Shown in pieces: positions 1 through 64,000 of a DNA stretch of 64,000 bases. The position numbers were made by a program, and so were the translations under genes. Source of the DNA: Micromonospora sp. WMMA1363 (GTDB lineage Bacteria > Actinomycetota > Actinomycetes > Mycobacteriales > Micromonosporaceae); assembly GCF_030345795.1 (NCBI RefSeq), contig NZ_JAUALB010000001.1, forward strand, positions 4,518,001 through 4,582,000, written 5' to 3'. The number at the start of each line of letters is the position of its first letter. The stretch's first letter is position 1. Below the pieces are notes generated by a model. That model was not told where the DNA came from, did no database searches, and saw nothing but the letters and a program-made list of their open reading frames with translations.

Positions 1-266
1 ACGGCTATGGGGAAACAGCCGAGCAGATGCTGAAACTGGCCGCCGCCCAGCCGGGTTTCCTTGGCGTCGATTCGGCTCGCGGTGCGGACGGCTTGGGGAT
101 CACGGTCTCGTACTGGAGGGACGCGGACTCGATTGCCGCTTGGCGGGATCACGCGGAGCACGCCCTGATCTGTGCGCGTGGACGCGAGCACTGGTACGCC
201 TCGTTCACGGTCCAGGTAGCGAAGGTCGAGCGCGCCTACGGGTTCAGCCGCCCGGCAGATCTTTAG
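1..266 (+). CDS. Antibiotic biosynthesis monooxygenase (ABM) domain protein, 5'-partial
   Basis: The open frame runs in from the window edge (codon phase at base 3) and ends with TAG at 264-266. The visible protein begins GYGETAEQMLKLAAAQPGF and continues through a GITVSYW strand and an AAWRDHAEH helix. This is the ferredoxin-like fold signature of ABM/heme-degrading-like small proteins, which usually have about 100 residues, so only about 10-20 N-terminal residues are missing. The ATG at 27 lies inside the conserved helix and is unlikely to be the start. The stop lies 21 bp before ISKra4 copy 1, which therefore sits in the intergenic DNA. The substrate is unknown; family members oxidise polyketides or act as heme monooxygenases. 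Confidence 0.7.
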   Translation, partial: GYGETAEQMLKLAAAQPGFLGVDSARGADGLGITVSYWRDADSIAAWRDHAEHALICARGREHWYASFTVQVAKVERAYGFSRPADL

Positions 267-287
267 GTACGAGGTCCCATTAGATAA

Positions 288-1945
288 GGGTGCGGCTCTG
301 GTGAGGTGCGGCGACACGCTGTGTGGCCTGGGGATGTGTTACTGGTTGTGATGGTGAAAGGGATCCTCCCGCTATGTTCGTCGGTTGCGAGACACGAACA
401 TCAGCAAAGAGGGAGCCCGGTGCAAGAGTACGCATCCGAGACGGCGGACGATGCTTTCGCCGGCTCATCCGTGCGGTTCGGCGCGATGGTGGACTTCCTG
501 TCCGGTGAGCATGCGGCGGGGATGACTCACGCCGAACTGGAGGAGCGGCTGCATACCGATGGCATGCGGTTGCTGTGTCAGTTGTTGCAGGACAGTCTGG
601 ATCTTCGTGCCAGTCGGGAGGAACGGCTCGACGAGGTGACCGACGCCGATAGCCATCTGCGGGGGTGGGCCGAGCGGGGGCGGCAGCGGACGCTGGCCAC
701 CCGGTTCGGTGAGGTGGTGGTGACGCGTATCGCCTACCGGGCGCGGGCGCGGGCCGATCTGAACCCGGCGGACGCGGTGTTGAACCTGCCCGTGGAGAAG
801 CACTCGCATGGACTGCGCCGGTTGGCCGCGGCCGAGGCGGCCCGCGGCTCGTTCACCGACGCGGCGGCCGCGATTGAGCGGGCCACCACGGTGCGTATCG
901 GGAAACGGCAGGTCGAGGCGTTGGCCGCCGCAGCGGCGATAGATGTGGATGCCTTCTACACCGCCCACGCCCCGGACTGGTCGGCCGATGATGATGTGCT
1001 GGCGTTGTCCTTCGACGCCAAAGGGGTGGTGATGCGCCCCGACGGGCTCCGCGCGGGCACCGCCAAGGCCGCGGTCAGCCAGAAACTGGCCGGCCGCCGG
1101 TCCAAGGGCGAGAAACGCAACCGCAAGCGGATGTGCGAGGTCGCCGCGGTCTTCGACGTGACCGGCAAGCCGCGCACCATCGCCGACATCCTGCCCGAGG
1201 ACCCCGAAGCGGCCCAAACTGCTACCCCGGCGCCGGTCACCTCCGGCAAGTGGCTGCACGCCAGCGTGACCGACGACGCCGCGGCGGTGATCGCCGCCGG
1301 GTTCGCCGAGGCCGACCGCCGCGACCCCGACCACGCTCGGACCTGGATCGCCCTGGTCGACGGCAACACCCACCAGATCGACCGGATCCACGCCGAGGCC
1401 AAAACCCGCAAGATCACCTTGCCGGTTGTTGTGGACTTCATCCACGTCATCGAGTACCTCTGGAAGGCCACCTGGTGTTTCCACCCGGAGGGCGACCCGA
1501 ACGCCGAACGGTGGGTCCGCGCCCAGGCCCGGCAGGTGTTGGCCGGACGGGCCGGCATAGTCGCCGCAGCCATCCGACGCAAGGCCACCTACCACGGCCT
1601 GGACCCCGGCAAACGCAAACCCGCCGATGTCGCCGCCGCCTACCTGCTGGCCAAAAAACCGTACCTGGACTACCCGACCGCGCTGGCCAACGGGTGGCCG
1701 ATCGCCACCGGGGTGATCGAAGGCGCCTGCCGCCACCTGGTCAAAGATCGTATGGACGTCACCGGCGCTCGCTGGGGCCTCGACGGCGCCGAAGCAATCC
1801 TCAAACTCCGCACCCTGATCAGCAACGGCGACTTCGACCAGTACTGGACCTGGCACCTGGCCCAGGAACAACAACGCATCCACAACAGCCGCTACCTCGG
1901 CGGTGCCATCCCACAATAGACGATCACCTCAGAGGAGCCGCACCC
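288..1945 (+). mobile_element. ISKra4-family insertion sequence, copy 1 (complete, 1658 bp)
   Basis: Ends are set by imperfect terminal inverted repeats that begin GGGTGCGGCTC at 288 and end with its complement at 1945. The 9-bp direct repeat attagataa flanks the element (279-287 and 1946-1954). An identical-looking copy at 44305-45962 has the same 1658-bp length and a different 9-bp duplication, which confirms the boundaries. The single transposase gene starts 132 bp inside the left end. The perfect target duplication implies a recent insertion, in intergenic DNA after the ABM gene. Confidence 0.95.
420..1919 (+). CDS. ISKra4-family transposase
   Basis: Predicted protein of 499 residues. 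The GTG at 420 is chosen because GGGAG lies just upstream (410-414); the longer frame back to 306 starts within the IS left end and has no such signal. The family pattern is clear: a central DDE core with the first acidic residue in LALSFDAKGVVMRP, a basic RSKGEKRNRKRM linker, a second acidic residue in TWIALVDGNTHQ, the VVVDFIHVIEYLWKA motif and a C-terminal VIEGACRHLVKDRM segment carrying the catalytic glutamate. The protein translated from the second copy at 44437-45936 is identical. It is intact and probably active. A long minus-strand frame over the same bases is a codon-bias shadow. Confidence 0.92.
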   Translation: MQEYASETADDAFAGSSVRFGAMVDFLSGEHAAGMTHAELEERLHTDGMRLLCQLLQDSLDLRASREERLDEVTDADSHLRGWAERGRQRTLATRFGEVVVTRIAYRARARADLNPADAVLNLPVEKHSHGLRRLAAAEAARGSFTDAAAAIERATTVRIGKRQVEALAAAAAIDVDAFYTAHAPDWSADDDVLALSFDAKGVVMRPDGLRAGTAKAAVSQKLAGRRSKGEKRNRKRMCEVAAVFDVTGKPRTIADILPEDPEAAQTATPAPVTSGKWLHASVTDDAAAVIAAGFAEADRRDPDHARTWIALVDGNTHQIDRIHAEAKTRKITLPVVVDFIHVIEYLWKATWCFHPEGDPNAERWVRAQARQVLAGRAGIVAAAIRRKATYHGLDPGKRKPADVAAAYLLAKKPYLDYPTALANGWPIATGVIEGACRHLVKDRMDVTGARWGLDGAEAILKLRTLISNGDFDQYWTWHLAQEQQRIHNSRYLGGAIPQ

Positions 1946-1954
1946 ATTAGATAA

Positions 1955-2349
1955 CGGGCGCAAGTGGTTGGGTTTTCCGTGCTCCGGTCGGCGGCCTGGA
2001 TGGTCGTCTCAGGCCGGGTAGGATTCCTGTCGGCGTGCTCGTACGCCGTACCTTCTGACCGGCGCCCCACGCGCGTCGGCGACGCGAAGGCGAAGGCGAC
2101 TCTCTCATCGCGGGCGTGACCGGTGATCGTGCAGCTGGAACCTTCTTCAGCGGCGGCCGCGTGCCAGCGTGGGTGGGGCGTGTCGCCGCCGCGGAGGGAT
2201 GTTTGTGATGACTGCGCGCGACGGCAGCGGGTGTCCATTAGGGACATCCTTGGTAGAAGCCCAATATTCGATGCGGCGTGGACCAGCGGCGACGTGGCGG
2301 GCCGGTCCGGTAGCTCCTCCGACACGTCACGAACGGTTGGGCCGGATGG
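1955..2349. other. Gene-free stretch after ISKra4 copy 1
   Basis: About 395 bp between the IS and the convergent XRE-type gene. Short frames exist on both strands, but none has a recognisable domain, a ribosome-binding site and a consistent codon bias together. I see no clear terminator hairpin for the gene that ends at 2350. Confidence 0.5.
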
Positions 2350-3597
2350 TTACGGGTTGGGGTAGCGGCACGCCGACCGGAGGGCGTTGGCGCGGGTGGG
2401 GGTGTCCAACTCGGTCGCGGATGAGGTGCGGAAGTCACCGTTGATTGCCTGTCCGACGTCGAGGATGTCCGTCGGACCACCACCGCCGAGACACGCCACA
2501 GCGGCGAACATCACTGGGATCTCACTGTCCAGCGGTTTGGGCAGTTGGTCCGGCTGCCACGACGCCTCGAACGCTCCGCCGGCTGACTCTGTCAGGGCGA
2601 TCTGGCTCCACTCCAGCCGGTTTGGTAGGTCGGGGTCGGTGGGGTACCGTGCGGCGAATCCGACGATGTCGAGGTGAACGCCGGTGGCTCGCAGTCGCAG
2701 TCCGGTACCCCGGGTGGTGGCGGTCAGGCGGACCGAGGACGGAACGGGTCGTTCCCTGAGACATGGCGACGGGCGCAGCGACGGCGGGGGATTGCCGTGT
2801 ACGACAGCCGACGCCACCACGCCGCCTCCGGCCACCGTGAACCATCGCACGTCCGGTGTCCCGGACGTCTGGTCGGTGACTGTGTCGCCGATGCAGAAGC
2901 CGGTGAAGGTCAGCTCACAGTTTGCGGGCACGGTGGCCAGCTCCGGAGAGTCGAGCGACGCGCCGGAGCGGATGCGGGTCAGCCCCGCGTAGGTGGTGCC
3001 GGTGAAGGATGCCGACGGCGAGACCGGCGGGCAGGTAGATCGGGCGGCTGCGGCTGTGGCCTCTCCCGTCGGAGTGGACTGGGTCGGGCGGCTGACGGCT
3101 TGCGCCGCCACCCCAGCCACGACGGCCGCCACGGCCACCGCGGCGGCGACGAGAAGCGTCGTCCGCCCCCACCGTCTTGTCCGCTCTGCTGACGTGGCCG
3201 TCTCCGCTGGCGTGTCGGACTTCGTCGGCCTTGGACTGGTAGCGGGTGCACCGCCGGGGGCGGGCGCCCCCTGCATCGGGGCGACGGTGGCCGCCGGGGT
3301 CGGGTCCGGCGTCGTGACCGGGTCCGGCGGCTGCGCTGCGGCGGCCATCCTCTCCCATTGGGCCCGCCACTGGTCCGGGTCGCCGCCGCAGACGCCGACA
3401 TAGGCGAGAACGACGTCGAGGCTGGGCTGGCGTCTGCCGGCAGCCGCCTCGGAGAGCGTGGTGGCGCTGAAGCCCGCCTGTTTCGCCATCGCCCGGTAGG
3501 TCGGGGCGCCGGCCTCAGCGCGTAGCTGGCGCAGTTCCTGGGCGAACCGGGCGACCGGGCTGACAGTCGGATCGATGGGCCGTTCCCGCCGCGCCAT
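2350..3597 (-). CDS. Membrane-anchored XRE-type helix-turn-helix protein with extracellular SH3-like region
   Basis: 415 residues from the ATG at 3597, which has AGGGGG about 6 bases upstream; the longer frame to 3636 lacks a signal. Residues about 14-75 form a helix-turn-helix (RFAQELRQLRAEAG, YRAMAKQAGFSATTLSEAA) typical of actinobacterial XRE proteins with an FSATTLS recognition helix. A Pro/Ala linker follows, then one membrane helix (about 142-165, LLVAAAVAVAAVVAGVAA). The outer part has a small SH3-like section (TRIRSGASLDSPELATVPA, then CELTFTGFCIGD and VRWFTV) and a C-terminal domain of about 150 residues that I cannot assign. This layout suggests a one-component sensor of the cell wall or exterior. 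It is divergent from the secreted CHAP/SH3-repeat gene at 3845, a likely target. Confidence 0.75.
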   Translation of the reverse strand: MARRERPIDPTVSPVARFAQELRQLRAEAGAPTYRAMAKQAGFSATTLSEAAAGRRQPSLDVVLAYVGVCGGDPDQWRAQWERMAAAAQPPDPVTTPDPTPAATVAPMQGAPAPGGAPATSPRPTKSDTPAETATSAERTRRWGRTTLLVAAAVAVAAVVAGVAAQAVSRPTQSTPTGEATAAAARSTCPPVSPSASFTGTTYAGLTRIRSGASLDSPELATVPANCELTFTGFCIGDTVTDQTSGTPDVRWFTVAGGGVVASAVVHGNPPPSLRPSPCLRERPVPSSVRLTATTRGTGLRLRATGVHLDIVGFAARYPTDPDLPNRLEWSQIALTESAGGAFEASWQPDQLPKPLDSEIPVMFAAVACLGGGGPTDILDVGQAINGDFRTSSATELDTPTRANALRSACRYPNP

Positions 3598-3844
3598 CCA
3601 TCCCCCTGACCTTCGCCCACGGGCCGCGGCCTGCACCTCCTGCCGCCGCGATGATTGTACGCAGTTGATTGATCAGGCGGCCGCAGCCCACCTGACAGGC
3701 GATCGGTCCGATACAAACGCACCGGACGGATGCCTCCGTCCACGACCATGCTTACGCCTGTCCTTGGGATGTGTGGGCGCCTAAGCCGCTGACGGCAGAA
3801 CATCCTTTGCTGGCGTGAGCCTTGCGACAACGGAGCAACGCTTA
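3598..3844. promoter_or_regulatory. Divergent promoter region between the XRE membrane protein and the CHAP protein
   Basis: This 247-bp gap separates two divergent starts (3597 minus, 3845 plus) and must hold both promoters. The plus-strand start is preceded by GGAG at about 3834, 9 bases before the ATG. I see no confident -10/-35 pair or palindromic operator. Confidence 0.45.
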
Positions 3845-5944
3845 ATGGCACGAAAAAGACAAACTATCCGGGGTGTGATGATTTTCGTGGCCGCGCTCGT
3901 CTGCGTGGCCTCGAGCATGGTGGTCGTGCAGCCGCCCGCGTACGCGGTTACGGCGACCGGCCCCTATCCCGCGAAGGTTGACATCGACGGCCGGGGCAGT
4001 ATGGACCCGAACGACCGGATCAAGACCGACGCGTACCGCACCGGTGACCCGATCAGCCTGCGTTGCCAGGACACCGGACCGGCGGTGGGTGGCAGTGCCA
4101 CCTGGGACTACACCACCGACGGGTACTGGATCCCCGATACCTACGTGAAGACCGGCACCGACGGATTCGTCAGTGGGGTGCCGCGATGTCTGGCCATCGG
4201 TATCGACGGGTACGCCAACGTCGGTGGCCTGTTCGGCCCGTACCCGGCAAAGGTGGACATCGACGGACGTGGAAGCACTGCGGTCGCTGACCGGGTGCGG
4301 ACCGATGCGTACCTCGCCGGCTCTTCCGTGTACCTGAAGTGCCAGGACTACGGTGAGTCCGCTGGCGGTAGCACCCTGTGGGACTACACGACCGGCGGGT
4401 ACTGGGTCCCCGACGCGTATCTCACGACGGGGACCGACGGGCGGATCCCCGGGGTGCCGAGTTGCTCCTCGATCGGTATCGCTGGCGGTGGGGCCAACCC
4501 GGGAGGTGGCCAGCAGTTCCTGGCCAAGACCACGCTCAACGGCTACCACGGCAAGAGCCTGTCGGCCAGCCGGATCGAGGATCGCTACGCGGACGGCAGC
4601 TACATCACGGTGATGTGCCAGGCGTACGGCGAGACCAACTACGGCGGATCCGCGATCTGGGACTACACCAGCGACGGGCTGTGGGTGGCCGACTACTACG
4701 TCAAGACCGGTTCCAGCACCATCGTGACGAACCGGTGTGACGGTGACGGACCGTCCAGCGGCGGCGAGGGTCGATACCTGGCCAAGACCACGCTCAACGG
4801 CTACGACGGCAAGAGCCTGTCGGCCAGCCGGATCGAGGATCGCTACGCCGGCGGCAGCTACATCACCATCGTCTGCCAAGCCTACGGCGAGTACCACTAC
4901 GGCGGATCCGCGGTCTGGGACTACACCAGCGACGGGCTGTGGGTGGCCGACTACTACGTCCAGACAGGCTACACCGACATCATCCTGAAGCGTTGCGACA
5001 CCGACCCCAAGCCCAGTGGTGGGCCGGGAAACCCGTCCGCGCCGTCCGCCCCAGGCACCGGCAGCGTGGCAACGACCAAGATCCGCGACGCCATCGTGCA
5101 GGCCGCGACCAGCCAGATCGGCGTCCACGAGTGGGGTGACAACTGCAACCCATACGGACTCAGCGGCGTGAAGTGCGGCGACCCGTGGTGTTCGATGTTC
5201 GCCAGCTGGGCCTGGCGGCAGGCCGGGATCAACGTCTACCTGCCCTACAGCGGGGACTTCTACTGGTGGGGCAAACAGCACGGCACACTCCGGTCGAAGA
5301 CGAACATCCGGCCGGGGGATCTGGTGCTGTTCGGCAGCGGACCCGGCGCGAGCAACCACGTCGGCGTGGTCTCCTACGTGCTGGACGACGGCAGGATCGT
5401 CACGATCGAGGGCAACTGGGGCAATGAGGTGTCCGTGGTCGGACCATGGAATCCGGTCAGCCCCGGCCCGACCCACGAGAACGTCTTCGCGGTCGTCGCG
5501 CCGGTGAACGACGACGCCATGGCACACACCAGTGACGCCACCGCCGACAACCCGGTTCAGCTCGCCTCGTTCAAGCTGGACGCGACGCGGGACTGCCTGC
5601 TCCAGACGTTCCGCGCCGAACCCACCGTCAACGACCTGCACATGGGGTACATCGACTACCGCTTCGAGATCTGTCGGGGCCGGGAGCCGATTCTGTGGAG
5701 CGCCGAGGTCAAGAATGAAGTGACCAGCGGACTCGGGAAGATCATGGGCCACGAGATCGACAACACATCGATCGTACGAACACAGGTTCGTGGCGACGGG
5801 AACACCTGGAGCTCCGCCGGCTACCTGGGCAAGTTCGACATCGTCTTCTCGGCGCCGGTCTTCGCCGCCTGGGACTGGCTCGAATGGTCCCGGGTTCCCG
5901 TCAACATCCAGTTCTACGCGGTCATTGGGCCTGACCCGGTTTGA
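3845..5944 (+). CDS. Secreted SH3-repeat/CHAP-domain wall hydrolase, C-terminus cut by IS3 insertion
   Basis: ATG at 3845 is preferred over GTG at 3815: GGAG precedes it and it opens a signal peptide (basic MARKRQ, hydrophobic core, cleavage near AYA-VTATG). Four repeats of about 80 residues follow (about 3961-4200, 4237-4480, 4516-4740, 4777-5000), each with a C-Q-x-x-G core and a W-D-Y-T-x-D/G-G-x-W-V-x-D/A-x-Y-V SH3b-like motif. Repeats 3 and 4 are almost identical even in DNA. A CHAP amidase/endopeptidase domain comes next, with Cys in GDPWCSMFASW (about residue 449), His in SNHVGVV (about 505) and Glu in TIEGNWG. A C-terminal domain of about 150 residues is unknown. The IS3 left end supplies the last codons and a premature stop. 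Joining 5931 to 7239 restores a frame of 728 residues. The catalytic domain is intact, so the product may still work. Confidence 0.85.
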   Translation: MARKRQTIRGVMIFVAALVCVASSMVVVQPPAYAVTATGPYPAKVDIDGRGSMDPNDRIKTDAYRTGDPISLRCQDTGPAVGGSATWDYTTDGYWIPDTYVKTGTDGFVSGVPRCLAIGIDGYANVGGLFGPYPAKVDIDGRGSTAVADRVRTDAYLAGSSVYLKCQDYGESAGGSTLWDYTTGGYWVPDAYLTTGTDGRIPGVPSCSSIGIAGGGANPGGGQQFLAKTTLNGYHGKSLSASRIEDRYADGSYITVMCQAYGETNYGGSAIWDYTSDGLWVADYYVKTGSSTIVTNRCDGDGPSSGGEGRYLAKTTLNGYDGKSLSASRIEDRYAGGSYITIVCQAYGEYHYGGSAVWDYTSDGLWVADYYVQTGYTDIILKRCDTDPKPSGGPGNPSAPSAPGTGSVATTKIRDAIVQAATSQIGVHEWGDNCNPYGLSGVKCGDPWCSMFASWAWRQAGINVYLPYSGDFYWWGKQHGTLRSKTNIRPGDLVLFGSGPGASNHVGVVSYVLDDGRIVTIEGNWGNEVSVVGPWNPVSPGPTHENVFAVVAPVNDDAMAHTSDATADNPVQLASFKLDATRDCLLQTFRAEPTVNDLHMGYIDYRFEICRGREPILWSAEVKNEVTSGLGKIMGHEIDNTSIVRTQVRGDGNTWSSAGYLGKFDIVFSAPVFAAWDWLEWSRVPVNIQFYAVIGPDPV

Positions 5945-5994
5945 CGGACATCCCAGCTCAGAGGGGCTGTGTGCTCCTCGGGAGGATGTTCATC

Positions 5995-6306
5995 ATGGAA
6001 GGCATGGGCAAGAAACCACGCCGGCCGCGCAGAGCGTTCACGCCGGAGTTCAAGGCGGAGATCGTCGAGGTGTGCCGGCGGGGTGACCGATCGGTGGCGC
6101 AGGTCGTGAGGGACTTCGACCTGACCGAGACCGCGGTCCGTGAGTGGGTCAGGCAGGCCGACATCGACGCCGGCACCCGCAGCGACGGGTTGACCAGCGA
6201 CGAGCGCGACGAGCTGGCGCGGCTGCGGCGGGAGAACCGCCGGCTCCGCGAGGACGTCGACATCCTGAAACGGGCCACGGCTTTCTTCGTGAGGGAGACC
6301 CGGTGA
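5995..6306 (+). CDS. IS3 OrfA, helix-turn-helix protein
   Basis: About 103 residues from the ATG at 5995, with GGGAGG 9 bases upstream (5980-5985). ATG 5986 directly abuts this signal and TTG 5941 lies in the inverted repeat. RRAFTPEFKAEIVEVCRR and VAQVVRDFDLTETAVREWV form the transposase_8 helix-turn-helix. A leucine-zipper-like DELARLRRENRRLREDVDILKR follows, and the family ending LKRATAFFVRE is present. The stop TGA at 6304-6306 overlaps the GTG of orfB. Confidence 0.9.
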   Translation: MEGMGKKPRRPRRAFTPEFKAEIVEVCRRGDRSVAQVVRDFDLTETAVREWVRQADIDAGTRSDGLTSDERDELARLRRENRRLREDVDILKRATAFFVRETR

Positions 6307-7199
6307 ACGTGTACCCGTTCATCGAGGCGGAGAAGGCGCGGCCCGACGGGAACGTGAAGCGTTCCTGTGAGCTGCTGGAGGTCTCCCGGTCCGCCTACTA
6401 CCAGCACCGTGCCGGGCCGTCGCGGCGGGAACGCGACGACGCAGACCTCGCCGCCCGCATCGCGCAGATCCACGCCGACTCGGCCGGCACCTACGGCGCA
6501 CCCCGGGTCCGCGCCGAACTCGCCGCCCAGGGGCGGCGGCACTCCGGCAAGCGGGTCGCCCGGCTGATGCGGGGCGCCGGGTTGTGCGGCCGCACGCCGA
6601 AGCGGTGGCGCACCACGACCGTGCCCGACCCGGGGGCGGCGTTGTCGGCGGACCTGATCCGCCGGGACTTCGACGTCGCCGCCGGCCGGGTCGACACCCG
6701 CTGGTGCGGCGACATCACCTACATCCACACGTGGGAGGGCTGGCTGTACCTCGCCACCGTCATCGACATCGCCTCACGCCGGGTTGTGGGCTGGGCGACC
6801 GCCGACCACCTACGGACCGATCTGCCCGCTCAGGCGTTGTCCAACGCGATCGCCGTCCGACGCCCGACCGGGCCGGTGATCTTCCACAGCGACCGGGGTT
6901 GCCAGTACACGAGTGCGCAGTACGCCCGGCTGGCCGACCGCAACGGGGTGCGGTTGTCGGTTGGTGGGCGGGGTCAGTGCTGGGACAACGCCGTCGCGGA
7001 GTCGTTCTTCGCCACGATCAAGACCGAACTGCTCGACCGGAGGGCGTGGCCGACCCGGGCCGCCGCCCGTGCGGCGATCTTCGAGTGGATCGAGGGGTGG
7101 TACAACACCCGCCGCCGCCATTCCACCCTGGACTACATGAGCCCGGCCGAGTATGAGGCGACGGCCTATTCCCGCAGGCCAACGAGCAAGGTAGCGTGA
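6303..7199 (+). CDS. IS3 OrfB, DDE integrase-like transposase
   Basis: 298 residues from GTG 6303, in the -1 frame relative to orfA with a GTGA overlap. It could be made by coupled re-initiation or by -1 frameshifting; I see no strong slippery motif. It begins VNVYPFIEAEKA, a common OrfB start. HTH_21 (residues 50-110, YGAPRVRAEL) and rve core: first Asp in WCGDITYI, second Asp in FHSDRGCQYTS, Glu in WDNAVAESFFATIKTEL, then RRRHSTLDYMSPAEYE. All catalytic residues are present, so the element looks functional. Confidence 0.93.
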   Translation: MNVYPFIEAEKARPDGNVKRSCELLEVSRSAYYQHRAGPSRRERDDADLAARIAQIHADSAGTYGAPRVRAELAAQGRRHSGKRVARLMRGAGLCGRTPKRWRTTTVPDPGAALSADLIRRDFDVAAGRVDTRWCGDITYIHTWEGWLYLATVIDIASRRVVGWATADHLRTDLPAQALSNAIAVRRPTGPVIFHSDRGCQYTSAQYARLADRNGVRLSVGGRGQCWDNAVAESFFATIKTELLDRRAWPTRAAARAAIFEWIEGWYNTRRRHSTLDYMSPAEYEATAYSRRPTSKVA

Positions 7200-7238
7200 G
7201 ATCAACTTACCGACCCTGTCCGTCAAACCGGGTCAACC

Positions 7239-7338
7239 CCACATGGACGGGGACTCAATCACCGTCGATGTGGTCGGCTACCAGCCGGGCCCCGAAGGGC
7301 GCGCGCGCTACTGGGTGGACATCCATCCGGTGAGCTGA
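7239..7338 (+). pseudogene. Detached 3' end of the CHAP gene
   Basis: After the IS3 right end and one copy of the 3-bp target, the frame reads CCC CAC ATG GAC and on to TGA at 7336-7338, giving ITVDVVGYQPGPEGRARYW and a short tail. Bases 3845-5931 plus 7239-7338 total 2187, exactly 729 codons, and the join gives ...VIGPHMDGDS... without a break. This fragment therefore encodes the last 32 residues of the original wall hydrolase. Confidence 0.8.
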
Positions 7339-7350
7339 CCTGGTTCCGGC

Positions 7351-7384
7351 CGGCTCCCGGGTGGCAGACACCCGGGAGCCGTTT
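7351..7384 (+). terminator. Strong intrinsic-type terminator of the original CHAP gene
   Basis: A perfect 13-bp stem (cggctcccgggtg at 7351-7363, complement at 7369-7381) with a 5-base loop gcaga is followed by ttta. It lies 12 bp after the original CHAP stop codon at 7338. Confidence 0.85.
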
Positions 7385-7440
7385 ACCCTCCACTGCGGGT
7401 TCACGATCTGCACCGTCCGCGCCCCGGACGCCGTCCTCAC

Positions 7441-7690
7441 GTCCGCACGTACGCCACGCCGACACGATAGAAACCGACCCGTTTGGTGCGTGCCTTCCCG
7501 GCCCACACCCCAGTCAGGATCGTGACCGAAGCCGGCTCGGGCAAGGTCAAGCGGATCCGGAACATCCCGCAGTGCGTGTGCAGCCGTGCTCCTTACGCGG
7601 GGCGGTGGCGCCGGACGCGCCGAGCGTGACGGGAACGACCCGGTTGCTGGACGGCGACGGGACGGCGCTGGCCCGCCGATACGGCATGTC
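7441..7690 (+). pseudogene. Remnant of a PPOX-class F420-dependent oxidoreductase
   Basis: Frame 1 reads RIVTEAGSGKVKRIRN (7516-7563), a near-invariant motif of small PPOX-class F420-dependent enzymes. The continuation switches frame to APDAPSVTGTTRLLDGDGTALARRY (about 7608-7682), which matches the following strand-helix of the same family. Upstream a TAG interrupts the frame at 7468. The start, the N-terminal half and the C-terminus are missing. The call rests on motif memory only. Confidence 0.5.
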
Positions 7691-7718
7691 ACGGGAAGGT
7701 CGTGCCTACCGCCGGAGT

Positions 7719-8087
7719 TCACCCGGATGCCGGCCTGGTGAACTCTGGTTGGTCGAGCACTCGCAGCCAGGATCCGTCCGGTTGGCGGCGGACGACCTGC
7801 GCGCGAGCGCCCGCGTCGTCTCTTGGCGGTGTCGAAGTGAGGGCGAGATCGCCGGAAACGAGGGTTGGCAGTGGTTCCTCAGGCTCGAAGTGTGGCCTGT
7901 TCGCGAGCACCTTCTCCCACATGGCCTGAATCGCCGCACGCCCGACCGTCTGGCCGCCGGGCGGGTAGGCCATGACGGCGTCCTCCTCGTACAGCGCGGC
8001 AACGCCCTCGGCGTCGCCAGCGTTGGAGCGTTCGACGAAAAGGCGGGTGATGTCTTCGGGCTTCACAGCTTTCGCGCGGTCTGACAC
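7719..8087 (-). CDS. SnoaL-like / nuclear transport factor 2 fold protein
   Basis: 122 residues starting MSDRAKAVKPEDITRLF. The pattern FVERSNAGDAEGVAALYEEDAVMAYPPGGQTVGRAAI is the conserved alpha-beta start of SnoaL/DUF4440-like proteins, followed by the strand SGDLALTSTP and a closing LRVLDQP. Length fits the family. Such proteins bind small hydrophobic compounds as enzymes or stress proteins; no substrate can be deduced. It is divergent from the LysR-type gene at 8185, whose usual target would be this gene. Confidence 0.75.
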   Translation of the reverse strand: MSDRAKAVKPEDITRLFVERSNAGDAEGVAALYEEDAVMAYPPGGQTVGRAAIQAMWEKVLANRPHFEPEEPLPTLVSGDLALTSTPPRDDAGARAQVVRRQPDGSWLRVLDQPEFTRPASG

Positions 8088-8137
8088 GGCGATCCTCTCG
8101 ACGCATTTGTCTACGGATCAAGCGTGCCCATCCCGCC

Positions 8138-8167
8138 CTTAGAAGTCCAACAGATGATTCTTCTAAG
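8138..8167. promoter_or_regulatory. LysR-type operator candidate
   Basis: The 97-bp gap between the divergent SnoaL-like and LysR genes holds a perfect 8-bp inverted repeat, cttagaag (8138-8145) and cttctaag (8160-8167), 14 bases apart and AT-richer than its surroundings. It ends 18 bp before the LysR ATG. This fits the autoregulated divergent-promoter arrangement of LysR systems. Confidence 0.6.
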
Positions 8168-8184
8168 GCCTAGAATCTCTGGTT

Positions 8185-9064
8185 ATGGAGCTGAGGCAGC
8201 TGGAGTACTTCGTTGCGGTCGCCGAGGAAGCAAACTTCACCCGCGCCGCCGAACGGGTACGGATCAGCCAGTCGGGAGTGAGCGCACAGATCCGTGAGCT
8301 CGAACGCGAGCTCGGCGTGACCCTCATCGACCGCTCCACCCGAACTGCAACCCTCACCGATGCCGGCCGGGTCGCGTTCGAACACGCGCGCGCCGCGCTC
8401 GCCTCCGCCGGCGCGGTGCGACAGGCCGTCGGCGAGGTGACCGGACTCATCCGCGGCCGCCTCACCGTCGGCATGGTCATCGGATGCACGATCACCCTGT
8501 TTTTCGAGGCTTTGGCCGGGTTCCACCGCGCTCACCCAGGGGGTGGAGATCACCCTGCTCGAAGAGAACTCAGTACGGCTTCTCGACGACGTCCGGTCCG
8601 GGGCCGTCGACCTCGCGCTCGTCGGCACCGCCGACCCTACTCCGGCTGGGCTGAACACCCTCACAATCACCAGCGAACGACTCGTCGCCCTTGTCCCACC
8701 AGAGCATCCGCTCGCGAGGCAGGCAACAGTTACCATCGCTGACATCGCCAACCACCGGCTCGTGTGTATGCCGGAAGGCACCGGCATCCGCACCGTCCTC
8801 GACCGCGCCTGCGCCCTCCGCCGAGTTCAGCCGGCCATTGCCGTCCAAGCCAGCGCCGCAGATGCCATCGCCGCCCTCGCCGCTCGCGGGCTGGGCGTCG
8901 CGATCCTCAGCGAGTCGATGTCGAGTCACTACGAGAGTCGCCTGCGGGCCCTGCGGATTATCGACATCGAAGATCCAGCCCTGCTGGCCCTGGTCTGGAC
9001 CGCTACGAAGAGCCCCGCCCTGGATCGGCTGGTCCGACACTGCCATGACACCTTCCGGGTGTAG
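8185..9064 (+). pseudogene. LysR-family transcriptional regulator with one frameshift
   Basis: ATG 8185 opens the LysR helix-turn-helix (MELRQLEYFVAVAEEANFT, RAAERVRISQSGVSAQI, LGVTLIDRSTRTATLTDAG). The frame is lost at a run of five G at 8539-8543. In the next frame the effector domain continues as EITLLEENSVRLLDDVRSGA, then LVALVPPEHPLARQATVT, to TAG at 9062-9064. Removing one G gives FHRAHPGVEITL and a 292-residue protein of normal length. Either the regulator is inactivated or the run is a base-call error. Confidence 0.85.
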
Positions 9065-9105
9065 AACTGCGGGGTAGCGGGCGAGGGCAGATCGACGCAC
9101 GGGCG

Positions 9106-9510
9106 GTGGCCTCCGGCTTTGTCGGTATCGGTGGGTTGGCTCGCGTACGGCAAGTGCTCCGGCAGGCTCGGTCTCGGATGGCGCAGGCCGGTGGGATGCT
9201 GGATGAGGCATCGCGGTCGGTGGGTGCCGTGGCGCGGCAGCCGTCCCCGCAGGAGACGATCACCGTGCTCACGCCGGTGGTGTCGCGATGACCACTGTTG
9301 ACGGCCATCTCACCGAGCCGGCGGCCGGCGTCGATGACGCGCGGCGGCTCGTCGCTGCGGTGCTGCAGGGGGGACAGCCCGGTGCGACGTTGTCGCGTCT
9401 GCAGCGGGTGCTGCAGGTCGTGGCGGCCGTCCGGACCCGCGGGGCAGAAGCCGGGCAGCACGTCGATCCGGCGCTGGCGCAGGCCCGGCCGGTCGGTGAC
9501 CTGGGAAACC
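9106..9510 (+). pseudogene. Split small hypothetical protein, possibly DUF6244-like
   Basis: The first frame gives ASGFVGIGGLARVRQVLRQ, then an alanine-rich helix and PQETITVLTPVVSR, with a stop at 9289-9291. The overlapping frame from ATG 9288 continues GVDDARRLVAAVLQGGQPG and QHVDPALAQARPVGDLGN. Read together they make one mostly helical protein resembling a small Micromonospora family that I recall as DUF6244, broken by a frameshift at about 9288 and lacking an obvious start. The family name is from memory and uncertain. Confidence 0.4.
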
Positions 9511-9954
9511 GACCACGGGCGGTGGCAGCGGCATCAGCCGACCGCCCGCCATGCACGACATCTCCACGACCGCAACCGACGCGCCGGCCCCACCCGGGTG
9601 ACTGCCCACCTGGGTGACGCAGGCCGCGTCCGACTTGCCTCGACGGCAAGCGAAGAACTCGACCATCGCGAAGATCCGGTTGAGATCCTCGTCAGGAGGT
9701 GGCGCGCTCGGTGAGGGTCGCGGATCCGGGACCGGTGAGTTCATCGGGGTCAACGGGGCGACCAGAGACCGCGAGCAGGAGGGCGAGGGGCCGTTTCGCG
9801 TACCTGGGGCCCAGATCCACTGTCGATGGGTGGGACTCGTGTCAGGTGTGTAGGGCGGGCAACTCGCGCGACGCGGCGTACGCGCGCAGATGAGATCGAT
9901 GCGTTCCCGCAGGTCGGCAGCAAGTGCGGACGTGGCGAATGTCTGACCAGTCAG
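9511..9954. other. Gene-free, apparently decayed stretch
   Basis: About 440 bp with only short overlapping frames on both strands and no recognisable domain or ribosome-binding site. It lies between two gene remnants and is probably decayed coding sequence. Confidence 0.45.
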
Positions 9955-10212
9955 CTATTGGTCTGTTGCCTTCATGCGCTTGACCACCGGCACCGTACGG
10001 TTCTCCGTCGGCAGGGCGAACATCGGTTGAAAATGTGCTTCCGCGCCGTCGAGGTTACTCAACGCGAGATGCGCCGTCATCAGGTCGAGCCGTGCCGCAG
10101 CGAAGAACTCCGGGCATTGCTCGACGTCCGGCTCATCGTCGAAGGGGCTGATCAGTGTGGCAGCGTCGTGGGTCCGCTGCCGCAGGTGTCCCGGTGCCGG
10201 TGCCGACGGCAC
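9955..10212 (-). pseudogene. C-terminal remnant of a TPR-type XRE regulator
   Basis: 85 codons read ISPFDDEPDVEQCPEFF, then LDLMTAHLALSNLDGAEAH and end LPTENRTVPVVKRMKATDQ. This resembles the C-terminal tetratricopeptide region of large actinobacterial XRE-type regulators, where the PTENRTVPVVKRM ending is familiar. The N-terminal helix-turn-helix and most repeats are absent, so it is a remnant. Confidence is limited because the match is from memory. Confidence 0.4.
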
Positions 10213-10265
10213 GTCGCCGGCTCAGCCCGGAAGGGGCTGGGCCGGCGGCGCGGGCGGTGCGAGGG

Positions 10266-10538
10266 TCAGTGGATCCGGCGGCGGCCGTAGGCGCCGGCGG
10301 CGATCACCACACCGATCGCGGCGAAGGCGACCTGGATGGCCAGTTCGATCCAGTCGATCCCGGCGGTGTCGTCGACGCCGAGCGCACCGGCGACGAGGGT
10401 GCCGAGGATCGCGGCGACCACGCCGATGAGCAGGGTGAGCCAGATCGGGATGTTCTGCTTGCCGGGTACGACGAGGCGGCCGAGCGCGCCGATGATCAGA
10501 CCGATGATGATCGCGGTGAAGAAGCCGGTAACTTCCAC
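10266..10538 (-). CDS. GlsB/YeaQ/YmgE-family stress membrane protein
   Basis: 90 residues from GTG 10538 with GGAGGG about 10 bases upstream. Three hydrophobic segments are visible: FFTAIIIGLIIGALGRLVVPG, IPIWLTLLIGVVAAILGTLV and ELAIQVAFAAIGVVIAAGA, ending with a basic GRRRIH. The GALGRLVVPGKQ loop is the hallmark of transglycosylase-associated (Pfam Transgly_assoc) proteins, small inner-membrane proteins induced by envelope or osmotic stress. Confidence 0.88.
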   Translation of the reverse strand: MEVTGFFTAIIIGLIIGALGRLVVPGKQNIPIWLTLLIGVVAAILGTLVAGALGVDDTAGIDWIELAIQVAFAAIGVVIAAGAYGRRRIH

Positions 10539-10722
10539 GAGAGCCGTCCCTCCAGCAGGGTTTGTCGTCAGTTCCGATCATTGCCCATGCCCGCAAGCGT
10601 CGAAACCGGTCGCTCCGGCCGGCCCGGACGTCAGCCGGAACAGAGGTGAAGAAGTAGCCGATGCCCGGTGGCTCGCGGGGGTTCTTGTGGGCCGGGCCAC
10701 CGGGCCGTCCGCGGGGGTGGTG

Positions 10723-10944
10723 CTACTTCGTGCTGGTGAGGGCGACCAGGGCGTTGGCGGTGCGGAAGTACGGGTTGCGGCCGAGCTCGCCAACGGTGGT
10801 GATGTTGAAGGCGTGCTTGAGCAGCTCGGCGTCGCCGTCGCTGACCCCGGCGAGCGCGGAAACCGGGGCGTCGACGATCTCGGTGAGGGTCTCGTCCCGG
10901 TAGGCCTTGTCGACCAACTTGGTGAGGTCGGCGGTGACGGGCAT
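10723..10944 (-). CDS. Small helix-hairpin-helix-like protein
   Basis: 73 residues from ATG 10944 with GCAGGAG just upstream, starting MPVTADLTKLVDKAYRDETL. The core SALAGVSDGDAELLKHAFN, then ITTVGELGRNPYFRTANAL, resembles a helix-hairpin-helix motif. The longer upstream frame has no start signal. Its position next to and in the same direction as the Spo0M-like gene suggests co-expression. Function unknown. Confidence 0.65.
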   Translation of the reverse strand: MPVTADLTKLVDKAYRDETLTEIVDAPVSALAGVSDGDAELLKHAFNITTVGELGRNPYFRTANALVALTSTK

Positions 10945-11047
10945 GCACACTCCTGCGAGGCTCCGATCGGGCAAACCGATCGGTAACGGAAATATGTTTA
11001 TCCCAATCACGGCGCGGGTGTTCGATTCCACTGTGGCTCCGAGGCAG

Positions 11048-12079
11048 TCAGGCCTCCTCGTCGCCGCTCTCGTCGCCGCCGAGGGAGTCGAAGACCTCCT
11101 CGGCGACCATGCCGCCGGCGAAGCCGAGCGCCGCGCCGCCCACCACACCGGCGGCGACGGCACCCATGCCGGGACCGCCGTGTCGCTCGTGGTGGTGCTC
11201 TTCCTTGTAGTGTCCGTCGGGGTGGCCGTACGCGGCGTGCCCGTAGCCGGGGGCGCCGTAGCCCTGGGCGGGCGGGGCGTAGCCGTACCCGGCGTGCATG
11301 CTCTGGTAGCCGTCGAAGGCCTGACGGACCCAGGTGTCGACCTGCGCGGCCCAGTCCAGGCGATCGGCGTCGACGTGGGCGGCGTGGTAACGGCCGAACG
11401 AGTCGTGCCCGCCGGTGAACAGGCCGCCGCGCTTGTCGAATTCGAGGACGACGTCGACGCCGTGCTCGCTCGCGACGAAGGTCAGCTCGACCTCGTTGAC
11501 GGTGTGGGCGTACTGGGGGGCGGCGTAGTACTCGATCTCCTGGTAGAACGGCAGGCTCTGGTGCAGGCCGGAGATGTGCCCGCGTTCCAGGTCGGCGCCT
11601 TTGAACCCGAAGCCGAGCCGGCCGAAGGCCTCCAGGAGGCGTTCCTGCACGGGCAGCGGGTGCACGTACACCGGGTCCAGGTCACCCTTGTCGACGGCGC
11701 CGCGGATCGCCACCTCGGTGCGCAGGCCCATCGTCATGCCGTGTAGGTGCTGCCCGTACAGGTCGGTCACCGGGGTCTCCCACGGCATCGGCACCCGCAA
11801 CGGCAGCGACAGGTGCTGGCCCTCGCGTAGGTGCAGGCCACCGGCGACCTGAACGCGGTGGAACTCGACGAGGGCGTCGTATTCCTCCTCGGCTCCCTCC
11901 AGCTCCACCCGGGTGACCAGGCCGACGGTGATGTGGTCGATCTCCACATCGTGACTGCCGCCGGTCAGGTTCACCTGCCCGCCCAGCATGAGTCCGGGGC
12001 GGGTGTTCGGATTGGACAGGACGGTATCGACGCTGGGGCCGCCCACCCCAAACGCGCCCAGCATCTTCTTGAACACCAC
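11048..12079 (-). CDS. spo0M: Spo0M-family protein (sporulation control)
   Basis: 343 residues. The first of two GTG codons (12079) is chosen because GAGAGG lies about 4-5 bases upstream and it gives the family start MVFKKMLGAFGVGGPSVDTV. The arrestin-like Spo0M domain (residues 1-245) shows GGQVNLTGGSHDVEIDHI, LREGQHLSLPLRVPMPWE and TVNEVELTFVASEHGVDV. The tail is rich in Gly, Tyr and His (AYGHPDGHYKEEHHHERHGG), followed by a hydrophobic Gly-Ala segment and an acidic end. Spo0M proteins influence sporulation and stress responses in Bacillus and actinobacteria. The His-rich tail might bind metal; that is inference. Confidence 0.85.
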   Translation of the reverse strand: MVFKKMLGAFGVGGPSVDTVLSNPNTRPGLMLGGQVNLTGGSHDVEIDHITVGLVTRVELEGAEEEYDALVEFHRVQVAGGLHLREGQHLSLPLRVPMPWETPVTDLYGQHLHGMTMGLRTEVAIRGAVDKGDLDPVYVHPLPVQERLLEAFGRLGFGFKGADLERGHISGLHQSLPFYQEIEYYAAPQYAHTVNEVELTFVASEHGVDVVLEFDKRGGLFTGGHDSFGRYHAAHVDADRLDWAAQVDTWVRQAFDGYQSMHAGYGYAPPAQGYGAPGYGHAAYGHPDGHYKEEHHHERHGGPGMGAVAAGVVGGAALGFAGGMVAEEVFDSLGGDESGDEEA

Positions 12080-12325
12080 GAACCTCTCCCTCGACGACCA
12101 CGAACGCGCGACACCCGGATTGGTGGAACTTCCACGCGAACCCTCGTGCCACAACGAGATCAACGACGTCCATGATGGATGACGCCGCCTCGGGAAACTA
12201 CCAAGGCCACCTGGGAGGTAGCTGAATGCATCTGTATGGTTACTTTCAGGTAAGGCTGGCGTGTTCTCTACTGCAGGGTGGGGTTTCCATCCCACCTTTG
12301 CGATAGTCGCTGATTCGGCGCCCGT

Positions 12326-13642
12326 TCAGGGACCCGCCTCGTCCTCGCCGTCCTCGTGGCCGTCGGCGCCCGTCGGCGTGATCCGCAGGCGCACCCGGGT
12401 GATGGCCCGCCCCGTCACCTCGGTCACCTCGGCGGTCAGGTCCGGCAGTTCGACCACCTCGCCGGGTGCCTTCGGAATGTGGCCGAGGTGGGCCAGGACC
12501 AGGCCCGCCACGGTGGTGTAGTCGCCGGCCTCGAGGGTTTCCTCGTCAAGGTCGATGCCGACGTCCGGCAGGTCATGCAGCGGGAAACCGCCGGACATGA
12601 GCAGCGACCCCTCCGGCTCCCGGACGACGGCCTGCACGTCCCGGTCGGTCTCGTCGTAGATCTCCCCGACGATCTCCTCGACCAGGTCCTCCATGGTCAC
12701 GATCCCGTCGATGGAACCCCGCTCGTCCACGACGAGGGCGAACTGCTGCCGCTGCGACCGCATCTCCCGGATCGCCTCGGTCACCTTCAACGTCTCCGGC
12801 AGATACACCGCCGGGCTGGCGTGCTCGGCGACCGGGCCGTCCTGGTCGAGCAGGTCGCGCATGTGCACCACGCCGATGGTGTCGTCGAGGCCGCCGCGGC
12901 CGACGACGGGTGCGCGGGTCTGCCCCGACCTGCCCAACTCCCGCAGCGCCTGCGGCGCGGACAGCGACTCGGACAGGCTGACCACCTCGCGGCGCGGGAC
13001 GAGGATCTCCCGCAGGATCCGCTCGGCAACCTCGAATGCCCCCGAAATGATCATCCGGTGTTCGGGAGTGAGGTTGCGCTGCGCCGCGACCATGTCCCGC
13101 AGCTCCTCGGTCGTGATCTCTTCCTGGCGGGCCCGGGGGTCACCACCGCTCAACCGCACCACCGCGTCGCTGGCCTTGCTCAGCAGCCACACCGCCGGAC
13201 GGGAGAACGCCGACAACGCATCGAGGGGGCGGGCGACCAGCAGCGCCCAGCCCTCCGCGCGCTGCATCGCGATCCGCTTCGGCGCCAGCTCACCCACCAC
13301 CAGGGTGACGAACGTCAGCAGGATGGTGACGACGACGATGGACACCGGTTCCGCCGCGCCGCCGAGGAAGCCTAAGGGGCCCACGAGCGGCTGGGCCAGG
13401 GACACCGCCGCCGCAGCCGATGCCAGGAAACCCGCCATGGTGATGCCGATCTGAATGGTGGCCAGGAACCGGTTCGGGTCCCGCGCCAGCCTCGCCAGCA
13501 CCCGCCCCGCCCGGGAAGTGCGTTCCAGGCGCTGCAGCTGGCTCTCCCGCAGCGACACCAACGCCATCTCACTGCCCGCGAACATCGCGTTCACCAACAC
13601 CAACACGATCACGAGCGTGACCTGCACGCCATAGCCACCCAC
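12326..13642 (-). CDS. CNNM/CorC-type hemolysin-family membrane protein
   Basis: About 438 residues. GTG 13642 (VGGYGVQVTLVIVLVLV) is preferred; GGAGG lies 13 bases upstream and the longer frame encodes only arginine-rich shadow sequence. An N-terminal DUF21/CNNM domain (residues about 1-190) has several membrane helices with NAMFAGSEMALVSLRESQ and FVTLVVGELAPKRIAMQ. Two CBS domains follow (about 205-325; ILVPRREVVSLSE, VVDERGSIDGIVTMEDLVEEIVGEI). A CorC/HlyC C-terminal domain (about 340-425, GGFPLHDLPDVGIDLDEETL, DYTTVAGLVLAHLG) completes the standard order. The family transports or senses Mg2+ and other divalent ions. Confidence 0.9.
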   Translation of the reverse strand: MGGYGVQVTLVIVLVLVNAMFAGSEMALVSLRESQLQRLERTSRAGRVLARLARDPNRFLATIQIGITMAGFLASAAAAVSLAQPLVGPLGFLGGAAEPVSIVVVTILLTFVTLVVGELAPKRIAMQRAEGWALLVARPLDALSAFSRPAVWLLSKASDAVVRLSGGDPRARQEEITTEELRDMVAAQRNLTPEHRMIISGAFEVAERILREILVPRREVVSLSESLSAPQALRELGRSGQTRAPVVGRGGLDDTIGVVHMRDLLDQDGPVAEHASPAVYLPETLKVTEAIREMRSQRQQFALVVDERGSIDGIVTMEDLVEEIVGEIYDETDRDVQAVVREPEGSLLMSGGFPLHDLPDVGIDLDEETLEAGDYTTVAGLVLAHLGHIPKAPGEVVELPDLTAEVTEVTGRAITRVRLRITPTGADGHEDGEDEAGP

Positions 13643-14036
13643 GGCCTGTTCGACGCCTCCCTCGACCGGCCCCCTGGAGCACCAACCGTAGCCGCCCCGC
13701 CCACGTCGCCCACGGCGGCTGTCACACAAAAGAGATCTTTCCGTCGGTGATCGGAAATCGGACGCCCGTGCCGGACCTGACCGACCCGCCTTGGCGGCCG
13801 CCTGGAGCGTCGAGTGTTCGTCCTCGCCAGGCTCTCGACGTCGGCGGCATCGCCGCCCAGACCGCCGCCGTCGCGGTCGCCGACGCCGCCCACCGGCGTG
13901 CCAACCTCGAACACTCTGCCCGCACCCGTGTCGAACTCGCTCTGCTCGGCGGGCCAGATCGTGTGAACGCATCCTCCGGCCAGCCCGGCCACAACAGGCA
14001 GCCGGTGTCAGCGCGAAGGGATGGTTCGAACAGTTC
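13643..14036. other. Gene-free stretch before the IS982 remnant
   Basis: About 390 bp upstream of the CNNM-type gene. It must contain that gene's promoter. On the minus strand near 13960-14036 a short frame (ELFEPSLRADTGCLLWPG) faintly resembles DUF2442 proteins, cut by the IS982 insertion; too weak to annotate. Confidence 0.4.
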
Positions 14037-14039
14037 TAG

Positions 14040-14882
14040 ACGAGTTGTTCCGAATGTCGGTCAGTGGTCGTAGGCGATCAGTGATCGGGTGACGGGTGCG
14101 CCGGTCTTGGTGTTGTGCCAGATCGCGGCGGTCATGGCCAGGAGCCGTTGAGCGACCCGGACGGCTACGCCGGCGAAGGTGATGCCCTGTTCGGCCAACT
14201 GCCGCTCGAACGGCCTGGAGGCGAAGCCCTTGTCCGAGATCAGCAGGATCCCGTCGTGCTCGGCCACCACGTCCGCCTCGATCTCCAGCATCATCGCGAG
14301 GACCTCCCGCTCGCCGATCTTCGGGTTCGCCAGGGCCCACAGGATCGGCATCCCGGTCGGGGTGCACACCAGGTACAGCCGTAGACCCCAGAAGAACCGG
14401 GAATGTGAGGCGCAGTAGCCGTATCCGGCCCAGCCGGCCAGGTCCGAGCGTTGCGCGGTCGGCCGCGACATCCCGCACGGGATGGGGGTGGAGTCGACGA
14501 TCCAGTGGTTGTCGAACCAGAAGTCACTGTCGCGGGCAGGTCCCGGATCACCTTCTTGACCAGCGGAAGCGCCGCGCGGAGCCGCTTGTTGTAGCCCGAC
14601 CGTTGCGGCAGGTAGGGAAACATACCGGCGAGATGGACGCGGGCGTAGCGGATCCAGTGTGCTTCCGAGCGGGCCCCGAGAAGGACCTGCGCCACGGCCA
14701 GGCACACCAACTCGGAGTCGGTCAACAGCGGCGGCCGGCCTCGCCACCGGGGCGTGCGGATGCTGTCGTCGATCTTCACGTACAGTGCGGTCAAGAGGGT
14801 GTCCAGGTCTTGCGTCACAACATGATCATGGGCACCCTCTCTTCACGCCCACACATCGACCCCTGACTTCGGAACTACTCGT
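14040..14882 (-). mobile_element. IS982-family element, decayed
   Basis: Inverted repeats acgagttgttccgaa (from 14040) and its near complement ending at 14882 bound about 843 bp, with ctag on both sides (14036-14039, 14883-14886). The exact end is ambiguous because ctag is palindromic. Full IS982 elements are near 1 kb; this copy is shorter because of an internal deletion. Confidence 0.75.
14061..14818 (-). pseudogene. IS982-family transposase, frameshifted and internally deleted
   Basis: The N-terminal half starts at GTG 14818 with TQDLDTLLTALYVKIDD and LAGMFPYLPQRSGYNKRLR. The frame is lost near 14540. The second frame continues with HWIVDSTPIPCGMSRPT, DLAGWAGYGYCASHSRFFWG and SDKGFASRPFERQLAEQ. 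It then jumps directly to GITFAGVAVRVAQRLLAM, skipping about 60 residues that normally include the third catalytic acidic residue. The two lesions make it inactive. Confidence 0.85.
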
Positions 14883-15082
14883 CTAGCGGTCCAGGCTGCT
14901 GCCCACCTGTCCTCGCTCACGCAGGTCCCGCTCATGCTCGGCGGTCCGGGCGTATTCGACTGAGTCCGCAGTGACGGCGATGTGCTGGGAGCATTGCCGG
15001 TGCCGTGACAAGGAACGGTACCCTGGCGGGCCGGTTGCAGGTCCTTCGCACACCAACTCTCTGCCATCCCCCGGAGGGCAAC

Positions 15083-15391
15083 ATGACAGACCAACCGCCG
15101 ACTCAGCAACCCCTACCGAACCCGACGTTGGGCCACCCGCCGTATCCGTCCTATGCGTACCCTGCGCCGTTCAACACCTATGCGATCCTCGCGTTGATCT
15201 TTGGCGCTATGGTGTTCCCGCCGTTGGGCATCTACTTTGGCAACAAGGCCAAGGGCCAGATCGCACAGACTGGTGAGCGCGGAGTCGAGCTTGCCACCGC
15301 CGGTGTCATGGTTGGCTGGATTTTCACCATCCTCTACGGGCTGTTCTTCATTGTCTGGTGCGGCATGGCTGCGGTTCTCCTCAGCTTCTAA
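15083..15391 (+). CDS. DUF4190 membrane protein
   Basis: 102 residues from ATG 15083 with GGAGG 6 bases upstream; earlier frames lack this. A Pro/Gln/Tyr-rich cytoplasmic N-terminus (TDQPPTQQPLPNPTLGHPPYPSY) is followed by NTYAILALIFGAMVFPPLGIYFG, the loop NKAKGQIAQTGERG and a second long hydrophobic segment. This is the two-helix DUF4190 pattern common in actinobacterial small membrane proteins of unknown role. Single-gene unit. Confidence 0.85.
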   Translation: MTDQPPTQQPLPNPTLGHPPYPSYAYPAPFNTYAILALIFGAMVFPPLGIYFGNKAKGQIAQTGERGVELATAGVMVGWIFTILYGLFFIVWCGMAAVLLSF

Positions 15392-16098
15392 CCAGGGGTG
15401 CAACCCTGAGGTGAGTCGCTCATCAGGCTCCGGGCACGCCCCGGGTGCTGCCTGCGGAATACCCGCCGGTCGGCGAGCGGATCGACGCGGTCGTCCAGGA
15501 AATCAGCCGGCACCCGCCGGTCTTGATACGCCTCACGATACGTACGTCCGCCTCGACGGGACTCCCGCGCCACTGGGATCTGGCCCGACTACGTGGAACG
15601 CCTCATCACCGTCCAGCCCGTCGGCTCGACCGTCCATCCCGTGTCGCCTCGCCGCTGCGGCGAGATCCTGGACCAGGCTGCCACCGTGCCCGGCGCGCGG
15701 CACCTGCCGCCCAGGGTGGAGGGCGCCGACGGACGCGACCGTGCCCTCGGCACGGTCCACCGCATCGCGGCTGACGTGCTGGGCCTGTCGGCCAAGGCTC
15801 ACATTCAGTGACAACGACCAGTCAGTCCGTCACGAACCCGCCGGAAGACCTCCAACCCGACGCGTTGCACAGACCAACTCGATGATTCATCGAACCACTC
15901 GCTCAGGCCAGGTGCCGGCGGAATCGCTCGGACCGTGTCCGCCCTGCCTCCCGCTGCGGCAATTCCGATAAGGTCAGGACGTGATCGAGTCCCAGCGCGG
16001 CGCCGTGCCGTGCAACGACGGTCGCGAGTTCGACACCTCGCTCGCCCTGTCGTTCGCCCAGTCACGGCTGCTTTCAGGGGCTCGCGAAACGGCTACGG
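15392..16098. other. Mostly gene-free stretch
   Basis: About 700 bp. Only one short frame (15593-15811) has plausible actinobacterial codon use. I see no RNA gene or recognisable domain elsewhere. Confidence 0.4.
15593..15811 (+). CDS. Hypothetical short protein or remnant
   Basis: 72 codons from GTG 15593 (VERLITVQPVGSTVHPVS) to TGA, ending HRIAADVLGLSAKAHIQ. It has high GC at third positions and the frame stays open upstream without a good start, so it may be the end of a decayed gene. No ribosome-binding site and no known domain. Confidence 0.25.
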   Translation: MERLITVQPVGSTVHPVSPRRCGEILDQAATVPGARHLPPRVEGADGRDRALGTVHRIAADVLGLSAKAHIQ

Positions 16099-16135
16099 CC
16101 CTGGCACTGGTATCCCTCGGATACCAGTGCCAGGG
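16099..16135. repeat. Perfect 17-bp hairpin with 3-base loop
   Basis: Arm ccctggcactggtatcc (16099-16115), loop ctc, and exact complement at 16119-16135. No T-run follows on either side. It lies 31 bp before the start of the DMFase-like gene at 16166, so it would sit in its leader or act as an operator. Confidence 0.8.
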
Positions 16136-16165
16136 GTCGGTTGCCATCGAGGCCGTCTGTGAAGG

Positions 16166-17752
16166 ATGGAGAGCGTGACGAATGGGCATGATGCCGGCCT
16201 GGGCGGTTCTGGCTGGTCCCGCCGCGCGGCGTTCACTGCGGTTGGAGTAAGTGGTGCGCTGGCGGTGGCCGGTTATGGGGGACATTTGCTTTTCGAGCGG
16301 GTTGCAGCTCTGAGGCCGCGGGTCGACCCCTACTATTCGGGGGATCAAGCGGTACCATCGACCTCATCGGGGCCACAACCGATCCCTGGAACCAATATGG
16401 TGGTGCGGGAGAACTCCCAGCCGGGCACGCCGGGCTTCAGTCTCTCGGGGAAGCGGTTCGGCGACGACAAAAAGGCCCAGATCGCCGGATATGCGTCGTC
16501 GACCAGTGTAGCGCCTGGTGAGGACCTGGACTTTCATGTCTCGGTCGCGACGGCTCAGGAGTACCGGATCCACGTCTACCGTGTTGGGCAATACGGCGGG
16601 AGCGGTGGACGCCTGATCGCGGTGAGTCCTTGGCTGCCCGGTCACACGCAGCAGGCGCCCATCGTTGACCCCGAGACCCGGATGGTTCGTTGCGGCTGGA
16701 CAGCCGGCTGGCGACTGCGGGTGGGCCGGGACTGGGTGAGCGGCTACTACCTGGCGTTGCTGACCAATGCCGCAGGTTGGTGCCGGTGGGTCCCGTTCCT
16801 GGTCCGCGATCCGGGGAGGCCCGCTGCCGGGCTGGTGATCGTGCCGACCAGCACCTACCAGGCGTACAACATGTGGCCGTACGACCAGCGCACCGGGGCG
16901 AGCCTCTACTATGGGTTCGACTCGTCCGGCCGGAAGGTCTCGTCCCGTCGCGCGGCGGCGGTCAGCCATGACCGGCCCCACACGGGCTCCGGTGTCCCCT
17001 CTCAAGCCACGCAGGACATCGGCTTCACCCAGTGGATCGAGCGCTACGGCGCCGACGTCACCTATGCCAGCAGCGAGGATCTGGACGGGGGGCGAGTCGA
17101 CCTGACTCGGTATCGGGCGGTGATCTTTTGCGGCCATGACGAGTACTGGACTGTGGCGATGCGCCAGCGGGCGGTAGCCGCCCGGGACAGCGGAACCAGC
17201 CTCGTCTTCCTGAGCGCCAACAACTGCTACTGGCGTATCCGCTACGGCTTATCGGACCGAGCACCTGATGGGCGAATTGTCGCCTGCTCCAAGAGCATGC
17301 CGCGCGCTGGCCAAGACATTCCGCTGATGACTCAGTGGCGGCACGCCGGTAGCCCCGAACAAACGTTTATCGGAGCTCAATACGTGAGCATGGTGGACGG
17401 CTACGCGGACTTGGTGGTCCAGGACAGCGGGCACTGGTTCTGGGCCGGAACGGGCGTGCGGGATGGTGACCGGATTCCTCGCGTTATATGGGGTGAGGCG
17501 GACCAGGTGATGCCGGATGTCCCCGTGCCTTCGTCCCGAGAAAACGGGGTGCTTGCCAGTTCCCCATACGTCCGTAAGGGTAATCAGCAGCACGCGCACA
17601 CGACGCTTTACCGCGCACCGTCGGGGTCTTGGGTATTCGCCGCCGGGTCGATGGGATGGACGGCGGCATTGCAATCGGGGGAGTCCGCTGACGAGCGGAT
17701 CCAACAAGCCACGCGGAACCTGCTGGACCGGCTCCTCTCCGTTTCTAGGTGA
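16166..17752 (+). CDS. Exported N,N-dimethylformamidase large-subunit-like protein
   Basis: 528 residues. The N-terminus has a twin-arginine-like signal (WSRRAAFTAVGVSGALAVAG, residues 19-38). The body has an immunoglobulin-like section (VAPGEDLDFHVSVATAQEYRI) and then the DMFase C-terminal-like domain: VIVPTSTYQAYNMWPY, FTQWIERYGADVTYASSEDL, YRAVIFCGHDEYWTVAMR and LVFLSANNCYWRIRY. In true dimethylformamidase the large subunit holds the iron site. This secreted subfamily, common in actinobacteria, has no firm substrate. Start: ATG 16166 with GAAGG at 16160; a GTG at 16175 with GGAGAG is an alternative. Confidence 0.8.
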   Translation: MESVTNGHDAGLGGSGWSRRAAFTAVGVSGALAVAGYGGHLLFERVAALRPRVDPYYSGDQAVPSTSSGPQPIPGTNMVVRENSQPGTPGFSLSGKRFGDDKKAQIAGYASSTSVAPGEDLDFHVSVATAQEYRIHVYRVGQYGGSGGRLIAVSPWLPGHTQQAPIVDPETRMVRCGWTAGWRLRVGRDWVSGYYLALLTNAAGWCRWVPFLVRDPGRPAAGLVIVPTSTYQAYNMWPYDQRTGASLYYGFDSSGRKVSSRRAAAVSHDRPHTGSGVPSQATQDIGFTQWIERYGADVTYASSEDLDGGRVDLTRYRAVIFCGHDEYWTVAMRQRAVAARDSGTSLVFLSANNCYWRIRYGLSDRAPDGRIVACSKSMPRAGQDIPLMTQWRHAGSPEQTFIGAQYVSMVDGYADLVVQDSGHWFWAGTGVRDGDRIPRVIWGEADQVMPDVPVPSSRENGVLASSPYVRKGNQQHAHTTLYRAPSGSWVFAAGSMGWTAALQSGESADERIQQATRNLLDRLLSVSR

Positions 17753-18158
17753 AGTGTGCACAACTAACGATATCGTGCGCAATGGGAAGGTTGGTGGCGC
17801 CGGTCCGGCATGGGTGATGATCTTCGGGTCGATCCGGCGGGCGCGTCGTGTGTTCAGCCATTCTGCGTTCATTGCGATCTCTCGCCGGCATCTGCATCTG
17901 CTACGAGCCGAGGTGCATCCGGTTTGGCTGGCCGGGCGGGAGGCAGGGTTGTACGCCCTTCGGGGTTGGCCGCGCCGGCGGCGGGCAACGAGACGCGCGT
18001 CCGGCGAACGTGAGCCATCCCCATCTGCCGCCGACCGCGGGGCCCACCAGCCGCTACCGCCCTACCCTGCAGATGACGGTGCGTTCGATCAAGCCTCATG
18101 GTCGTGGTGAGCCGATCGCGTGCGGGCGGGCCTTGGGCTCGTCCGCACGCGAGCCGGG
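17753..18158. other. Gene-free stretch
   Basis: About 405 bp between the DMFase-like gene and the epoxide hydrolase remnant. Overlapping short frames occur on both strands, but none has a domain or a start signal. No terminator hairpin was identified. Confidence 0.4.
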
Positions 18159-18710
18159 TCAGCGGAAGAGGCGGAAGAAGGTGCGCATGTCCTGGACGAG
18201 CAGGTCGGGTGCTTCCATGGCGGCGAAGTGTCCGCCTCGGTCGAACTCGGACCAGTGCATGATGGTGTTGCCGCGTTCGGCGTAGTGGCGGATGGCGATG
18301 TCCTCGGCGAACACCGCGACGCCGGTGGGGATCTGGCTGGGGGTGGGCCAGTTGCAGGTGTGCATGCTCTCGTAGTAGATGTTCGCGGCGGAGCCGGCGG
18401 TGCCGGTCAGCCAGTACAGCATGACGTTGGTGACCATCCGGTCCCGGTCGACCGCTTGCTCGAGCAGGTCACCGTGGGTCCATTCCTTGAACTTCTCGAC
18501 GATCCAGGCCAGTTGCCCGACCGGCGAGTCGACCAGTGCGTGCGCGAGGGTCTGCGGACGGGTCGCCTGGATCTGGAAGTATCCGTTGCCCTCGCCGAGG
18601 AAGGCCCGCATCCGCGCCACGCGGGCCTGCTCGGCGTCGGTGAGGGCGGCCAGTTCGTCCTTGCGGCGGACCAGCAGCCCGGTGACGGCGCCGAAGAAGC
18701 AGCCCGAAGA
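18159..18710 (-). pseudogene. C-terminal fragment of an epoxide hydrolase
   Basis: The frame reads FFGAVTGLLVRRKDELAAL, then LGEGNGYFQIQATRPQTLA, SPVGQLAWIVEKFKEWT, LLYWLTGTAGSAANIYYES-like and RGGHFAAMEAPDLLVQDM, which is the lid and C-terminal alpha/beta-hydrolase region of EPHX1-type epoxide hydrolases. The final His (GGHFAAME) is present. The N-terminal half with the oxyanion motif and the catalytic Asp is absent upstream, where unrelated sequence appears near 18710. It is a truncated remnant. Confidence 0.8.
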
Positions 18711-19086
18711 CCGCGTCCCCGACTGGCGCGATCCCGCGTACGCCGAACGCGGTATCCACTCGCGGTCCCGCAGTCATTCATGCCCTTGCGAGCGCCCAGG
18801 TCGACAAGCACCTGTGGCAGTTTCCCTGTCGCCGCGACGCGGCGTTCGCTCGATGGGAGAGCCGGTGCGCCGCGGGATGTCCCTGGTGCTTCACCGGAGG
18901 ATGAGCCTAAATCCGTCCGCGACATCCGCCAACGTGACAATACTCTCGAAGTGCTCCAGACGCTTCTCCGTTACGGTGGCCAGGTGACGCTCGTGCGTGC
19001 TTTCGATGGTCGACAACGCTCCGGGCTCGATCGGTATCCGTCAGACCCACGCCGTCCGCGTATGTCGGTGACCAGCAGGAGGTTCG
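18711..19086. other. Gene-free stretch before the MDR reductase
   Basis: About 375 bp. The 5' part adjoins the broken epoxide hydrolase; the 3' part must hold the promoter of the reductase at 19087. No confident motif. Confidence 0.4.
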
Positions 19087-20094
19087 ATGTCGGTGACGAA
19101 CCGTCAGATCCGCTTGGCAGCACGCCCTTCGGGCCTCATCCAGCCCGGTGACTGGGAGCATCGCTCCGTACCGGTCGAGGAGCCCGGTCCGGGCCAGTTC
19201 GCGGGCAGGACACGCGTGATTTCGCTCGACCCGGCCATGCGGCCCTGGCTGGACGACCGCCCTTCCTACCTGCCTCCCGTGGGGATCGGCGAGGTGATGC
19301 GGGCGGGTTCCGTCATCGAGGTCACGGCGTCCCACCACCCCGACTTTCAGCCCGGTGACCACGTCGTCGGTAGATTTGGCGTCCAGGAGTACGTGGTCTC
19401 CGACGGTAAGGGCGCTATGAAGATCGATACCACGCTCGCCTCACCGTCGACGTATCTCGGTGCTCTCGGCACGCCAGGCATGACGGCGTACTTCGGCCTG
19501 CTGGACGTCGGCGCGCTGAAGGATGGCGAAACCGTCGTTGTCTCCGGCGCGGCTGGCGCGGTCGGCACCATGGCCGGTCAAATCGCCAAGGTGCGGGGGT
19601 GCCGCGTCGTGGGTATTGCCGGCGGGCCCGAGAAGTGCTCGCTGCTCACCGACGAACTGGGATACGACGCGGCGATCGACTACCGTGCCGCTGACGTCAA
19701 GCAGGCACTCCGCGAGAGTGCCCCGAACGGCATCGACGTCTACTTCGACAACGTCGGAGGAAGTATCTTGGACGCGGCGCTCAGCAACCTGGCGATGCAC
19801 GCTCGGGTGGTGATTTGTGGGGCGATCAGCCAGTACAACGACACCACGTCGGCGCAGGGTCCATCGAACTACACGTCGCTGCTCATACGGCGCGCGCGGA
19901 TGGAGGGCTTCGTGGTCTTCGACTACGCTGAGCGCTACCCACAGGCGGCACAGGAAATCGCCGGCTGGATCCGCGCCGGCCACATCAAGATCAAGGAGCA
20001 CGTGGTTCGGGGCACCGTGGATGACTTCCCCGGGGCTCTGCAAATGCTGTTTCGCGGCGAGAACGTCGGCAAGCTCGTTCTGGAACTGGCATGA
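19087..20094 (+). CDS. NADP-dependent MDR oxidoreductase (zinc-independent, prostaglandin/curcumin reductase type)
   Basis: 335 residues from ATG 19087 with AGGAGG 5-6 bases upstream. The N-terminal GroES-like domain includes NRQIRLAARPSGLIQPGDW and RTRVISLDPAMRPWLDD, the signature of this subfamily. The Rossmann part has VVVSGAAGAVGTMAGQIAK (residues about 147-165), RVVGIAGGPEKC, GIDVYFDNVGGSILDAAL and VICGAISQYND. No zinc ligands are present. Enzymes of this group reduce the C=C bond of enones using NADPH. It stands alone; the upstream neighbour is a broken gene on the other strand. Confidence 0.88.
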   Translation: MSVTNRQIRLAARPSGLIQPGDWEHRSVPVEEPGPGQFAGRTRVISLDPAMRPWLDDRPSYLPPVGIGEVMRAGSVIEVTASHHPDFQPGDHVVGRFGVQEYVVSDGKGAMKIDTTLASPSTYLGALGTPGMTAYFGLLDVGALKDGETVVVSGAAGAVGTMAGQIAKVRGCRVVGIAGGPEKCSLLTDELGYDAAIDYRAADVKQALRESAPNGIDVYFDNVGGSILDAALSNLAMHARVVICGAISQYNDTTSAQGPSNYTSLLIRRARMEGFVVFDYAERYPQAAQEIAGWIRAGHIKIKEHVVRGTVDDFPGALQMLFRGENVGKLVLELA

Positions 20095-20272
20095 CCTGCC
20101 AGGCCGCCGGCCGCGTACGGTTCAACCCGGATCGCTCCATGCGTATCCTGCTTTCTGGGCGACAACGGCGCGGCCTGGCGAGGCGGAATCCGGGTGCAGC
20201 GCACGCCGACATCCCCTGCGGGCGGGCGCCTGGCGGGACAGCGCTGCCCTGGGTGTGAGCTCGTGTAGGGCT

Positions 20273-20304
20273 GGGTGAGGTGCTGTGAGGTCGTCACCTC
20301 ACCC
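20273..20304. terminator. Bidirectional hairpin between convergent genes
   Basis: A perfect 10-bp inverted repeat, gggtgaggtg (20273-20282) and cacctcaccc (20295-20304), has a 12-base loop and lies in the 470-bp gap between the converging reductase and response-regulator genes. No U-run, but the position fits a shared terminator. The rest of 20095-20564 shows no gene. Confidence 0.5.
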
Positions 20305-20564
20305 ATGACCGCCCTTCTCATCTTCTCCCGAGCCAGGCGGAGCACCAGCCGGTGGATCGAACGGAGCGTTCGTGGCCGTCCGGGCCGGCGCGGGCGTCGT
20401 CCATGCCGGCGGGGTGACCAGATGGCGGTTCCAGCGCAGCACGGTCTCCGAACGTTGCGGGTGCCGAAACCTTGTCCGTGCTGTTCGGGCGGCCCTTCTG
20501 GTGTTCGTGGAGGAGTCTGCCGAGTCGGTCCAGAATCCGGTTCCGACACGAGTTCGGGTCTACG

Positions 20565-20768
20565 TTACGGGTGGTCGGCGAGGCCCTTCTCGTAGGCGTA
20601 GATTACGGCGTGCACGCGGTCGCGCAGGCCAAGCTTCATGAGAATCGCGCGGACGTGTGTCTTGACGGTGTTTTGGGTTAGGTAAAGAGTAGCGCCGATC
20701 TCTCGGTTGGACTGGCCTGCGGCCATCAGGCGGAATATCTCGGACTCGCGCGGCGTCAGTGCTGTTAG
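20565..20768 (-). pseudogene. Response regulator, detached LuxR-type DNA-binding C-terminus
   Basis: The frame reads TALTPRESEIFRLMAAGQSN, REIGATLYLTQNTVKTHVRA and LMKLGLRDRVHAVIYAYEKG, a complete LuxR/FixJ helix-turn-helix ending at 20565. IS701 copy A starts at 20769 and separates it from the receiver domain at 22149-22599. The 4-bp TTAG (20765-20768) is the target duplication. No start codon remains apart from ones inside the IS. Confidence 0.93.
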
Positions 20769-22148
20769 TACTGCAACGGCGGGTCGTGGCTTCGGGTGCT
20801 GATCATTCGTTGGTTGGTTGTGGTGGATGCGCGGGTGGTCGGGTCGTGGGATGCCGGGTTGGAGGAGTTGTTCTTCCGGTTCGCGCATCGGTTTGAGCGG
20901 GTGGAGCCGCGGCGGCGGGCATGGGCGTATGTGCGGGGGCTACTGGCACCGTTGGAGCGGCGTAACGGCTGGACCCTCGCGGAGCAGGCTGGGCATGTGT
21001 CGCCGGACGGGTTGCAGGGCATGTTGTGCAGCGCGGCGTGGGACCGGGACGCGGTCCGCGATGACGTGCGCGATTACGTGGTGGACCAGATCGGCGATGC
21101 GGCCGGGGTGCTCATCGCTGACGAGACGGGGTTCGTCAAGAAGGGCCGTGCGTCGGCGGGGGTCCAACGGCAGTATTCGGGTACGGCGGGCAAGACCGAG
21201 AACTGCCAGATCGGCACGTTCCTGTGCTACGCCACGCCGCGGGGTCGGGCGTTGATCGATCGGGAGTTGTACCTGCCCAAGTCGTGGACCGGTGATCGGG
21301 ACCGGTGCCGGCGCTCGGCGATCCCGGACGCCGTCGGGTTCGCGACCAAGCCGCAGCAGGCGCAGGCCATGCTGGAGCGGGCGGTCACCGCGGGGGTGCC
21401 GTTTTCGTGGTTCACGGCCGATGAGGCCTACGGGCAGAACCCTGGCCTGCGGGGCTGGTTGGAGGATCGGGACATCGCGTACGTGATGGCCACCCGACGC
21501 GACGATCGGGTGCCCTCCGGGCTGCACACCACCACCGGTGTCGACGAGCTGATCGGCAGGGTGCGTGCGGGCGCGTGGCAACGACTGTCGTGTGGTGACG
21601 GCGCGCACGGGCCGCGCCGCTACGACTGGGCTCGGCTGCCGATCCGCCGCACCTTTGCCCACGGCCGCCGCGGCTGGGTCCTGGCCCGACGCTCGATCAC
21701 GGATCCCGGCGACATCGCCTACTACGTCTGCTTCGGCCCCCGCGGCACCCGACTACGCGACCTGGTGCGGGTCGCCGGTAGCCGTTGGTCGGTGGAGGAA
21801 TCGTTCCAGACCGCGAAGAACGAGGTCGGCCTGGACCAGTACCAGGTCCGCCGCTACGACGCCTGGTACGCCCACATCACCCTCGCGATGGCCGCCGCCG
21901 CGTTCCTCGTCGTCACCCGCGCCCTCGAAGCCGCAAAGGGGGCACCACCGCAAACGAGCGCAGCCAGATCCCGCTGAGCAGCAACGAAATCCGCCGCCTG
22001 TTCGCCCACCTCGTCCTGACCACCCGCCGTCGAGCCGACCACATCCTGCGCTGGTCCGACTTCCGCCGTCGCCGCCAGGAACAAGCCCGAGCCGCCCACT
22101 ACCGCAAACGACTCAAACCGCCATAAGTCACGACCCGCCGTTGCAGTA
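20769..22148 (+). mobile_element. IS701-family insertion sequence, copy A (complete, 1380 bp)
   Basis: Ends tactgcaacggcgggtcgt and its complement; flanked by TTAG (20765-20768 and 22149-22152), the YTAG target known for IS701. Two more copies of exactly 1380 bp lie at 26565-27944 and 51850-53229 in the opposite orientation. Only isolated base differences are visible, for example near 20788 next to the left end. Confidence 0.97.
20796..21977 (+). CDS. IS701-family transposase (copy A)
   Basis: 393 residues in frame 0 from GTG 20796. DDE motifs: Asp in VLIADETGFVKKG, Asp in FSWFTADEAYGQNPG, Glu in SVEESFQTAKNEVGLDQY. The usual C-terminal tail of the family is missing from this frame (it ends AKGAPPQTSAARSR), but is encoded directly in the -1 frame up to TAA at 22126 (IPLSSNEIRRLFAHLV, WSDFRRRRQEQARAAHYRKR). 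A classical slippery heptamer A AAG GGG at 21935-21941 lies exactly where the frames must switch, so a 443-residue product by -1 frameshifting is likely. The arrangement is the same in copies B and C. Confidence 0.93.
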   Translation: MLIIRWLVVVDARVVGSWDAGLEELFFRFAHRFERVEPRRRAWAYVRGLLAPLERRNGWTLAEQAGHVSPDGLQGMLCSAAWDRDAVRDDVRDYVVDQIGDAAGVLIADETGFVKKGRASAGVQRQYSGTAGKTENCQIGTFLCYATPRGRALIDRELYLPKSWTGDRDRCRRSAIPDAVGFATKPQQAQAMLERAVTAGVPFSWFTADEAYGQNPGLRGWLEDRDIAYVMATRRDDRVPSGLHTTTGVDELIGRVRAGAWQRLSCGDGAHGPRRYDWARLPIRRTFAHGRRGWVLARRSITDPGDIAYYVCFGPRGTRLRDLVRVAGSRWSVEESFQTAKNEVGLDQYQVRRYDAWYAHITLAMAAAAFLVVTRALEAAKGAPPQTSAARSR

Positions 22149-22599
22149 TTAGTGCATTCGGTTCAGGCGTGGGTGCTCGCCTGAGAAGCCCGATGATCTT
22201 CGCGGCTACGCCGGCGGCTAGTGCGGAGGTCCCAGCCGCGACGTCGAGCACGGCCTGCCGGAGGGCGTCGGGCCGGGTGTCCTTCGTCAGGTATCCGCTC
22301 GCGCCTGCCTGAATCGCGGCGATGACGAGATCATCGGCGTCGAAGGTGGTGAGGATCAGCACTCGCGTCGTGGGTGAGATTCGGGTGATCTCTTTGGTTG
22401 CGCGGACGCCGTCCAGCCCGGGCATCCGGATGTCCATCAGGACCACGTCGATGCGGTGTGCCCGGACCACGTTGACGGCGGCCCATCCGTCGCCGACGTC
22501 GTGGGTCACCTCGATCTGCGGGCTGACTGCCAGCAGCGTCGCGAGTGAGGCCCGCAGCACGTCCTGGTCGTCGACGATGAGGACTTTGACCGCAGTCAT
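22149..22599 (-). pseudogene. Response regulator, receiver domain cut off by IS701
   Basis: From ATG 22599: TAVKVLIVDDQDVLRASLAT, with acidic pair D10-D11, phospho-acceptor Asp56 in VVLMDIRMPGLDG, Thr in VLILTTFDADD and Lys in ASGYLTKDTRPDAL. The frame runs into IS701 copy A after ...TPEPNAL. Joining 22149 to 20764 without the IS and one TTAG gives ...PNALTALTPRESE... and exactly 651 bases (216 residues plus stop), a normal NarL/FixJ regulator. Its ATG overlaps the kinase stop (ATGA), so the pair was translationally coupled. Confidence 0.93.
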
Positions 22600-23765
22600 C
22601 GGCCAACCTTCGCAGGCAGGCGTGCCTCGACGCTCCAGCCCTTGCCCGGCTGCACTCTGAATGTGCCGCCGGCGGCGTGGACGCGCTCTTGAGCCCCTAT
22701 GAGCCCGGACCCGGGAGCGTTGGCGTGACGCGTCCCGCTGCCGCCGTCGTCGTGTACCGTGACGACGACGTGCGTGGATTCCCACCTCAGGCGGACCTGT
22801 ACGTCGACCGGTGGATGCAGGTGGCGGAGTGCGTTGGTGATGCTTTCCTGCACGACGCGTACCAGGGCCGCCTCGGCATTGATCGACAGGGCCCGCCGGG
22901 CGCCCGTCTCCGTCAGGCTGACGGAGTGCAGTGGGGTCGCCGCCGCCTCGACCAGGACTGGCAGGGCGTCCATGGAAAGCGGCAGATCTTGTGCGGTGAG
23001 TCCCTTCGCGCCCAGCACCGCCAGCATCGCGCGCAGACCGTCGAGGGCGTCCCGCCCGGTCTCGGCGATGTCGGCGAGCTCATGACGCGCGCGTGTGTCG
23101 CCGGTCGTCGCTGCTGCTGCCTCAACTCGCGCGACCATGACCGTGATCGAGTGTGCGATAACGTCGTGTAGGTCGCGCCGGATGGTGGCGCGCTCAGCGT
23201 CGCGCACCGCCTCGGTGTGTGCTCGCTCCACGGCTGCGGCCAGCTCCCGCCGCCGGGTCACCGCCACGGCCACACCCCACACCGTCAGGACGATGCCGGC
23301 CAGGACCGCCGCCTCAAGCACTCGGGCCCAGACCGGCACCCATAGCGGCATCCGGTGCCATTCGAGGAGTTCGGCGAGACCAACTCCGACCAGGCTCGTG
23401 ACGAGTACGCAGACACGCGCACGGCGGTCCCCGGTCCTGGTCAGGTGCCACCCCGTCAGCAGGAAACACGCCGCCGACGGGAACGCCGTCGGCGGCCACC
23501 CGGGCATCGGTGTCAGCACGAGGCCCAGCATCGCCAGCGATGTCGTGACGAACCCAGTCCAGGGTCGGTGCCTCGCCAGCACAACGCCGGTGTGTAGGCC
23601 CACCGCCGCAAGCGCCACCGTCGTGACCTGCCAGGGTCGGCCGCCGCTGTGATGGATGACGAACAGGCTGGCCAGTGATGCCGGCGCGAGAATGAGGTGG
23701 GCGCCCAAGGAGACACGGCCCCAGCTGTCGCGGTCGCCGAGAGCAGGATCGTGTTGGGTGTCCAT
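22596..23765 (-). CDS. NarL-type sensor histidine kinase
   Basis: 389 residues from ATG 23765 (MDTQHDPALGDRD) with GAGG 7 bases upstream. Five or so membrane helices lie in residues 18-170 (GAHLILAPASLASLFVIHH, VLEAAVLAGIVLTVWGVAVAV). HisKA_3: phospho-acceptor His200 in ERATIRRDLHDVIAHSITV. The HATPase part has LVRVVQESITNALRHLHP (N box) and HDDGGSGTR, GSGLIGAQERVHAAGG. Membrane-only input suggests sensing of envelope stress or a lipid-soluble signal. Its partner regulator is split by IS701, so the pathway is probably dead. Divergent from the serine hydrolase at 23947. Confidence 0.93.
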   Translation of the reverse strand: MDTQHDPALGDRDSWGRVSLGAHLILAPASLASLFVIHHSGGRPWQVTTVALAAVGLHTGVVLARHRPWTGFVTTSLAMLGLVLTPMPGWPPTAFPSAACFLLTGWHLTRTGDRRARVCVLVTSLVGVGLAELLEWHRMPLWVPVWARVLEAAVLAGIVLTVWGVAVAVTRRRELAAAVERAHTEAVRDAERATIRRDLHDVIAHSITVMVARVEAAAATTGDTRARHELADIAETGRDALDGLRAMLAVLGAKGLTAQDLPLSMDALPVLVEAAATPLHSVSLTETGARRALSINAEAALVRVVQESITNALRHLHPPVDVQVRLRWESTHVVVTVHDDGGSGTRHANAPGSGLIGAQERVHAAGGTFRVQPGKGWSVEARLPAKVGR

Positions 23766-23946
23766 TTGATGCCTCATCGATTTGCGTTCATGCCCAGGCG
23801 GCGCGAGGACAACTGCGGACTTCAACCAGATTGCAGCGACAGCCTGCGGGAGGGCGTGGTCCGCCAATGGTAGCAATCGGCGCGCTACCCGGTCTCACCC
23901 CGAAGAGTGAGGCGGCCGCCGAGCCAGGACGTCTAGCGTCCCGAGC

Positions 23947-25488
23947 ATGAAAGCCAGGTGGTCAACTGTCGTTCGTGCGTCCGTCAGCGTCGCCGTGATG
24001 GCGATGTCGGTCATGTTTTTCGGGCCGGCGGGCGCCGTGTACGCGGACACCGAAAGGTTCCCCGAACAGCACGTAGAGGAGTATCGCGCAGTCTACGGGG
24101 CGCCCGGTGTCGCCGCCGCGGTCATTGACAACGGTGTCCTCCAGAAGGTCGTCAGTGGCCGCGATGGAGACGGGCAGGCCGTGACGTCGCGGACGCGGTT
24201 CCGGGTTGCCTCGATGAGTAAGTCGATGACAGCGGCCGCGATCATGCTCATGGTCAAGCGGGGGGCGTTCTCGCTGGACGAGCCGGTTGCGCGGGTGCTG
24301 CCGGAGTTTTCAATGGATGATTCCCGGTACTCCACGATCACGGTGCGACATTTGCTGAACCACAGCTCTGGGCTGTCACTGCGCACCAACGACGAGTACG
24401 CCTTTCCGCCACCACACAGCGCAGCCGACGTCGTCGCGGGCCTGACCGTCAAGAAACTCGCCGCCGACCCGGGAACCCGATGGGAGTACCACAACACCAA
24501 CTACGCGATTGCGGCGCGCATTGTCGAAGTGCACTCCGGGGTCGGGTTTGACGAGTTCCTCCAGACCGAGCTGTTCACCCCACTGGGGATGCGCGATACG
24601 ACGGCGACCGAAGGATGCTCGGACCCGGTCGACGGGCTGGCCTCGGGGCACGCGGTGGTGCTGGGCATCGCCGTGACGGTTCCTGAGATGCCTGGCATGT
24701 GCGTCGGTAACGGTGGCGTCGTCTCGACGCTGGACGACATGATCCGGTGGGTACAGTTCAATCAAGGCGCACTCGACAGTGACCTGCTCAACGAAGGTCT
24801 GCTGGCACAGATGCACACCCCTCAGTCCGGCGATTTCGGATTGGGGTGGCAGGCACGAGCGGTCGGTGACGAGGCGTCGCCGTCTCTCGTGGCGCATGGT
24901 GGCACCCTTGCGACTTGGACAGGGGACATGGCTTTCTCGCCCGGTACCGGCGTCGCCGCGATCGCCCTCACCAACAGCGGCGGGGCGCCGAGCACACTGA
25001 CGACGAACTTGGTGGCCGAGCGGTTGGGGCTTGCACAGACACCCCTGAACAACCCACTGGCGGTCGTCAATGCCGTACTGCTTGCGCTGACGGTGATCGT
25101 CGCCCTGCTCCTGGTGATTGCCGTGGTGCGCGCGCCACGGTGGGCGACTGGCCGTCATGCGGCGTCGCGGCCCTTCGTCGTGGCGCGGCTGACGCCGATC
25201 GCCCTACTGACGACCCTCGGCCTTTTCCTCCCGACGTTGGTCGGGGCGCAGGCGGGTGTCTTCAACTTCCAGTACTGGATCGTCGTTGCCTGGCTGATGC
25301 CGTTGCTGGCTCTCTTCTCACTCGTGTGCCTTGTGCTCGGCGCCACCGCGCTCGCTCGCCGGATCTGGTACTACCGGCGCGGACGGCGAGCAGACACTGT
25401 GCCTTCCGCAAGTACGTCCACGCCGCTTGGAGCTCCTAACGAAATGATGTTGGATGCGTCTTCGGGACGTGAGGGTCGTTCTGTCTGA
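23947..25488 (+). CDS. Secreted/membrane serine hydrolase of the beta-lactamase (class C/PBP) family
   Basis: 513 residues. N-terminal signal (residues 1-33, ending AVYADTE). Active-site motifs: S89-M-S-K92, Y181-H-N183 (TRWEYHNTNYAIA) and H317-G-G. The hydrolase domain ends near residue 365; four hydrophobic segments follow (about 374-395, 413-435, 440-470), then a Ser/Pro-rich tail. This fusion to C-terminal membrane helices is seen in actinobacterial beta-lactamase-like esterases and PBP-related proteins. The gene is divergent from a two-component operon across 181 bp, and was probably its target. Confidence 0.88.
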   Translation: MKARWSTVVRASVSVAVMAMSVMFFGPAGAVYADTERFPEQHVEEYRAVYGAPGVAAAVIDNGVLQKVVSGRDGDGQAVTSRTRFRVASMSKSMTAAAIMLMVKRGAFSLDEPVARVLPEFSMDDSRYSTITVRHLLNHSSGLSLRTNDEYAFPPPHSAADVVAGLTVKKLAADPGTRWEYHNTNYAIAARIVEVHSGVGFDEFLQTELFTPLGMRDTTATEGCSDPVDGLASGHAVVLGIAVTVPEMPGMCVGNGGVVSTLDDMIRWVQFNQGALDSDLLNEGLLAQMHTPQSGDFGLGWQARAVGDEASPSLVAHGGTLATWTGDMAFSPGTGVAAIALTNSGGAPSTLTTNLVAERLGLAQTPLNNPLAVVNAVLLALTVIVALLLVIAVVRAPRWATGRHAASRPFVVARLTPIALLTTLGLFLPTLVGAQAGVFNFQYWIVVAWLMPLLALFSLVCLVLGATALARRIWYYRRGRRADTVPSASTSTPLGAPNEMMLDASSGREGRSV

Positions 25489-25570
25489 ACGTGAGGAGGG
25501 GTGAGCAGCCGGCGTGGGTCGTCTCGGCCCGCCGTTACGTCACGGCGACCTGCGCTGTTGCGGCGGGGGG

Positions 25571-26302
25571 TCACACGGCGGGCCGGGGGCAGAGCATCGG
25601 GTGCAGTAGCCGGGACAGCTCGGCGACATCGGCGACGGGCCGCTCGAAGCTGAGCCGGGTCCGCCGGCCGGCGCCGGGTCGGCCGTGCGCGACCAACAGC
25701 CCGTATCGGTCGATCCGGACCACCCGGGGGGACTCGCCACCAGGGAGCTTCAGCTGCCGGCGCAGGTAGCCGCTGACCTGCTCGGCGTGGTGGTCGGCGA
25801 GGTCGGCCAGCAACTCCGCCTCGACCGCGTGCAGTGGGTCGGGCTCGGCCTCCGCGTACGCCTCCGGGGCGATCCGGCGCACCCCGCCGGCGCGTTCCCA
25901 GCGGGCCTCGGCCACCTCGAACCGGTGCAGGTGGAACCGACTGCCCACGTCCAGCAGGTCGCCGGTCGGCTGGGTGGCGGCGAAGTCCACCGCAGCTCGG
26001 CGCGCCTCGTCCCCGTCGAGGCGTTCGGCCCAGCCGGAGATCCAGGCCCGGCCGAGCGAGGGGGCGCCAGCGGCCGGCGGCAGGTCGAGCACGTCGAGCA
26101 CGGTGGCGACGTCGCTGTCCCCGGTCGGCGGCGCGAGCGCCGCGCCGAGGTCGCTGAAGACCGGCACCAGTAGCAGCACTCGCCCATCCGGGTCGGTGGC
26201 ATGCCGGACCTGGTGCGGGCCGGCGTTCCGGGCCAGGTGGACGAGGGCGGGCAGCCGGCCCGCGACGAGGGTGCGCATGATCTCCGCCGGGCTGGGCCGC
26301 AT
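25571..26302 (-). CDS. DUF2470 (HugZ-like) heme/iron-related protein
   Basis: 243 residues from ATG 26302 with AGGAGG 8 bases upstream. The N-terminal part looks like a split-barrel (PALVHLARNAGPHQVRHA, RVLLLVPVFSDLGAAL). The C-terminal part, DPLHAVEAELLADLADHHAEQV then SPRVVRIDRYGLLVAHG and RTRLSFERPV, matches DUF2470, the C-terminal domain of HugZ-type heme oxygenases and pyridoxamine-oxidase-like proteins. A good iron box lies 18 bp upstream of the start, so repression by a DtxR/IdeR regulator is expected. Likely role: heme iron release or handling. Confidence 0.82.
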   Translation of the reverse strand: MRPSPAEIMRTLVAGRLPALVHLARNAGPHQVRHATDPDGRVLLLVPVFSDLGAALAPPTGDSDVATVLDVLDLPPAAGAPSLGRAWISGWAERLDGDEARRAAVDFAATQPTGDLLDVGSRFHLHRFEVAEARWERAGGVRRIAPEAYAEAEPDPLHAVEAELLADLADHHAEQVSGYLRRQLKLPGGESPRVVRIDRYGLLVAHGRPGAGRRTRLSFERPVADVAELSRLLHPMLCPRPAV

Positions 26303-26320
26303 GACCCCGACCTCCTCAAT

Positions 26321-26339
26321 GCAGGTTAGGCTTACCTAA
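26321..26339. promoter_or_regulatory. DtxR/IdeR-type iron box
   Basis: gcaggttaggcttacctaa matches the 19-bp consensus TTAGGTTAGGCTAACCTAA at 16 positions, by eye. It lies between the divergent DUF2470 gene (start 26302) and the S4-like remnant (start 26375). Confidence 0.8.
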
Positions 26340-26374
26340 TAAGTAGGTTAGACCATCCGATCGGCGACGTCGAC

Positions 26375-26564
26375 GTGAACCACCCCCGGCCCAAGGCCCG
26401 GCTCTCCCGCTCCCTCGGCATCCCGCTGACCCGCAAGTGCGTGCGGTACTTCGAGCGCGCCAGCTCGTCGGGCACGGCCACTTCACCGTCGACGGACGGA
26501 AGGTCGACCGGCCGTCATACCGGTCGTCGAGGTCCGCGCGGTGCCGGTTCCCGAGGCCGCCTAG
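26375..26564 (+). pseudogene. rpsD: Remnant of ribosomal protein S4 (paralogue type)
   Basis: GTG 26375 starts VNHPRPKARLSRSLGIPLTRKCVRYFERA, the start of S4. The next frame resumes only with RARQLVGHGHFTVDGRKVDRPSYR, the S4 RNA-binding motif near residue 120 of the normal 200. A third frame ends VVEVRAVPVPEAA and TAG. About 90 central codons are gone. The sequence resembles alternative S4 paralogues rather than a main-operon copy. IS701 copy B is inserted at the stop codon. Confidence 0.85.
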
Positions 26565-27944
26565 TACTGCAACGGCGGGTCGTGACTTATGGCGGTTTGA
26601 GTCGTTTGCGGTAGTGGGCGGCTCGGGCTTGTTCCTGGCGGCGACGGCGGAAGTCGGACCAGCGCAGGATGTGGTCGGCTCGACGGCGGGTGGTCAGGAC
26701 GAGGTGGGCGAACAGGCGGCGGATTTCGTTGCTGCTCAGCGGGATCTGGCTGCGCTCGTTTGCGGTGGTGCCCCCTTTGCGGCTTCGAGGGCGCGGGTGA
26801 CGACGAGGAACGCGGCGGCGGCCATCGCGAGGGTGATGTGGGCGTACCAGGCGTCGTAGCGGCGGACCTGGTACTGGTCCAGGCCGACCTCGTTCTTCGC
26901 GGTCTGGAACGATTCCTCCACCGACCAACGGCTACCGGCGACCCGCACCAGGTCGCGTAGTCGGGTGCCGCGGGGGCCGAAGCAGACGTAGTAGGCGATG
27001 TCGCCGGGATCCGTGATCGAGCGTCGGGCCAGGACCCAGCCGCGGCGGCCGTGGGCAAAGGTGCGGCGGATCGGCAGCCGAGCCCAGTCGTAGCGGCGCG
27101 GCCCGTGCGCGCCGTCACCACACGACAGTCGTTGCCACGCGCCCGCACGCACCCTGCCGATCAGCTCGTCGACACCGGTGGTGGTGTGCAGCCCGGAGGG
27201 CACCCGATCGTCGCGTCGGGTGGCCATCACGTACGCGATGTCCCGATCCTCCAACCAGCCCCGCAGGCCAGGGTTCTGCCCGTAGGCCTCATCGGCCGTG
27301 AACCACGAAAACGGCACCCCCGCGGTGACCGCCCGCTCCAGCATGGCCTGCGCCTGCTGCGGCTTGGTCGCGAACCCGACGGCGTCCGGGATCGCCGAGC
27401 GCCGGCACCGGTCCCGATCACCGGTCCACGACTTCGGCAGGTACAACTCCCGATCGATCAACGCCCGACCCCGCGGCGTGGCGTAGCACAGGAACGTGCC
27501 GATCTGGCAGTTCTCGGTCTTGCCCGCCGTACCCGAATACTGCCGTTGGACCCCCGCCGACGCACGGCCCTTCTTGACGAACCCCGTCTCGTCAGCGATG
27601 AGCACCCCGGCCGCATCGCCGATCTGGTCCACCACGTAATCGCGCACGTCATCGCGGACCGCGTCCCGGTCCCACGCCGCGCTGCACAGCATGCCCTGCA
27701 ACCCGTCCGGCGACACATGCCCAGCCTGCTCCGCGAGGGTCCAGCCGTTACGCCGCTCCAACGGTGCCAGTAGCCCCCGCACATACGCCCATGCCCGCCG
27801 CCGCGGCTCCACCCGCTCAAACCGATGCGCGAACCGGAAGAACAACTCCTCCAACCCGGCATCCCACGACCCGACCACCCGCGCATCCACCACAACCAAC
27901 CAACGAATGATCAGCACCCGAAGCTACGACCCGCCGTTGCAGTA
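26565..27944 (-). mobile_element. IS701-family insertion sequence, copy B (complete, 1380 bp)
   Basis: Same ends as copy A, opposite orientation, flanked by CTAG (26561-26564 and 27945-27948). At least one silent change distinguishes it from A and C (near 27439). Confidence 0.97.
26736..27917 (-). CDS. IS701-family transposase (copy B)
   Basis: 393 residues, identical in protein sequence to copy A. The -1 frame C-terminal extension (ending at 26587) and the A AAG GGG slippery site are conserved. Confidence 0.93.
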   Translation of the reverse strand: MLIIRWLVVVDARVVGSWDAGLEELFFRFAHRFERVEPRRRAWAYVRGLLAPLERRNGWTLAEQAGHVSPDGLQGMLCSAAWDRDAVRDDVRDYVVDQIGDAAGVLIADETGFVKKGRASAGVQRQYSGTAGKTENCQIGTFLCYATPRGRALIDRELYLPKSWTGDRDRCRRSAIPDAVGFATKPQQAQAMLERAVTAGVPFSWFTADEAYGQNPGLRGWLEDRDIAYVMATRRDDRVPSGLHTTTGVDELIGRVRAGAWQRLSCGDGAHGPRRYDWARLPIRRTFAHGRRGWVLARRSITDPGDIAYYVCFGPRGTRLRDLVRVAGSRWSVEESFQTAKNEVGLDQYQVRRYDAWYAHITLAMAAAAFLVVTRALEAAKGAPPQTSAARSR

Positions 27945-28026
27945 CTAGCCGGGCGCGGGCAGCCCGCCGGTGGTTGTCGGCGCCGGGACGCACGATCGTG
28001 CGGCTGCCCGGGGTGCCGGCGGCCCC

Positions 28027-30386
28027 TCAACGCACCTCGAGTTCCCACAACGAGTATCCCCACATCGTGGCACGCTGGGTGCCGACCACCCGGACGTAAC
28101 GAGCCGCCGCCGACTTCACGCTGATCCTGACAGTCCCGCCGTTTCCGCGGTTGGTGGAGTGGACAGTCGACCATGTTGTCCCGTCACGTGAGAACTCGAC
28201 CCGGTATCTGGTCGCGTAGGCCGCCTCCCAGATCAGCCGGACCTCGGTAACGGCCCACACCGATCCGAGATCGACTGCTATCCATTGTGAGTTACTGTCC
28301 CACTCACTGGACCACCGAGTCGTCCGGTCGCCGTCGACCACGTTCCCGGCCGCAAACGAGGATGTCTCCGTGCTGGAGGCGCCAGCCGCGCGACCGAGGG
28401 CCAGGTTGCGTTTCGTGGGTCCGGTCGACCGGTGGCGGCGGTCGGCACCTGAGCCGACACCGAGGGAGCCGGCCTTGTCGCCGGGGGTGTCGACACAGCA
28501 GGAGTTGGTGTCCGGCTGGGAGACTTCGACGCGGTCGGGGTCACGCTCGGGCTCAGGGTCGGCGTCGGCGTCGGGCTTTCGAGGGTGGGCGTCGGCGCCG
28601 GTGACGTCGCTGCCTCGAGAGCCCGCTGCACGTCGCCGGCACCCGCATCCACGTCGTCGCGCAGTGCGAAGACGGCGCCGCTGACGGCCGCGACGATGGC
28701 TGCGACCAGGGCTGCTCCCAGCAGCCCGCGACCACCGAGGCGGGGCCCCGCACCGGGACGCGTGGGTGACGGTGGGGTCGACGCGAGCACCGGCAGCTGT
28801 GCTGTTGGCTCGGCCGACGCCGTCGGAGCCGACGACGCACCAGGCGGCTGTCCGCCCGGTGGCGCGCCGCCGCCACCCGGCGAGGCTACGGGAGCCTCGG
28901 TGCGCGGCTCTGGATCCGGGTCCGGGCGGGTAGTGGGAACCGCCACCGACGTCGACAGAGGCACAGGCGATTCTGCCGTGCTATCGGGCACCGAATCCGG
29001 CCGTGAGCGGGTCGGAGCGGGTCCGGCGGGGGCGGACCTGTCGGAGGCGACAGAGGAGCCGGACAGGTGAGCCGCATCGTCTGCCGCGGTCGCCCGTCGA
29101 GGCTGCGGCATTCTGTCTGCGGTGTCTCCCTTCTGGGAGCCGCTTCTCGTGCTTGTGGTCGGCATCAGGGTGGACCGTCGGGGTCGAGTTATGATCAACC
29201 CGGGCTCGTCGCCGTCCGCCGGACGCTCGCCGTCTCGCTGCGTCAGCACGGCCGTCGGCGCATCCAGGTAGTTCGCTAGCAGCTGAAGACTCCGCGGATC
29301 AATCGCATCCACCTCGACTCTGATCAAACGGTCGCGGTGAAGCCACTCCGGCCGCTGCGTCGCCACGGTTGCCGCCACGAGCCACTCACTCGCCAGCTTG
29401 CCGAACACGCGAAACGGCGTGCGAGCGTCGGGACCGCGGCCCAACAGAACGACACATTCTGACGTGTCCGCCTCGCCTGTTCCGTCGCCGACGTTCGGCA
29501 CGGACTGCTTCGTACGCAGGTCCAACATCCGCCGGTCGGCGGACACCGGTTGCCGCGTCACATCGGTCGGGGACACCGCCTGGTCCTCGGCGATCTCGTC
29601 CAGGTCCTGGTCGGCGAACGGAAACGGGCTTTCCAAACGTAGCGGTGGCAACTCGTCGCGACCAGCCTGGCGCGGTCGGACGGCAAACCACCCACCATCG
29701 TGCGGGCGACCACCGATCACCACCGCCGGCACCTGATCAGCGAGGCGTCGACAGAACTCCTGCGGCACTCCAGCGTTCGACGTGAGGAGAATCGGTCGAC
29801 CATCCCGCCCTCCGCGGGCAGCGATCAAATCGCCCAACTCGCCTGGCCCGATCTCACCCGCTTCGGTGTGTATGTTGCCCGATTCACTGATCGCGACCAG
29901 GACACTGAACAAACGCTCATCGACCTGCCACCACATCGGCGGCTCGGTCCGATCCGGCGCCAACGCGATGTCGGGTGCATCACGCGGCCGCATGCGTTCA
30001 AGCGCGACAGCCTCGGCTTCCCGGGGAGACCAGTCAACCCGCTGTCGCGCCGAAACGGGCAGCCGGGTCAGTAGTTCCTGCAGCGCCAGCCGGGCGTCGT
30101 CGTCCAACGGTTGGCCCGGCAGCCCAACGACGATCGCCATCCGCCCGGGCAGCCACGGCCGCTCACGCACTGCCGGGGTCAGTTCCCCAGAAGACAGCGG
30201 CCGAAGCCACAGACCGCTCTGAACGACCTCGACCACCCACTGCTCGGTGATCCGGTAGGCGCCCGCTTCGACCCGGGCCAGCCCGACCAGGAAGTCGACC
30301 GGCCCGGCCGGCACGTCACCGGCGACCGCGACGCCGTCGGAAAGCCAATCCAGTACGGACGACGCGGATACCTCCGGCCGAATCAT
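28027..30386 (-). pseudogene. Single-pass membrane protein with C-terminal F5/8-type (discoidin) domain, one frameshift
   Basis: From ATG 30386 (preceded by GGAAGGTGG) the protein has a cytoplasmic region of about 500 residues that I do not recognise (ASSVLDWLSDGVAVAG, WWQVDERLFSVLVAISESG, PILLTSNAGVPQEFCRRL), and a Pro/Ser/Thr-rich linker. A membrane helix (LLGAALVAAIVAAVSGAVFAL, near 28700) and a second TP-rich stalk (28440-28640) follow. Near 28400 the frame is lost; the next frame gives NLALGRAAGASSTETSSFA and RWSSEWDSNSQWIAVDLGS to the stop, a complete discoidin carbohydrate-binding fold. The total of 2360 bases is one short of a multiple of three, so one missing base explains the break. 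Predicted to bind an extracellular glycan and signal inward. Confidence 0.72.
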
Positions 30387-30429
30387 GTTGTCGCCACCTT
30401 CCACCGCTCACCGAACCCCTGACAGGTAT

Positions 30430-30708
30430 TCATCGTCCTGACCGACTGACCGCCCAACCGTAAGGCTGCACCGCGGCCAGCTCGCGTGCGGTCCCGGCAA
30501 GGTCCATCAGGCGCCGTGCGCCCTGCCGCTGGCCTGGGACGACTCCCACGAACTCAGCGGACTCACGGCCGGCGCGGCGGCGGACGCGGTACTCGTGGGT
30601 CGCCGCCGAGGTCGGATGGTCTCCGGGGCGCCGTAACGTGGGTGACTCGACCGGAACGCGCGAGTCTCCTGTCGGCCCGGGACGCCACCTGACAGAGATG
30701 ATGTTCAT
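30430..30708 (-). CDS. Small hypothetical protein upstream of the discoidin-domain gene
   Basis: 92 residues from ATG 30708 (MNIISVRWRPGPTGDSRVP) with GGGAGG upstream. Same strand as the discoidin-domain gene and 43 bp before its ATG, so probably one operon. Basic and Pro-rich; no domain recognised. The sequence upstream of the start joins the IS110 region, so its promoter may have been altered. Confidence 0.45.
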   Translation of the reverse strand: MNIISVRWRPGPTGDSRVPVESPTLRRPGDHPTSAATHEYRVRRRAGRESAEFVGVVPGQRQGARRLMDLAGTARELAAVQPYGWAVSRSGR

Positions 30709-30825
30709 GAGCACCTCCCGCCCGGGGTCTGACCCACCACCTGACTGACTTCGGGTCCTTAACGGGATTTGTCGGCCTCGGTCGGGAGGTGCTCGTGCAC
30801 TCACTGGACGTGGCGTTGTGACCTA

Positions 30826-31995
30826 ATAGGAGCCTGGCCAGAGGCCCCATCTCTGTCTTGTCCGCGTTGCCCGGCTGGTGCGTGCCGCCCTGCCCCCAGT
30901 CACGAACGACAGGACGACGATGCCTCCCATTACACCCGATGAAGCCGCGATCGAGGTCGTCGGTGGAGTCGACACCCATCAGGACACGCACACCGCGGCG
31001 GTGATCGACCTGGTCGGACGGGTGCTGGGCACCCAGCAGTTCCCCGCCACGCGGGCCGGCTACGCCGCCCTGCTGGCCTGGATGCACGGACACGGCCGGC
31101 TGAGCCGGGTCGGGGTCGAGGGCACCGGCGCCTACGGAGCGGGGCTCGCCCGCGTGCTGCGCGACGACCACGTCGACGTGATCGAGGTCGACCGCCCGGA
31201 CCGCAAGACCCGCCGGTTCCAGGGCAAATCCGACCCGATCGACGCCATCCAAGCCGCCAGGGCGGCCCTGGCCGGAGAACGCACCGGCACCCCCAAGCAG
31301 CGTGACGGCCGCGTCGAGGCCCTGCGTAACCTGCGGGTGGCCCGGCGCAGTGCGGTCGAGCAGCGCGCTGACACCCAACGCCAGATCAAGTCCCTGATCG
31401 TCACCGCCCCCGACGAGCTGCGTGCCCGGCTGCGCGGCCTGACCGTCAAACAGCTGATCGCCACCTGCGCGAACCTGCGCCCCGACCGGGCCGACGCCGC
31501 GACCCCGGCCACCGCCGTCAAGATCGCCCTACGCTCCCTCGCTCGCCGCCACCAGCAGCTCGCCACCGAGATCGCCGACCTGGACGAACTACTGCAGCCC
31601 CTCGTCGCCGCCATCAACCCCGGCCTACTGGCCGCCAACGGCCTCGGCGCCGACACCGCCGGCCAACTGCTGGTCAGCGCCGGCGAGAACCACGACCGGC
31701 TCACCTCCGAGGCCGGGTTCGCCATGCTCTGCGGCGTCGCCCCGATCCCCGCCTCGTCCGGCAAGACCACCCGGCACCGCCTCAACCGCGGCGGCGACCG
31801 GCAGGCCAATGCCGCCATCTACCGCGTCGTGCTCTGCCGCCTGCGCTGGGACCCCCGCACCCGCGCCTACACCGAACGACGCACCAAAGAAGGCCTGTCC
31901 AAGAAAGAGATCATCCGGTGCTTGAAGCGCTACATCGCCCGCGAGCTCTACCAGATCATCACAGCCAACGATCTTGAACTCGCCGCTTGACATCC
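30826..31995 (+). mobile_element. IS110-family element, approximate limits
   Basis: The transposase gene is flanked by the direct repeat ataggagc at 30826-30833 and 31996-32003, the best boundary candidates. IS110 has no classical inverted repeats, and its guide (bridge) RNA normally comes from a non-coding end, so the left limit could lie farther out; gagcacctcccg (30709-30720) and its complement (30783-30794) form a possible hairpin there. Confidence 0.6.
30920..31990 (+). CDS. IS110-family DEDD transposase
   Basis: 356 residues from ATG 30920. RuvC-like DEDD part: VVGGVDTHQDTHTAAVID, RVGVEGTGAYGAGLAR, RRFQGKSDPIDAIQAARA. C-terminal Tnp_20 domain with the catalytic serine motif PASSGKTTRHRLNRGGDRQA. 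Length and motifs are complete, so it is probably active. Its 3' end lies 270 bp from the AfsA-like gene stop. Confidence 0.92.
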   Translation: MPPITPDEAAIEVVGGVDTHQDTHTAAVIDLVGRVLGTQQFPATRAGYAALLAWMHGHGRLSRVGVEGTGAYGAGLARVLRDDHVDVIEVDRPDRKTRRFQGKSDPIDAIQAARAALAGERTGTPKQRDGRVEALRNLRVARRSAVEQRADTQRQIKSLIVTAPDELRARLRGLTVKQLIATCANLRPDRADAATPATAVKIALRSLARRHQQLATEIADLDELLQPLVAAINPGLLAANGLGADTAGQLLVSAGENHDRLTSEAGFAMLCGVAPIPASSGKTTRHRLNRGGDRQANAAIYRVVLCRLRWDPRTRAYTERRTKEGLSKKEIIRCLKRYIARELYQIITANDLELAA

Positions 31996-32262
31996 ATAGG
32001 AGCATCCAGCACGGACGGGACTGTCGGCACCCGCACGGCGAGAACGATCGGACGAGGGTCATGGCTACGCCGGCCGGGAAGCCGCAGCGGTGCGACAACA
32101 GCGCCTCTAGGTCAGGACCTGTCGCGTCTCCCACGGCCGGGAACGAGCCGAAAACCAGCGCCACAACGCCGCCCCACCTGCCTGGCATGAATCCGACCGG
32201 TGAAGCCGAAGCAGCTGCTCCTCGACACGTGGGCGGTGACGTCGAGACACCGCCATCGATGG

Positions 32263-33222
32263 TCACTGTGGCGGTCGGCTCTGCGCTCGGCTGGTAAGCA
32301 CGTTGAGCACAGCGAGTACGGTGCCGCCCTGCACCACCTCGACCGACCGCTCACCGTCAGCCCGGCCTGGTCGGGCGACGAGGCGCACGGGAGCGTCCAG
32401 TTCGACGAACGCATCGAACGTGCCGGAGAGGCCGGTCATCACCGCGGCGGTGGGCTCGGGACTCAGCGCGGCGCCGAGCTGACGGGCCGCCTCGACGAGG
32501 AGTGTTCCCGGGACGTGGTCCTGCCGGTGGTCAAAGAGGCCCAGGTGGTCGAAGGGCAGCAGCATTCGTGCGCTGGTCCCGCCCGAATCGGAACGCAACT
32601 CGGCCAGCAGCACGTCGGCGGTGAGGAACCGGCCGACGGTCGAGGGGGCGACGTGCCCGTCCAGGTACGGGGACAGCTGGTCGGACCAAGGCGGCGGCGA
32701 CCCGCTGCGAGCCCGGCGGCGCAGCACCGTGTAGGTGGCCGGGGAGGCGACCGACGAGGTGATCGCCGTCCATCCGATTCGCACACCGCCCAGTGACAGT
32801 TCGCACCGGGACGTGAACGCGCGGAGCCGGCTTCCGGTTCGGACCACCGACACGTCGACGTGCATCGTCAGCTTGACCGAGCCGCTGTCGGGTCGTTGCA
32901 CGTACGCGTCGGCCGGCACGGACATCTCGCAGGAGCTCATCAGAAAACGGGTGTCTTCGGCCAGGTCGAGGCAGTTGTGGCCGACATAGATGACGACCTG
33001 CCGGCAGGCCTCCAGCAGCAGCATCGGATCGAGACGGCGGTTCGCCTCCGCGGTGTGCGCCGAATAGTACGCGTGTCTCCGGGGCAGCCAGGCCGTAGCC
33101 ACGTATCCGCCCATGCCGTCCGAGCGGACGTCGGCAAGGAAGACGGTGTCAGCGTGGCGGCGATGCACAGCCGCCGGGTCGACGGTTGTGTGGGGTTGGT
33201 TCGGTAGCCGGGTGTCGGTCAT
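32263..33222 (-). CDS. AfsA-type hotdog protein (A-factor biosynthesis-like)
   Basis: 319 residues from ATG 33222, which overlaps the LLM gene stop (ATGA). Two AfsA hotdog repeats are visible: VFLADVRSDGMGGYVATAWL with DPMLLLEACRQVVIYVGHN (about 22-110), and VLLAELRSDSGGTSARMLLP with PGTLLVEAARQLGAALS (about 200-290). AfsA proteins condense a beta-ketoacyl thioester with dihydroxyacetone phosphate to start gamma-butyrolactone signals; related proteins act in other furan and butenolide pathways. Its place as the last gene after an ACP and acyl ligase suggests a product-forming condensation rather than a stand-alone signalling gene. Identity as an A-factor synthase is not proven. Confidence 0.82.
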   Translation of the reverse strand: MTDTRLPNQPHTTVDPAAVHRRHADTVFLADVRSDGMGGYVATAWLPRRHAYYSAHTAEANRRLDPMLLLEACRQVVIYVGHNCLDLAEDTRFLMSSCEMSVPADAYVQRPDSGSVKLTMHVDVSVVRTGSRLRAFTSRCELSLGGVRIGWTAITSSVASPATYTVLRRRARSGSPPPWSDQLSPYLDGHVAPSTVGRFLTADVLLAELRSDSGGTSARMLLPFDHLGLFDHRQDHVPGTLLVEAARQLGAALSPEPTAAVMTGLSGTFDAFVELDAPVRLVARPGRADGERSVEVVQGGTVLAVLNVLTSRAQSRPPQ

Positions 33223-34106
33223 CGGTCGGGTCCTTCCGTGTTCTCGTCGAGCAGTCCCGTGCGGGCGATCGCGGCGAGTGCCTCGAGGTGTTCGTCGAGC
33301 GACGTGAACCCGGCACCGAGCGTGCTCACGGCCAGGTGTGTAGCGCGGGCTTCGCGCCACCGCCGGGCCGCCGCGGCAACCCCGGCCGCGCCGCCGTCGG
33401 TGTAGCGGACCCGGCCGTGCATGCCGATCGCCTCGACGGGCCGACCGGCCGCCTCCGCCGCCTCCGCCACGATCACCCGGGCCGCCGTGAGCTCCGGTCC
33501 GGGCTGGAGGCGGGGCATCCAGCCGTCCCCGGTACGGCCCGCCCGGCGGTACGCTGCCGGGCTGGCACCACCGATCCAGATGGGGATCGGTCGACTCGGT
33601 AGTGGGTTGATGCCGGCCGCGACGATTCGCTCACCGTTGTGATCGAAGTTGACCGACCGATGTGTCCACAGTGCACGCAACAGCGCGATCTGCTGGTCGA
33701 GCCGCTCACCCCGAGATCGCATTGGCCGGCCCAGGGCCTCGTACTCCACCGCGTTCCAGCCGATGCCGACCCCCAGTCGCAGCCGGCCTCCGGAGAGGAG
33801 CTCGATCTCAGCCGCCTGCTTGGCGACCAGCGCGGTCTGCCGTTGCGGCAGGACCAGGACGCCGGTCACGAGGTCGAGGTCGCACACCGCCGCGAGGTAG
33901 CCGAAGAGCACCAGAGGTTCGTGAAACGGATCACCCACGTCATACACACCCTGCCAGCTCGGATGTCCGGCGGGATCGGCACCGAGCACGTGGTCGTACG
34001 CGAGGAGATGCCGGAACCCCAGCTCCTGCACCGCACTCGCGTAGTCGCGTAGGGCTCGTGGACCGCCGTGCAGCTCGCCCTGAGGTAGGACGACTCCGAT
34101 CTCCAT
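33219..34106 (-). CDS. LLM-class F420-dependent (or flavin) oxidoreductase
   Basis: 295 residues from ATG 34106, overlapping the UbiA stop by one base (TGATG). Luciferase-like barrel: MEIGVVLPQGELHGGPRAL, GFRHLLAYDHVLGADPAGH, VTGVLVLPQRQTALVAKQAA, LLSGGRLRLGVGIGWN, then PIPIWIGGASPAAYRRA and DGWMPRLQPGPEL. The TGVLVLPQRQ bulge and GVGIGWN motif are typical of F420-type LLM enzymes. Probable role: reduction or oxidation of a pathway intermediate, e.g. a double bond after the AfsA-like condensation (inference). Confidence 0.88.
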   Translation of the reverse strand: MEIGVVLPQGELHGGPRALRDYASAVQELGFRHLLAYDHVLGADPAGHPSWQGVYDVGDPFHEPLVLFGYLAAVCDLDLVTGVLVLPQRQTALVAKQAAEIELLSGGRLRLGVGIGWNAVEYEALGRPMRSRGERLDQQIALLRALWTHRSVNFDHNGERIVAAGINPLPSRPIPIWIGGASPAAYRRAGRTGDGWMPRLQPGPELTAARVIVAEAAEAAGRPVEAIGMHGRVRYTDGGAAGVAAAARRWREARATHLAVSTLGAGFTSLDEHLEALAAIARTGLLDENTEGPDR

Positions 34107-35014
34107 CACCCGAGCAACCCACCGGTGACGAGCGTCGCGTCCAGGACGATCACATAGAGCATGGCGAGCGACGTGGGCCACTTCCGCTCCCGGCCCCTCA
34201 GGTAGGAGAAGGCGCCCGCGATCGGGAAGACGAGAGCCACGTAGGGTAGAAGTGCTGTGACCGACACGTGCCACGGCTCGGTGATCGCGGTCAGTAGGGC
34301 GCACGCGAGCAGAGCCCAGCCGAGCGTGAGCACGCCACTGCCGGTGGCGCCGAGCGCGGTGGCCGAGTACGTCCGGGCCCCCGGGTGGGGGTCGCGTACG
34401 GTCTTGCGGGCGAATTCGTAGTGCAGGAACGCGGCGGCGAACACAATGATCAGCAGGACTGGGTGGGCTCCCGGCCGTACCAGCGCCGTGCCGGTCACGG
34501 ACATGTACAGGTAGACGCCGATCAGCAGTTGCACCGGGTACGCCACGACGATGTAGAGCAGCGCCCGGTCACGCAGCCTCGGCAAGCGCAGTGTGAGCCG
34601 GGTGAGTAGCTCGGTGTAGCCCACGAGGACCGCCACCGTCACCGCCGACCAGGGGGCGAGTGGAACGTTGACGACGATCGCCAGGGCAGCCGCCGCCCAC
34701 CCGGCCCGGCGCAGCTCGATCACGCTGACCAGACCGGTGACCAGCGGACGGGTCGGGTTGTGCACCCGGTCGTACGACTCGTCCATCCGCTCGTCGGCCA
34801 GCCGCAGGTAGAGCAGGACCACGATGATCGTCGTGGCCCGGACCAGCGACCCGGTCGACGGCCGCCAGGCGCCCCCCGCTGCGGTGACCGCAGCGGCCTC
34901 GTACGCACACGCCCACAGCACTCCGTAGGCGACGTGTACCCCCGGCGCGAAGACAGCGCCGAGAAACGCGCGGTAGCGCAGCAGCGCCGGGGCCTGCCCG
35001 ACGGCGCCGTTCAT
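34106..35014 (-). CDS. UbiA-family membrane transferase
   Basis: 302 residues from ATG 35014 (ATGA overlap with the NDK-like gene). Eight to nine hydrophobic helices. First Asp-rich motif D74-ERM-D78-ESY-D82 followed by HNPTRPLVTGLVS, the DxxxDxxxD pattern of UbiA enzymes where Mg2+-diphosphate binds. The second polar loop is FLHYEFARKTVRDPHPGART, in the YxxxK-D style. UbiA proteins move a prenyl or other activated group from a (di)phosphate to an acceptor in the membrane. In this operon the donor could be a phosphorylated or nucleotide-activated intermediate made by its neighbours; the chain length of the donor cannot be read from the sequence. Confidence 0.82.
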   Translation of the reverse strand: MNGAVGQAPALLRYRAFLGAVFAPGVHVAYGVLWACAYEAAAVTAAGGAWRPSTGSLVRATTIIVVLLYLRLADERMDESYDRVHNPTRPLVTGLVSVIELRRAGWAAAALAIVVNVPLAPWSAVTVAVLVGYTELLTRLTLRLPRLRDRALLYIVVAYPVQLLIGVYLYMSVTGTALVRPGAHPVLLIIVFAAAFLHYEFARKTVRDPHPGARTYSATALGATGSGVLTLGWALLACALLTAITEPWHVSVTALLPYVALVFPIAGAFSYLRGRERKWPTSLAMLYVIVLDATLVTGGLLG

Positions 35015-35991
35015 GACGCCGCCACGGTGGCCAGCGCCCGCCACGGGCCGGGATCGGCTCCGGCCAGCAGCTGTCCGTACTGCGGGTGGGAAAGCGGTAC
35101 CGCGTGGCTGCCCACCACGATGAAATCCCAGCCGGTCAGCGGCAGGTCCGCCGACCAGATCATGTTGACCAGTGGCCCCCAGCTCGCCGGCTCGTCGGTC
35201 GCCGAGGCCAGCTCGGCGGCCAGCGTTTGGCGTACCTCGTCCGGCAGGGCCGCCGTGGCGAGGAGTTCCTCCACGGCCCTGGTCAGGCGGCGGGTCGAGG
35301 CAACGAACTCCAGGTCATGTGGGGGGTGCTCGGCGTACAGTTCCCGGGCGAGCGTGGTCGTCTGATCGTGCCGGTCCGTGTTCGCCAGCGCCTGGCCGAC
35401 CAGTGCGCGGCGGTCCCGGTGCTCGAGCAGGATGCCAAGCTCCCGGACGAGATCGGCCGGCTCGTCGGAGGCGTGCACCAGGTTGAGCAGGAAGCCGAAA
35501 TCGCCGAGCCGGGTCCGTAGCTGGCCTGGGCGGCGCCGCACTGGATCGGCCGGCCCCTTGTCGATGCTGAGCGCCACCGTGGCCGGCACATCGACGGGTT
35601 CGGTGGGGCGTAACAGAATCACCAGTGAGTCGGACTGCCCGCACAGCGCGTCGGCAAGTAGACAGCGTTGGGGTGTCGCGCGGTTCAGCTGGTAGTGCCA
35701 GATCGCACGGACCGTTTCACGGCGCATGTGCAGCCGCCGGGCCGCCACGATCCGGAAGCTCTTCTCGCTCAGCCATTCGGTGGCGCGCTCGATCGAACGC
35801 GACGCCACCGCGTCCGGCTTCATCAGCAGCATGGCGTGCTCGTACGCGAATCGCACCGGGTCGGGTGTCAGCGCGGACAGCTGCTCGTACGCCTCCAGGA
35901 AGTAGCTGTCGGTGCCGTGACGACGCTGCTTGCCCGGATCGTGGGTCAGGCCTTCGGGGAACGGCGGCCCGTAGGCCGCGATGCCACTCAC
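35011..35991 (-). CDS. Nucleoside-diphosphate-kinase-like protein with C-terminal extension
   Basis: 326 residues from GTG 35991 (GTGA overlap with the reductase stop). Residues 52-190 follow the NDK fold: HAMLLMKPDAVASRSIERAT with Lys58, a RIVAARRLHM strand, and FGFLLNLVHASDEPADLVRE, where His173 matches the phospho-histidine of N-I-V-H-G-S-D. The normal tight GxIRGDF segment is changed to QLRTRLGDF, and an N-terminal 50 and C-terminal 135 residues are extra (NDK is usually 140). It is therefore a divergent kinase, probably acting on a pathway phosphate rather than on housekeeping NDPs. Function by homology only. Confidence 0.75.
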   Translation of the reverse strand: MSGIAAYGPPFPEGLTHDPGKQRRHGTDSYFLEAYEQLSALTPDPVRFAYEHAMLLMKPDAVASRSIERATEWLSEKSFRIVAARRLHMRRETVRAIWHYQLNRATPQRCLLADALCGQSDSLVILLRPTEPVDVPATVALSIDKGPADPVRRRPGQLRTRLGDFGFLLNLVHASDEPADLVRELGILLEHRDRRALVGQALANTDRHDQTTTLARELYAEHPPHDLEFVASTRRLTRAVEELLATAALPDEVRQTLAAELASATDEPASWGPLVNMIWSADLPLTGWDFIVVGSHAVPLSHPQYGQLLAGADPGPWRALATVAAS

Positions 35992-37088
35992 CGCTGGTTG
36001 ACCCGGCTCAGGGCGTCCGCCACACTCTGCAGAGGTGCGCCGAGGTAGCCAGCACCGACCGCGTAGTCGATGATCCGCCGCAGGTGGTTCGGCCCGCTGG
36101 GCAGTCGCTTGTGTACCCGAAACTCGGCTGCGGTGGCGTCGTCGAAGTGCTGCCGACGGCGGAAGTAGCTCTCGTACAGCGACATGACCCGGTGCCAGTA
36201 GCCACACTCGAGGTCCGGCAGCGTGGCGGGGTCGAAGGTGGCCGGCGCGATGTAGCGGGGAACGTGGAAGGACGGGTACTCGGCGAGCACATCGGAGATG
36301 TGACGCATCCGTACTGACGCCCCCACCGCGTGCAGCGTGCGGCCCCGGGCACGGGCGAAGTCGTCGACCACCGCGGTGATCAGCGCCGCCACGTGGTCGA
36401 CCGGCACGAGGTCGACGCAGGCGTCGAAATAGCCCGGGATCGCGCTGATCCGGCCTTCGGACAGGAGCTTCAGCACGACGTACAGGTTCTTGAAGTCACG
36501 GACCACGCCGGTGCGGGCGGCGCCGACGACGACGCTGGGCCGAATCACCACGGTCGGCAGGCTGTCCGTGGCGGCCTTGCGCACCAGCTGTTCCGCGGCG
36601 AGCTTGCTCTCCTCGTACGGGTTGCCGAACCGCTGCCCGACGTCGAGCTGGGACTCCAGGACGGTGCCCTCCCGCTCGCCGCACACGTACGCGGTGCTGA
36701 CGTGCACCAGCGGGGTGGACCGCTCACGGGCCAGCTCCAGCACGTGGGCCGTGCCGGTCGTGTTGATCGCCTGGTAGGCCTCCCGGGGCCGGCCGAAGTC
36801 GGTGATCGCAGCGGAGTGCACGATCAGGTCGAGCCCGTCCGCCAGGTCCGTCCAGGTGTCGTCGTCGAGGCCCAGCCGCGGGACGGTGACGTCTCCGGTG
36901 ACCAGCCGCACGGTGTCCGCCCGGTCGTCCGCCGCCGACGCGACGACCCGGCCGCCGTTGGCGATCAGCACTCGGGTGGTGTGTACCAGGCCGGACACTC
37001 GGTGCCCGGCCTTCAGCAGGCGGGCGCAGATCTCGGCGCCGACCAGGCCGGCCGCCCCGGTGACCAGGATCCGTTTCGGCTCGCTCAT
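35988..37088 (-). CDS. Extended SDR, thioester-reductase/NAD-epimerase type
   Basis: 366 residues from ATG 37088 (ATGA overlap with ACP stop). Rossmann start RILVTGAAGLVGAEICARLL (G11-x-x-G14-x-x-G17), LIVHSAAITDFGRPREAYQ, PLVHVSTAYVCGE with Ser/Thr131-132, and the catalytic Y158-x-x-x-K162 in NPYEESKLAAEQL. IRPSVVVGAARTGVVRDF and the helical C-terminus resemble thioester reductase (TD/male-sterility) proteins. Being next to the ACP gene, it may release the acyl chain from the ACP as aldehyde or alcohol. A sugar-type epimerase is a less likely alternative. Confidence 0.83.
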   Translation of the reverse strand: MSEPKRILVTGAAGLVGAEICARLLKAGHRVSGLVHTTRVLIANGGRVVASAADDRADTVRLVTGDVTVPRLGLDDDTWTDLADGLDLIVHSAAITDFGRPREAYQAINTTGTAHVLELARERSTPLVHVSTAYVCGEREGTVLESQLDVGQRFGNPYEESKLAAEQLVRKAATDSLPTVVIRPSVVVGAARTGVVRDFKNLYVVLKLLSEGRISAIPGYFDACVDLVPVDHVAALITAVVDDFARARGRTLHAVGASVRMRHISDVLAEYPSFHVPRYIAPATFDPATLPDLECGYWHRVMSLYESYFRRRQHFDDATAAEFRVHKRLPSGPNHLRRIIDYAVGAGYLGAPLQSVADALSRVNQR

Positions 37089-37345
37089 GCCCTTCCTCCG
37101 GTGTTCAGCTGCCGGCGAACCAGGTTCAGGACGTCTCCGGCGGTCGTCAGGTCCGTCGACTCGCTCAGGTCGAGCGAGGGCAGCCGGAACTGCCGTTCCA
37201 GGGCCATCGCCAGCTCGATCAGCCGGATCGAGTCGAACATCAGGTCGTCGCGCAACCGGGTCTCCGCCCCGACTCGTGGGAGTGGGTGCGGCGCCATCGC
37301 GGCGATGATCGCGTAACCGGTCGGTTCGTCGAACGCGTCGTCCAT
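37085..37345 (-). CDS. Acyl carrier protein
   Basis: 86 residues from ATG 37345 (one-base overlap with the preceding stop, TGATG). Four-helix ACP pattern with LRDDLMFDSIRLIELAMALE; Ser39 in D-S-I is the phosphopantetheine attachment site. LDLSESTDLTTAGDVLNLV is the usual third/fourth-helix part. It is the only carrier protein in the operon and the expected acceptor for the acyl group activated by the adjacent ligase (39015-40700). No phosphopantetheinyl transferase is nearby. Confidence 0.9.
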   Translation of the reverse strand: MDDAFDEPTGYAIIAAMAPHPLPRVGAETRLRDDLMFDSIRLIELAMALERQFRLPSLDLSESTDLTTAGDVLNLVRRQLNTGGRA

Positions 37346-39018
37346 CACGTCTCCTGTGTTGCGGCGCCGGTCCGTGCGTGCGGCTGTACACCGCCGCTGG
37401 AGAGCAGGTCCTGCGCCTCGTCGAGGGGGAGTTGCTGGTCCAGATATGCGCCGAGGCGCAGCAGGTCGTAGCCGATGTCGAGGGTGCGCTGCCAGCCATC
37501 CGCGGAGTCGAACGACGACGGGAACGCCTCTCCGCCCGAGGCCGACCGGATCTCGGTGATGTACTCCCGCAGGAGCGTGAGCAGACGCCGGGCGTCCTCC
37601 TCGCTGGTAGCCACGGTCGCGTACAGCCGTTCGGCGAGGACCCGGATCTGCGGGTACGTGCCGGGCAGCAGATCGAGTCGGGGCAGCAGCTCGGGATCGG
37701 GCGGCAGCGGGCTCACACCGTGCGCGCTGAGCAGGGCACGCAGCCCGCCGTTGACCGCACGCGCCGTGGTGAGCGCAGCGACCCCCCACTGTTTGCGGTC
37801 GAGTGCGCCCTGAAGATCCTCCATAGCATTCTCGATCATGAAATTTCCCCACATCAGTGCCATCGCGGCGGCGGCGAAGCGCGGCGCCGGCAGCGGTAGC
37901 AACGCGATCGCGCGGGGGTGCGGCGGCTCGGCACCGGCGAGGCCCAGGATCGGGCTGCTGATCGCCGGAGCGGGGGTGACGGCGCCGAGCGGCGCGGCCA
38001 TCGGGAGCCGCGGCGAGATCGGGACCCCCCGCCAGGTGATCCGGATCAGGCCGTACCGGAGGTAGGCGGCGATCAGCTCACCCGCATCGGCGACGCCGGT
38101 CCGCTCGGCGTCGGCCCTCAGTTCCGCGAGCGGTCGCCCCCAGACGACGCGCCGCCACACCCGCCTGGCGGCGTCGCCGAGGACAAAGACGTCACGGCGG
38201 TCACGTACCAGATGCACCTGGTCGTCGATTTGCCAGGTGGTCACTGCCGGCGCCCGGGCCACGACCAGCCGCTGCGGATCTTCGGCACAGCCGGGCACAC
38301 CGAGCTCCGCGACCAGGCGGATGCAGTCCCGCGTGTGCTCGGTCTGCCCACCGGCGTCGGGCTCCGCGTTGGTGATCTGCCAGTAGCGTTCGACCAGCGG
38401 ATTCCCGACGAGCCGGTCGAGCTGCAGCGAGAGCCACTTCGGCTCGATGTACGTCTCGCCGTGGCGTGCCAGGTAGCTCTTGGCGGCCTGCTCGAGCCCC
38501 GCCCGCGCCCACACCGCGGCCGACTCCACCTGATCCAGGGCGAGTAGGGCAACGGAGTGCCGGATGGACTGCCGCGCGTGCTCCGCCCACCACCGGGTCA
38601 TGACGGCGGCGAAGTCGTCGTACGCGAGGTGGTCGCGGATCTTCCCGACCAGGTCCGGGCGGTGCACGACGTGCGCCCGGAGCAGCCGTTGACACCGGTT
38701 GAGCAGGTGCTCGTCCAGCGCAGCGATACGGCGCGCGGTGCGTCCGACGTAACCGTTGACCTCCTGGAGGTGGTCCACGATCTGGCCGACGGACCGGGTG
38801 CGGATTTCCACCCGCCGCCCGTCGATGAAGAAGATCGTCGGCATCGTCGGCAGGTCGGCCTCCTGATCGGCGACCAGGAGGAAGTCGATGTCGGAGCGCG
38901 AGTTGCCGAAACCCTCGGCTATGGAGCCCTCCAGGACGAGTGCGGCACTCGCGGGGTGACCGACACGCTCCAGCGTCTGGGTTGCGAGTGATCTGATCTC
39001 GGCCTCGTCGAGGATCAC
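37345..39018 (-). CDS. Nucleotidyltransferase with helical and PqqD-like sections
   Basis: 557 residues from GTG 39018 (GTGA overlap). Residues 27-50, LVLEGSIAEGFGNSRSDIDF, carry the full polymerase-beta-type motif: G31-S32 and D43-x-D45. A HEPN-like helical part follows (about 145-210, SVALLALDQVESAAVWARAG). Residues about 262-328 (WQIDDQVHLVRDRRDVFVLG, RRVWRRVVWGRPLAEL) resemble PqqD-type peptide/substrate-binding domains. The last 200 residues are helical again. I know no standard family with this order. It may adenylylate or nucleotidylate a small molecule or the carrier-bound intermediate; that is inference from the intact catalytic residues. Confidence 0.75.
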   Translation of the reverse strand: MILDEAEIRSLATQTLERVGHPASAALVLEGSIAEGFGNSRSDIDFLLVADQEADLPTMPTIFFIDGRRVEIRTRSVGQIVDHLQEVNGYVGRTARRIAALDEHLLNRCQRLLRAHVVHRPDLVGKIRDHLAYDDFAAVMTRWWAEHARQSIRHSVALLALDQVESAAVWARAGLEQAAKSYLARHGETYIEPKWLSLQLDRLVGNPLVERYWQITNAEPDAGGQTEHTRDCIRLVAELGVPGCAEDPQRLVVARAPAVTTWQIDDQVHLVRDRRDVFVLGDAARRVWRRVVWGRPLAELRADAERTGVADAGELIAAYLRYGLIRITWRGVPISPRLPMAAPLGAVTPAPAISSPILGLAGAEPPHPRAIALLPLPAPRFAAAAMALMWGNFMIENAMEDLQGALDRKQWGVAALTTARAVNGGLRALLSAHGVSPLPPDPELLPRLDLLPGTYPQIRVLAERLYATVATSEEDARRLLTLLREYITEIRSASGGEAFPSSFDSADGWQRTLDIGYDLLRLGAYLDQQLPLDEAQDLLSSGGVQPHARTGAATQET

Positions 39019-40700
39019 GCGGGAACCCCCGGTTCGACGATCGCGGCTTTCAGGGTTCCCTCCTGTAGGTGCTGCCACATCCCACGACGGCGTGGCTTAC
39101 CGCTGGTGGTGCGCTGGATCAGGCCGCTGCCGCCAACTGCGAACCGGATTCGCGGATCGTGCCCCAGGCGGGAGCGCAGGGTGTGGTAGGCGCTTTCCTC
39201 CCAGCCGTGGCGCTCGCCCTCGACGAGCACCAGGACGCCGGCACGTTCGGTCTCCGGTGCGCTGATCACCACACAGCGGTTGGCGGGCAGGCCGGTCGCC
39301 TCGACGACCGCCGCCTCGAGGTCCTCGACGTAGACGTTGCGCCCCCGGATCTTGAGGCTGTCGCCCATCCGGCCCAGTACGAACAGCTGGCCGGCGTGTA
39401 GGAAGCCGGCGTCGCCGGTGCGCAGGCCATCCCGGGTGAAGCGGGTGCCGCCGGAGTCGGCGTCGTTGGTGTAGCCCGCGGTGACCGTTTCCCCGCTGAC
39501 TCTGATCTCACCGAGTCGGCCCGGCGGCAGCTCGACGCCGTCCTGGTCAACGATGCTGATCCGGGTGTCGAGGCGTGGGCCGCCGCAGCCGGTCAGCCAA
39601 CCGGCGCGCGTCGACACCGGCTCCTCGCCGAGGTGGAACTGCCGGGTGAGCTCGACCTGGTGGCCGAATCGCAGAGCGTCCGGCCTCACCTGCACCACCA
39701 GCGGAGGCACACCAGGGTCAGTGCCGGTCACCCCGAGCGTCGTCTCTGCCATCCCATACGCGGGGGTGAACGCGCTGCGGTCGAAGCCCGCGGCGGCAGT
39801 GGCCTCGACAAACTTGTCGAGCACCGCGGGGTCGATGGTCTGCGCGCCGACGAACGCGGTCCGCCATCCGGAGAGGTCCCAGCCGGCGATGCGCTCGGCG
39901 GAGATCCGCTCCACCGCGTACTCGTACGCGAACGGAGGCGCGGCTGTGATCGTGGCCCGGGTCATGCACTCCAACCAGCTGCTCGGATCGCGCAGGAACT
40001 GCGCGGGCCGCATCAGCCACAGGTCTGCCTGACTACAGACGGCGGTGAGTAGGGTGCCGATGAGGCCCATGTCGTGATAGAGCGGCAGCCAGGTCGCCAT
40101 CGAGTCGTCCTCGCTCCAGGCACTCCACGCCCGGGTGCAGGAGACGTTGACGGCGAGGTTCCGCCAGGTGACCGGCACGCCCCGCGGGACGCCGGTGGAG
40201 CCGGAGGTGAACTGTAGGATCGCCAGGTCGTCGGGGCCCGCTTTGGACACCTCGATTGGTTCCTCGGCCTCGCCGTGTAGGAAGGCGCGGCCGGACAGGT
40301 CCGCCGTGGCCAGAGCCAACTCGGCCAGGTCCTGGTATCGCTCGGTGGTGACCATCAGAGCCGGTCGGGCACGACGCAGGATGTTCGAGACGAGCTCGAC
40401 GTACTCGGTGCTGCGGGTGAGGCTGGGTGGGGTGATCATGCAGGGGGTGAGGCCCGCGGCCCAGGCCCCGAAGTACGCGCAGAGCGTCGGGTAACTCGTC
40501 GGCATGAGCAGGCAGACCACATCTCCGGGCTGGGCGCCGGCAGCGGTCATCGCCGCCGCACTGCGCCGGGCCGCGAGAGACAGGTCCGCGTACGAGTGGT
40601 AGTCCCAGCTGTCCCCTTCGGCAAGGAACCGGACCCCCTTGTCCGGCCGGGGATCGACCAGCCAGTCGCGAACATCGCTGAAATCCAGGGTGGTGGTCAC
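39015..40700 (-). CDS. Fatty acyl-AMP ligase (FAAL-like ANL enzyme)
   Basis: 561 residues from GTG 40700 (GTGA overlap). P-loop LQFTSGSTGVPRGVPVTW (residues 162-179), WLPLYHDMGLIGTLLTAV, FTPAYGMAETTLGVTG, then GRLGEIRVSGETVTAGY, LRTGDAGFLHAGQLFVLGRM and the hinge SLKIRGRNVYVEDLE; C-terminal TTSGKPRRR supplies the catalytic Lys. LPLYHDMGL and the YxEDLE hinge are hallmarks of FAALs, which activate acids as adenylates and transfer them to an ACP, here presumably the ACP two genes downstream. The acid is unknown. Confidence 0.9.
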   Translation of the reverse strand: MTTTLDFSDVRDWLVDPRPDKGVRFLAEGDSWDYHSYADLSLAARRSAAAMTAAGAQPGDVVCLLMPTSYPTLCAYFGAWAAGLTPCMITPPSLTRSTEYVELVSNILRRARPALMVTTERYQDLAELALATADLSGRAFLHGEAEEPIEVSKAGPDDLAILQFTSGSTGVPRGVPVTWRNLAVNVSCTRAWSAWSEDDSMATWLPLYHDMGLIGTLLTAVCSQADLWLMRPAQFLRDPSSWLECMTRATITAAPPFAYEYAVERISAERIAGWDLSGWRTAFVGAQTIDPAVLDKFVEATAAAGFDRSAFTPAYGMAETTLGVTGTDPGVPPLVVQVRPDALRFGHQVELTRQFHLGEEPVSTRAGWLTGCGGPRLDTRISIVDQDGVELPPGRLGEIRVSGETVTAGYTNDADSGGTRFTRDGLRTGDAGFLHAGQLFVLGRMGDSLKIRGRNVYVEDLEAAVVEATGLPANRCVVISAPETERAGVLVLVEGERHGWEESAYHTLRSRLGHDPRIRFAVGGSGLIQRTTSGKPRRRGMWQHLQEGTLKAAIVEPGVPA

Positions 40701-43354
40701 GCGGACGTCCCATCCGTGTCGTGGAGGATCGTGATCGTGCCGGTGCCGCCGTCCATCCGGACCGTCATCCCGGTTTCCAGCTCCCGGGTGGCGCCCTTGG
40801 CCTTGACGATCGTCGGTACGCCCAGCTCGCGTGCCACGATCGCGACGTGGGTCAGCGGGCTTCCACGCTCGATGATCAGTCCGGTCGCCGACGGTAGTGC
40901 GGCGACCCAGCCCGGGTCGGTGCTGTAGGCGACGACGATGCCGCCGTTGACGTTCTGCGGTCGCGTCGTGACGACGACCCGCCCGGTCGTGGTGCCCGGG
41001 GACGACGGCGTCCCGCGCAGCTCACGGACACCGGTGCGGGTGGCCCGGCCGACGGTCCAGCCGGCGGCCTCGAGGTTGCCCGCCCAGTAGGGTGCGCCGT
41101 ACGTCCGGAAGCGTGGTGGCGCGAACATCTTTGCCTGTCGCTCCCGGGTGCGCCGACGCGCCGCCACGATGTCGCGCAGCTCGTCGTGAGCGATCTTGCC
41201 CTCGTATGCCCCGGCGAGTTCGTCGAGGCGTAGCAGGAACACGTCCTCGAACCGCTCGATTGCCCCCACCTGCTGCAGGTGCCGGCCGAGTGAGCGGAGC
41301 ATCTGCTTGGCCGACCCGAACGCCCTCGTCCGGCAGAACCGCAGTCGCTCGCGCGCCGCCAGTGACCGTGACACCTTGCGGCGGGCCAGTTCGTAGATCC
41401 AGCGTCGTGGCCCCCGCAGGTGCTGGTCAAGATACTCCTGCGCCCTGTCGTCCCCGGCTGCTTCCGGCGGAGCCTGTAGCGCGTCGCGCAGCATCAGGTA
41501 GAGGCTCGACGGATCCTCGTGCAGGTCCGGCACCTCGAGCTTGAGTTCGTCGGGGCTGCGGTAGCCGTGCGCCTTCACGTAGCCGTCGACCGCCGCGAGC
41601 AGGGTGGTGTGCCCGGCAGCAGCGAGCGCGGCGGGGATCGCCGCCGGATCGGTCTCCGTCACCAGGCGGCGCAACTCGTCGTCGGCCTTGACGGTGGCCG
41701 CTAGCGCGGCCAACTCGCGGGCCGGCTCGGCGGACTCGACGTCGGCGCCGGGCCGGGCGGCGGCCCAGGCCAGCCACTCGGGGGCGTGTGGGAGCCAGCG
41801 CCGGCCGAGCATCGTGAGGACACCCATCGACAGCAGAATCGTGGAGTCGAGCATCTGCATCGGACCCCACCGCCTGTTGAGGCCACGGATCAGGTCCTGG
41901 AACGCCCGGTACACCTCGTCGGCGGGCATCGCGGCGTAGTCGCGCTTGTCGAAGACCGCGTACTGCTCGTAGAAGTACGTGATGAACCGCTGGACGTCAC
42001 GGTCCATGCGGAAGTACTTCCAGAAGAAGGTCGCGCAGGTGATCAGTCGTGCGCGCCGGCGTTCCCACGCCGAGTCGAACTCGTACGGGTACAGCCCCTC
42101 GGCGATCTCATCGGGCAGCGCCTCGTCCACGCCCATGGCGACCTCGAGCAGCTTGCGGTTGACACCGTAGAAGGGCGCGATCCGCTGGAGGCGATACCAG
42201 TTGATGAGGTTGTAGTAGACGCGGCCGTGGAAGCTGCCGAGTAGCGCGGGCAGCCATTCGTGCATCTGCGCGAGCTGCCTCTCGGGAACGCGTAGCGAGC
42301 GCGCGTAGCTCTCGTACACCGCGCCGTAGACCGTCGAGGCAAAAGTGAAGGTCAGCGGGGACGTGATCCCCCGAAAGCTCTCCACGATGTTTGAGTTGTC
42401 CCAGATCCGCAGCTCGCCTACGGGCCCGGCCGTGGCCGGCACAGTGGTGATCGGACGGCTTTGCAGGATCCACAGCTGGCCGTCCGCGACCGCCCACTCG
42501 ATGTCCTGCGGCGCGCCGAAGGCGTCGCTGATGGCGCGGCCTGCCTCCCGCAACGTGCCGAGGTCGACCCGGTCGAGTGACAGCCCCGCACGATCGGCGT
42601 CCGGCACCTCGACGACGTCGACACCGCCGCCGGCTGCGGGCTCGTACCGCTCCGACTTGTCGCCGATCTCCGTTTCCAGAACCGCTCCGGTGACCGCGTC
42701 GAGGGTCACGGTGTCCGCATCCACAGCGCCGGAGACGATGCCCTCGCCGAGGCCGTAGACAGCGCTGACCACGTACCGGTCGCCGGCACCGGTCGTCGGA
42801 TCGGCGGTGAACATCACACCGCTGACCTCCGAGTGGACCATCTGCTGGACGAGCACACCCATGCCGGTCGTGCGTAGCGACAGGCCGTTGCGCAGCCGGT
42901 AGGTCAGCGAGCGGGCTGAGAACGCGGATGCCCAGCAGTCCTTGACCCGGTCGAGGACCTCGTCGGCCCCGGTCACGTTGAGGAAGGTGTCGAACTGGCC
43001 GGCGAAGGAGTACTTGTCGCCGTCCTCCTCCAGACCGGACGAGCGCACGGCGACACTGCCGCCGCCTGCGGCACGGTACGCCGCCTGGATCGGGTTGGCG
43101 AGATGGTCCGGGATGACGGTCGCCCGCATCCGTCGGATGACCTCGGCCGCGACGCGCTCCGGTTCCTCCTCGGCACCCGTCAGCAGTACGTCGATGTCGT
43201 CGACATATTCCAGGAAGGCGGCGAAGACGTCACTGGGAATTGCGCTCCAGCGCGGAACAAGAACGCCAAGACGCCTCATCGCCGCCAGATTGGACGCCTT
43301 GGCACCCATAGTTCGCCATTCCATGATGTCGGTTTCGCTGGCGGCAGTTGACAA
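40697..43354 (-). CDS. PEP synthase/PPDK-like phosphotransferase
   Basis: 885 residues if TTG 43354 is the start: AAGGAGGAAGG (43355-43365) directly precedes it, whereas the in-frame ATG at 43390 has no signal. N-terminal ATP-grasp: MGAKASNLAAMRRLGVLVPR, SVAVRSSGLEEDGDKYSFAG, SGVMFTADPTTGAGDRYV and QLWILQSRPITTV. A middle region of about 430 residues (GITSPLTFTFASTVYGAVYE, YYNLINWYRLQRIAPFYGV) resembles rifampin-phosphotransferase-like proteins. The C-terminal swivel domain has the catalytic His in ERGSPLTHVAIVARELGVP. So it likely transfers the beta-phosphate of ATP through His to a small molecule. The PEP/pyruvate barrel of true PEP synthase is absent. First gene of the operon. Confidence 0.85.
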   Translation of the reverse strand: MSTAASETDIMEWRTMGAKASNLAAMRRLGVLVPRWSAIPSDVFAAFLEYVDDIDVLLTGAEEEPERVAAEVIRRMRATVIPDHLANPIQAAYRAAGGGSVAVRSSGLEEDGDKYSFAGQFDTFLNVTGADEVLDRVKDCWASAFSARSLTYRLRNGLSLRTTGMGVLVQQMVHSEVSGVMFTADPTTGAGDRYVVSAVYGLGEGIVSGAVDADTVTLDAVTGAVLETEIGDKSERYEPAAGGGVDVVEVPDADRAGLSLDRVDLGTLREAGRAISDAFGAPQDIEWAVADGQLWILQSRPITTVPATAGPVGELRIWDNSNIVESFRGITSPLTFTFASTVYGAVYESYARSLRVPERQLAQMHEWLPALLGSFHGRVYYNLINWYRLQRIAPFYGVNRKLLEVAMGVDEALPDEIAEGLYPYEFDSAWERRRARLITCATFFWKYFRMDRDVQRFITYFYEQYAVFDKRDYAAMPADEVYRAFQDLIRGLNRRWGPMQMLDSTILLSMGVLTMLGRRWLPHAPEWLAWAAARPGADVESAEPARELAALAATVKADDELRRLVTETDPAAIPAALAAAGHTTLLAAVDGYVKAHGYRSPDELKLEVPDLHEDPSSLYLMLRDALQAPPEAAGDDRAQEYLDQHLRGPRRWIYELARRKVSRSLAARERLRFCRTRAFGSAKQMLRSLGRHLQQVGAIERFEDVFLLRLDELAGAYEGKIAHDELRDIVAARRRTRERQAKMFAPPRFRTYGAPYWAGNLEAAGWTVGRATRTGVRELRGTPSSPGTTTGRVVVTTRPQNVNGGIVVAYSTDPGWVAALPSATGLIIERGSPLTHVAIVARELGVPTIVKAKGATRELETGMTVRMDGGTGTITILHDTDGTSA

Positions 43355-44295
43355 CCTTCCTCCTTGGACAGTGTGTTGGTCGATCGACATGTGGCGTCCG
43401 GCCGGGCGCGCCAACGGCAGGCGTGGCGACCGCCCTCCCGCACGAATGTCGGCAGTTCAAGCGGCTCTTTGTTGAATGGCGAGCACATGGATCCGTGGCG
43501 CGAATCCGTGTTCGTCGTACGGGATACGAATTCGCGAGCCGGCCGGTGCGACGGATGGGCTGGATCAGCGCGCGTCGCCAGCGGTCAGCCGGTTGATCCA
43601 ACCTTGGATCTTGTGGTCTCGGGTGCTGTCTTGGTTGGCTCGCCTGACGCGGGTGATGTTACCTGCCAACCCTGGGTGTCTACGTCCACTCTGCAGTCCC
43701 CGTAACTGCGGCGCGCGTTACGAGGGTGGTGAGATTTCCGCGCAAACGAGGTCTCATGTTGCTTCCTCTTCGGTTCTGCGCAGGTCAGGGGGAGTCGGGG
43801 TTGACGTCTCGTATCGAACAGAAGGCCGGTTATCGACGGCGCGACCGCTTGTAGGTTCCGCTATCCGGTACCCGGCTCCCTTGTGGCGTGAATTGCTTCC
43901 GATTGCAGCATGCCTGCACTGATACCCGTCGAGGGTAGTAAGGGCATCGGTGCTCGCGATGAGGGAATATTACAGCGAACCCTCTTCGGGTTCTAACCGC
44001 CTGCCGATGCTGGCGAAGTTCTCTTGTTTCAGGCTCTACATTGCAGCAACAAAGGCTTCACGAAACTTCACGCTAGGTGATCCTGTGAAGGGTTTGCAGA
44101 AGGCGGGGGATGGTCGTCCGACACGAACAGTAACTACTTAACGTCGGGTGACCTGTGTCACTGTAGCGTCGTCGTCTCTCGTGCAGGTCGCCGGGGCTCA
44201 CCCAGGGCGTTCACAGGAATACGATTTGTTCTTCGGGTGATCACCACGGCACCCGCTACTGAGCCGATCTCAGTGACTTCGTGGTCGGAACCCGT
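43355..44295. promoter_or_regulatory. Long leader/promoter region of the nine-gene operon
   Basis: About 940 bp without a credible gene, AT-richer than the rest, between the operon start and ISKra4 copy 2. Two palindromes stand out: GATCCAA-cc-TTGGATC at 43596-43611 (perfect) and gaaccc-tcttc-gggttc at 43977-43993. The direct repeat cttcacg occurs twice near 44055-44075. The operon promoter and any operator must be here. Short frames such as 43950-44141 lack codon bias and start signals. Confidence 0.5.
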
Positions 44296-44304
44296 ATTCG
44301 AATT

Positions 44305-45962
44305 GGGTGCGGCTCTGGTGAGGTGCGGCGACACGCTGTGTGGCCTGGGGATGTGTTACTGGTTGTGATGGTGAAAGGGATCCTCCCGCTATGTTCGTCG
44401 GTTGCGAGACACGAACATCAGCAAAGAGGGAGCCCGGTGCAAGAGTACGCATCCGAGACGGCGGACGATGCTTTCGCCGGCTCATCCGTGCGGTTCGGCG
44501 CGATGGTGGACTTCCTGTCCGGTGAGCATGCGGCGGGGATGACTCACGCCGAACTGGAGGAGCGGCTGCATACCGATGGCATGCGGTTGCTGTGTCAGTT
44601 GTTGCAGGACAGTCTGGATCTTCGTGCCAGTCGGGAGGAACGGCTCGACGAGGTGACCGACGCCGATAGCCATCTGCGGGGGTGGGCCGAGCGGGGGCGG
44701 CAGCGGACGCTGGCCACCCGGTTCGGTGAGGTGGTGGTGACGCGTATCGCCTACCGGGCGCGGGCGCGGGCCGATCTGAACCCGGCGGACGCGGTGTTGA
44801 ACCTGCCCGTGGAGAAGCACTCGCATGGACTGCGCCGGTTGGCCGCGGCCGAGGCGGCCCGCGGCTCGTTCACCGACGCGGCGGCCGCGATTGAGCGGGC
44901 CACCACGGTGCGTATCGGGAAACGGCAGGTCGAGGCGTTGGCCGCCGCAGCGGCGATAGATGTGGATGCCTTCTACACCGCCCACGCCCCGGACTGGTCG
45001 GCCGATGATGATGTGCTGGCGTTGTCCTTCGACGCCAAAGGGGTGGTGATGCGCCCCGACGGGCTCCGCGCGGGCACCGCCAAGGCCGCGGTCAGCCAGA
45101 AACTGGCCGGCCGCCGGTCCAAGGGCGAGAAACGCAACCGCAAGCGGATGTGCGAGGTCGCCGCGGTCTTCGACGTGACCGGCAAGCCGCGCACCATCGC
45201 CGACATCCTGCCCGAGGACCCCGAAGCGGCCCAAACTGCTACCCCGGCGCCGGTCACCTCCGGCAAGTGGCTGCACGCCAGCGTGACCGACGACGCCGCG
45301 GCGGTGATCGCCGCCGGGTTCGCCGAGGCCGACCGCCGCGACCCCGACCACGCTCGGACCTGGATCGCCCTGGTCGACGGCAACACCCACCAGATCGACC
45401 GGATCCACGCCGAGGCCAAAACCCGCAAGATCACCTTGCCGGTTGTTGTGGACTTCATCCACGTCATCGAGTACCTCTGGAAGGCCACCTGGTGTTTCCA
45501 CCCGGAGGGCGACCCGAACGCCGAACGGTGGGTCCGCGCCCAGGCCCGGCAGGTGTTGGCCGGACGGGCCGGCATAGTCGCCGCAGCCATCCGACGCAAG
45601 GCCACCTACCACGGCCTGGACCCCGGCAAACGCAAACCCGCCGATGTCGCCGCCGCCTACCTGCTGGCCAAAAAACCGTACCTGGACTACCCGACCGCGC
45701 TGGCCAACGGGTGGCCGATCGCCACCGGGGTGATCGAAGGCGCCTGCCGCCACCTGGTCAAAGATCGTATGGACGTCACCGGCGCTCGCTGGGGCCTCGA
45801 CGGCGCCGAAGCAATCCTCAAACTCCGCACCCTGATCAGCAACGGCGACTTCGACCAGTACTGGACCTGGCACCTGGCCCAGGAACAACAACGCATCCAC
45901 AACAGCCGCTACCTCGGCGGTGCCATCCCACAATAGACGATCACCTCAGAGGAGCCGCACCC
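44305..45962 (+). mobile_element. ISKra4-family insertion sequence, copy 2 (complete, 1658 bp)
   Basis: Same ends and length as copy 1; 9-bp duplication attcgaatt at 44296-44304 and 45963-45971. Same orientation as copy 1, 42.4 kb away. Confidence 0.96.
44437..45936 (+). CDS. ISKra4-family transposase (copy 2)
   Basis: 499 residues from GTG 44437, preceded by GGGAG as in copy 1; the two proteins are identical. See 420-1919 for domains. Confidence 0.92.
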   Translation: MQEYASETADDAFAGSSVRFGAMVDFLSGEHAAGMTHAELEERLHTDGMRLLCQLLQDSLDLRASREERLDEVTDADSHLRGWAERGRQRTLATRFGEVVVTRIAYRARARADLNPADAVLNLPVEKHSHGLRRLAAAEAARGSFTDAAAAIERATTVRIGKRQVEALAAAAAIDVDAFYTAHAPDWSADDDVLALSFDAKGVVMRPDGLRAGTAKAAVSQKLAGRRSKGEKRNRKRMCEVAAVFDVTGKPRTIADILPEDPEAAQTATPAPVTSGKWLHASVTDDAAAVIAAGFAEADRRDPDHARTWIALVDGNTHQIDRIHAEAKTRKITLPVVVDFIHVIEYLWKATWCFHPEGDPNAERWVRAQARQVLAGRAGIVAAAIRRKATYHGLDPGKRKPADVAAAYLLAKKPYLDYPTALANGWPIATGVIEGACRHLVKDRMDVTGARWGLDGAEAILKLRTLISNGDFDQYWTWHLAQEQQRIHNSRYLGGAIPQ

Positions 45963-46036
45963 ATTCGAATTGGGCCGGGTGCCAGGGTCCCGGCAAAGAT
46001 GCCGAGGAGGGCCGGGGGGTGTCCCTATGGGTTTTG

Positions 46037-47098
46037 TCAAGCCGCGAGGTGGGGTTCGTCCGCCGGTTTCGGCTGGTATGGGGTCTTGGTGCGCAGCATG
46101 GCGTGTAGGACGTCGACGCGGCGTCGGGCGAGGCAGATGAGGGCGGCGTTGTGTTTCTTGCCCTCGGCGCGTTTCCGGTCGTAGTAGGTGCGGCTGGTCG
46201 GGTCGGTCAGGGCGGCGAACGCGGACAGGAAGAACGCGCGTTTGAGCTGCTTGTTGCCGCCCTTGGGTGGGTGCTCGCCGCGGATGCTGGTGCCGGAGCG
46301 GCGGGTGACTGGGGCCAGGCCGGCGTAGGCGGCGAGGTGGCCGGAGGTGGGGAAGGTGGTGCCGTCGCCGACTTCGAGCAGGATGCGGGCTGCGGTCCTG
46401 ACGCCGATGCCGGGCATCGAGGTCAGGACCCCGGCAAGAGGGTGCGCATCAAGCATCCCCTCAACCTGTTCGGCGACTTGGTCACGCTGGTGCAGCAGGT
46501 CACGCAGGTTGTCAGCCAGTCGCGGCAGGACGGTCTCGGCCGCCGCGGTGCCAGGCACGACGACGGTCTGCGCGTCGAGCGCGGTGAGGATCTGCGCGAC
46601 CAGGCGTACGCCTATGCGTGGCGCACGCTTCTTGACCATCTCGACCAGTTTCGTCCGGCCGGCCTTGCGCAGCCCGGCTGGTCCACCGCACTGCGACAGC
46701 AGCTCCAGCACGGCTGGATGCTGCAGTTTCGGGCCCAGGACCCGCTCCAGCGGCGGGTGGATCTGGGTGAGCAGACCACGAATCCGGTTGGAGATCCGGG
46801 TGACCTCGCCGGCGAGGTCGTCGTCGTAGCCGACCAGGACTTCCAGCTCAGCGAGGGCGTCGTCGCCGGCGTCGACGCGGCGCAGCGTGTGCGGCAGGGT
46901 GCGGGCGGCGTCGGCGATCACGTAGGCGTCGCGGGCGTCGGTCTTCGCGGTGCCGGGGTGCAGGTCGGCCAGTCGGCGCATGACCAGGCCGGGCAGGTAG
47001 GCCACCTGATGCCCACACACGCGCGGGCCACCGCCACGGCAGCGCGCCGATCGATGCGGGCTGGTCGACCACCATCAGGACCCAATGCCACGTAGGCT
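46037..47098 (-). pseudogene. IS110-family transposase, N-terminally truncated and frameshifted
   Basis: The main frame from 47020 downward reads VAYLPGLVMRRLADLHPGTA, KTDARDAYVIADAARTLPHT, then the Tnp_20 part LTSMPGIGVRTAARILLEVG, HLAAYAGLAPVTRRSGTSIR and GGNKQLKRAFFLSAFAALT. Upstream, LMVVDQPASIGALP appears in another frame (47035-47077), so two small shifts occur near 47015-47040. Homology stops near 47098, where the neighbouring IS4-type element begins; about 60-70 N-terminal residues with the first catalytic Asp are lost. Inactive. Confidence 0.85.
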
Positions 47099-47197
47099 AG
47101 GTTGATCTTGGGTGTGGCCTGCGGTTTTGTGTGGACTCGCGGGTGGTGCGGCGTGGCGGGGTGGCCGTGGTTCGGCGGGCTGTTTTGATCTCGGGTC

Positions 47198-48529
47198 ATG
47201 TCGGTGGATGTGGTGGATCGTCCGGCGGTGCGGTCGGATCAGGTCACGCTCGGGGTGTTGATCTCGCAGGTGTCGCGGGAGGAGGTCGACGCGGCGGTTG
47301 AGGTGTGCGGGGTGCGGGAGAAGCGGTCGGACGGGAGACTGCCGGCGCATGTGACCGCGTATCTGACGTTGGGGCTGGCGTTGTTCCCCGACGATGACTA
47401 CACCGAGGTCGCGAGCAGGGTCACCGGGTCGTTGGACCGGTTCGGGTGCTGGAGTGCGGGGTGGAGCGTGCCGACGTCCAGCGCCATCACTCAGGCGCGG
47501 AAACGGTTGGGTCGCCAGGTGTTCGCCGAGGTGTTCGAGCGCACGTGCGGGCCGGTCGCGGGTGAGGCGGGCCCGCACGTGCAGGTGGCCGCGCTGGGCA
47601 CCGCGCGGGGGTCTTTCCTGCGCCGGTGGCGGCTGCTGGCGATCGACGGGTTCGAGGTCGACCTGCCCGACAGCGACGAGAACGCGGCCGAGTTGGGGTA
47701 CGCCGGGTCGGGGGAAAACCGTTCGGCGTTCCCGAAGGCCCGGGTAGTGGCCCTCGCAGAGTGCGGCACCCACGCCTTCGTCGCCGCCGAGATCGGCGGC
47801 TACGCCGTGGGAGAGAAGACCCTCGCGCAGCGCCTGTACCCGCGGCTGCGGTCCGACGAACTGCTCACCGCTGACCGGGGGTTCTACTCCTGGCAGGCGT
47901 GGGATGCCGCCCAGGCCACCGGCGCGGCGTTGCTGTGGCGGACCCCGAACCAGCTCGACCTGCCCGTGGTCAAGGTCCTGTCCGACGGCACCTATCTCAC
48001 CGTCCTGATCAAGCCGACTGTCCGTGGCGGTCGACGGGAACGGCTCCTCGCAGCCGCCCGCGGCGAGGCTGATCTGACCGACATCAACACTGTTCCCGAC
48101 GCGTTCGACGACCAGGGCCTGCCGGTCGTCCACCTCGCCAGAGTGGTCGAGTACGACGTACCCGACCGCGTCGGTAACGGCACCGGCGAACTGATCGCCC
48201 TGATCACCACAATCATCGACCCCGCCGACGCCCGCGCCGACGAACTGGCCGCCGCGTACCACGAACGCTGGGAGGAAGAAACCGCCAACGACCAGCTCAA
48301 AACCCACCTCCGTGGTCCCGGACGGGTGCTGCGGTCCCGCCTGCCGGACCTGGCCCATCAGGAGATCTGGGCCTACCTGATCGTCCACCACGCGATCAGC
48401 GCACTGACCGCGAAAGCGTCCGCCGCCGCTGACCTCGATCCAGATCGGATCTCCTTCACCAAGGCCCTGCGCCTGATCCGCCGCACCGCCACCGGGACGG
48501 CGGACATTCCCCCCTCAGGACTGGACTGA
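47198..48529 (+). CDS. IS4-family transposase with frameshifted C-terminus
   Basis: 443 residues from ATG 47198. N-terminal domain VTLGVLISQVSREEVDAAVE with LPAHVTAYLTLGLALFPDD. DDE core: Asp in RRWRLLAIDGFEVDLPDS, Asp in ELLTADRGFYSWQAWD, Glu in YHERWEEETANDQLKTHLRG (YREK-like). It ends early at TADIPPSGLD; the next frame continues TDRLPTHLAQIAALLIPTRR, ERTCPR to 48601, the usual tail, so one extra base near 48520 shifts the end. IS1182 then cuts the element at 48602. Ends of the IS could not be defined. Confidence 0.8.
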   Translation: MSVDVVDRPAVRSDQVTLGVLISQVSREEVDAAVEVCGVREKRSDGRLPAHVTAYLTLGLALFPDDDYTEVASRVTGSLDRFGCWSAGWSVPTSSAITQARKRLGRQVFAEVFERTCGPVAGEAGPHVQVAALGTARGSFLRRWRLLAIDGFEVDLPDSDENAAELGYAGSGENRSAFPKARVVALAECGTHAFVAAEIGGYAVGEKTLAQRLYPRLRSDELLTADRGFYSWQAWDAAQATGAALLWRTPNQLDLPVVKVLSDGTYLTVLIKPTVRGGRRERLLAAARGEADLTDINTVPDAFDDQGLPVVHLARVVEYDVPDRVGNGTGELIALITTIIDPADARADELAAAYHERWEEETANDQLKTHLRGPGRVLRSRLPDLAHQEIWAYLIVHHAISALTAKASAAADLDPDRISFTKALRLIRRTATGTADIPPSGLD

Positions 48530-48601
48530 TCGACTACCGACCCACCTTGCCCAGATCGCCGCTCTCCTGATCCCCACCCGACGCGAACGCACCTGCCCCC
48601 G

Positions 48602-50474
48602 CGACTCTGCTGCCGAATTCGTGACACGCCGTCGGGATCGTTCGTACTGGCCGGTTACGGGGTCATGATCCCTGTTCGCGGTCGTGTTCCTTCCGTCGGT
48701 GGCTGCGGGATGGGGTGTACGGGTGTCGATGCGGCCGCGGTCGCGGGTCCAGATTCCTGATCAGACGGTGCTGGTGGCCCGCGCGGCGTTCCCGAACGGC
48801 AGCGTGGCGATATCAGCGCGTGACCACCTGGGTGAGGTGTTCACCGACGAACAGTTCGCTGCCGCGTTCGGTGTCCGGGGCGCTCCGGCCGAATCGCCGG
48901 GCGCCTTAGCGCTGGTGACCGCGTTGCAGTTCGCGGAGAACCTGACCGATCGGCAGGCCGCGCGGATGGTCGCCCGGGCGATCGACTGGAAGTACGCGCT
49001 CGGCCTGGAGCTGACCGATCCCGGCTTCGACGCCAGCGTGCTGTCCAAGTTCCGTACCCGGCTGGTCGAGCACGGCCTGGAAGAACAGGTCTTCACCGCG
49101 ATGCTGACCGTGTCGACCGGCAAGGGCCTGATCGCGGCTGGTGGTAAGCAGCGCACCGATTCCACTCACGTGATCAGCGCGGTGCGAGACCTCAACCGTC
49201 TGGAGGTGGCCGGCGAGTCGGTACGGGCCTGCCTGGAAACGTTGTCGGTGGCCGCACCGGACTGGCTGGCCACCGCTATCGACGTCGGCGAGTGGGCGCA
49301 CCGGTACGGGCCACGCATCGATTCCTGGCGGCTACCCGCCTCGCAGGCCAAGCGGGACCGCCTCGCCCAGGTCTACGGCACCGACGCCGTCGCCCTGCTG
49401 CGCGCGGTGTTCGCCCCTGCCGCCCCGGTCTGGCTGGCCGAACTGCCCGCGGTGCGGACGCTGCGCACCGTGCTGGTGCAGAACTATCTGATCACCACCG
49501 ACAGCAGGGGGCGGGAGGTGATCCGGCGGCGGGAGGCGGACACGGACGGTCTCCCGCCCGCCAGATCCCGGATCACCTCCCCGTACGACACCGACACCCG
49601 GTGGGCCGCAAAAGGCGACGACCTGTTCTGGAACGGCTACAAGGTCCACCTGACCGAGACCTGCGACCCCGACACCGAGCACGGCACCACCAGCGACCAC
49701 GACGGCCAGACCGGTCCCCGGCCGACACCGAACCTGATCGTCAACGTGGCCACCACGGCGGCCACCGTCCCCGACGTGAAAGCCACCACCGGCATCCACC
49801 AGCACCTGCACGACCGCCGGCTGCTGCCCGCCGAGCACTACCTCGACTCCGGCTACCCCTCAGCCGACACCATCGCCACCGCGCAGACTTTCGGCGTCAC
49901 CATGGTCACCCCGGCCCTGCTCGACCAGTCCGCCCAGGCCCGTGCCCGCACCGGCTACGACAAGACCTGCTTCACCATCGACTTCGACACCCGGCAGGTC
50001 ACCTGCCCCCAAGGACACACCAACACCTCCTGGAGCCCCACGGTCCAACGCGGCACCGAGGTCATCGTGGTCAAGTTCCCCACCACCACCTGCGGCCCGT
50101 GCCCCGCCCGCGCCCAGTGCACCACCGCGAAACGCGGCGGCCGGCAACTCACCTTCTACCCCCGCGACCTCCACCACGCCCTCACCGCTGCCCGCACCCG
50201 ACAGACCAGCGACAGCTGGCACGACAAGTACAAGCTGCGCGCCGGCGTCGAAGGCACCATCAACCAGGCCCTCGACATCACCGGCATCCGCCACACCCGC
50301 TACCGCGGCCTCGCGAAAACCCGCCTCCAACACGTGTTCTCCGCGATCGCCCTCAACCTCGTCCGACTCCACACCTGGTGGACCGACCACCCCCTACCAA
50401 CAGCCCGGACCAGCAACCTCCAACGCCTCGATCACGCCCTCGCCGCCTGAACCCCGAATTGGGCAGCAGAGTCG
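48602..50474 (+). mobile_element. IS1182-family insertion sequence
   Basis: A 20-bp terminal inverted repeat with one mismatch, cgactctgctgccgaattcg at 48602-48621 and its complement ending at 50474, bounds a single transposase gene. No target duplication is visible because the left flank is IS4 tail and the right flank is a MoxR-like gene, implying that DNA on one side was lost after insertion. Confidence 0.8.
48729..50450 (+). CDS. IS1182-family transposase
   Basis: 573 residues from ATG 48729 (GTG 48723 is an alternative). N-terminal DUF772-like domain: AISARDHLGEVFTDEQFAAA, NLTDRQAARMVARAIDWKYA, GFDASVLSKFRTRLVEHG. DDE part: Asp in KQRTDSTHVISAVRDLNRLE, HYLDSGYPSADTIATA for the second Asp, and Glu in YKLRAGVEGTINQALDITG. 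A CGPCPARAQCT zinc-like Cys cluster precedes the last part. Complete. Confidence 0.93.
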   Translation: MRPRSRVQIPDQTVLVARAAFPNGSVAISARDHLGEVFTDEQFAAAFGVRGAPAESPGALALVTALQFAENLTDRQAARMVARAIDWKYALGLELTDPGFDASVLSKFRTRLVEHGLEEQVFTAMLTVSTGKGLIAAGGKQRTDSTHVISAVRDLNRLEVAGESVRACLETLSVAAPDWLATAIDVGEWAHRYGPRIDSWRLPASQAKRDRLAQVYGTDAVALLRAVFAPAAPVWLAELPAVRTLRTVLVQNYLITTDSRGREVIRRREADTDGLPPARSRITSPYDTDTRWAAKGDDLFWNGYKVHLTETCDPDTEHGTTSDHDGQTGPRPTPNLIVNVATTAATVPDVKATTGIHQHLHDRRLLPAEHYLDSGYPSADTIATAQTFGVTMVTPALLDQSAQARARTGYDKTCFTIDFDTRQVTCPQGHTNTSWSPTVQRGTEVIVVKFPTTTCGPCPARAQCTTAKRGGRQLTFYPRDLHHALTAARTRQTSDSWHDKYKLRAGVEGTINQALDITGIRHTRYRGLAKTRLQHVFSAIALNLVRLHTWWTDHPLPTARTSNLQRLDHALAA

Positions 50475-50908
50475 TGGTGACCAACAAACGCAGCGAAACC
50501 GAGATCGTGCGGTTCCGCACCGAGGAGCTGCTGCGCCGGCACCGCATCGAGCTGGAGGTGCCGCCCACCCTGCTGGACATCCTGCTGCAGAGCTTCGCCG
50601 ACCTGCGCACCGCCGCCGCAGCCGCTACCAGCGACGACGAGAAACTCGAGTCGGCGCTGTCCACCGCGGAGCAGATCGGCGTGCTCGAGGACGCCATCCT
50701 GCACAGCCAGTTCTTCGGCGACCGGACGCTGCGCGCCGAGACCCTGGCCGGCTCGCTGATGGGGTCGCTGGCCCGGCGCAGCCCGGAGGACCTGGCGATC
50801 CTCAACAAGTACCTGCACGGGGTGGTGGAACCCCGGGCGAAGCAGGACGGCGGCGGCTGGGAGGGCTTCCTCGACGGTGGCCGGCAGGCGATCGCCGCCC
50901 TGTCATGA
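50475..50908 (+). pseudogene. C-terminal fragment of a MoxR-like AAA ATPase
   Basis: The frame reads VTNKRSETEIVRFRTEELLR, RHRIELEVPPTLLDILLQSF, DEKLESALSTAEQIGVLEDA and PEDLAILNKYLHGVVEPRAK to TGA at 50906-50908. This resembles the C-terminal part of AAA ATPases found beside DUF5682 and VWA genes (YehL-like systems). The N-terminal Walker A/B domain is missing; IS1182 ends directly before it. The stop overlaps the next ATG (ATGA), a sign of an original operon. Confidence 0.65.
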
Positions 50909-51849
50909 CCGCCCCCGCCCCGGCAGGCCCGTTCGCTGCCCTGCGCCAGCAGCTCACCGCCGCCGCCACCACCTTCGCTGACTCCCCTGACGCGCTCGCC
51001 GGCATCCTCGCTGGTCTGGTCGACGACGTCGATCGAGCGCTCGCCGTACCGCTGGAGATCTTCCCGGTGTGTCACCACTCACCGGCCTCCGGTCTGGCGA
51101 TGGTGCGCCGGCTACGCGAGAAGCAACCCCGGGTGATCTACCTGGAGCTCTGCGAGGACCTGCAGCCGCTGCTGGGCGAGCTGCGCAACTGCCGCCTCCC
51201 GTGGCCGTTCAGGCGTTCGCCTGCGAGCTGGACGGCCACCCGAGCGAGTGGAGCCCACTCAGCGTCGTCGCGCCGATCACCGCGGCCTCCGCCGAGTACC
51301 AGGCCATCGCGTACGCCCTGGACACGCCCGGAGTCGAGCTGGTGGCCGTGGACCGCTCCACCGACCACGTCTTCCAGTGGCTGCCCCGCGACCGTGCGGC
51401 CCAGCCGGGCAGCGGCAGCGTCCAAACGGGCGAGGACGGCGGCCGGCCCGGCGACGACGACGCTCTGCACGGCGACGCGGTCGGCATGGAGATCGGCGAC
51501 CTGCGTCCCGGCTTCGCCGAACTGGAGGCGTACCTGCTGCACCACGGCAAGGTGCGCCACTGGTCGGAATGGTGGGACCAGTACGTCGAACAGCCGCTCG
51601 CCGGCGCCGACCACGACACCTACCGCCAGGTGATGGTGCTCATCGGCAGCCTGTTCCGCCGGCTGCGCCCGGCTCGCCCCGAACGCTTCGAGCGCGACGA
51701 GGACCGCGAGCGGTACATGTGGACACGCATGCGCGAACACCTCACCACCTCCGGCGTCGATCCCGGCGACTGCCTCTACGTCTGTGGCGCCTTCCACGCC
51801 GCCAGCCACGTCGAGCAGTTCGGCCTCGCCCCTGGCTCGGTCTCCTTAG
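50905..51849 (+). pseudogene. DUF5682-like protein, 5' part (frameshift and IS701 insertion)
   Basis: ATG 50905 starts TAPAPAGPFAALRQQLTAAA; ILAGLVDDVDRALAVPLEI and FPVCHHSPASGLAMVRRLRE with the H-H-S-P-A motif of DUF5682. At about 51200 one base is missing (cgcctcccgtgg instead of a codon longer by one), and the other frame continues VAVQAFACELDGHPSEWSP, VELVAVDRSTDHVFQWLP and GDCLYVCGAFHAASHVEQFG. IS701 copy C begins at 51850 after TTAG. Together with 53234-55005 the gene is 2717 bases, one short of 906 codons, so the two lesions fully explain its state. Confidence 0.72.
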
Positions 51850-53229
51850 TACTGCAACGGCGGGTCGTGACTTATGGCGGTTTGAGTCGTTTGCGGTAGT
51901 GGGCGGCTCGGGCTTGTTCCTGGCGGCGACGGCGGAAGTCGGACCAGCGCAGGATGTGGTCGGCTCGACGGCGGGTGGTCAGGACGAGGTGGGCGAACAG
52001 GCGGCGGATTTCGTTGCTGCTCAGCGGGATCTGGCTGCGCTCGTTTGCGGTGGTGCCCCCTTTGCGGCTTCGAGGGCGCGGGTGACGACGAGGAACGCGG
52101 CGGCGGCCATCGCGAGGGTGATGTGGGCGTACCAGGCGTCGTAGCGGCGGACCTGGTACTGGTCCAGGCCGACCTCGTTCTTCGCGGTCTGGAACGATTC
52201 CTCCACCGACCAACGGCTACCGGCGACCCGCACCAGGTCGCGTAGTCGGGTGCCGCGGGGGCCGAAGCAGACGTAGTAGGCGATGTCGCCGGGATCCGTG
52301 ATCGAGCGTCGGGCCAGGACCCAGCCGCGGCGGCCGTGGGCAAAGGTGCGGCGGATCGGCAGCCGAGCCCAGTCGTAGCGGCGCGGCCCGTGCGCGCCGT
52401 CACCACACGACAGTCGTTGCCACGCGCCCGCACGCACCCTGCCGATCAGCTCGTCGACACCGGTGGTGGTGTGCAGCCCGGAGGGCACCCGATCGTCGCG
52501 TCGGGTGGCCATCACGTACGCGATGTCCCGATCCTCCAACCAGCCCCGCAGGCCAGGGTTCTGCCCGTAGGCCTCATCGGCCGTGAACCACGAAAACGGC
52601 ACCCCCGCGGTGACCGCCCGCTCCAGCATGGCCTGCGCCTGCTGCGGCTTGGTCGCGAACCCGACGGCGTCCGGGATCGCCGAGCGCCGGCACCGGTCCC
52701 GATCACCGGTCCACGACTTGGGCAGGTACAACTCCCGATCGATCAACGCCCGACCCCGCGGCGTGGCGTAGCACAGGAACGTGCCGATCTGGCAGTTCTC
52801 GGTCTTGCCCGCCGTACCCGAATACTGCCGTTGGACCCCCGCCGACGCACGGCCCTTCTTGACGAACCCCGTCTCGTCAGCGATGAGCACCCCGGCCGCA
52901 TCGCCGATCTGGTCCACCACGTAATCGCGCACGTCATCGCGGACCGCGTCCCGGTCCCACGCCGCGCTGCACAGCATGCCCTGCAACCCGTCCGGCGACA
53001 CATGCCCAGCCTGCTCCGCGAGGGTCCAGCCGTTACGCCGCTCCAACGGTGCCAGTAGCCCCCGCACATACGCCCATGCCCGCCGCCGCGGCTCCACCCG
53101 CTCAAACCGATGCGCGAACCGGAAGAACAACTCCTCCAACCCGGCATCCCACGACCCGACCACCCGCGCATCCACCACAACCAACCAACGAATGATCAGC
53201 ACCCGAAGCTACGACCCGCCGTTGCAGTA
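51850..53229 (-). mobile_element. IS701-family insertion sequence, copy C (complete, 1380 bp)
   Basis: Same ends as copies A and B; flanked by TTAG (51846-51849 and 53230-53233). It lies in direct orientation to copy B, 23.9 kb away. Confidence 0.97.
52021..53202 (-). CDS. IS701-family transposase (copy C)
   Basis: 393 residues identical to copies A and B, with the same -1 frame extension (ending at 51872) and slippery site. Confidence 0.93.
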   Translation of the reverse strand: MLIIRWLVVVDARVVGSWDAGLEELFFRFAHRFERVEPRRRAWAYVRGLLAPLERRNGWTLAEQAGHVSPDGLQGMLCSAAWDRDAVRDDVRDYVVDQIGDAAGVLIADETGFVKKGRASAGVQRQYSGTAGKTENCQIGTFLCYATPRGRALIDRELYLPKSWTGDRDRCRRSAIPDAVGFATKPQQAQAMLERAVTAGVPFSWFTADEAYGQNPGLRGWLEDRDIAYVMATRRDDRVPSGLHTTTGVDELIGRVRAGAWQRLSCGDGAHGPRRYDWARLPIRRTFAHGRRGWVLARRSITDPGDIAYYVCFGPRGTRLRDLVRVAGSRWSVEESFQTAKNEVGLDQYQVRRYDAWYAHITLAMAAAAFLVVTRALEAAKGAPPQTSAARSR

Positions 53230-53233
53230 TTAG

Positions 53234-55005
53234 CCGCGGCGACCTGGGCAAAGGCACTGACCCGCTCCGGCCTGACCCCGTACCGGCTCGACGGGCAGCG
53301 CGGCACCCGCTCCCGCTCACGCAGGGCCGCCGGCGGTGCCGCACCCACCAACGGTGTCACCGACCGGCTCACCGGGTTCCTCGCCGCGCCGTCCGAGCCC
53401 GGCGGCCTCGACGAGGAGGAGCTGCGCGGCTGGTGCGTCGACATCGTCCGGCTCGCCCGCCGCAACGGCTACCTGGCCAGCACCGCCGACGCGATCGCCG
53501 TCCACGAAACCGCGATCCTCCTGGCCGGGCTGCGTCACCGGGCCCGCCCCACCCCGTACGACTTCGCCGACGCCGCGGTCACCTGCATCGAGAAGGACAC
53601 GGTCCCCGGACGGCGGGACATTCGCCGGCTCTGCGAGATCCTGCTCGGCGGCGACCGGGTCGGTCAGGTCGGCTACGACGCCCTCCCGCCGCTGGCCCGC
53701 GACGTCCTCGGTCGCCTCCGCCCGCTCGGCTTGGACCTGGAGAAACGCGCCGTCCAGCGGGCCCTGGTCGACCTGCGGGCCGCCCCCCGGCTGGCGGCCT
53801 GCTCCGACCTGCTGTGGATGCTGCGGCACCTGCTTCCACCGGACGCGGTTCGCCCGATCATGGGAGAGCGACGGTTGGGACACCGCTCCATCCAGGAGAG
53901 CTGGGACATCGCCCTCGGCCGCAACCAGCGGGCCCTGATCGAGCTGGGCTACGAGGGCGTCACCGTGGAGCAGGTGCTGGAGCAGCGGCTGCGTCGGACG
54001 GTCCGCGGCCCGCAGGCCACCACAGCCGGCGCGCTCACGGCCGTCGAGGACGCCATCCGGCTACTCGACGTCCCCCGCCTGGTGGACGAGCTCGGCGCCC
54101 GGGCCGTCGAGCTGCTCGCCACCGAACGCACCGTCGACGGCGCCCCGGAGGTGCTGCGCCGTATCCGGCGACTGCTGGCCCACTACCGGACCACCACGGC
54201 GGCCTTGCCGCCCTGGTCCGAGGCATTCGTGACGGCCGGGTACGCGCACTACTGCACCCTGCTGCCGACCGCGTTCGTCGACGAACAGACCGGCGTGAGG
54301 CAGGTCGGCGCCATGCTCGACTTCCTGTTCAGCATGGAAGGCCTGGCGCTGTCGCTCGGCTGCGACAGCACGCAGCTCGAACTCGCGATCGCACAGTCCC
54401 ATCCGCAGACTCCCACCAAGGTCGCTTTGCACTGGGCGGCCCGGCACCAGCTGGGCCTGCTACCCCTCGCCGAGCTACGCGCCCGCTGCCACGGTCTGTT
54501 GGCCAACCGGCTGGTGGTGCCGACCTTCCCGCAGTACCTCTCCGGCTTCGTGCAGGCCCTCGACCCGGTGCCCGGGCTGGCACCGTTCGTGGTGGAGCTG
54601 ATGTCGACCGCGTTGGCCCAGCTACCCGACCCGGTCCTGCTGCCCTGGCTGCCCACCCTCGTCACCACGCTGCGCGAGCACGGCCCGGAGCTGGTGCCAC
54701 TGTTGATCCGCGAGGCGGCACACACCTTCCCCGGTACCTTGCCCGCGCTGGACACCTGGGTGCCGCCGTGGGCCGCACCCACGCCGACGCCCACGCCCAC
54801 GGTCGTGCCGGCGGCACCAGTCGTCAGCCTGCTGACCGACCATCCCGAGGCCGTCGACGCGGTCGCCACACTGCTCGGCTGCCCCGGCGGATGGCGGCGA
54901 GACGACGAACCCCGCCACACCGAGGTGGCAGCGCTGCTCACCAAGCACCCCGGCACCGCCACCGCCGTGGCCGGCCTCCTGACCACCAGGTGCGCCACGG
55001 CATGA
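53234..55005 (+). pseudogene. DUF5682-like protein, 3' part
   Basis: Continues from ...APGSVSL across the removed IS701 and one TTAG as AAATWAKALTRSGLTPYRL. It then reads VDIVRLARRNGYLASTADAI, ETAILLAGLRHRARPTPYDF and WDIALGRNQRALIELGYEGV to TGA at 55003-55005; a Pro/Thr-rich linker lies near 54780. The original protein had about 905 residues. In related operons DUF5682 proteins sit with MoxR ATPases and VWA proteins, a chaperone-like system of uncertain purpose; no VWA gene follows here. Confidence 0.7.
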
Positions 55006-55130
55006 GCACCGGGCTGGCCCGAGGGACGCCGTCCCTTCGGCTGGGTGAGCCGGGTTTCCAGACGGTCAGGTCGGCCCGGGCCCAACGCCCATCGGGTACG
55101 CCGCGCTCGGGGCCAGATGAGCAAGCAGGG

Positions 55131-55144
55131 TTGCCGAATGGCAA
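55131..55144. promoter_or_regulatory. Operator candidate TTGCC-gaat-GGCAA
   Basis: Perfect 5-bp inverted repeat, 9 bases before the ATG of the XRE-cupin gene; its position favours autorepression. Confidence 0.5.
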
Positions 55145-55153
55145 ACTGATGCT

Positions 55154-55750
55154 ATGGAGGACGAGTTCGATCGCACCCTCGACGCCGTGGGGCCACGGCT
55201 CAAACGCCTGCGCCTGCGCACCGAGATGACGCTCGCTGACCTGGCCGCACGAACCGGCATCTCGGTGAGCACACTCTCCCGGCTCGAGGCCGGCCTGCGC
55301 CGCCCGACGCTCGAACAGCTGCTGCCACTCGCCAAAGCACACGGCGCGACCCTCGACGAACTCGTCGACGCGCCTCCCACCGGCGACCCACGCATCCACC
55401 TGCGTCCCGTCGCCTGCTCCGACGGGTCGGCAATCATCCCGCTCACCCGACGGCCCGGCGGAATCCAGGCATACAAGTTCGTGCTCCCCGCCAGCGGCGA
55501 CGACACCCCACCCCAGATGCGGACCCATGAAGGTTACGACTGGGTTTACGTCCTCAACGGCACACTTCGTCTCGTCCTGGGCGATCACGACCTGCTTCTC
55601 GGCGCCGGTGAGGCGGCCGAATTCGACACCTGCACACCGCATTGGTTCGGCGCCACCGCGTCCGGCCCCGTCGAGTTCCTCAGCCTCGTCGGCAGACAGG
55701 GCGAACGCGCACACGTCCGCGCCGCGCCCAAAGCAGGCTCGTCCACGTGA
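55154..55750 (+). CDS. XRE-family regulator with C-terminal cupin
   Basis: 198 residues from ATG 55154. Helix-turn-helix at residues 12-66: LKRLRLRTEMTLADLAARTG, ISVSTLSRLEAGLRRPTLEQ. Cupin domain at 105-185: PPQMRTHEGYDWVYVLNGTL, RLVLGDHDLLLGAGEAAEFD, PHWFGATASGPVEFLSLVG. Such regulators usually control a neighbouring oxidoreductase gene and sense its substrate. Downstream (55770 on) only a short decayed frame starting MKQDLTVGADAP remains, so the target may be lost. Confidence 0.88.
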   Translation: MEDEFDRTLDAVGPRLKRLRLRTEMTLADLAARTGISVSTLSRLEAGLRRPTLEQLLPLAKAHGATLDELVDAPPTGDPRIHLRPVACSDGSAIIPLTRRPGGIQAYKFVLPASGDDTPPQMRTHEGYDWVYVLNGTLRLVLGDHDLLLGAGEAAEFDTCTPHWFGATASGPVEFLSLVGRQGERAHVRAAPKAGSST

Positions 55751-56018
55751 TGGAAGGCACCGCACGGCCATGAAGCAAGACTTGACCGTCGGTGCTGACG
55801 CCCCCCGATGTACCGGATGCGGTTCCCCGACGAGGACACCACCAACCTCACCGGACGGCGACCACCCATTTGGAAGGGACAGGAGTCGGCCGGCACGAGA
55901 TCAGTGGGCAGACCTGAGAAGGTGAACGCTGGCCGCTGGTACCCGGACCCTCAGCGCTCCAGCCGGACCCTCAGCGCTCCGGGCTGCCCTGACGGCACGG
56001 TTCGGATGCCGCCACCTG
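55751..56018. other. Decayed stretch with an 18-bp direct repeat
   Basis: No intact gene. A short frame from 55770 (MKQDLTVGADAPRC) might be the start of a lost oxidoreductase. The repeat ccggaccctcagcgctcc occurs at 55943-55960 and 55963-55980, a 20-bp tandem period. Confidence 0.5.
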
Positions 56019-56078
56019 CGACGACCCTTACGAGGGACGACACCATGAGTGGCACGAAGCTATCCGAAATCGCCTTAA
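56019..56078 (+). repeat. Duplicated 5' end of the amine oxidase gene (first copy)
   Basis: The 60 bases 56019-56078 recur at 56171-56230 with one change (agtggc versus agcggc). The unit holds the ribosome-binding region, the ATG and 11 codons (MSGTKLSEIAL). In this upstream copy the frame ends after 12 codons at TGA 56081-56083. Period 152 bp. Confidence 0.9.
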
Positions 56079-56170
56079 AATGACCTCATGTCCCCGGACA
56101 TGAGGCTGGAGGTGCATGGACGAGTCCTCGTCGGACTCGACCAGGAGACCCCTTTCCTGTGAACCCATCC

Positions 56171-56230
56171 CGACGACCCTTACGAGGGACGACACCATGA
56201 GCGGCACGAAGCTATCCGAAATCGCCTTAA
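56171..56230 (+). repeat. Duplicated 5' end of the amine oxidase gene (second copy, used)
   Basis: Second copy of the 60-bp unit, containing the working start at 56197. Confidence 0.9.
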
Positions 56231-57606
56231 GCCGGCGCGGCGTCCTGACCGCGGTCACGGCGGCCGCCGCCGCGCACACCGTCCTGCGGCCGCCGCCGGC
56301 CTCGGCGGCCCGTGCGCGCACCGCCTCCGACGTCATCGTGGTCGGTGCCGGCTTCGCGGGCGTCACCGCAGCCAGGGCGCTGCGGCGCAAAGGGCTGCGC
56401 GTCCGGGTCCTGGAGGCGCGCAACCGGATCGGCGGCCGGACCTGGACCACGACGTTCGAGGGCGAACAGGTCGAGATGGGCGGCATGTGGGTCGACCCGT
56501 TGCAGACCCACGTGTGGCGGGAGATCGAAAACCAGGGCATCGGGATCGTCGCCGACCCGGCGGCCGATCGGGCGCTGTTCCCGACCGCCACCGGGTTCGG
56601 GTATTTCAGCCCCGAGGAGGCGTTCGGCCGGCAGGGCGCGCTGCTCACCCGGTTCTCCGAGCGGGCCCGGGAGCTGTTCCCGGACGCGGCGAACCCACTG
56701 GCTCGGGCCGACCTGCTGCACCACGTCGACCCCCAGAGCATCCGGGACCGCCTCGACGCCATGTGCCTGTCCGCCCTGGACGAGAAGTGGCTCACCGGCG
56801 CGACCGGCAGGCTCGGCGGGGGATCAGACCGCGGCGCGTACACGCAGTTCCTGCACTTGTGGGCGCTGTGTAACCACAACGCCGACCAGTACTACGGCAT
56901 CAACACCTACCGGCCGGCAAGCGGCATGACCGGCCTCGCGCGGGCCATCCTGACCGAGGCGGCAGCCGACGTGCGGCTCAACTCGCCGGTCCGGTCCATC
57001 ATCGACACCGGCCGGGAGGTGATCGTCCGCACCCGGACCGGCGCGTCGTACACGGCCGCGTCGGTCGTGGTGGCTGTCCCGGTGAACGTCTGGAACACCA
57101 TCGAGTTCGGCCCGGCTCTCACGCCGGAACGGCGGCGCGCGTCGAGCCAGACCTTCGGCGTGCCCACCGCGCACAAGCTGTGGCTGCGGCTGCGGACCTC
57201 GCTCGGCAACACCTACGTGCACACGCCCGAGGGCTACCCCGTCGACACCCTTGTGCCGATCAAGCAGCTTGCGGACAGCCAGCTGATGGTCGGGTTCAGC
57301 GGCGACAAGCGGCTCGACGTCAACGACGTGGCGCAGGTCGAACGGGCCGTACGGCTGGTCGTGCCGGACGCGACGGTGCTCGCCGTCCGGGGCCAGAGCT
57401 GGGGTGCGGACCCGCACGCGCTGGGCGGCTGGTCGTTCCGCCAACCCGGCCAGTTGACCGGGTTGCTGAACGCCGTCCAGCTCCCGCAAGGCCGGATCTC
57501 GTTCGCCACCAGCGACATCGCCAGCGGTTGGAGCGGCCACGTGGACGGGGCGATGGAGTCCGGGCTGCGCGCGGCCGAACAGGTGGCGCGCTACGCGACG
57601 AGGTGA
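56197..57606 (+). CDS. Tat-exported flavin monoamine oxidase-like protein
   Basis: 469 residues from ATG 56197 (GAGGG 9 bases upstream). Twin-arginine signal LSRRGVLTAVTAAAAAHTV (residues 11-30). FAD-binding: ASDVIVVGAGFAGVTAARAL, RVLEARNRIGGRTWTT, then EMGGMWVDPLQTHVWREI. The C-terminal FAD motif is in HALGGWSFRQPG and SDIASGWSGHVDGAMESGLR. It belongs to the amine oxidase superfamily; a secreted enzyme acting on amines or amino acids is likely. Upstream, a 152-bp tandem duplication has repeated its leader. Confidence 0.87.
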   Translation: MSGTKLSEIALSRRGVLTAVTAAAAAHTVLRPPPASAARARTASDVIVVGAGFAGVTAARALRRKGLRVRVLEARNRIGGRTWTTTFEGEQVEMGGMWVDPLQTHVWREIENQGIGIVADPAADRALFPTATGFGYFSPEEAFGRQGALLTRFSERARELFPDAANPLARADLLHHVDPQSIRDRLDAMCLSALDEKWLTGATGRLGGGSDRGAYTQFLHLWALCNHNADQYYGINTYRPASGMTGLARAILTEAAADVRLNSPVRSIIDTGREVIVRTRTGASYTAASVVVAVPVNVWNTIEFGPALTPERRRASSQTFGVPTAHKLWLRLRTSLGNTYVHTPEGYPVDTLVPIKQLADSQLMVGFSGDKRLDVNDVAQVERAVRLVVPDATVLAVRGQSWGADPHALGGWSFRQPGQLTGLLNAVQLPQGRISFATSDIASGWSGHVDGAMESGLRAAEQVARYATR

Positions 57607-57649
57607 CCCCTCCGGCCGGCCCCGCCCCTGCCGACGCATCGCGAGGAGC

Positions 57650-57730
57650 AGTGGAACTCGACTACGTGGTGGGGGCGGGACCGGCCGGGTGCGCGGTGGC
57701 CACGGCCGAGTGCCGGTACGTCGCCGTCAA
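57650..57730 (+). pseudogene. N-terminal scrap of a GMC/FAD-dependent oxidoreductase
   Basis: GTG 57650 with GAGGAG upstream reads ELDYVVGAGPAGCAVATAE, a typical first 20 residues of GMC oxidoreductases (GxGxAGC). Homology stops near 57710 and nothing else of the family follows. Confidence 0.55.
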
Positions 57731-57804
57731 CCCACCGGCGTGGCCGCGGCCGCGAAGGCCGGCGGTGGACAGGTCGTTGCTGTCCTTCTGTTTCCGATAC
57801 CCAC

Positions 57805-58641
57805 CTACGTGGGTGCGTCGAGGATCGGGATCAGTTGTTCCTCCTCGTAATCGAGGTGGCGTTCGAGTTCCGTGGCGAGTCGGTCGACCTCGGCCTGCAG
57901 CGTGGCCCTGTCGAGGTCCGGGGCGTCGAGGACCCGTCGCAGGTGGGCGAGCAGGACGGCGATCGCCTCGTGCTCGGCCCGCAACCGGTCCAGCACTGGC
58001 GCAAGGTCGGGCCGCCGGTGGCCGACGCCGGCGAACATGACCTCGTCCTCGTTTGTGTGGTGGCCGGAGAGGCCGGTGCACAGGGTCAGGCAGTTCACCC
58101 GCAGCTGGGCCCCGAGTATCGGACCCGACTTCGCGACCTCGTCGCGGATCAGCCCCAGTTCCCGACGGAACGCCCCATGGACCAGCTCGAGTGCATCACC
58201 CATCGAGCTTGCGTTCATCCGTGGCGGACCGGGGATCGCCGTAAGGGCCACCACCGGTAGAACCCGGCTCGTCTTGGCCTGGTACTCCGCCCATCCAGGG
58301 TCAGCCTCGACAGCCCGAGCGAATGCCCGGTCACGTTCCCCACCCGTGAGCAACGTGGCTTCCGCCTCGTATGTGAAGGCGCCGTCCTCAACGGTGACGA
58401 CCGGATCGGCGACCAGGTTGTGGTACCAGTCCGGATCTCGGGGTGCGCCGCCCGCCGAAGCGATGATGAGGACCCGGCCACCCCCGTCGGGCAGGTATCC
58501 GATTGGGGCGGTGTGCGGCCGGCCCGACCGGGTGCCGGTGGTGGTCAGCAGGAGCAGTCGGGCACCCTCGAACCAACCGCCGACTCGGCCCTTGTTGGCA
58601 CGGAACTCGTTGATGACACGTGTATTGAGATCGTTCGGCAT
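57805..58641 (-). CDS. DDN-type F420-dependent nitroreductase fused to a hemerythrin domain
   Basis: 278 residues from ATG 58641 (MPNDLNTRVINEFRANKGRV). Residues 1-137 form the deazaflavin-dependent nitroreductase split barrel: LLLLTTTGTRSGRPHTAPIG, YLPDGGGRVLIIASAGG, PDWYHNLVADPVVTVEDG. Residues 145-278 form a hemerythrin HHE bundle with His/Glu ligands in ELVHGAFRREL, GHHTNEDEVMFAG, RAEHEAIAVLLAHLRRV and ELERHLDYEEEQLIP. Each half is complete, so this is a true fusion linking F420H2 chemistry to a di-iron O2/NO-binding module. Confidence 0.88.
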   Translation of the reverse strand: MPNDLNTRVINEFRANKGRVGGWFEGARLLLLTTTGTRSGRPHTAPIGYLPDGGGRVLIIASAGGAPRDPDWYHNLVADPVVTVEDGAFTYEAEATLLTGGERDRAFARAVEADPGWAEYQAKTSRVLPVVALTAIPGPPRMNASSMGDALELVHGAFRRELGLIRDEVAKSGPILGAQLRVNCLTLCTGLSGHHTNEDEVMFAGVGHRRPDLAPVLDRLRAEHEAIAVLLAHLRRVLDAPDLDRATLQAEVDRLATELERHLDYEEEQLIPILDAPT

Positions 58642-59155
58642 GCACAGCTTTCTGTGTGACGGGACCCCGCGAACCGAGCACGGCGCGAAGAGCGCGCCGC
58701 GGCTACCCGGCTGCGGAGAGAAACTGGGGTGGCGACAGCCAGGAGAAATGACATTCGAAAAAGGGAGGGGCGCGGGCAATAGGCGGCGGTCGAGGCCGCC
58801 CGGCGGTCACGCGCTAGCCGGGTGCCTCACTCGGTAATGGCCCACGGCCGACCCGGCAGTCACGAGAAGCACCTTAGCCGGAATGCCCCGGCACGGACAA
58901 GACCGCCCGGGCGGCCCGCGAAACAGGGCGCGATCCTTGCGGGCGACGGGGTCGTTCCGCCCCAGATACACGGGATAGACGAGTTCAGCGATTTTGCGAG
59001 TCTCGCCCGGCGCGATCGCAGGTGGAACGCGACGACGTCGGCCTCGGAGACAGGCCGATCTTCACCGCCGCGTCGCTCCCGAGCACCTGGCAGTCGGATC
59101 AACGGACGCGAACACCGGGTGCAACACCATCCCGTCCAGCTGACCCGAAGGTACG
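58642..59155. other. Gene-free stretch before the SARP regulator
   Basis: About 510 bp holding promoters for the divergent DDN-hemerythrin gene and the SARP gene. I see no intact coding frame or clear palindrome. Confidence 0.4.
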
Positions 59156-59305
59156 AGCGGGGCGAACTCGCTGGGGCACTGGCTGCGGACCCACCGCATC
59201 AACGCTCACCTGAGCCAACACGACCTGGCCGAACGGGCGAGCATCAGCGTCCGCGCACTCAGGGACATCGAGCAGGATCGGGTCCGGCGACCGCGTGAGG
59301 CGTCC

Positions 59306-61360
59306 TTGCGGCGGCTGGCCGCCGCTGTCGGTTTGCCACCGGCGATTCAGGTCACCAGGGCACACGCCGGTGACGATGAATCCTCTACCGCGATGCTCGG
59401 CCCCCTGTCGGTGCGCCGCGCCGGCGTCGACCAACGCCCCGCCTCGGCGACACTGTGCCGGTTCCTGACGGTGCTCGCGCTCCACCATCCGGCCGCGGTA
59501 AGCCGCGACGCGCTCGTCGAGGCGCTCTGGCCGGACGGGCCGCCGAAGAGCTGCCACAGCCTGCTGCACGTCTACCTCCGGCAGTTCCTGGAACCGGGCC
59601 GGCAGCGCGGGGAGCCCTCGCGTGCCATCCTGTCGGCTCCGGGCGGTTTCGCGCTCGGTGTCAAACGCCACCAACTCGACCTCGGCCGGTTCGACGACCT
59701 GCTCGATGCGGCCCGCCAGGCCCACTCCGAGGGTGACCTGTCCAGGACGGCCGGACTCGCCAGCGAGGCGCTGCGATACTGGCGCGGCCCGCGGCCCGCC
59801 GACGCGGACCCCGCGGTGCGTGGCGTGCCGGCAGCAGTCGCGGCACATAAACGCAGGGTCGCCGCGGCGCTTCTACACGCCGACATGGCCCTTGCCCTCG
59901 GTCGGTTCCGTGACGCGGTAGGCACGCTGCGGGGGTTCGTCCAGGACGAGCCGCTCCACGAGGGCCTGCACGCCCGGCTGATGGTGGCCCTGGCCTCCAG
60001 TGGGGAACAGGCAGCCGCGCTCGGCCTCTATGGCGAGGTGCAGGCCCGCCTGGACGAGGAGCTTGGGATCGAGCCCGGGCCGGAGCTGCGTGAGACCTAC
60101 CTGCGGGTATTGCGGCAGGAGCTTCCCCCGCCAGCGGATACGGACCTGCCGGTCGCGCCAGCGCCGGCGCAATCCAGACCGTTAGCGGCCCGCGCCGTGC
60201 CCGCGCAGCTGCCGGCCCAGGTCACCGGGTACGTCGGGCGCGAACGCCAACTCCGCCAACTTGACGAGCCGCTCGCCGACAAGCACGGTGCGCACAGCCC
60301 GTTGACCGTGTCGACCGTCGTCGGGCCTGCCGGGGTCGGGAAGACCGCCCTCGCCGTGCATTGGGCGCACCGGGCCCGGGACCGGTTCCCCGACGGTCAG
60401 CTCTTCGTTGACCTGCGAGGCAACGCCTCGGTGCCGCCGCTGCGTCCCCTGGACGCCCTGACCCAGATCCTACGGGCGCTCGGGGTCTCCAACGACGCGA
60501 TACCCGATAATCTCGATGAAGCCGCCGCCATGTTCCGCAGCCTCGTCGCCAAGCGGCGGATCCTGATGGTTTTGGACAACGCCGGGAGCGTAGAGCAGGT
60601 GCGCCCGCTGTTTCCCGGAGGACCGGGTTGTCACGTCCTGATAACCAGCCGCAGCCGGCTCTCCGGTCTAGTCGCGCGGGAGGGCGCCCGTCCCTTGACA
60701 CTCGACGTCCTCAGCCCGGACGAGGCGCACACGCTGCTCAGCCACATCCTCGGACCGCGTGCGACGGCCGAACCGCGGGCCGTGTCGACACTCGCGAGGC
60801 TGTGCGCCTGGCTGCCGCTCGCCATCCGGATCGCCGCCGCCAACGTCGTCACCGGCGGCTATGACAGCGTCTCAGCCTACTGCCATGACCTGCACACCGA
60901 TGGCGTCCTCCATGGACTGTCAGCGGAGGGTGACGAGAAGTCCGCCGTGCGTGCCGCGTTCGATCAGTCCTACCTGACGCAGGACCCAGCGCACCAGCGG
61001 ATGTTCCGCTTGCTCAGCCTCATGCCGGGCACGGACGTCACGGTGCCCGCGGCGGCCACGCTGGCGGGGATCGCGCCGGCTGAAGCGGCCCGCCTGCTGC
61101 GCCGCCTCGCCGAGACGCACGTCGTCGACGAACGCACACCGGGCAGGTTCTCCATGCACGACCTGCTCCGTAGGTACGCGGAGGAGCACGCCCACGCCAC
61201 CGATTCGCCGGCCGACCGGCTCGCGGCGCGGCGGCGCCTGCTTGAGTGGTACGTCGGCACGGTCGAGCAGGTGGCACGGCTGCTCTATCCCGACTCGGGT
61301 GTACCCGAAGGACGAAGAAGCAGAAAGCCTGACCTGCGTTCCCACAGTCAGGTCCTATGA
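59306..61360 (+). CDS. SARP/AfsR-type regulator with NB-ARC domain, damaged at both ends
   Basis: 684 residues from TTG 59306, but homology extends upstream in the same frame: LGHWLRTHRINAHLSQHDLA, ERASISVRALRDIEQDRVRR (59171-59300), an XRE helix-turn-helix, with a stop at 59141 and no ATG/GTG/TTG between. Then a winged-helix and BTAD (SRDALVEALWPDGPPKSCHS, LGLYGEVQARLDEELGIEPG), and NB-ARC: Walker A TVVGPAGVGKTALAVHWAH, Walker B RRILMVLDNAG, CHVLITSRSRLSGL, CAWLPLAIRIAAANV. The TPR domain that normally follows is replaced after LLYPDSG by an unrelated tail. Such regulators switch on antibiotic clusters; this one faces the NRPS gene but is likely impaired. Confidence 0.75.
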   Translation: MRRLAAAVGLPPAIQVTRAHAGDDESSTAMLGPLSVRRAGVDQRPASATLCRFLTVLALHHPAAVSRDALVEALWPDGPPKSCHSLLHVYLRQFLEPGRQRGEPSRAILSAPGGFALGVKRHQLDLGRFDDLLDAARQAHSEGDLSRTAGLASEALRYWRGPRPADADPAVRGVPAAVAAHKRRVAAALLHADMALALGRFRDAVGTLRGFVQDEPLHEGLHARLMVALASSGEQAAALGLYGEVQARLDEELGIEPGPELRETYLRVLRQELPPPADTDLPVAPAPAQSRPLAARAVPAQLPAQVTGYVGRERQLRQLDEPLADKHGAHSPLTVSTVVGPAGVGKTALAVHWAHRARDRFPDGQLFVDLRGNASVPPLRPLDALTQILRALGVSNDAIPDNLDEAAAMFRSLVAKRRILMVLDNAGSVEQVRPLFPGGPGCHVLITSRSRLSGLVAREGARPLTLDVLSPDEAHTLLSHILGPRATAEPRAVSTLARLCAWLPLAIRIAAANVVTGGYDSVSAYCHDLHTDGVLHGLSAEGDEKSAVRAAFDQSYLTQDPAHQRMFRLLSLMPGTDVTVPAAATLAGIAPAEAARLLRRLAETHVVDERTPGRFSMHDLLRRYAEEHAHATDSPADRLAARRRLLEWYVGTVEQVARLLYPDSGVPEGRRSRKPDLRSHSQVL
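61328..61352. terminator. Weak hairpin between convergent SARP and NRPS-MFS genes
   Basis: cctgac (61328-61333) and gtcagg (61347-61352), 6-bp stem with a 13-base loop, inside the last SARP codons. Possible shared terminator. Confidence 0.35.
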
Positions 61361-64000
61361 TCTTGCGCGCCGAAGGGACTCGAACCCCCCAACCTCCTGG
61401 TCATTCCGGATCAGCGGACCGCGGCCCAGCGCCCGGAGCCCGATCAGGTCGTCGGGGATGGCGTCGGGGCTGTCGTCGACGAGCTGGGGCAACCTGGTGC
61501 CCAACGCCATCACCGCCAACAGCATGATGGCTATCGCGAGCAATACGTACAGCAAGGCGATTCCCCGCCCCGGCCCGGTGCCGACCACCGCGCCGGTGGT
61601 CGGAGCAAGCGCACCGCCGGGGGCCAGCAGCGGTTCGAACAGCTCCGACGCGTAGGCCGCTAGCAGCCCGAAGCCGATCGGCAGCGCCGACCACGCGATC
61701 ACCGTGTTGAGCGCGAACACCGGGCCGTGGAACCGCTGCGGGACTTTGACCTCCACGATCGCGGCATGGGTGCCGTTGATCATTGTCAGCGTTAGTGCCA
61801 TGCCGAACAAGCCGAAACCGATCGTCACCAGGTTCGCTTGCAGGCCGGTCACCAGGCTGAATGCGGCCAGGCACAGCGTCCACAGCAGCACGCCCCGCAT
61901 CCGACGCCGCGGCGGACCGCCCCATGCCCTGATGACGAGGCCGCCCAGCATGCCTGCGAGTCCCGCGCCGAGCAGGATCCAACCGATGTCGGCGAGCCGG
62001 CCGGTCCCCAGCACCAGCGGTGGGATCAGTAGGAACAGCGGCGACAGGAGGACGTTGAGCAGCGCGAAGAAGATCAGCATCCGGCGGAACCGAGTGTCGC
62101 CCCAGGCGTACCGGAATCCGGTGTTGATCTCGGCCGTCACCGACTTCGCCGGCCCGGCCATGGTGCGCGGGAAACGAAACGCGAGCGTGACGGTGATCGC
62201 GACCGCGTAGCTCAACACGACGAGAACGAGGATGCCCCTCAAGCCCACGACGGCCATCAGCCCGACGGCCGCGACCGGCACGAACAGGCGGCTCGTCGTC
62301 GCGGCGACCTGGACGACGCCGGTGGCATGACCGAGGTATCGCTTGGGGACGAGCTGCGGCACGGCGGAGTCGGAGGCGAGCAGCTGGAAGGTGAGCGCTA
62401 TCGACAGGAGCGCGAGCAGCGGATAGGTGTGCGAGACCTGCAGGCTTCCGGTCCACGCCAGCAAGCCGAGCGTCAGCTGCACCCCGGCCGCGCCGAGGGC
62501 GCCGGCAAGCATGACCGTACGACGGTCGCAGCGGTTCACCACCGTGCCGGCCTGCGGCGCTACGAGCAGCCCGGGCACCAGCCCGGCCACGGCGGACAGG
62601 GCGAACTGGCCGGGCGAGCCGGTGGTCAGGAGGATCCAGACCGCGATTGCGAACGCGGCCAACGCCGAGCCGCTGACCGAGGCGAGGTGCGCCGCCGCCA
62701 CCGCGAGAAAACGGTGCATCGCGGGCCGGGGCCCGTCGGGTGCGTCAGGCGAACACGCGCGCGAGATGTCGAGCAGCCGCCACCCCTCCCCACCGACCGA
62801 CTCACCGGCGGAGACCGCCGGATGGGTGGTCGTCACGATCTCGGCGAGCTCCGCAGCGCGGTGCTTCTGGAAGAAGTGACCCGCCTCGTCGAGCAGTACG
62901 ACGGCAGTGGTGTCGCTGAGGAAGTGCCACTCGCGAAAGCGCTCCTGGTAGAAGTCGGACGCTGGGTCCTGCTCCCCGGCCACGCTGATGACCGGCGCCC
63001 GCAGCCGCTCCACCGAGCTCTCGAAAAGCCGCGTGAAGTAGTCCTCCGCCGCTTCCGTGTCGCGGCGGGTGTTGTGGACGATGAGCCGGGCCTGCGCGGC
63101 GTCGATGTCGCTCATGTCGAGCCCGAGCCCGGTCAGCCCGTCCGCGTAGGCGCGGTCGCTACGCGACGCGTCCGCATTGGCAAGCCGCCCCAGCTCGCCG
63201 ACCAGGCCCCGGCCCGGCCGGGCGAAGGGGAAGATCGCGCCGATGTAGACCGCCTCCGGGACGCGGCCGGCCGCCTCCAGTTTCCTGGCGATCTCGACGA
63301 TGAGCGCCGAGCCGACGCCGCAGTGCCCGTAGAGCGCGATCGGCCCGGCGATCCTCTCCTGGATCTCCTGCACGCACCGCGCGGCGACATCCTCGAGCGG
63401 TGCGCGCTGCTCGTCGATTCCCGGGTCGTGGCCGGGGATGGCCACCGACCACAGCGCGTGCGTGGCCGGTAGCTCGTCCGCCAGCGACTTGTACACCATC
63501 GCGCTGCCACCGCCGTACGGAACGGCGACGTAGCTGAGCTCGGCCTCGGACGACGGCTTCGGCGTCAGCAGGTGCAGGAGCCTGCGCTCCGCCGACGTCT
63601 TCCCGTCGAGCAGGGCGGCGAGCCGCCGGATCGTCGCGTGGGTGAACAGGTCCATCACGGCGATCGAGGCACCGTCCGCCGTCGCACGCCTCAGCCGCTC
63701 GACCACCCTGATCGCGAGCAGGGAGTGACCACCCACGGCGAAGAAGTTGTCGTCGATTCCGACGTCGGCGCCGTCGAGGACATCCGCCCACACCGCGTGG
63801 ATCATCCGCTCCGATTCGGTGCGTGGCGGCACCCGCCCGGCCTCGCCGGCTACGGGCGCCTCGGGCGCGGGCAACCGCCCGCGGTCCACCTTGCCGTTCG
63901 CGGTCAGCGGCAGCCGGGGCAGCGTGACGAACGAGTTGGGGACCATGTAGGCCGGCAGCGCCGCAGCGAGGTGCGACCGCAGCCGTGCGGGGTCGGGAAC
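61355..64000 (-). CDS. NRPS C-terminus (A-tail, PCP, thioesterase) fused to an MFS exporter, 5'-partial
   Basis: The frame runs in from beyond 64000. Order: end of an adenylation domain (LPAYMVPNSFVTLPRLPLTA, NGKVDRGRLP), PCP (IDDNFFAVGGHSLLAIRVVE, Ser in GGHSL, about 63725), thioesterase (63540-62820) with PIALYGHCGVGSALIVEIA, where the nucleophile position is Cys (63320-63322), and EAGHFFQKHRAAEL for His. Then an MFS domain with 10-12 helices (62720-61440; GLVPGLLVAPQAGTVVNRCD, GLRGILVLVVLSYAVAITV). NRPS-MFS fusions occur in actinobacterial siderophore-like clusters. The last 15 residues come from the tRNA-like remnant. Confidence 0.9.
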   Translation of the reverse strand, partial: VPDPARLRSHLAAALPAYMVPNSFVTLPRLPLTANGKVDRGRLPAPEAPVAGEAGRVPPRTESERMIHAVWADVLDGADVGIDDNFFAVGGHSLLAIRVVERLRRATADGASIAVMDLFTHATIRRLAALLDGKTSAERRLLHLLTPKPSSEAELSYVAVPYGGGSAMVYKSLADELPATHALWSVAIPGHDPGIDEQRAPLEDVAARCVQEIQERIAGPIALYGHCGVGSALIVEIARKLEAAGRVPEAVYIGAIFPFARPGRGLVGELGRLANADASRSDRAYADGLTGLGLDMSDIDAAQARLIVHNTRRDTEAAEDYFTRLFESSVERLRAPVISVAGEQDPASDFYQERFREWHFLSDTTAVVLLDEAGHFFQKHRAAELAEIVTTTHPAVSAGESVGGEGWRLLDISRACSPDAPDGPRPAMHRFLAVAAAHLASVSGSALAAFAIAVWILLTTGSPGQFALSAVAGLVPGLLVAPQAGTVVNRCDRRTVMLAGALGAAGVQLTLGLLAWTGSLQVSHTYPLLALLSIALTFQLLASDSAVPQLVPKRYLGHATGVVQVAATTSRLFVPVAAVGLMAVVGLRGILVLVVLSYAVAITVTLAFRFPRTMAGPAKSVTAEINTGFRYAWGDTRFRRMLIFFALLNVLLSPLFLLIPPLVLGTGRLADIGWILLGAGLAGMLGGLVIRAWGGPPRRRMRGVLLWTLCLAAFSLVTGLQANLVTIGFGLFGMALTLTMINGTHAAIVEVKVPQRFHGPVFALNTVIAWSALPIGFGLLAAYASELFEPLLAPGGALAPTTGAVVGTGPGRGIALLYVLLAIAIMLLAVMALGTRLPQLVDDSPDAIPDDLIGLRALGRGPLIRNDQEVGGFESLRRARS
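61362..61405 (-). other. tRNA 3'-end-like remnant (possible attachment site)
   Basis: On the minus strand the bases read ...ggaggttggggg, gttcgagtccc, ttcggcgcgc, matching the variable loop, T-arm (TTCGAGT loop) and acceptor 3' strand of an actinobacterial tRNA, most like tRNA-Arg. The 5' half is absent. The C-terminal peptide of the NRPS-MFS protein, QEVGGFESLRRARS, is the translation of this remnant, much as NQEVGGSNPL tails arise from tRNA 3' ends. Confidence 0.5.

What the first reader, a model, noticed from the sequence alone, without database searches (positions are those of the whole stretch)
32263..43354. Nine-gene fully overlapping operon with an unfamiliar combination of enzymes
Seen: PPDK-like phosphotransferase, FAAL-like ligase, nucleotidyltransferase/PqqD-like protein, ACP, SDR reductase, NDK-like protein, UbiA-like protein, LLM oxidoreductase and AfsA-like protein, with all eight junctions overlapping by 1 or 4 bases and no lesion. 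Known: FAALs load ACPs, AfsA joins beta-ketoacyl chains with a triose phosphate, UbiA acts on (di)phosphate-activated groups. Inferred: an acyl-ACP is reduced or condensed, and phosphoryl/nucleotidyl transfer activates an intermediate for a membrane transferase, giving a lipid-like or butenolide-like product. I know no described pathway with this set.
Basis: partly seen in the sequence, partly recalled or inferred. Interest (0 to 1): 0.92.

Follow-up and report, generated by a model that had tools for sequence, protein, structure and literature searches.

The report
Salinipostin (spt) operon, non-Salinispora copy
The nine overlapping genes are a copy of the spt operon with which marine Salinispora bacteria make salinipostins, hormone-related antimalarial lipids, so the gene set is real and looks intact but is already described.

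Summary
In detail: nine genes on the minus strand, 43354 to 32263, with all eight junctions overlapping by 4 or 1 bases and families as named. "No described pathway" is wrong. Each of five such genomes searched has one AfsA protein, in this operon. A published table gives the S. tropica cluster "spt, butyrolactone, salinipostin" as RS20900-RS20940, 11.1 kb. So this is the spt operon in a relative outside Salinispora, among insertion sequences. Best mechanism: AfsA makes a butenolide phosphate, the LLM enzyme reduces it, FAAL, ACP and thioester reductase supply a fatty alcohol, and PPDK-, NTase-, NDK- and UbiA-like enzymes join them as a cyclic phosphotriester; that last stage is inferred. Added here: a recurrent core in 44 related loci and an aminoglycoside-adenylyltransferase-like fold for the least understood protein. 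Verdict: new member of a known kind.

The parts
40697..43354 (-). PPDK/PEP-synthase-like phosphotransferase (885 aa), ATP-binding plus phosphohistidine domains; H836 in the PLTH motif
   Evidence: Pfam PF01326, PF00391; NCBIfam NF004881 1414 bits, also PigC/RedH-like; H836 conserved
39015..40700 (-). FAAL-type acyl-AMP ligase (561 aa)
   Evidence: PF00501; several FAAL models among the 25 of 94 shown, all under their cut-offs
37345..39018 (-).
   Evidence: weak Pfam; model pLDDT 87; matches to ANT(4'')/KNT for residues 1-242 and HEPN for 378-498; G31 S32, D43, D45, E71 conserved
37085..37345 (-). Acyl carrier protein (86 aa), S39 in the DS motif
   Evidence: PF00550, ACP models under their cut-offs, D38-S39 conserved in 17 rows
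35988..37088 (-). Thioester-reductase-like SDR (366 aa)
   Evidence: PF07993; TIGR01746 140 bits, under cut-off 213; Y158/K162 conserved
35011..35991 (-). NDK-like protein (326 aa): NDK fold plus helical N- and C-terminal parts
   Evidence: PF00334; model pLDDT 89.8, NDK hits TMt 0.71-0.83 in the 50 rows shown; H173, N170, R159, K58 conserved
34106..35014 (-). UbiA-like membrane protein (302 aa)
   Evidence: PF01040 2.3e-07, below its cut-off; D74, D78, D82 and E200, K204 conserved in at least 95% of 44 rows
33219..34106 (-). F420-type LLM oxidoreductase (295 aa), proposed butenolide-phosphate reductase
   Evidence: TIGR03619 258 bits over cut-off 166.9
32263..33222 (-). AfsA/ScbA-type butenolide-phosphate-forming enzyme (319 aa, two hotdog halves); the only AfsA protein found in this genome
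   Evidence: PF03756 1e-51; NF041195 190.5 bits, cut-off 200; genome search
43355..44262 (-). Upstream region alignable to Salinispora: about 89% up to 43583-43618, about 69-72% from 43664-43725 to 44196-44262; holds the palindrome GTGACACAGGTCAC at 44148-44161
44305..45965 (+). Insertion element-like repeat just upstream, 100% identical to 288-1948 (551-aa frame, UPF0236 match under its cut-off)
30878..31990 (+). IS110-type transposase gene just downstream of the operon

Best explanation
This is an intact ortholog of the Salinispora spt operon, which makes salinipostin-type bicyclic enol phosphotriesters and (recalled) also free gamma-butyrolactones. Proposed route. (1) AfsA joins a short beta-ketoacyl thioester to dihydroxyacetone phosphate, giving a butenolide phosphate (known for AfsA). 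(2) The F420-type LLM enzyme reduces the butenolide double bond (inferred). (3) FAAL activates a fatty acid and loads the ACP; the thioester-reductase-like SDR releases it as aldehyde or alcohol (inferred from families and gene pairing). (4) The lactone phosphate is activated, most likely as a nucleotidyl or pyrophosphoryl derivative by the ANT-like nucleotidyltransferase and the NDK-like kinase; UbiA joins it to the fatty alcohol at the membrane; the PPDK-like enzyme supplies the second phosphoryl activation that closes the ring with the enol oxygen (inferred; order and division of labour uncertain). Identity with spt: about 0.95. Step 1: about 0.95; steps 2 and 3: about 0.75; step 4 as drawn: about 0.3.
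For: Nine-gene order, 78-92% protein identity, overlap pattern and span shared with six Salinispora-type loci. One AfsA protein per genome in 5 of 5 Salinispora-type genomes searched, three named through their loci and two unnamed, each in this operon. Published S. tropica table: spt, butyrolactone, salinipostin, RS20900-RS20940, 11.1 kb. spt is one of nine experimentally characterised clusters in PMC8609351, with 112 strains of 7 species in its table. The product class is a cyclic enol phosphate with an alkyl ester, thought related to A-factor (passages). [quoted passage not shown] Active-site residues conserved. FAAL and ACP are found in the same 17 of 44 loci. Folds: NTase residues 1-242 like small-molecule adenylyltransferases; NDK fold.
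Against: No paper that gives the spt gene list could be read (not held), so the gene-by-gene match to spt1-9 is indirect; the 'nine-gene spt operon' wording is recalled. No product is known for this strain, and PMC8609351 did not detect the spt product in its Salinispora cultures. Step 2: an LLM match was found in only 8 of 44 loci; step 3: a FAAL/ACP pair in only 17 of 44. Step 4 rests on families and folds alone; UbiA is under its Pfam cut-off, and an unactivated alkyl chain is not an ordinary UbiA substrate.
Confidence: 0.93

Rival explanations
1. The operon's product here is only a free gamma-butyrolactone hormone; the phosphotriester branch is not used or the compound differs from salinipostins.
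For: AfsA is present; A-factor-type lactones share the first steps (recalled; structural relation noted in passages).
Against: All nine genes are intact with conserved active sites; a plain butyrolactone needs no FAAL, PPDK-, NTase-, NDK- or UbiA-like enzyme (established A-factor pathway, recalled). No ScbR-type receptor over the cut-off in the own genome, but none in G181 or G296 either, so this does not discriminate.
Confidence: 0.05
2. The operon is spt, but in the last stage the UbiA-like enzyme transfers an alkyl group from an alkyl diphosphate (alcohol phosphorylated by the PPDK-like, then the NDK-like enzyme) onto the lactone phosphate, rather than joining an activated phosphate with a fatty alcohol.
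For: UbiA aspartates D74, D78, D82 conserved in at least 95% of 44 rows; PPDK-like gene in 42 of 44 loci that were chosen by NDK, UbiA and AfsA.
Against: Non-allylic primary alkyl diphosphates are poor electrophiles (general chemistry); leaves the nucleotidyltransferase, found in 43 of 44 loci, without a role.
Confidence: 0.2
3. A new pathway unrelated to any described one.
For: Unusual family combination; literature searches by family names alone found nothing.
Against: Same operon in Salinispora, where the only AfsA protein found lies in it and the published butyrolactone cluster is spt.
Confidence: 0.02

Closest known systems
spt (salinipostin) cluster of Salinispora (Amos 2017, Kudo 2020, Creamer 2021: recalled or seen as citations, not read)
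   Same: All nine genes, order, overlaps, span of about 11.1 kb, 78-92% protein identity
   Different: Host is not a Salinispora; it sits among insertion sequences, and within the flanks fetched no flanking gene is shared except short matches in L103
spt-like clusters of Actinoplanes, Streptomyces, Streptantibioticus and Antrihabitans (L007-L044, L047, L058)
   Same: PPDK, NTase, SDR, NDK, UbiA, AfsA
   Different: Of 44 loci (Salinispora included) FAAL and ACP in 17, LLM in 8, amidohydrolase and LCM methyltransferase in 13
A-factor type gamma-butyrolactone pathway (AfsA, BprA; recalled, named in a passage)
   Same: AfsA step
   Different: No BprA was searched for; the operon has an LLM enzyme and further enzymes that A-factor does not need
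PigC/RedH and Rph ligases/phosphotransferases
   Same: ATP-binding plus phosphohistidine layout, no C-terminal PEP barrel found by Pfam
   Different: Best model is NF004881, a different subgroup

Membership tests
spt / salinipostin cluster | Nine genes in the Salinispora order | tested here: met
   6 of 6 Salinispora-type loci match in full
spt / salinipostin cluster | Lies at the genome's AfsA (butyrolactone) locus, about 11.1 kb, nine locus tags | tested here: met
   One AfsA protein per genome in 5 of 5 Salinispora-type genomes, in this operon; published table RS20900-RS20940, 11.1 kb, nine tags if numbered in fives; span 11,092 bp here
spt / salinipostin cluster | Gene-by-gene identity with published spt1-9 | not testable with these tools
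   Papers not held
spt / salinipostin cluster | Strain makes salinipostin | not testable with these tools
   No metabolite data
AfsA (PF03756) | Two hotdog halves over the Pfam cut-off | tested here: met
   174.9 bits over 24, 2 stretches
ScbA/BarX equivalog (NF041195) | Over curated cut-off of 200 bits | tested here: not met
   190.5 bits
PEP synthase proper | C-terminal PEP-binding barrel | tested here: not met
   Only PPDK_N and the PEP-utilizers mobile domain found by Pfam at 0.01, although NF004881 'phosphoenolpyruvate synthase' is met at 1414 bits over 883
NDK family (PF00334) | Fold and catalytic His in NxxHxSD | tested here: met
   57.1 bits over 27; H173 conserved; fold match
Housekeeping NDK equivalog (NF001908) | Over cut-off of 155 bits | tested here: not met
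   33.9 bits
UbiA (PF01040) | Over Pfam cut-off of 34.2 bits | tested here: not met
   30.8 bits, though the aspartate motif is conserved
ANT/KNT-like nucleotidyltransferases | GS motif, DxD and a third carboxylate; NTase fold | tested here: met
F420-dependent LLM (TIGR03619) | Over cut-off of 166.9 bits | tested here: met
   258 bits

The most novel reading that the evidence does not exclude
The PPDK-like, ANT-type NTase-like and NDK-like enzymes with a UbiA-fold membrane transferase form a portable phosphotriester-making module, in which UbiA makes a phosphate ester bond instead of a prenyl transfer and two successive phosphate activations build a cyclic triester. Actinomycetes combine it with different acyl-loading, reducing and methylating genes.
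Probability: 0.3. Interest if true: 0.6.

Novelty: new member of a known kind. Interest (0 to 1): 0.22.

Why it matters
It shows that an operon which looked like an unknown pathway is the salinipostin hormone/antimalarial lipid operon in a host that is not Salinispora, perhaps moved between lineages. The comparison of 44 loci separates recurrent genes from swappable ones, which narrows the enzymes that must make the rare phosphotriester bond and says which residues to mutate.

Tried and rejected
Literature searches for this family set without the compound name found nothing. A viral-contig scan with the NDK-like protein found nothing. The papers that should hold the spt gene list are not held. 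Searches listed no paper; one search listed two reviews that I did not open; one search listed two papers whose passages cite Creamer 2021 only in the text or reference list. Searches listed 17, 53 and 30 papers; of these I saw passages of PMC8609351 (and its section 6), PMC7888443, PMC12224297, PMC12838356, PMC11095149 and PMC6681047, and no other.

Errors of mine: I gave the antisense translation of the PF00562 match as query, so that ranking reflects DNA similarity only; the housekeeping rows for gyrA, recA and rpo used wrong frames and are dropped, redone; G181 has no PF00562 row there. The KS, SCP2 and 152-aa columns are not used.

Rows: of 64 loci, the 44 with matches to NDK, UbiA and AfsA were counted, so 44 of 44 for these three is by choice. 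The 20 others (L045, L046, L048-L057, L059-L066) were dropped: they have the NDK-like gene with at most weak matches to others (L045, L053, L054 NTase; L056 FAAL; L064 FAAL, SDR and PPDK; L066 no match). L013 and L027 are contig-end fragments, which accounts for the core genes missing there. Absence of FAAL, ACP and LLM means no tblastn match at 1e-5, not proof of absence.

A promoter and terminator scan gave no more sites than shuffles. The PDB profile search with the NTase alignment gave only Talin at 0.0048, taken as chance. The ScbR receptor model found only sub-cut-off matches. The VIA-align list leaves residues 243-376 of the NTase protein barely tested. A protein search with the UbiA-like gene gave relatives, one named UbiA prenyltransferase family in Salinispora mooreana, and changed nothing.
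Full report
Observation. The window holds nine open frames on the minus strand, 43354 down to 32263, and every one of the eight junctions overlaps by 4 or 1 bases. The first gene starts at a TTG preceded by AAGGAGGAAG.

Identity. A search with an alignment of the NDK-like protein gave 64 loci in genomes with titles. Four of them (Salinispora mooreana, pacifica, cortesiana, oceanensis) carry all nine genes in the same order. Protein identities are 78-92%, spans 11,092 to 11,101 bp (window: 11,092), and the overlap pattern is [4,4,1,4,4,4,1,4] in five and differs at the last junction in the sixth. The AfsA family occurs as one protein per genome in 5 of 5 Salinispora-type genomes searched, and it is the one in this operon; the window's own genome also has one AfsA protein only. 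A published table of the clusters of S. tropica CNB-440 lists "spt, butyrolactone, salinipostin, RS20900-RS20940, 11.1 kb" (PMC7888443, passages seen); that is nine tags if numbered in fives. The contig of G181 has 5,183,331 bases, which I recall as the size of the S. tropica CNB-440 chromosome. A second paper treats spt as one of nine experimentally characterised clusters, with 112 strains of 7 Salinispora species in its table (PMC8609351, section 6 read); it did not detect the spt product in its own cultures (passage). I recall that Kudo and others (2020) speak of a nine-gene spt operon that makes both salinipostins and butyrolactones; neither that paper nor Creamer and others (2021) is held. 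The equation with spt is therefore strong but not gene by gene from print.

Host and history. The window's genome (6.48 Mb) is in a genus-level group with the Salinispora-size genomes. Of 160 genomes searched in that group, 7 have the operon's nucleotidyltransferase gene: the window's own and six of 5.2-5.9 Mb. At fourfold sites the operon is 0.80-0.81 identical to four Salinispora-type loci, against 0.68-0.69 for gyrA, 0.70-0.71 for a second gyrA-type gene, 0.76-0.78 for recA and 0.80 for an RNA polymerase fragment; the last value equals the operon's, so the contrast is not uniform. The two genomes ranked closest in the polymerase fragment (G355, G341, confirmed in frame) are not among the 7. 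In the flanks fetched (up to about 4.4 kb upstream and 3 to 7.7 kb downstream of the Salinispora-type operons) DNA similarity ends with the operon and its upstream region, apart from two short matches in L103. The operon lies between an IS110-type gene (30878-31990) and a 1,661-bp element at 44305-45965 that is identical to 288-1948. Together this suggests, without proving, transfer or recombination between lineages.

Comparison of relatives. In 44 spt-like loci, chosen because they match NDK, UbiA and AfsA (rows dropped are told under Tried and rejected), NTase and SDR were found in 43, PPDK in 42, FAAL in 17, ACP in the same 17, LLM in 8, and an amidohydrolase and a leucine-carboxyl-methyltransferase-like gene in the same 13. 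The core genes missing are in two contig-end fragments. So PPDK, NTase, SDR, NDK, UbiA and AfsA form a recurrent core; fatty-acid loading and butenolide reduction look exchangeable. Residues conserved in at least 95% of rows include PPDK H836, NTase G31 S32 D43 D45 E71, NDK K58 R159 N170 H173, UbiA D74 D78 D82 E200 K204, SDR Y158 K162 and ACP S39. FAAL and ACP rest on 17 rows each, LLM on 9, the others on 42 to 45.

Mechanism. AfsA and dihydroxyacetone phosphate give a butenolide phosphate (known for the family; passages). Salinipostins are cyclic enol phosphates with an alkyl ester on phosphorus, fused to a lactone (PMC6681047 passages). The ring-junction hydrogen calls for a reductase; the F420-type LLM is my candidate, the only other reductase of the operon being the thioester-reductase-like SDR. 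In the 36 of 44 loci without an LLM match another reductase would have to act. FAAL, ACP and SDR can turn a fatty acid into aldehyde or alcohol. The remaining four proteins must provide two phosphate activations and a membrane step. I favour nucleotidyl or pyrophosphoryl activation of the lactone phosphate by NTase and NDK, ester formation at UbiA, and ring closure helped by the PPDK-like enzyme, whose relatives PigC and RedH activate a substrate by phosphoryl transfer (recalled). The rival is alkyl transfer from an alkyl diphosphate. Neither is shown.

Verdict. Ordinary as a discovery of a pathway, good as a dereplication: a new member of a known kind, with useful comparative constraints on a chemical step that I know no published solution for (recollection; the searches named above do not settle it). 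Interest 0.22.

Noticed in passing
window 288-1948, 20761-22151, 26561-27947, 30878-31990, 44305-45965, 46037-47020, 47198-48529, 48684-50450, 51847-53241: The window is crowded with insertion elements: three copies of a DDE_5 element at about 99.7-99.8% identity, two identical 1,661-bp repeats (UPF0236 match under its cut-off), two IS110-type genes, one IS4-type and one DUF772-type transposase gene.
   Followed up: partly
L010, L011, L012, L014-L016, L022, L023, L025, L034, L036, L044, L058: 13 of 44 spt-like loci have matches to an amidohydrolase and a leucine-carboxyl-methyltransferase-like gene; the methyltransferase could make a methyl phosphate ester as in cyclophostin (inference).
   Followed up: partly
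L045, L046, L048-L057, L059-L065: The NDK-like family also occurs without AfsA and UbiA matches in Photorhabdus, Paracidovorax, Bradyrhizobium, Candidatus Burkholderia (leaf-nodule symbionts, recalled) and others; in L051 a frame with a P-loop-like start lies directly before it (seen by eye). Function unknown.
   Followed up: partly
window 44148-44161: Palindrome GTGACACAGGTCAC in a block conserved upstream of the operon; the longer pattern is found in L003, L004, L006 and L103 and in the window's own L001, but not exactly in L005 or L104. Possible regulator site.
   Followed up: partly
G341, G355 (L152, L156, L157, L161-L164): Frames with gyrA-type and recA matches are much longer than in the other three genomes searched (1260-1261 and 731-797 residues) and match in two pieces, as inteins would give.
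   Followed up: no
window 59306-63946: A BTAD/NB-ARC regulator gene next to a frame with PP-binding, thioesterase and MFS matches, possibly the edge of another secondary-metabolite cluster.
   Followed up: no
window 55154-57606: HTH-cupin regulator gene followed by a flavin amine oxidase gene; 55227-55731 resembles a stretch downstream of the operon in L103 (68%).
   Followed up: no
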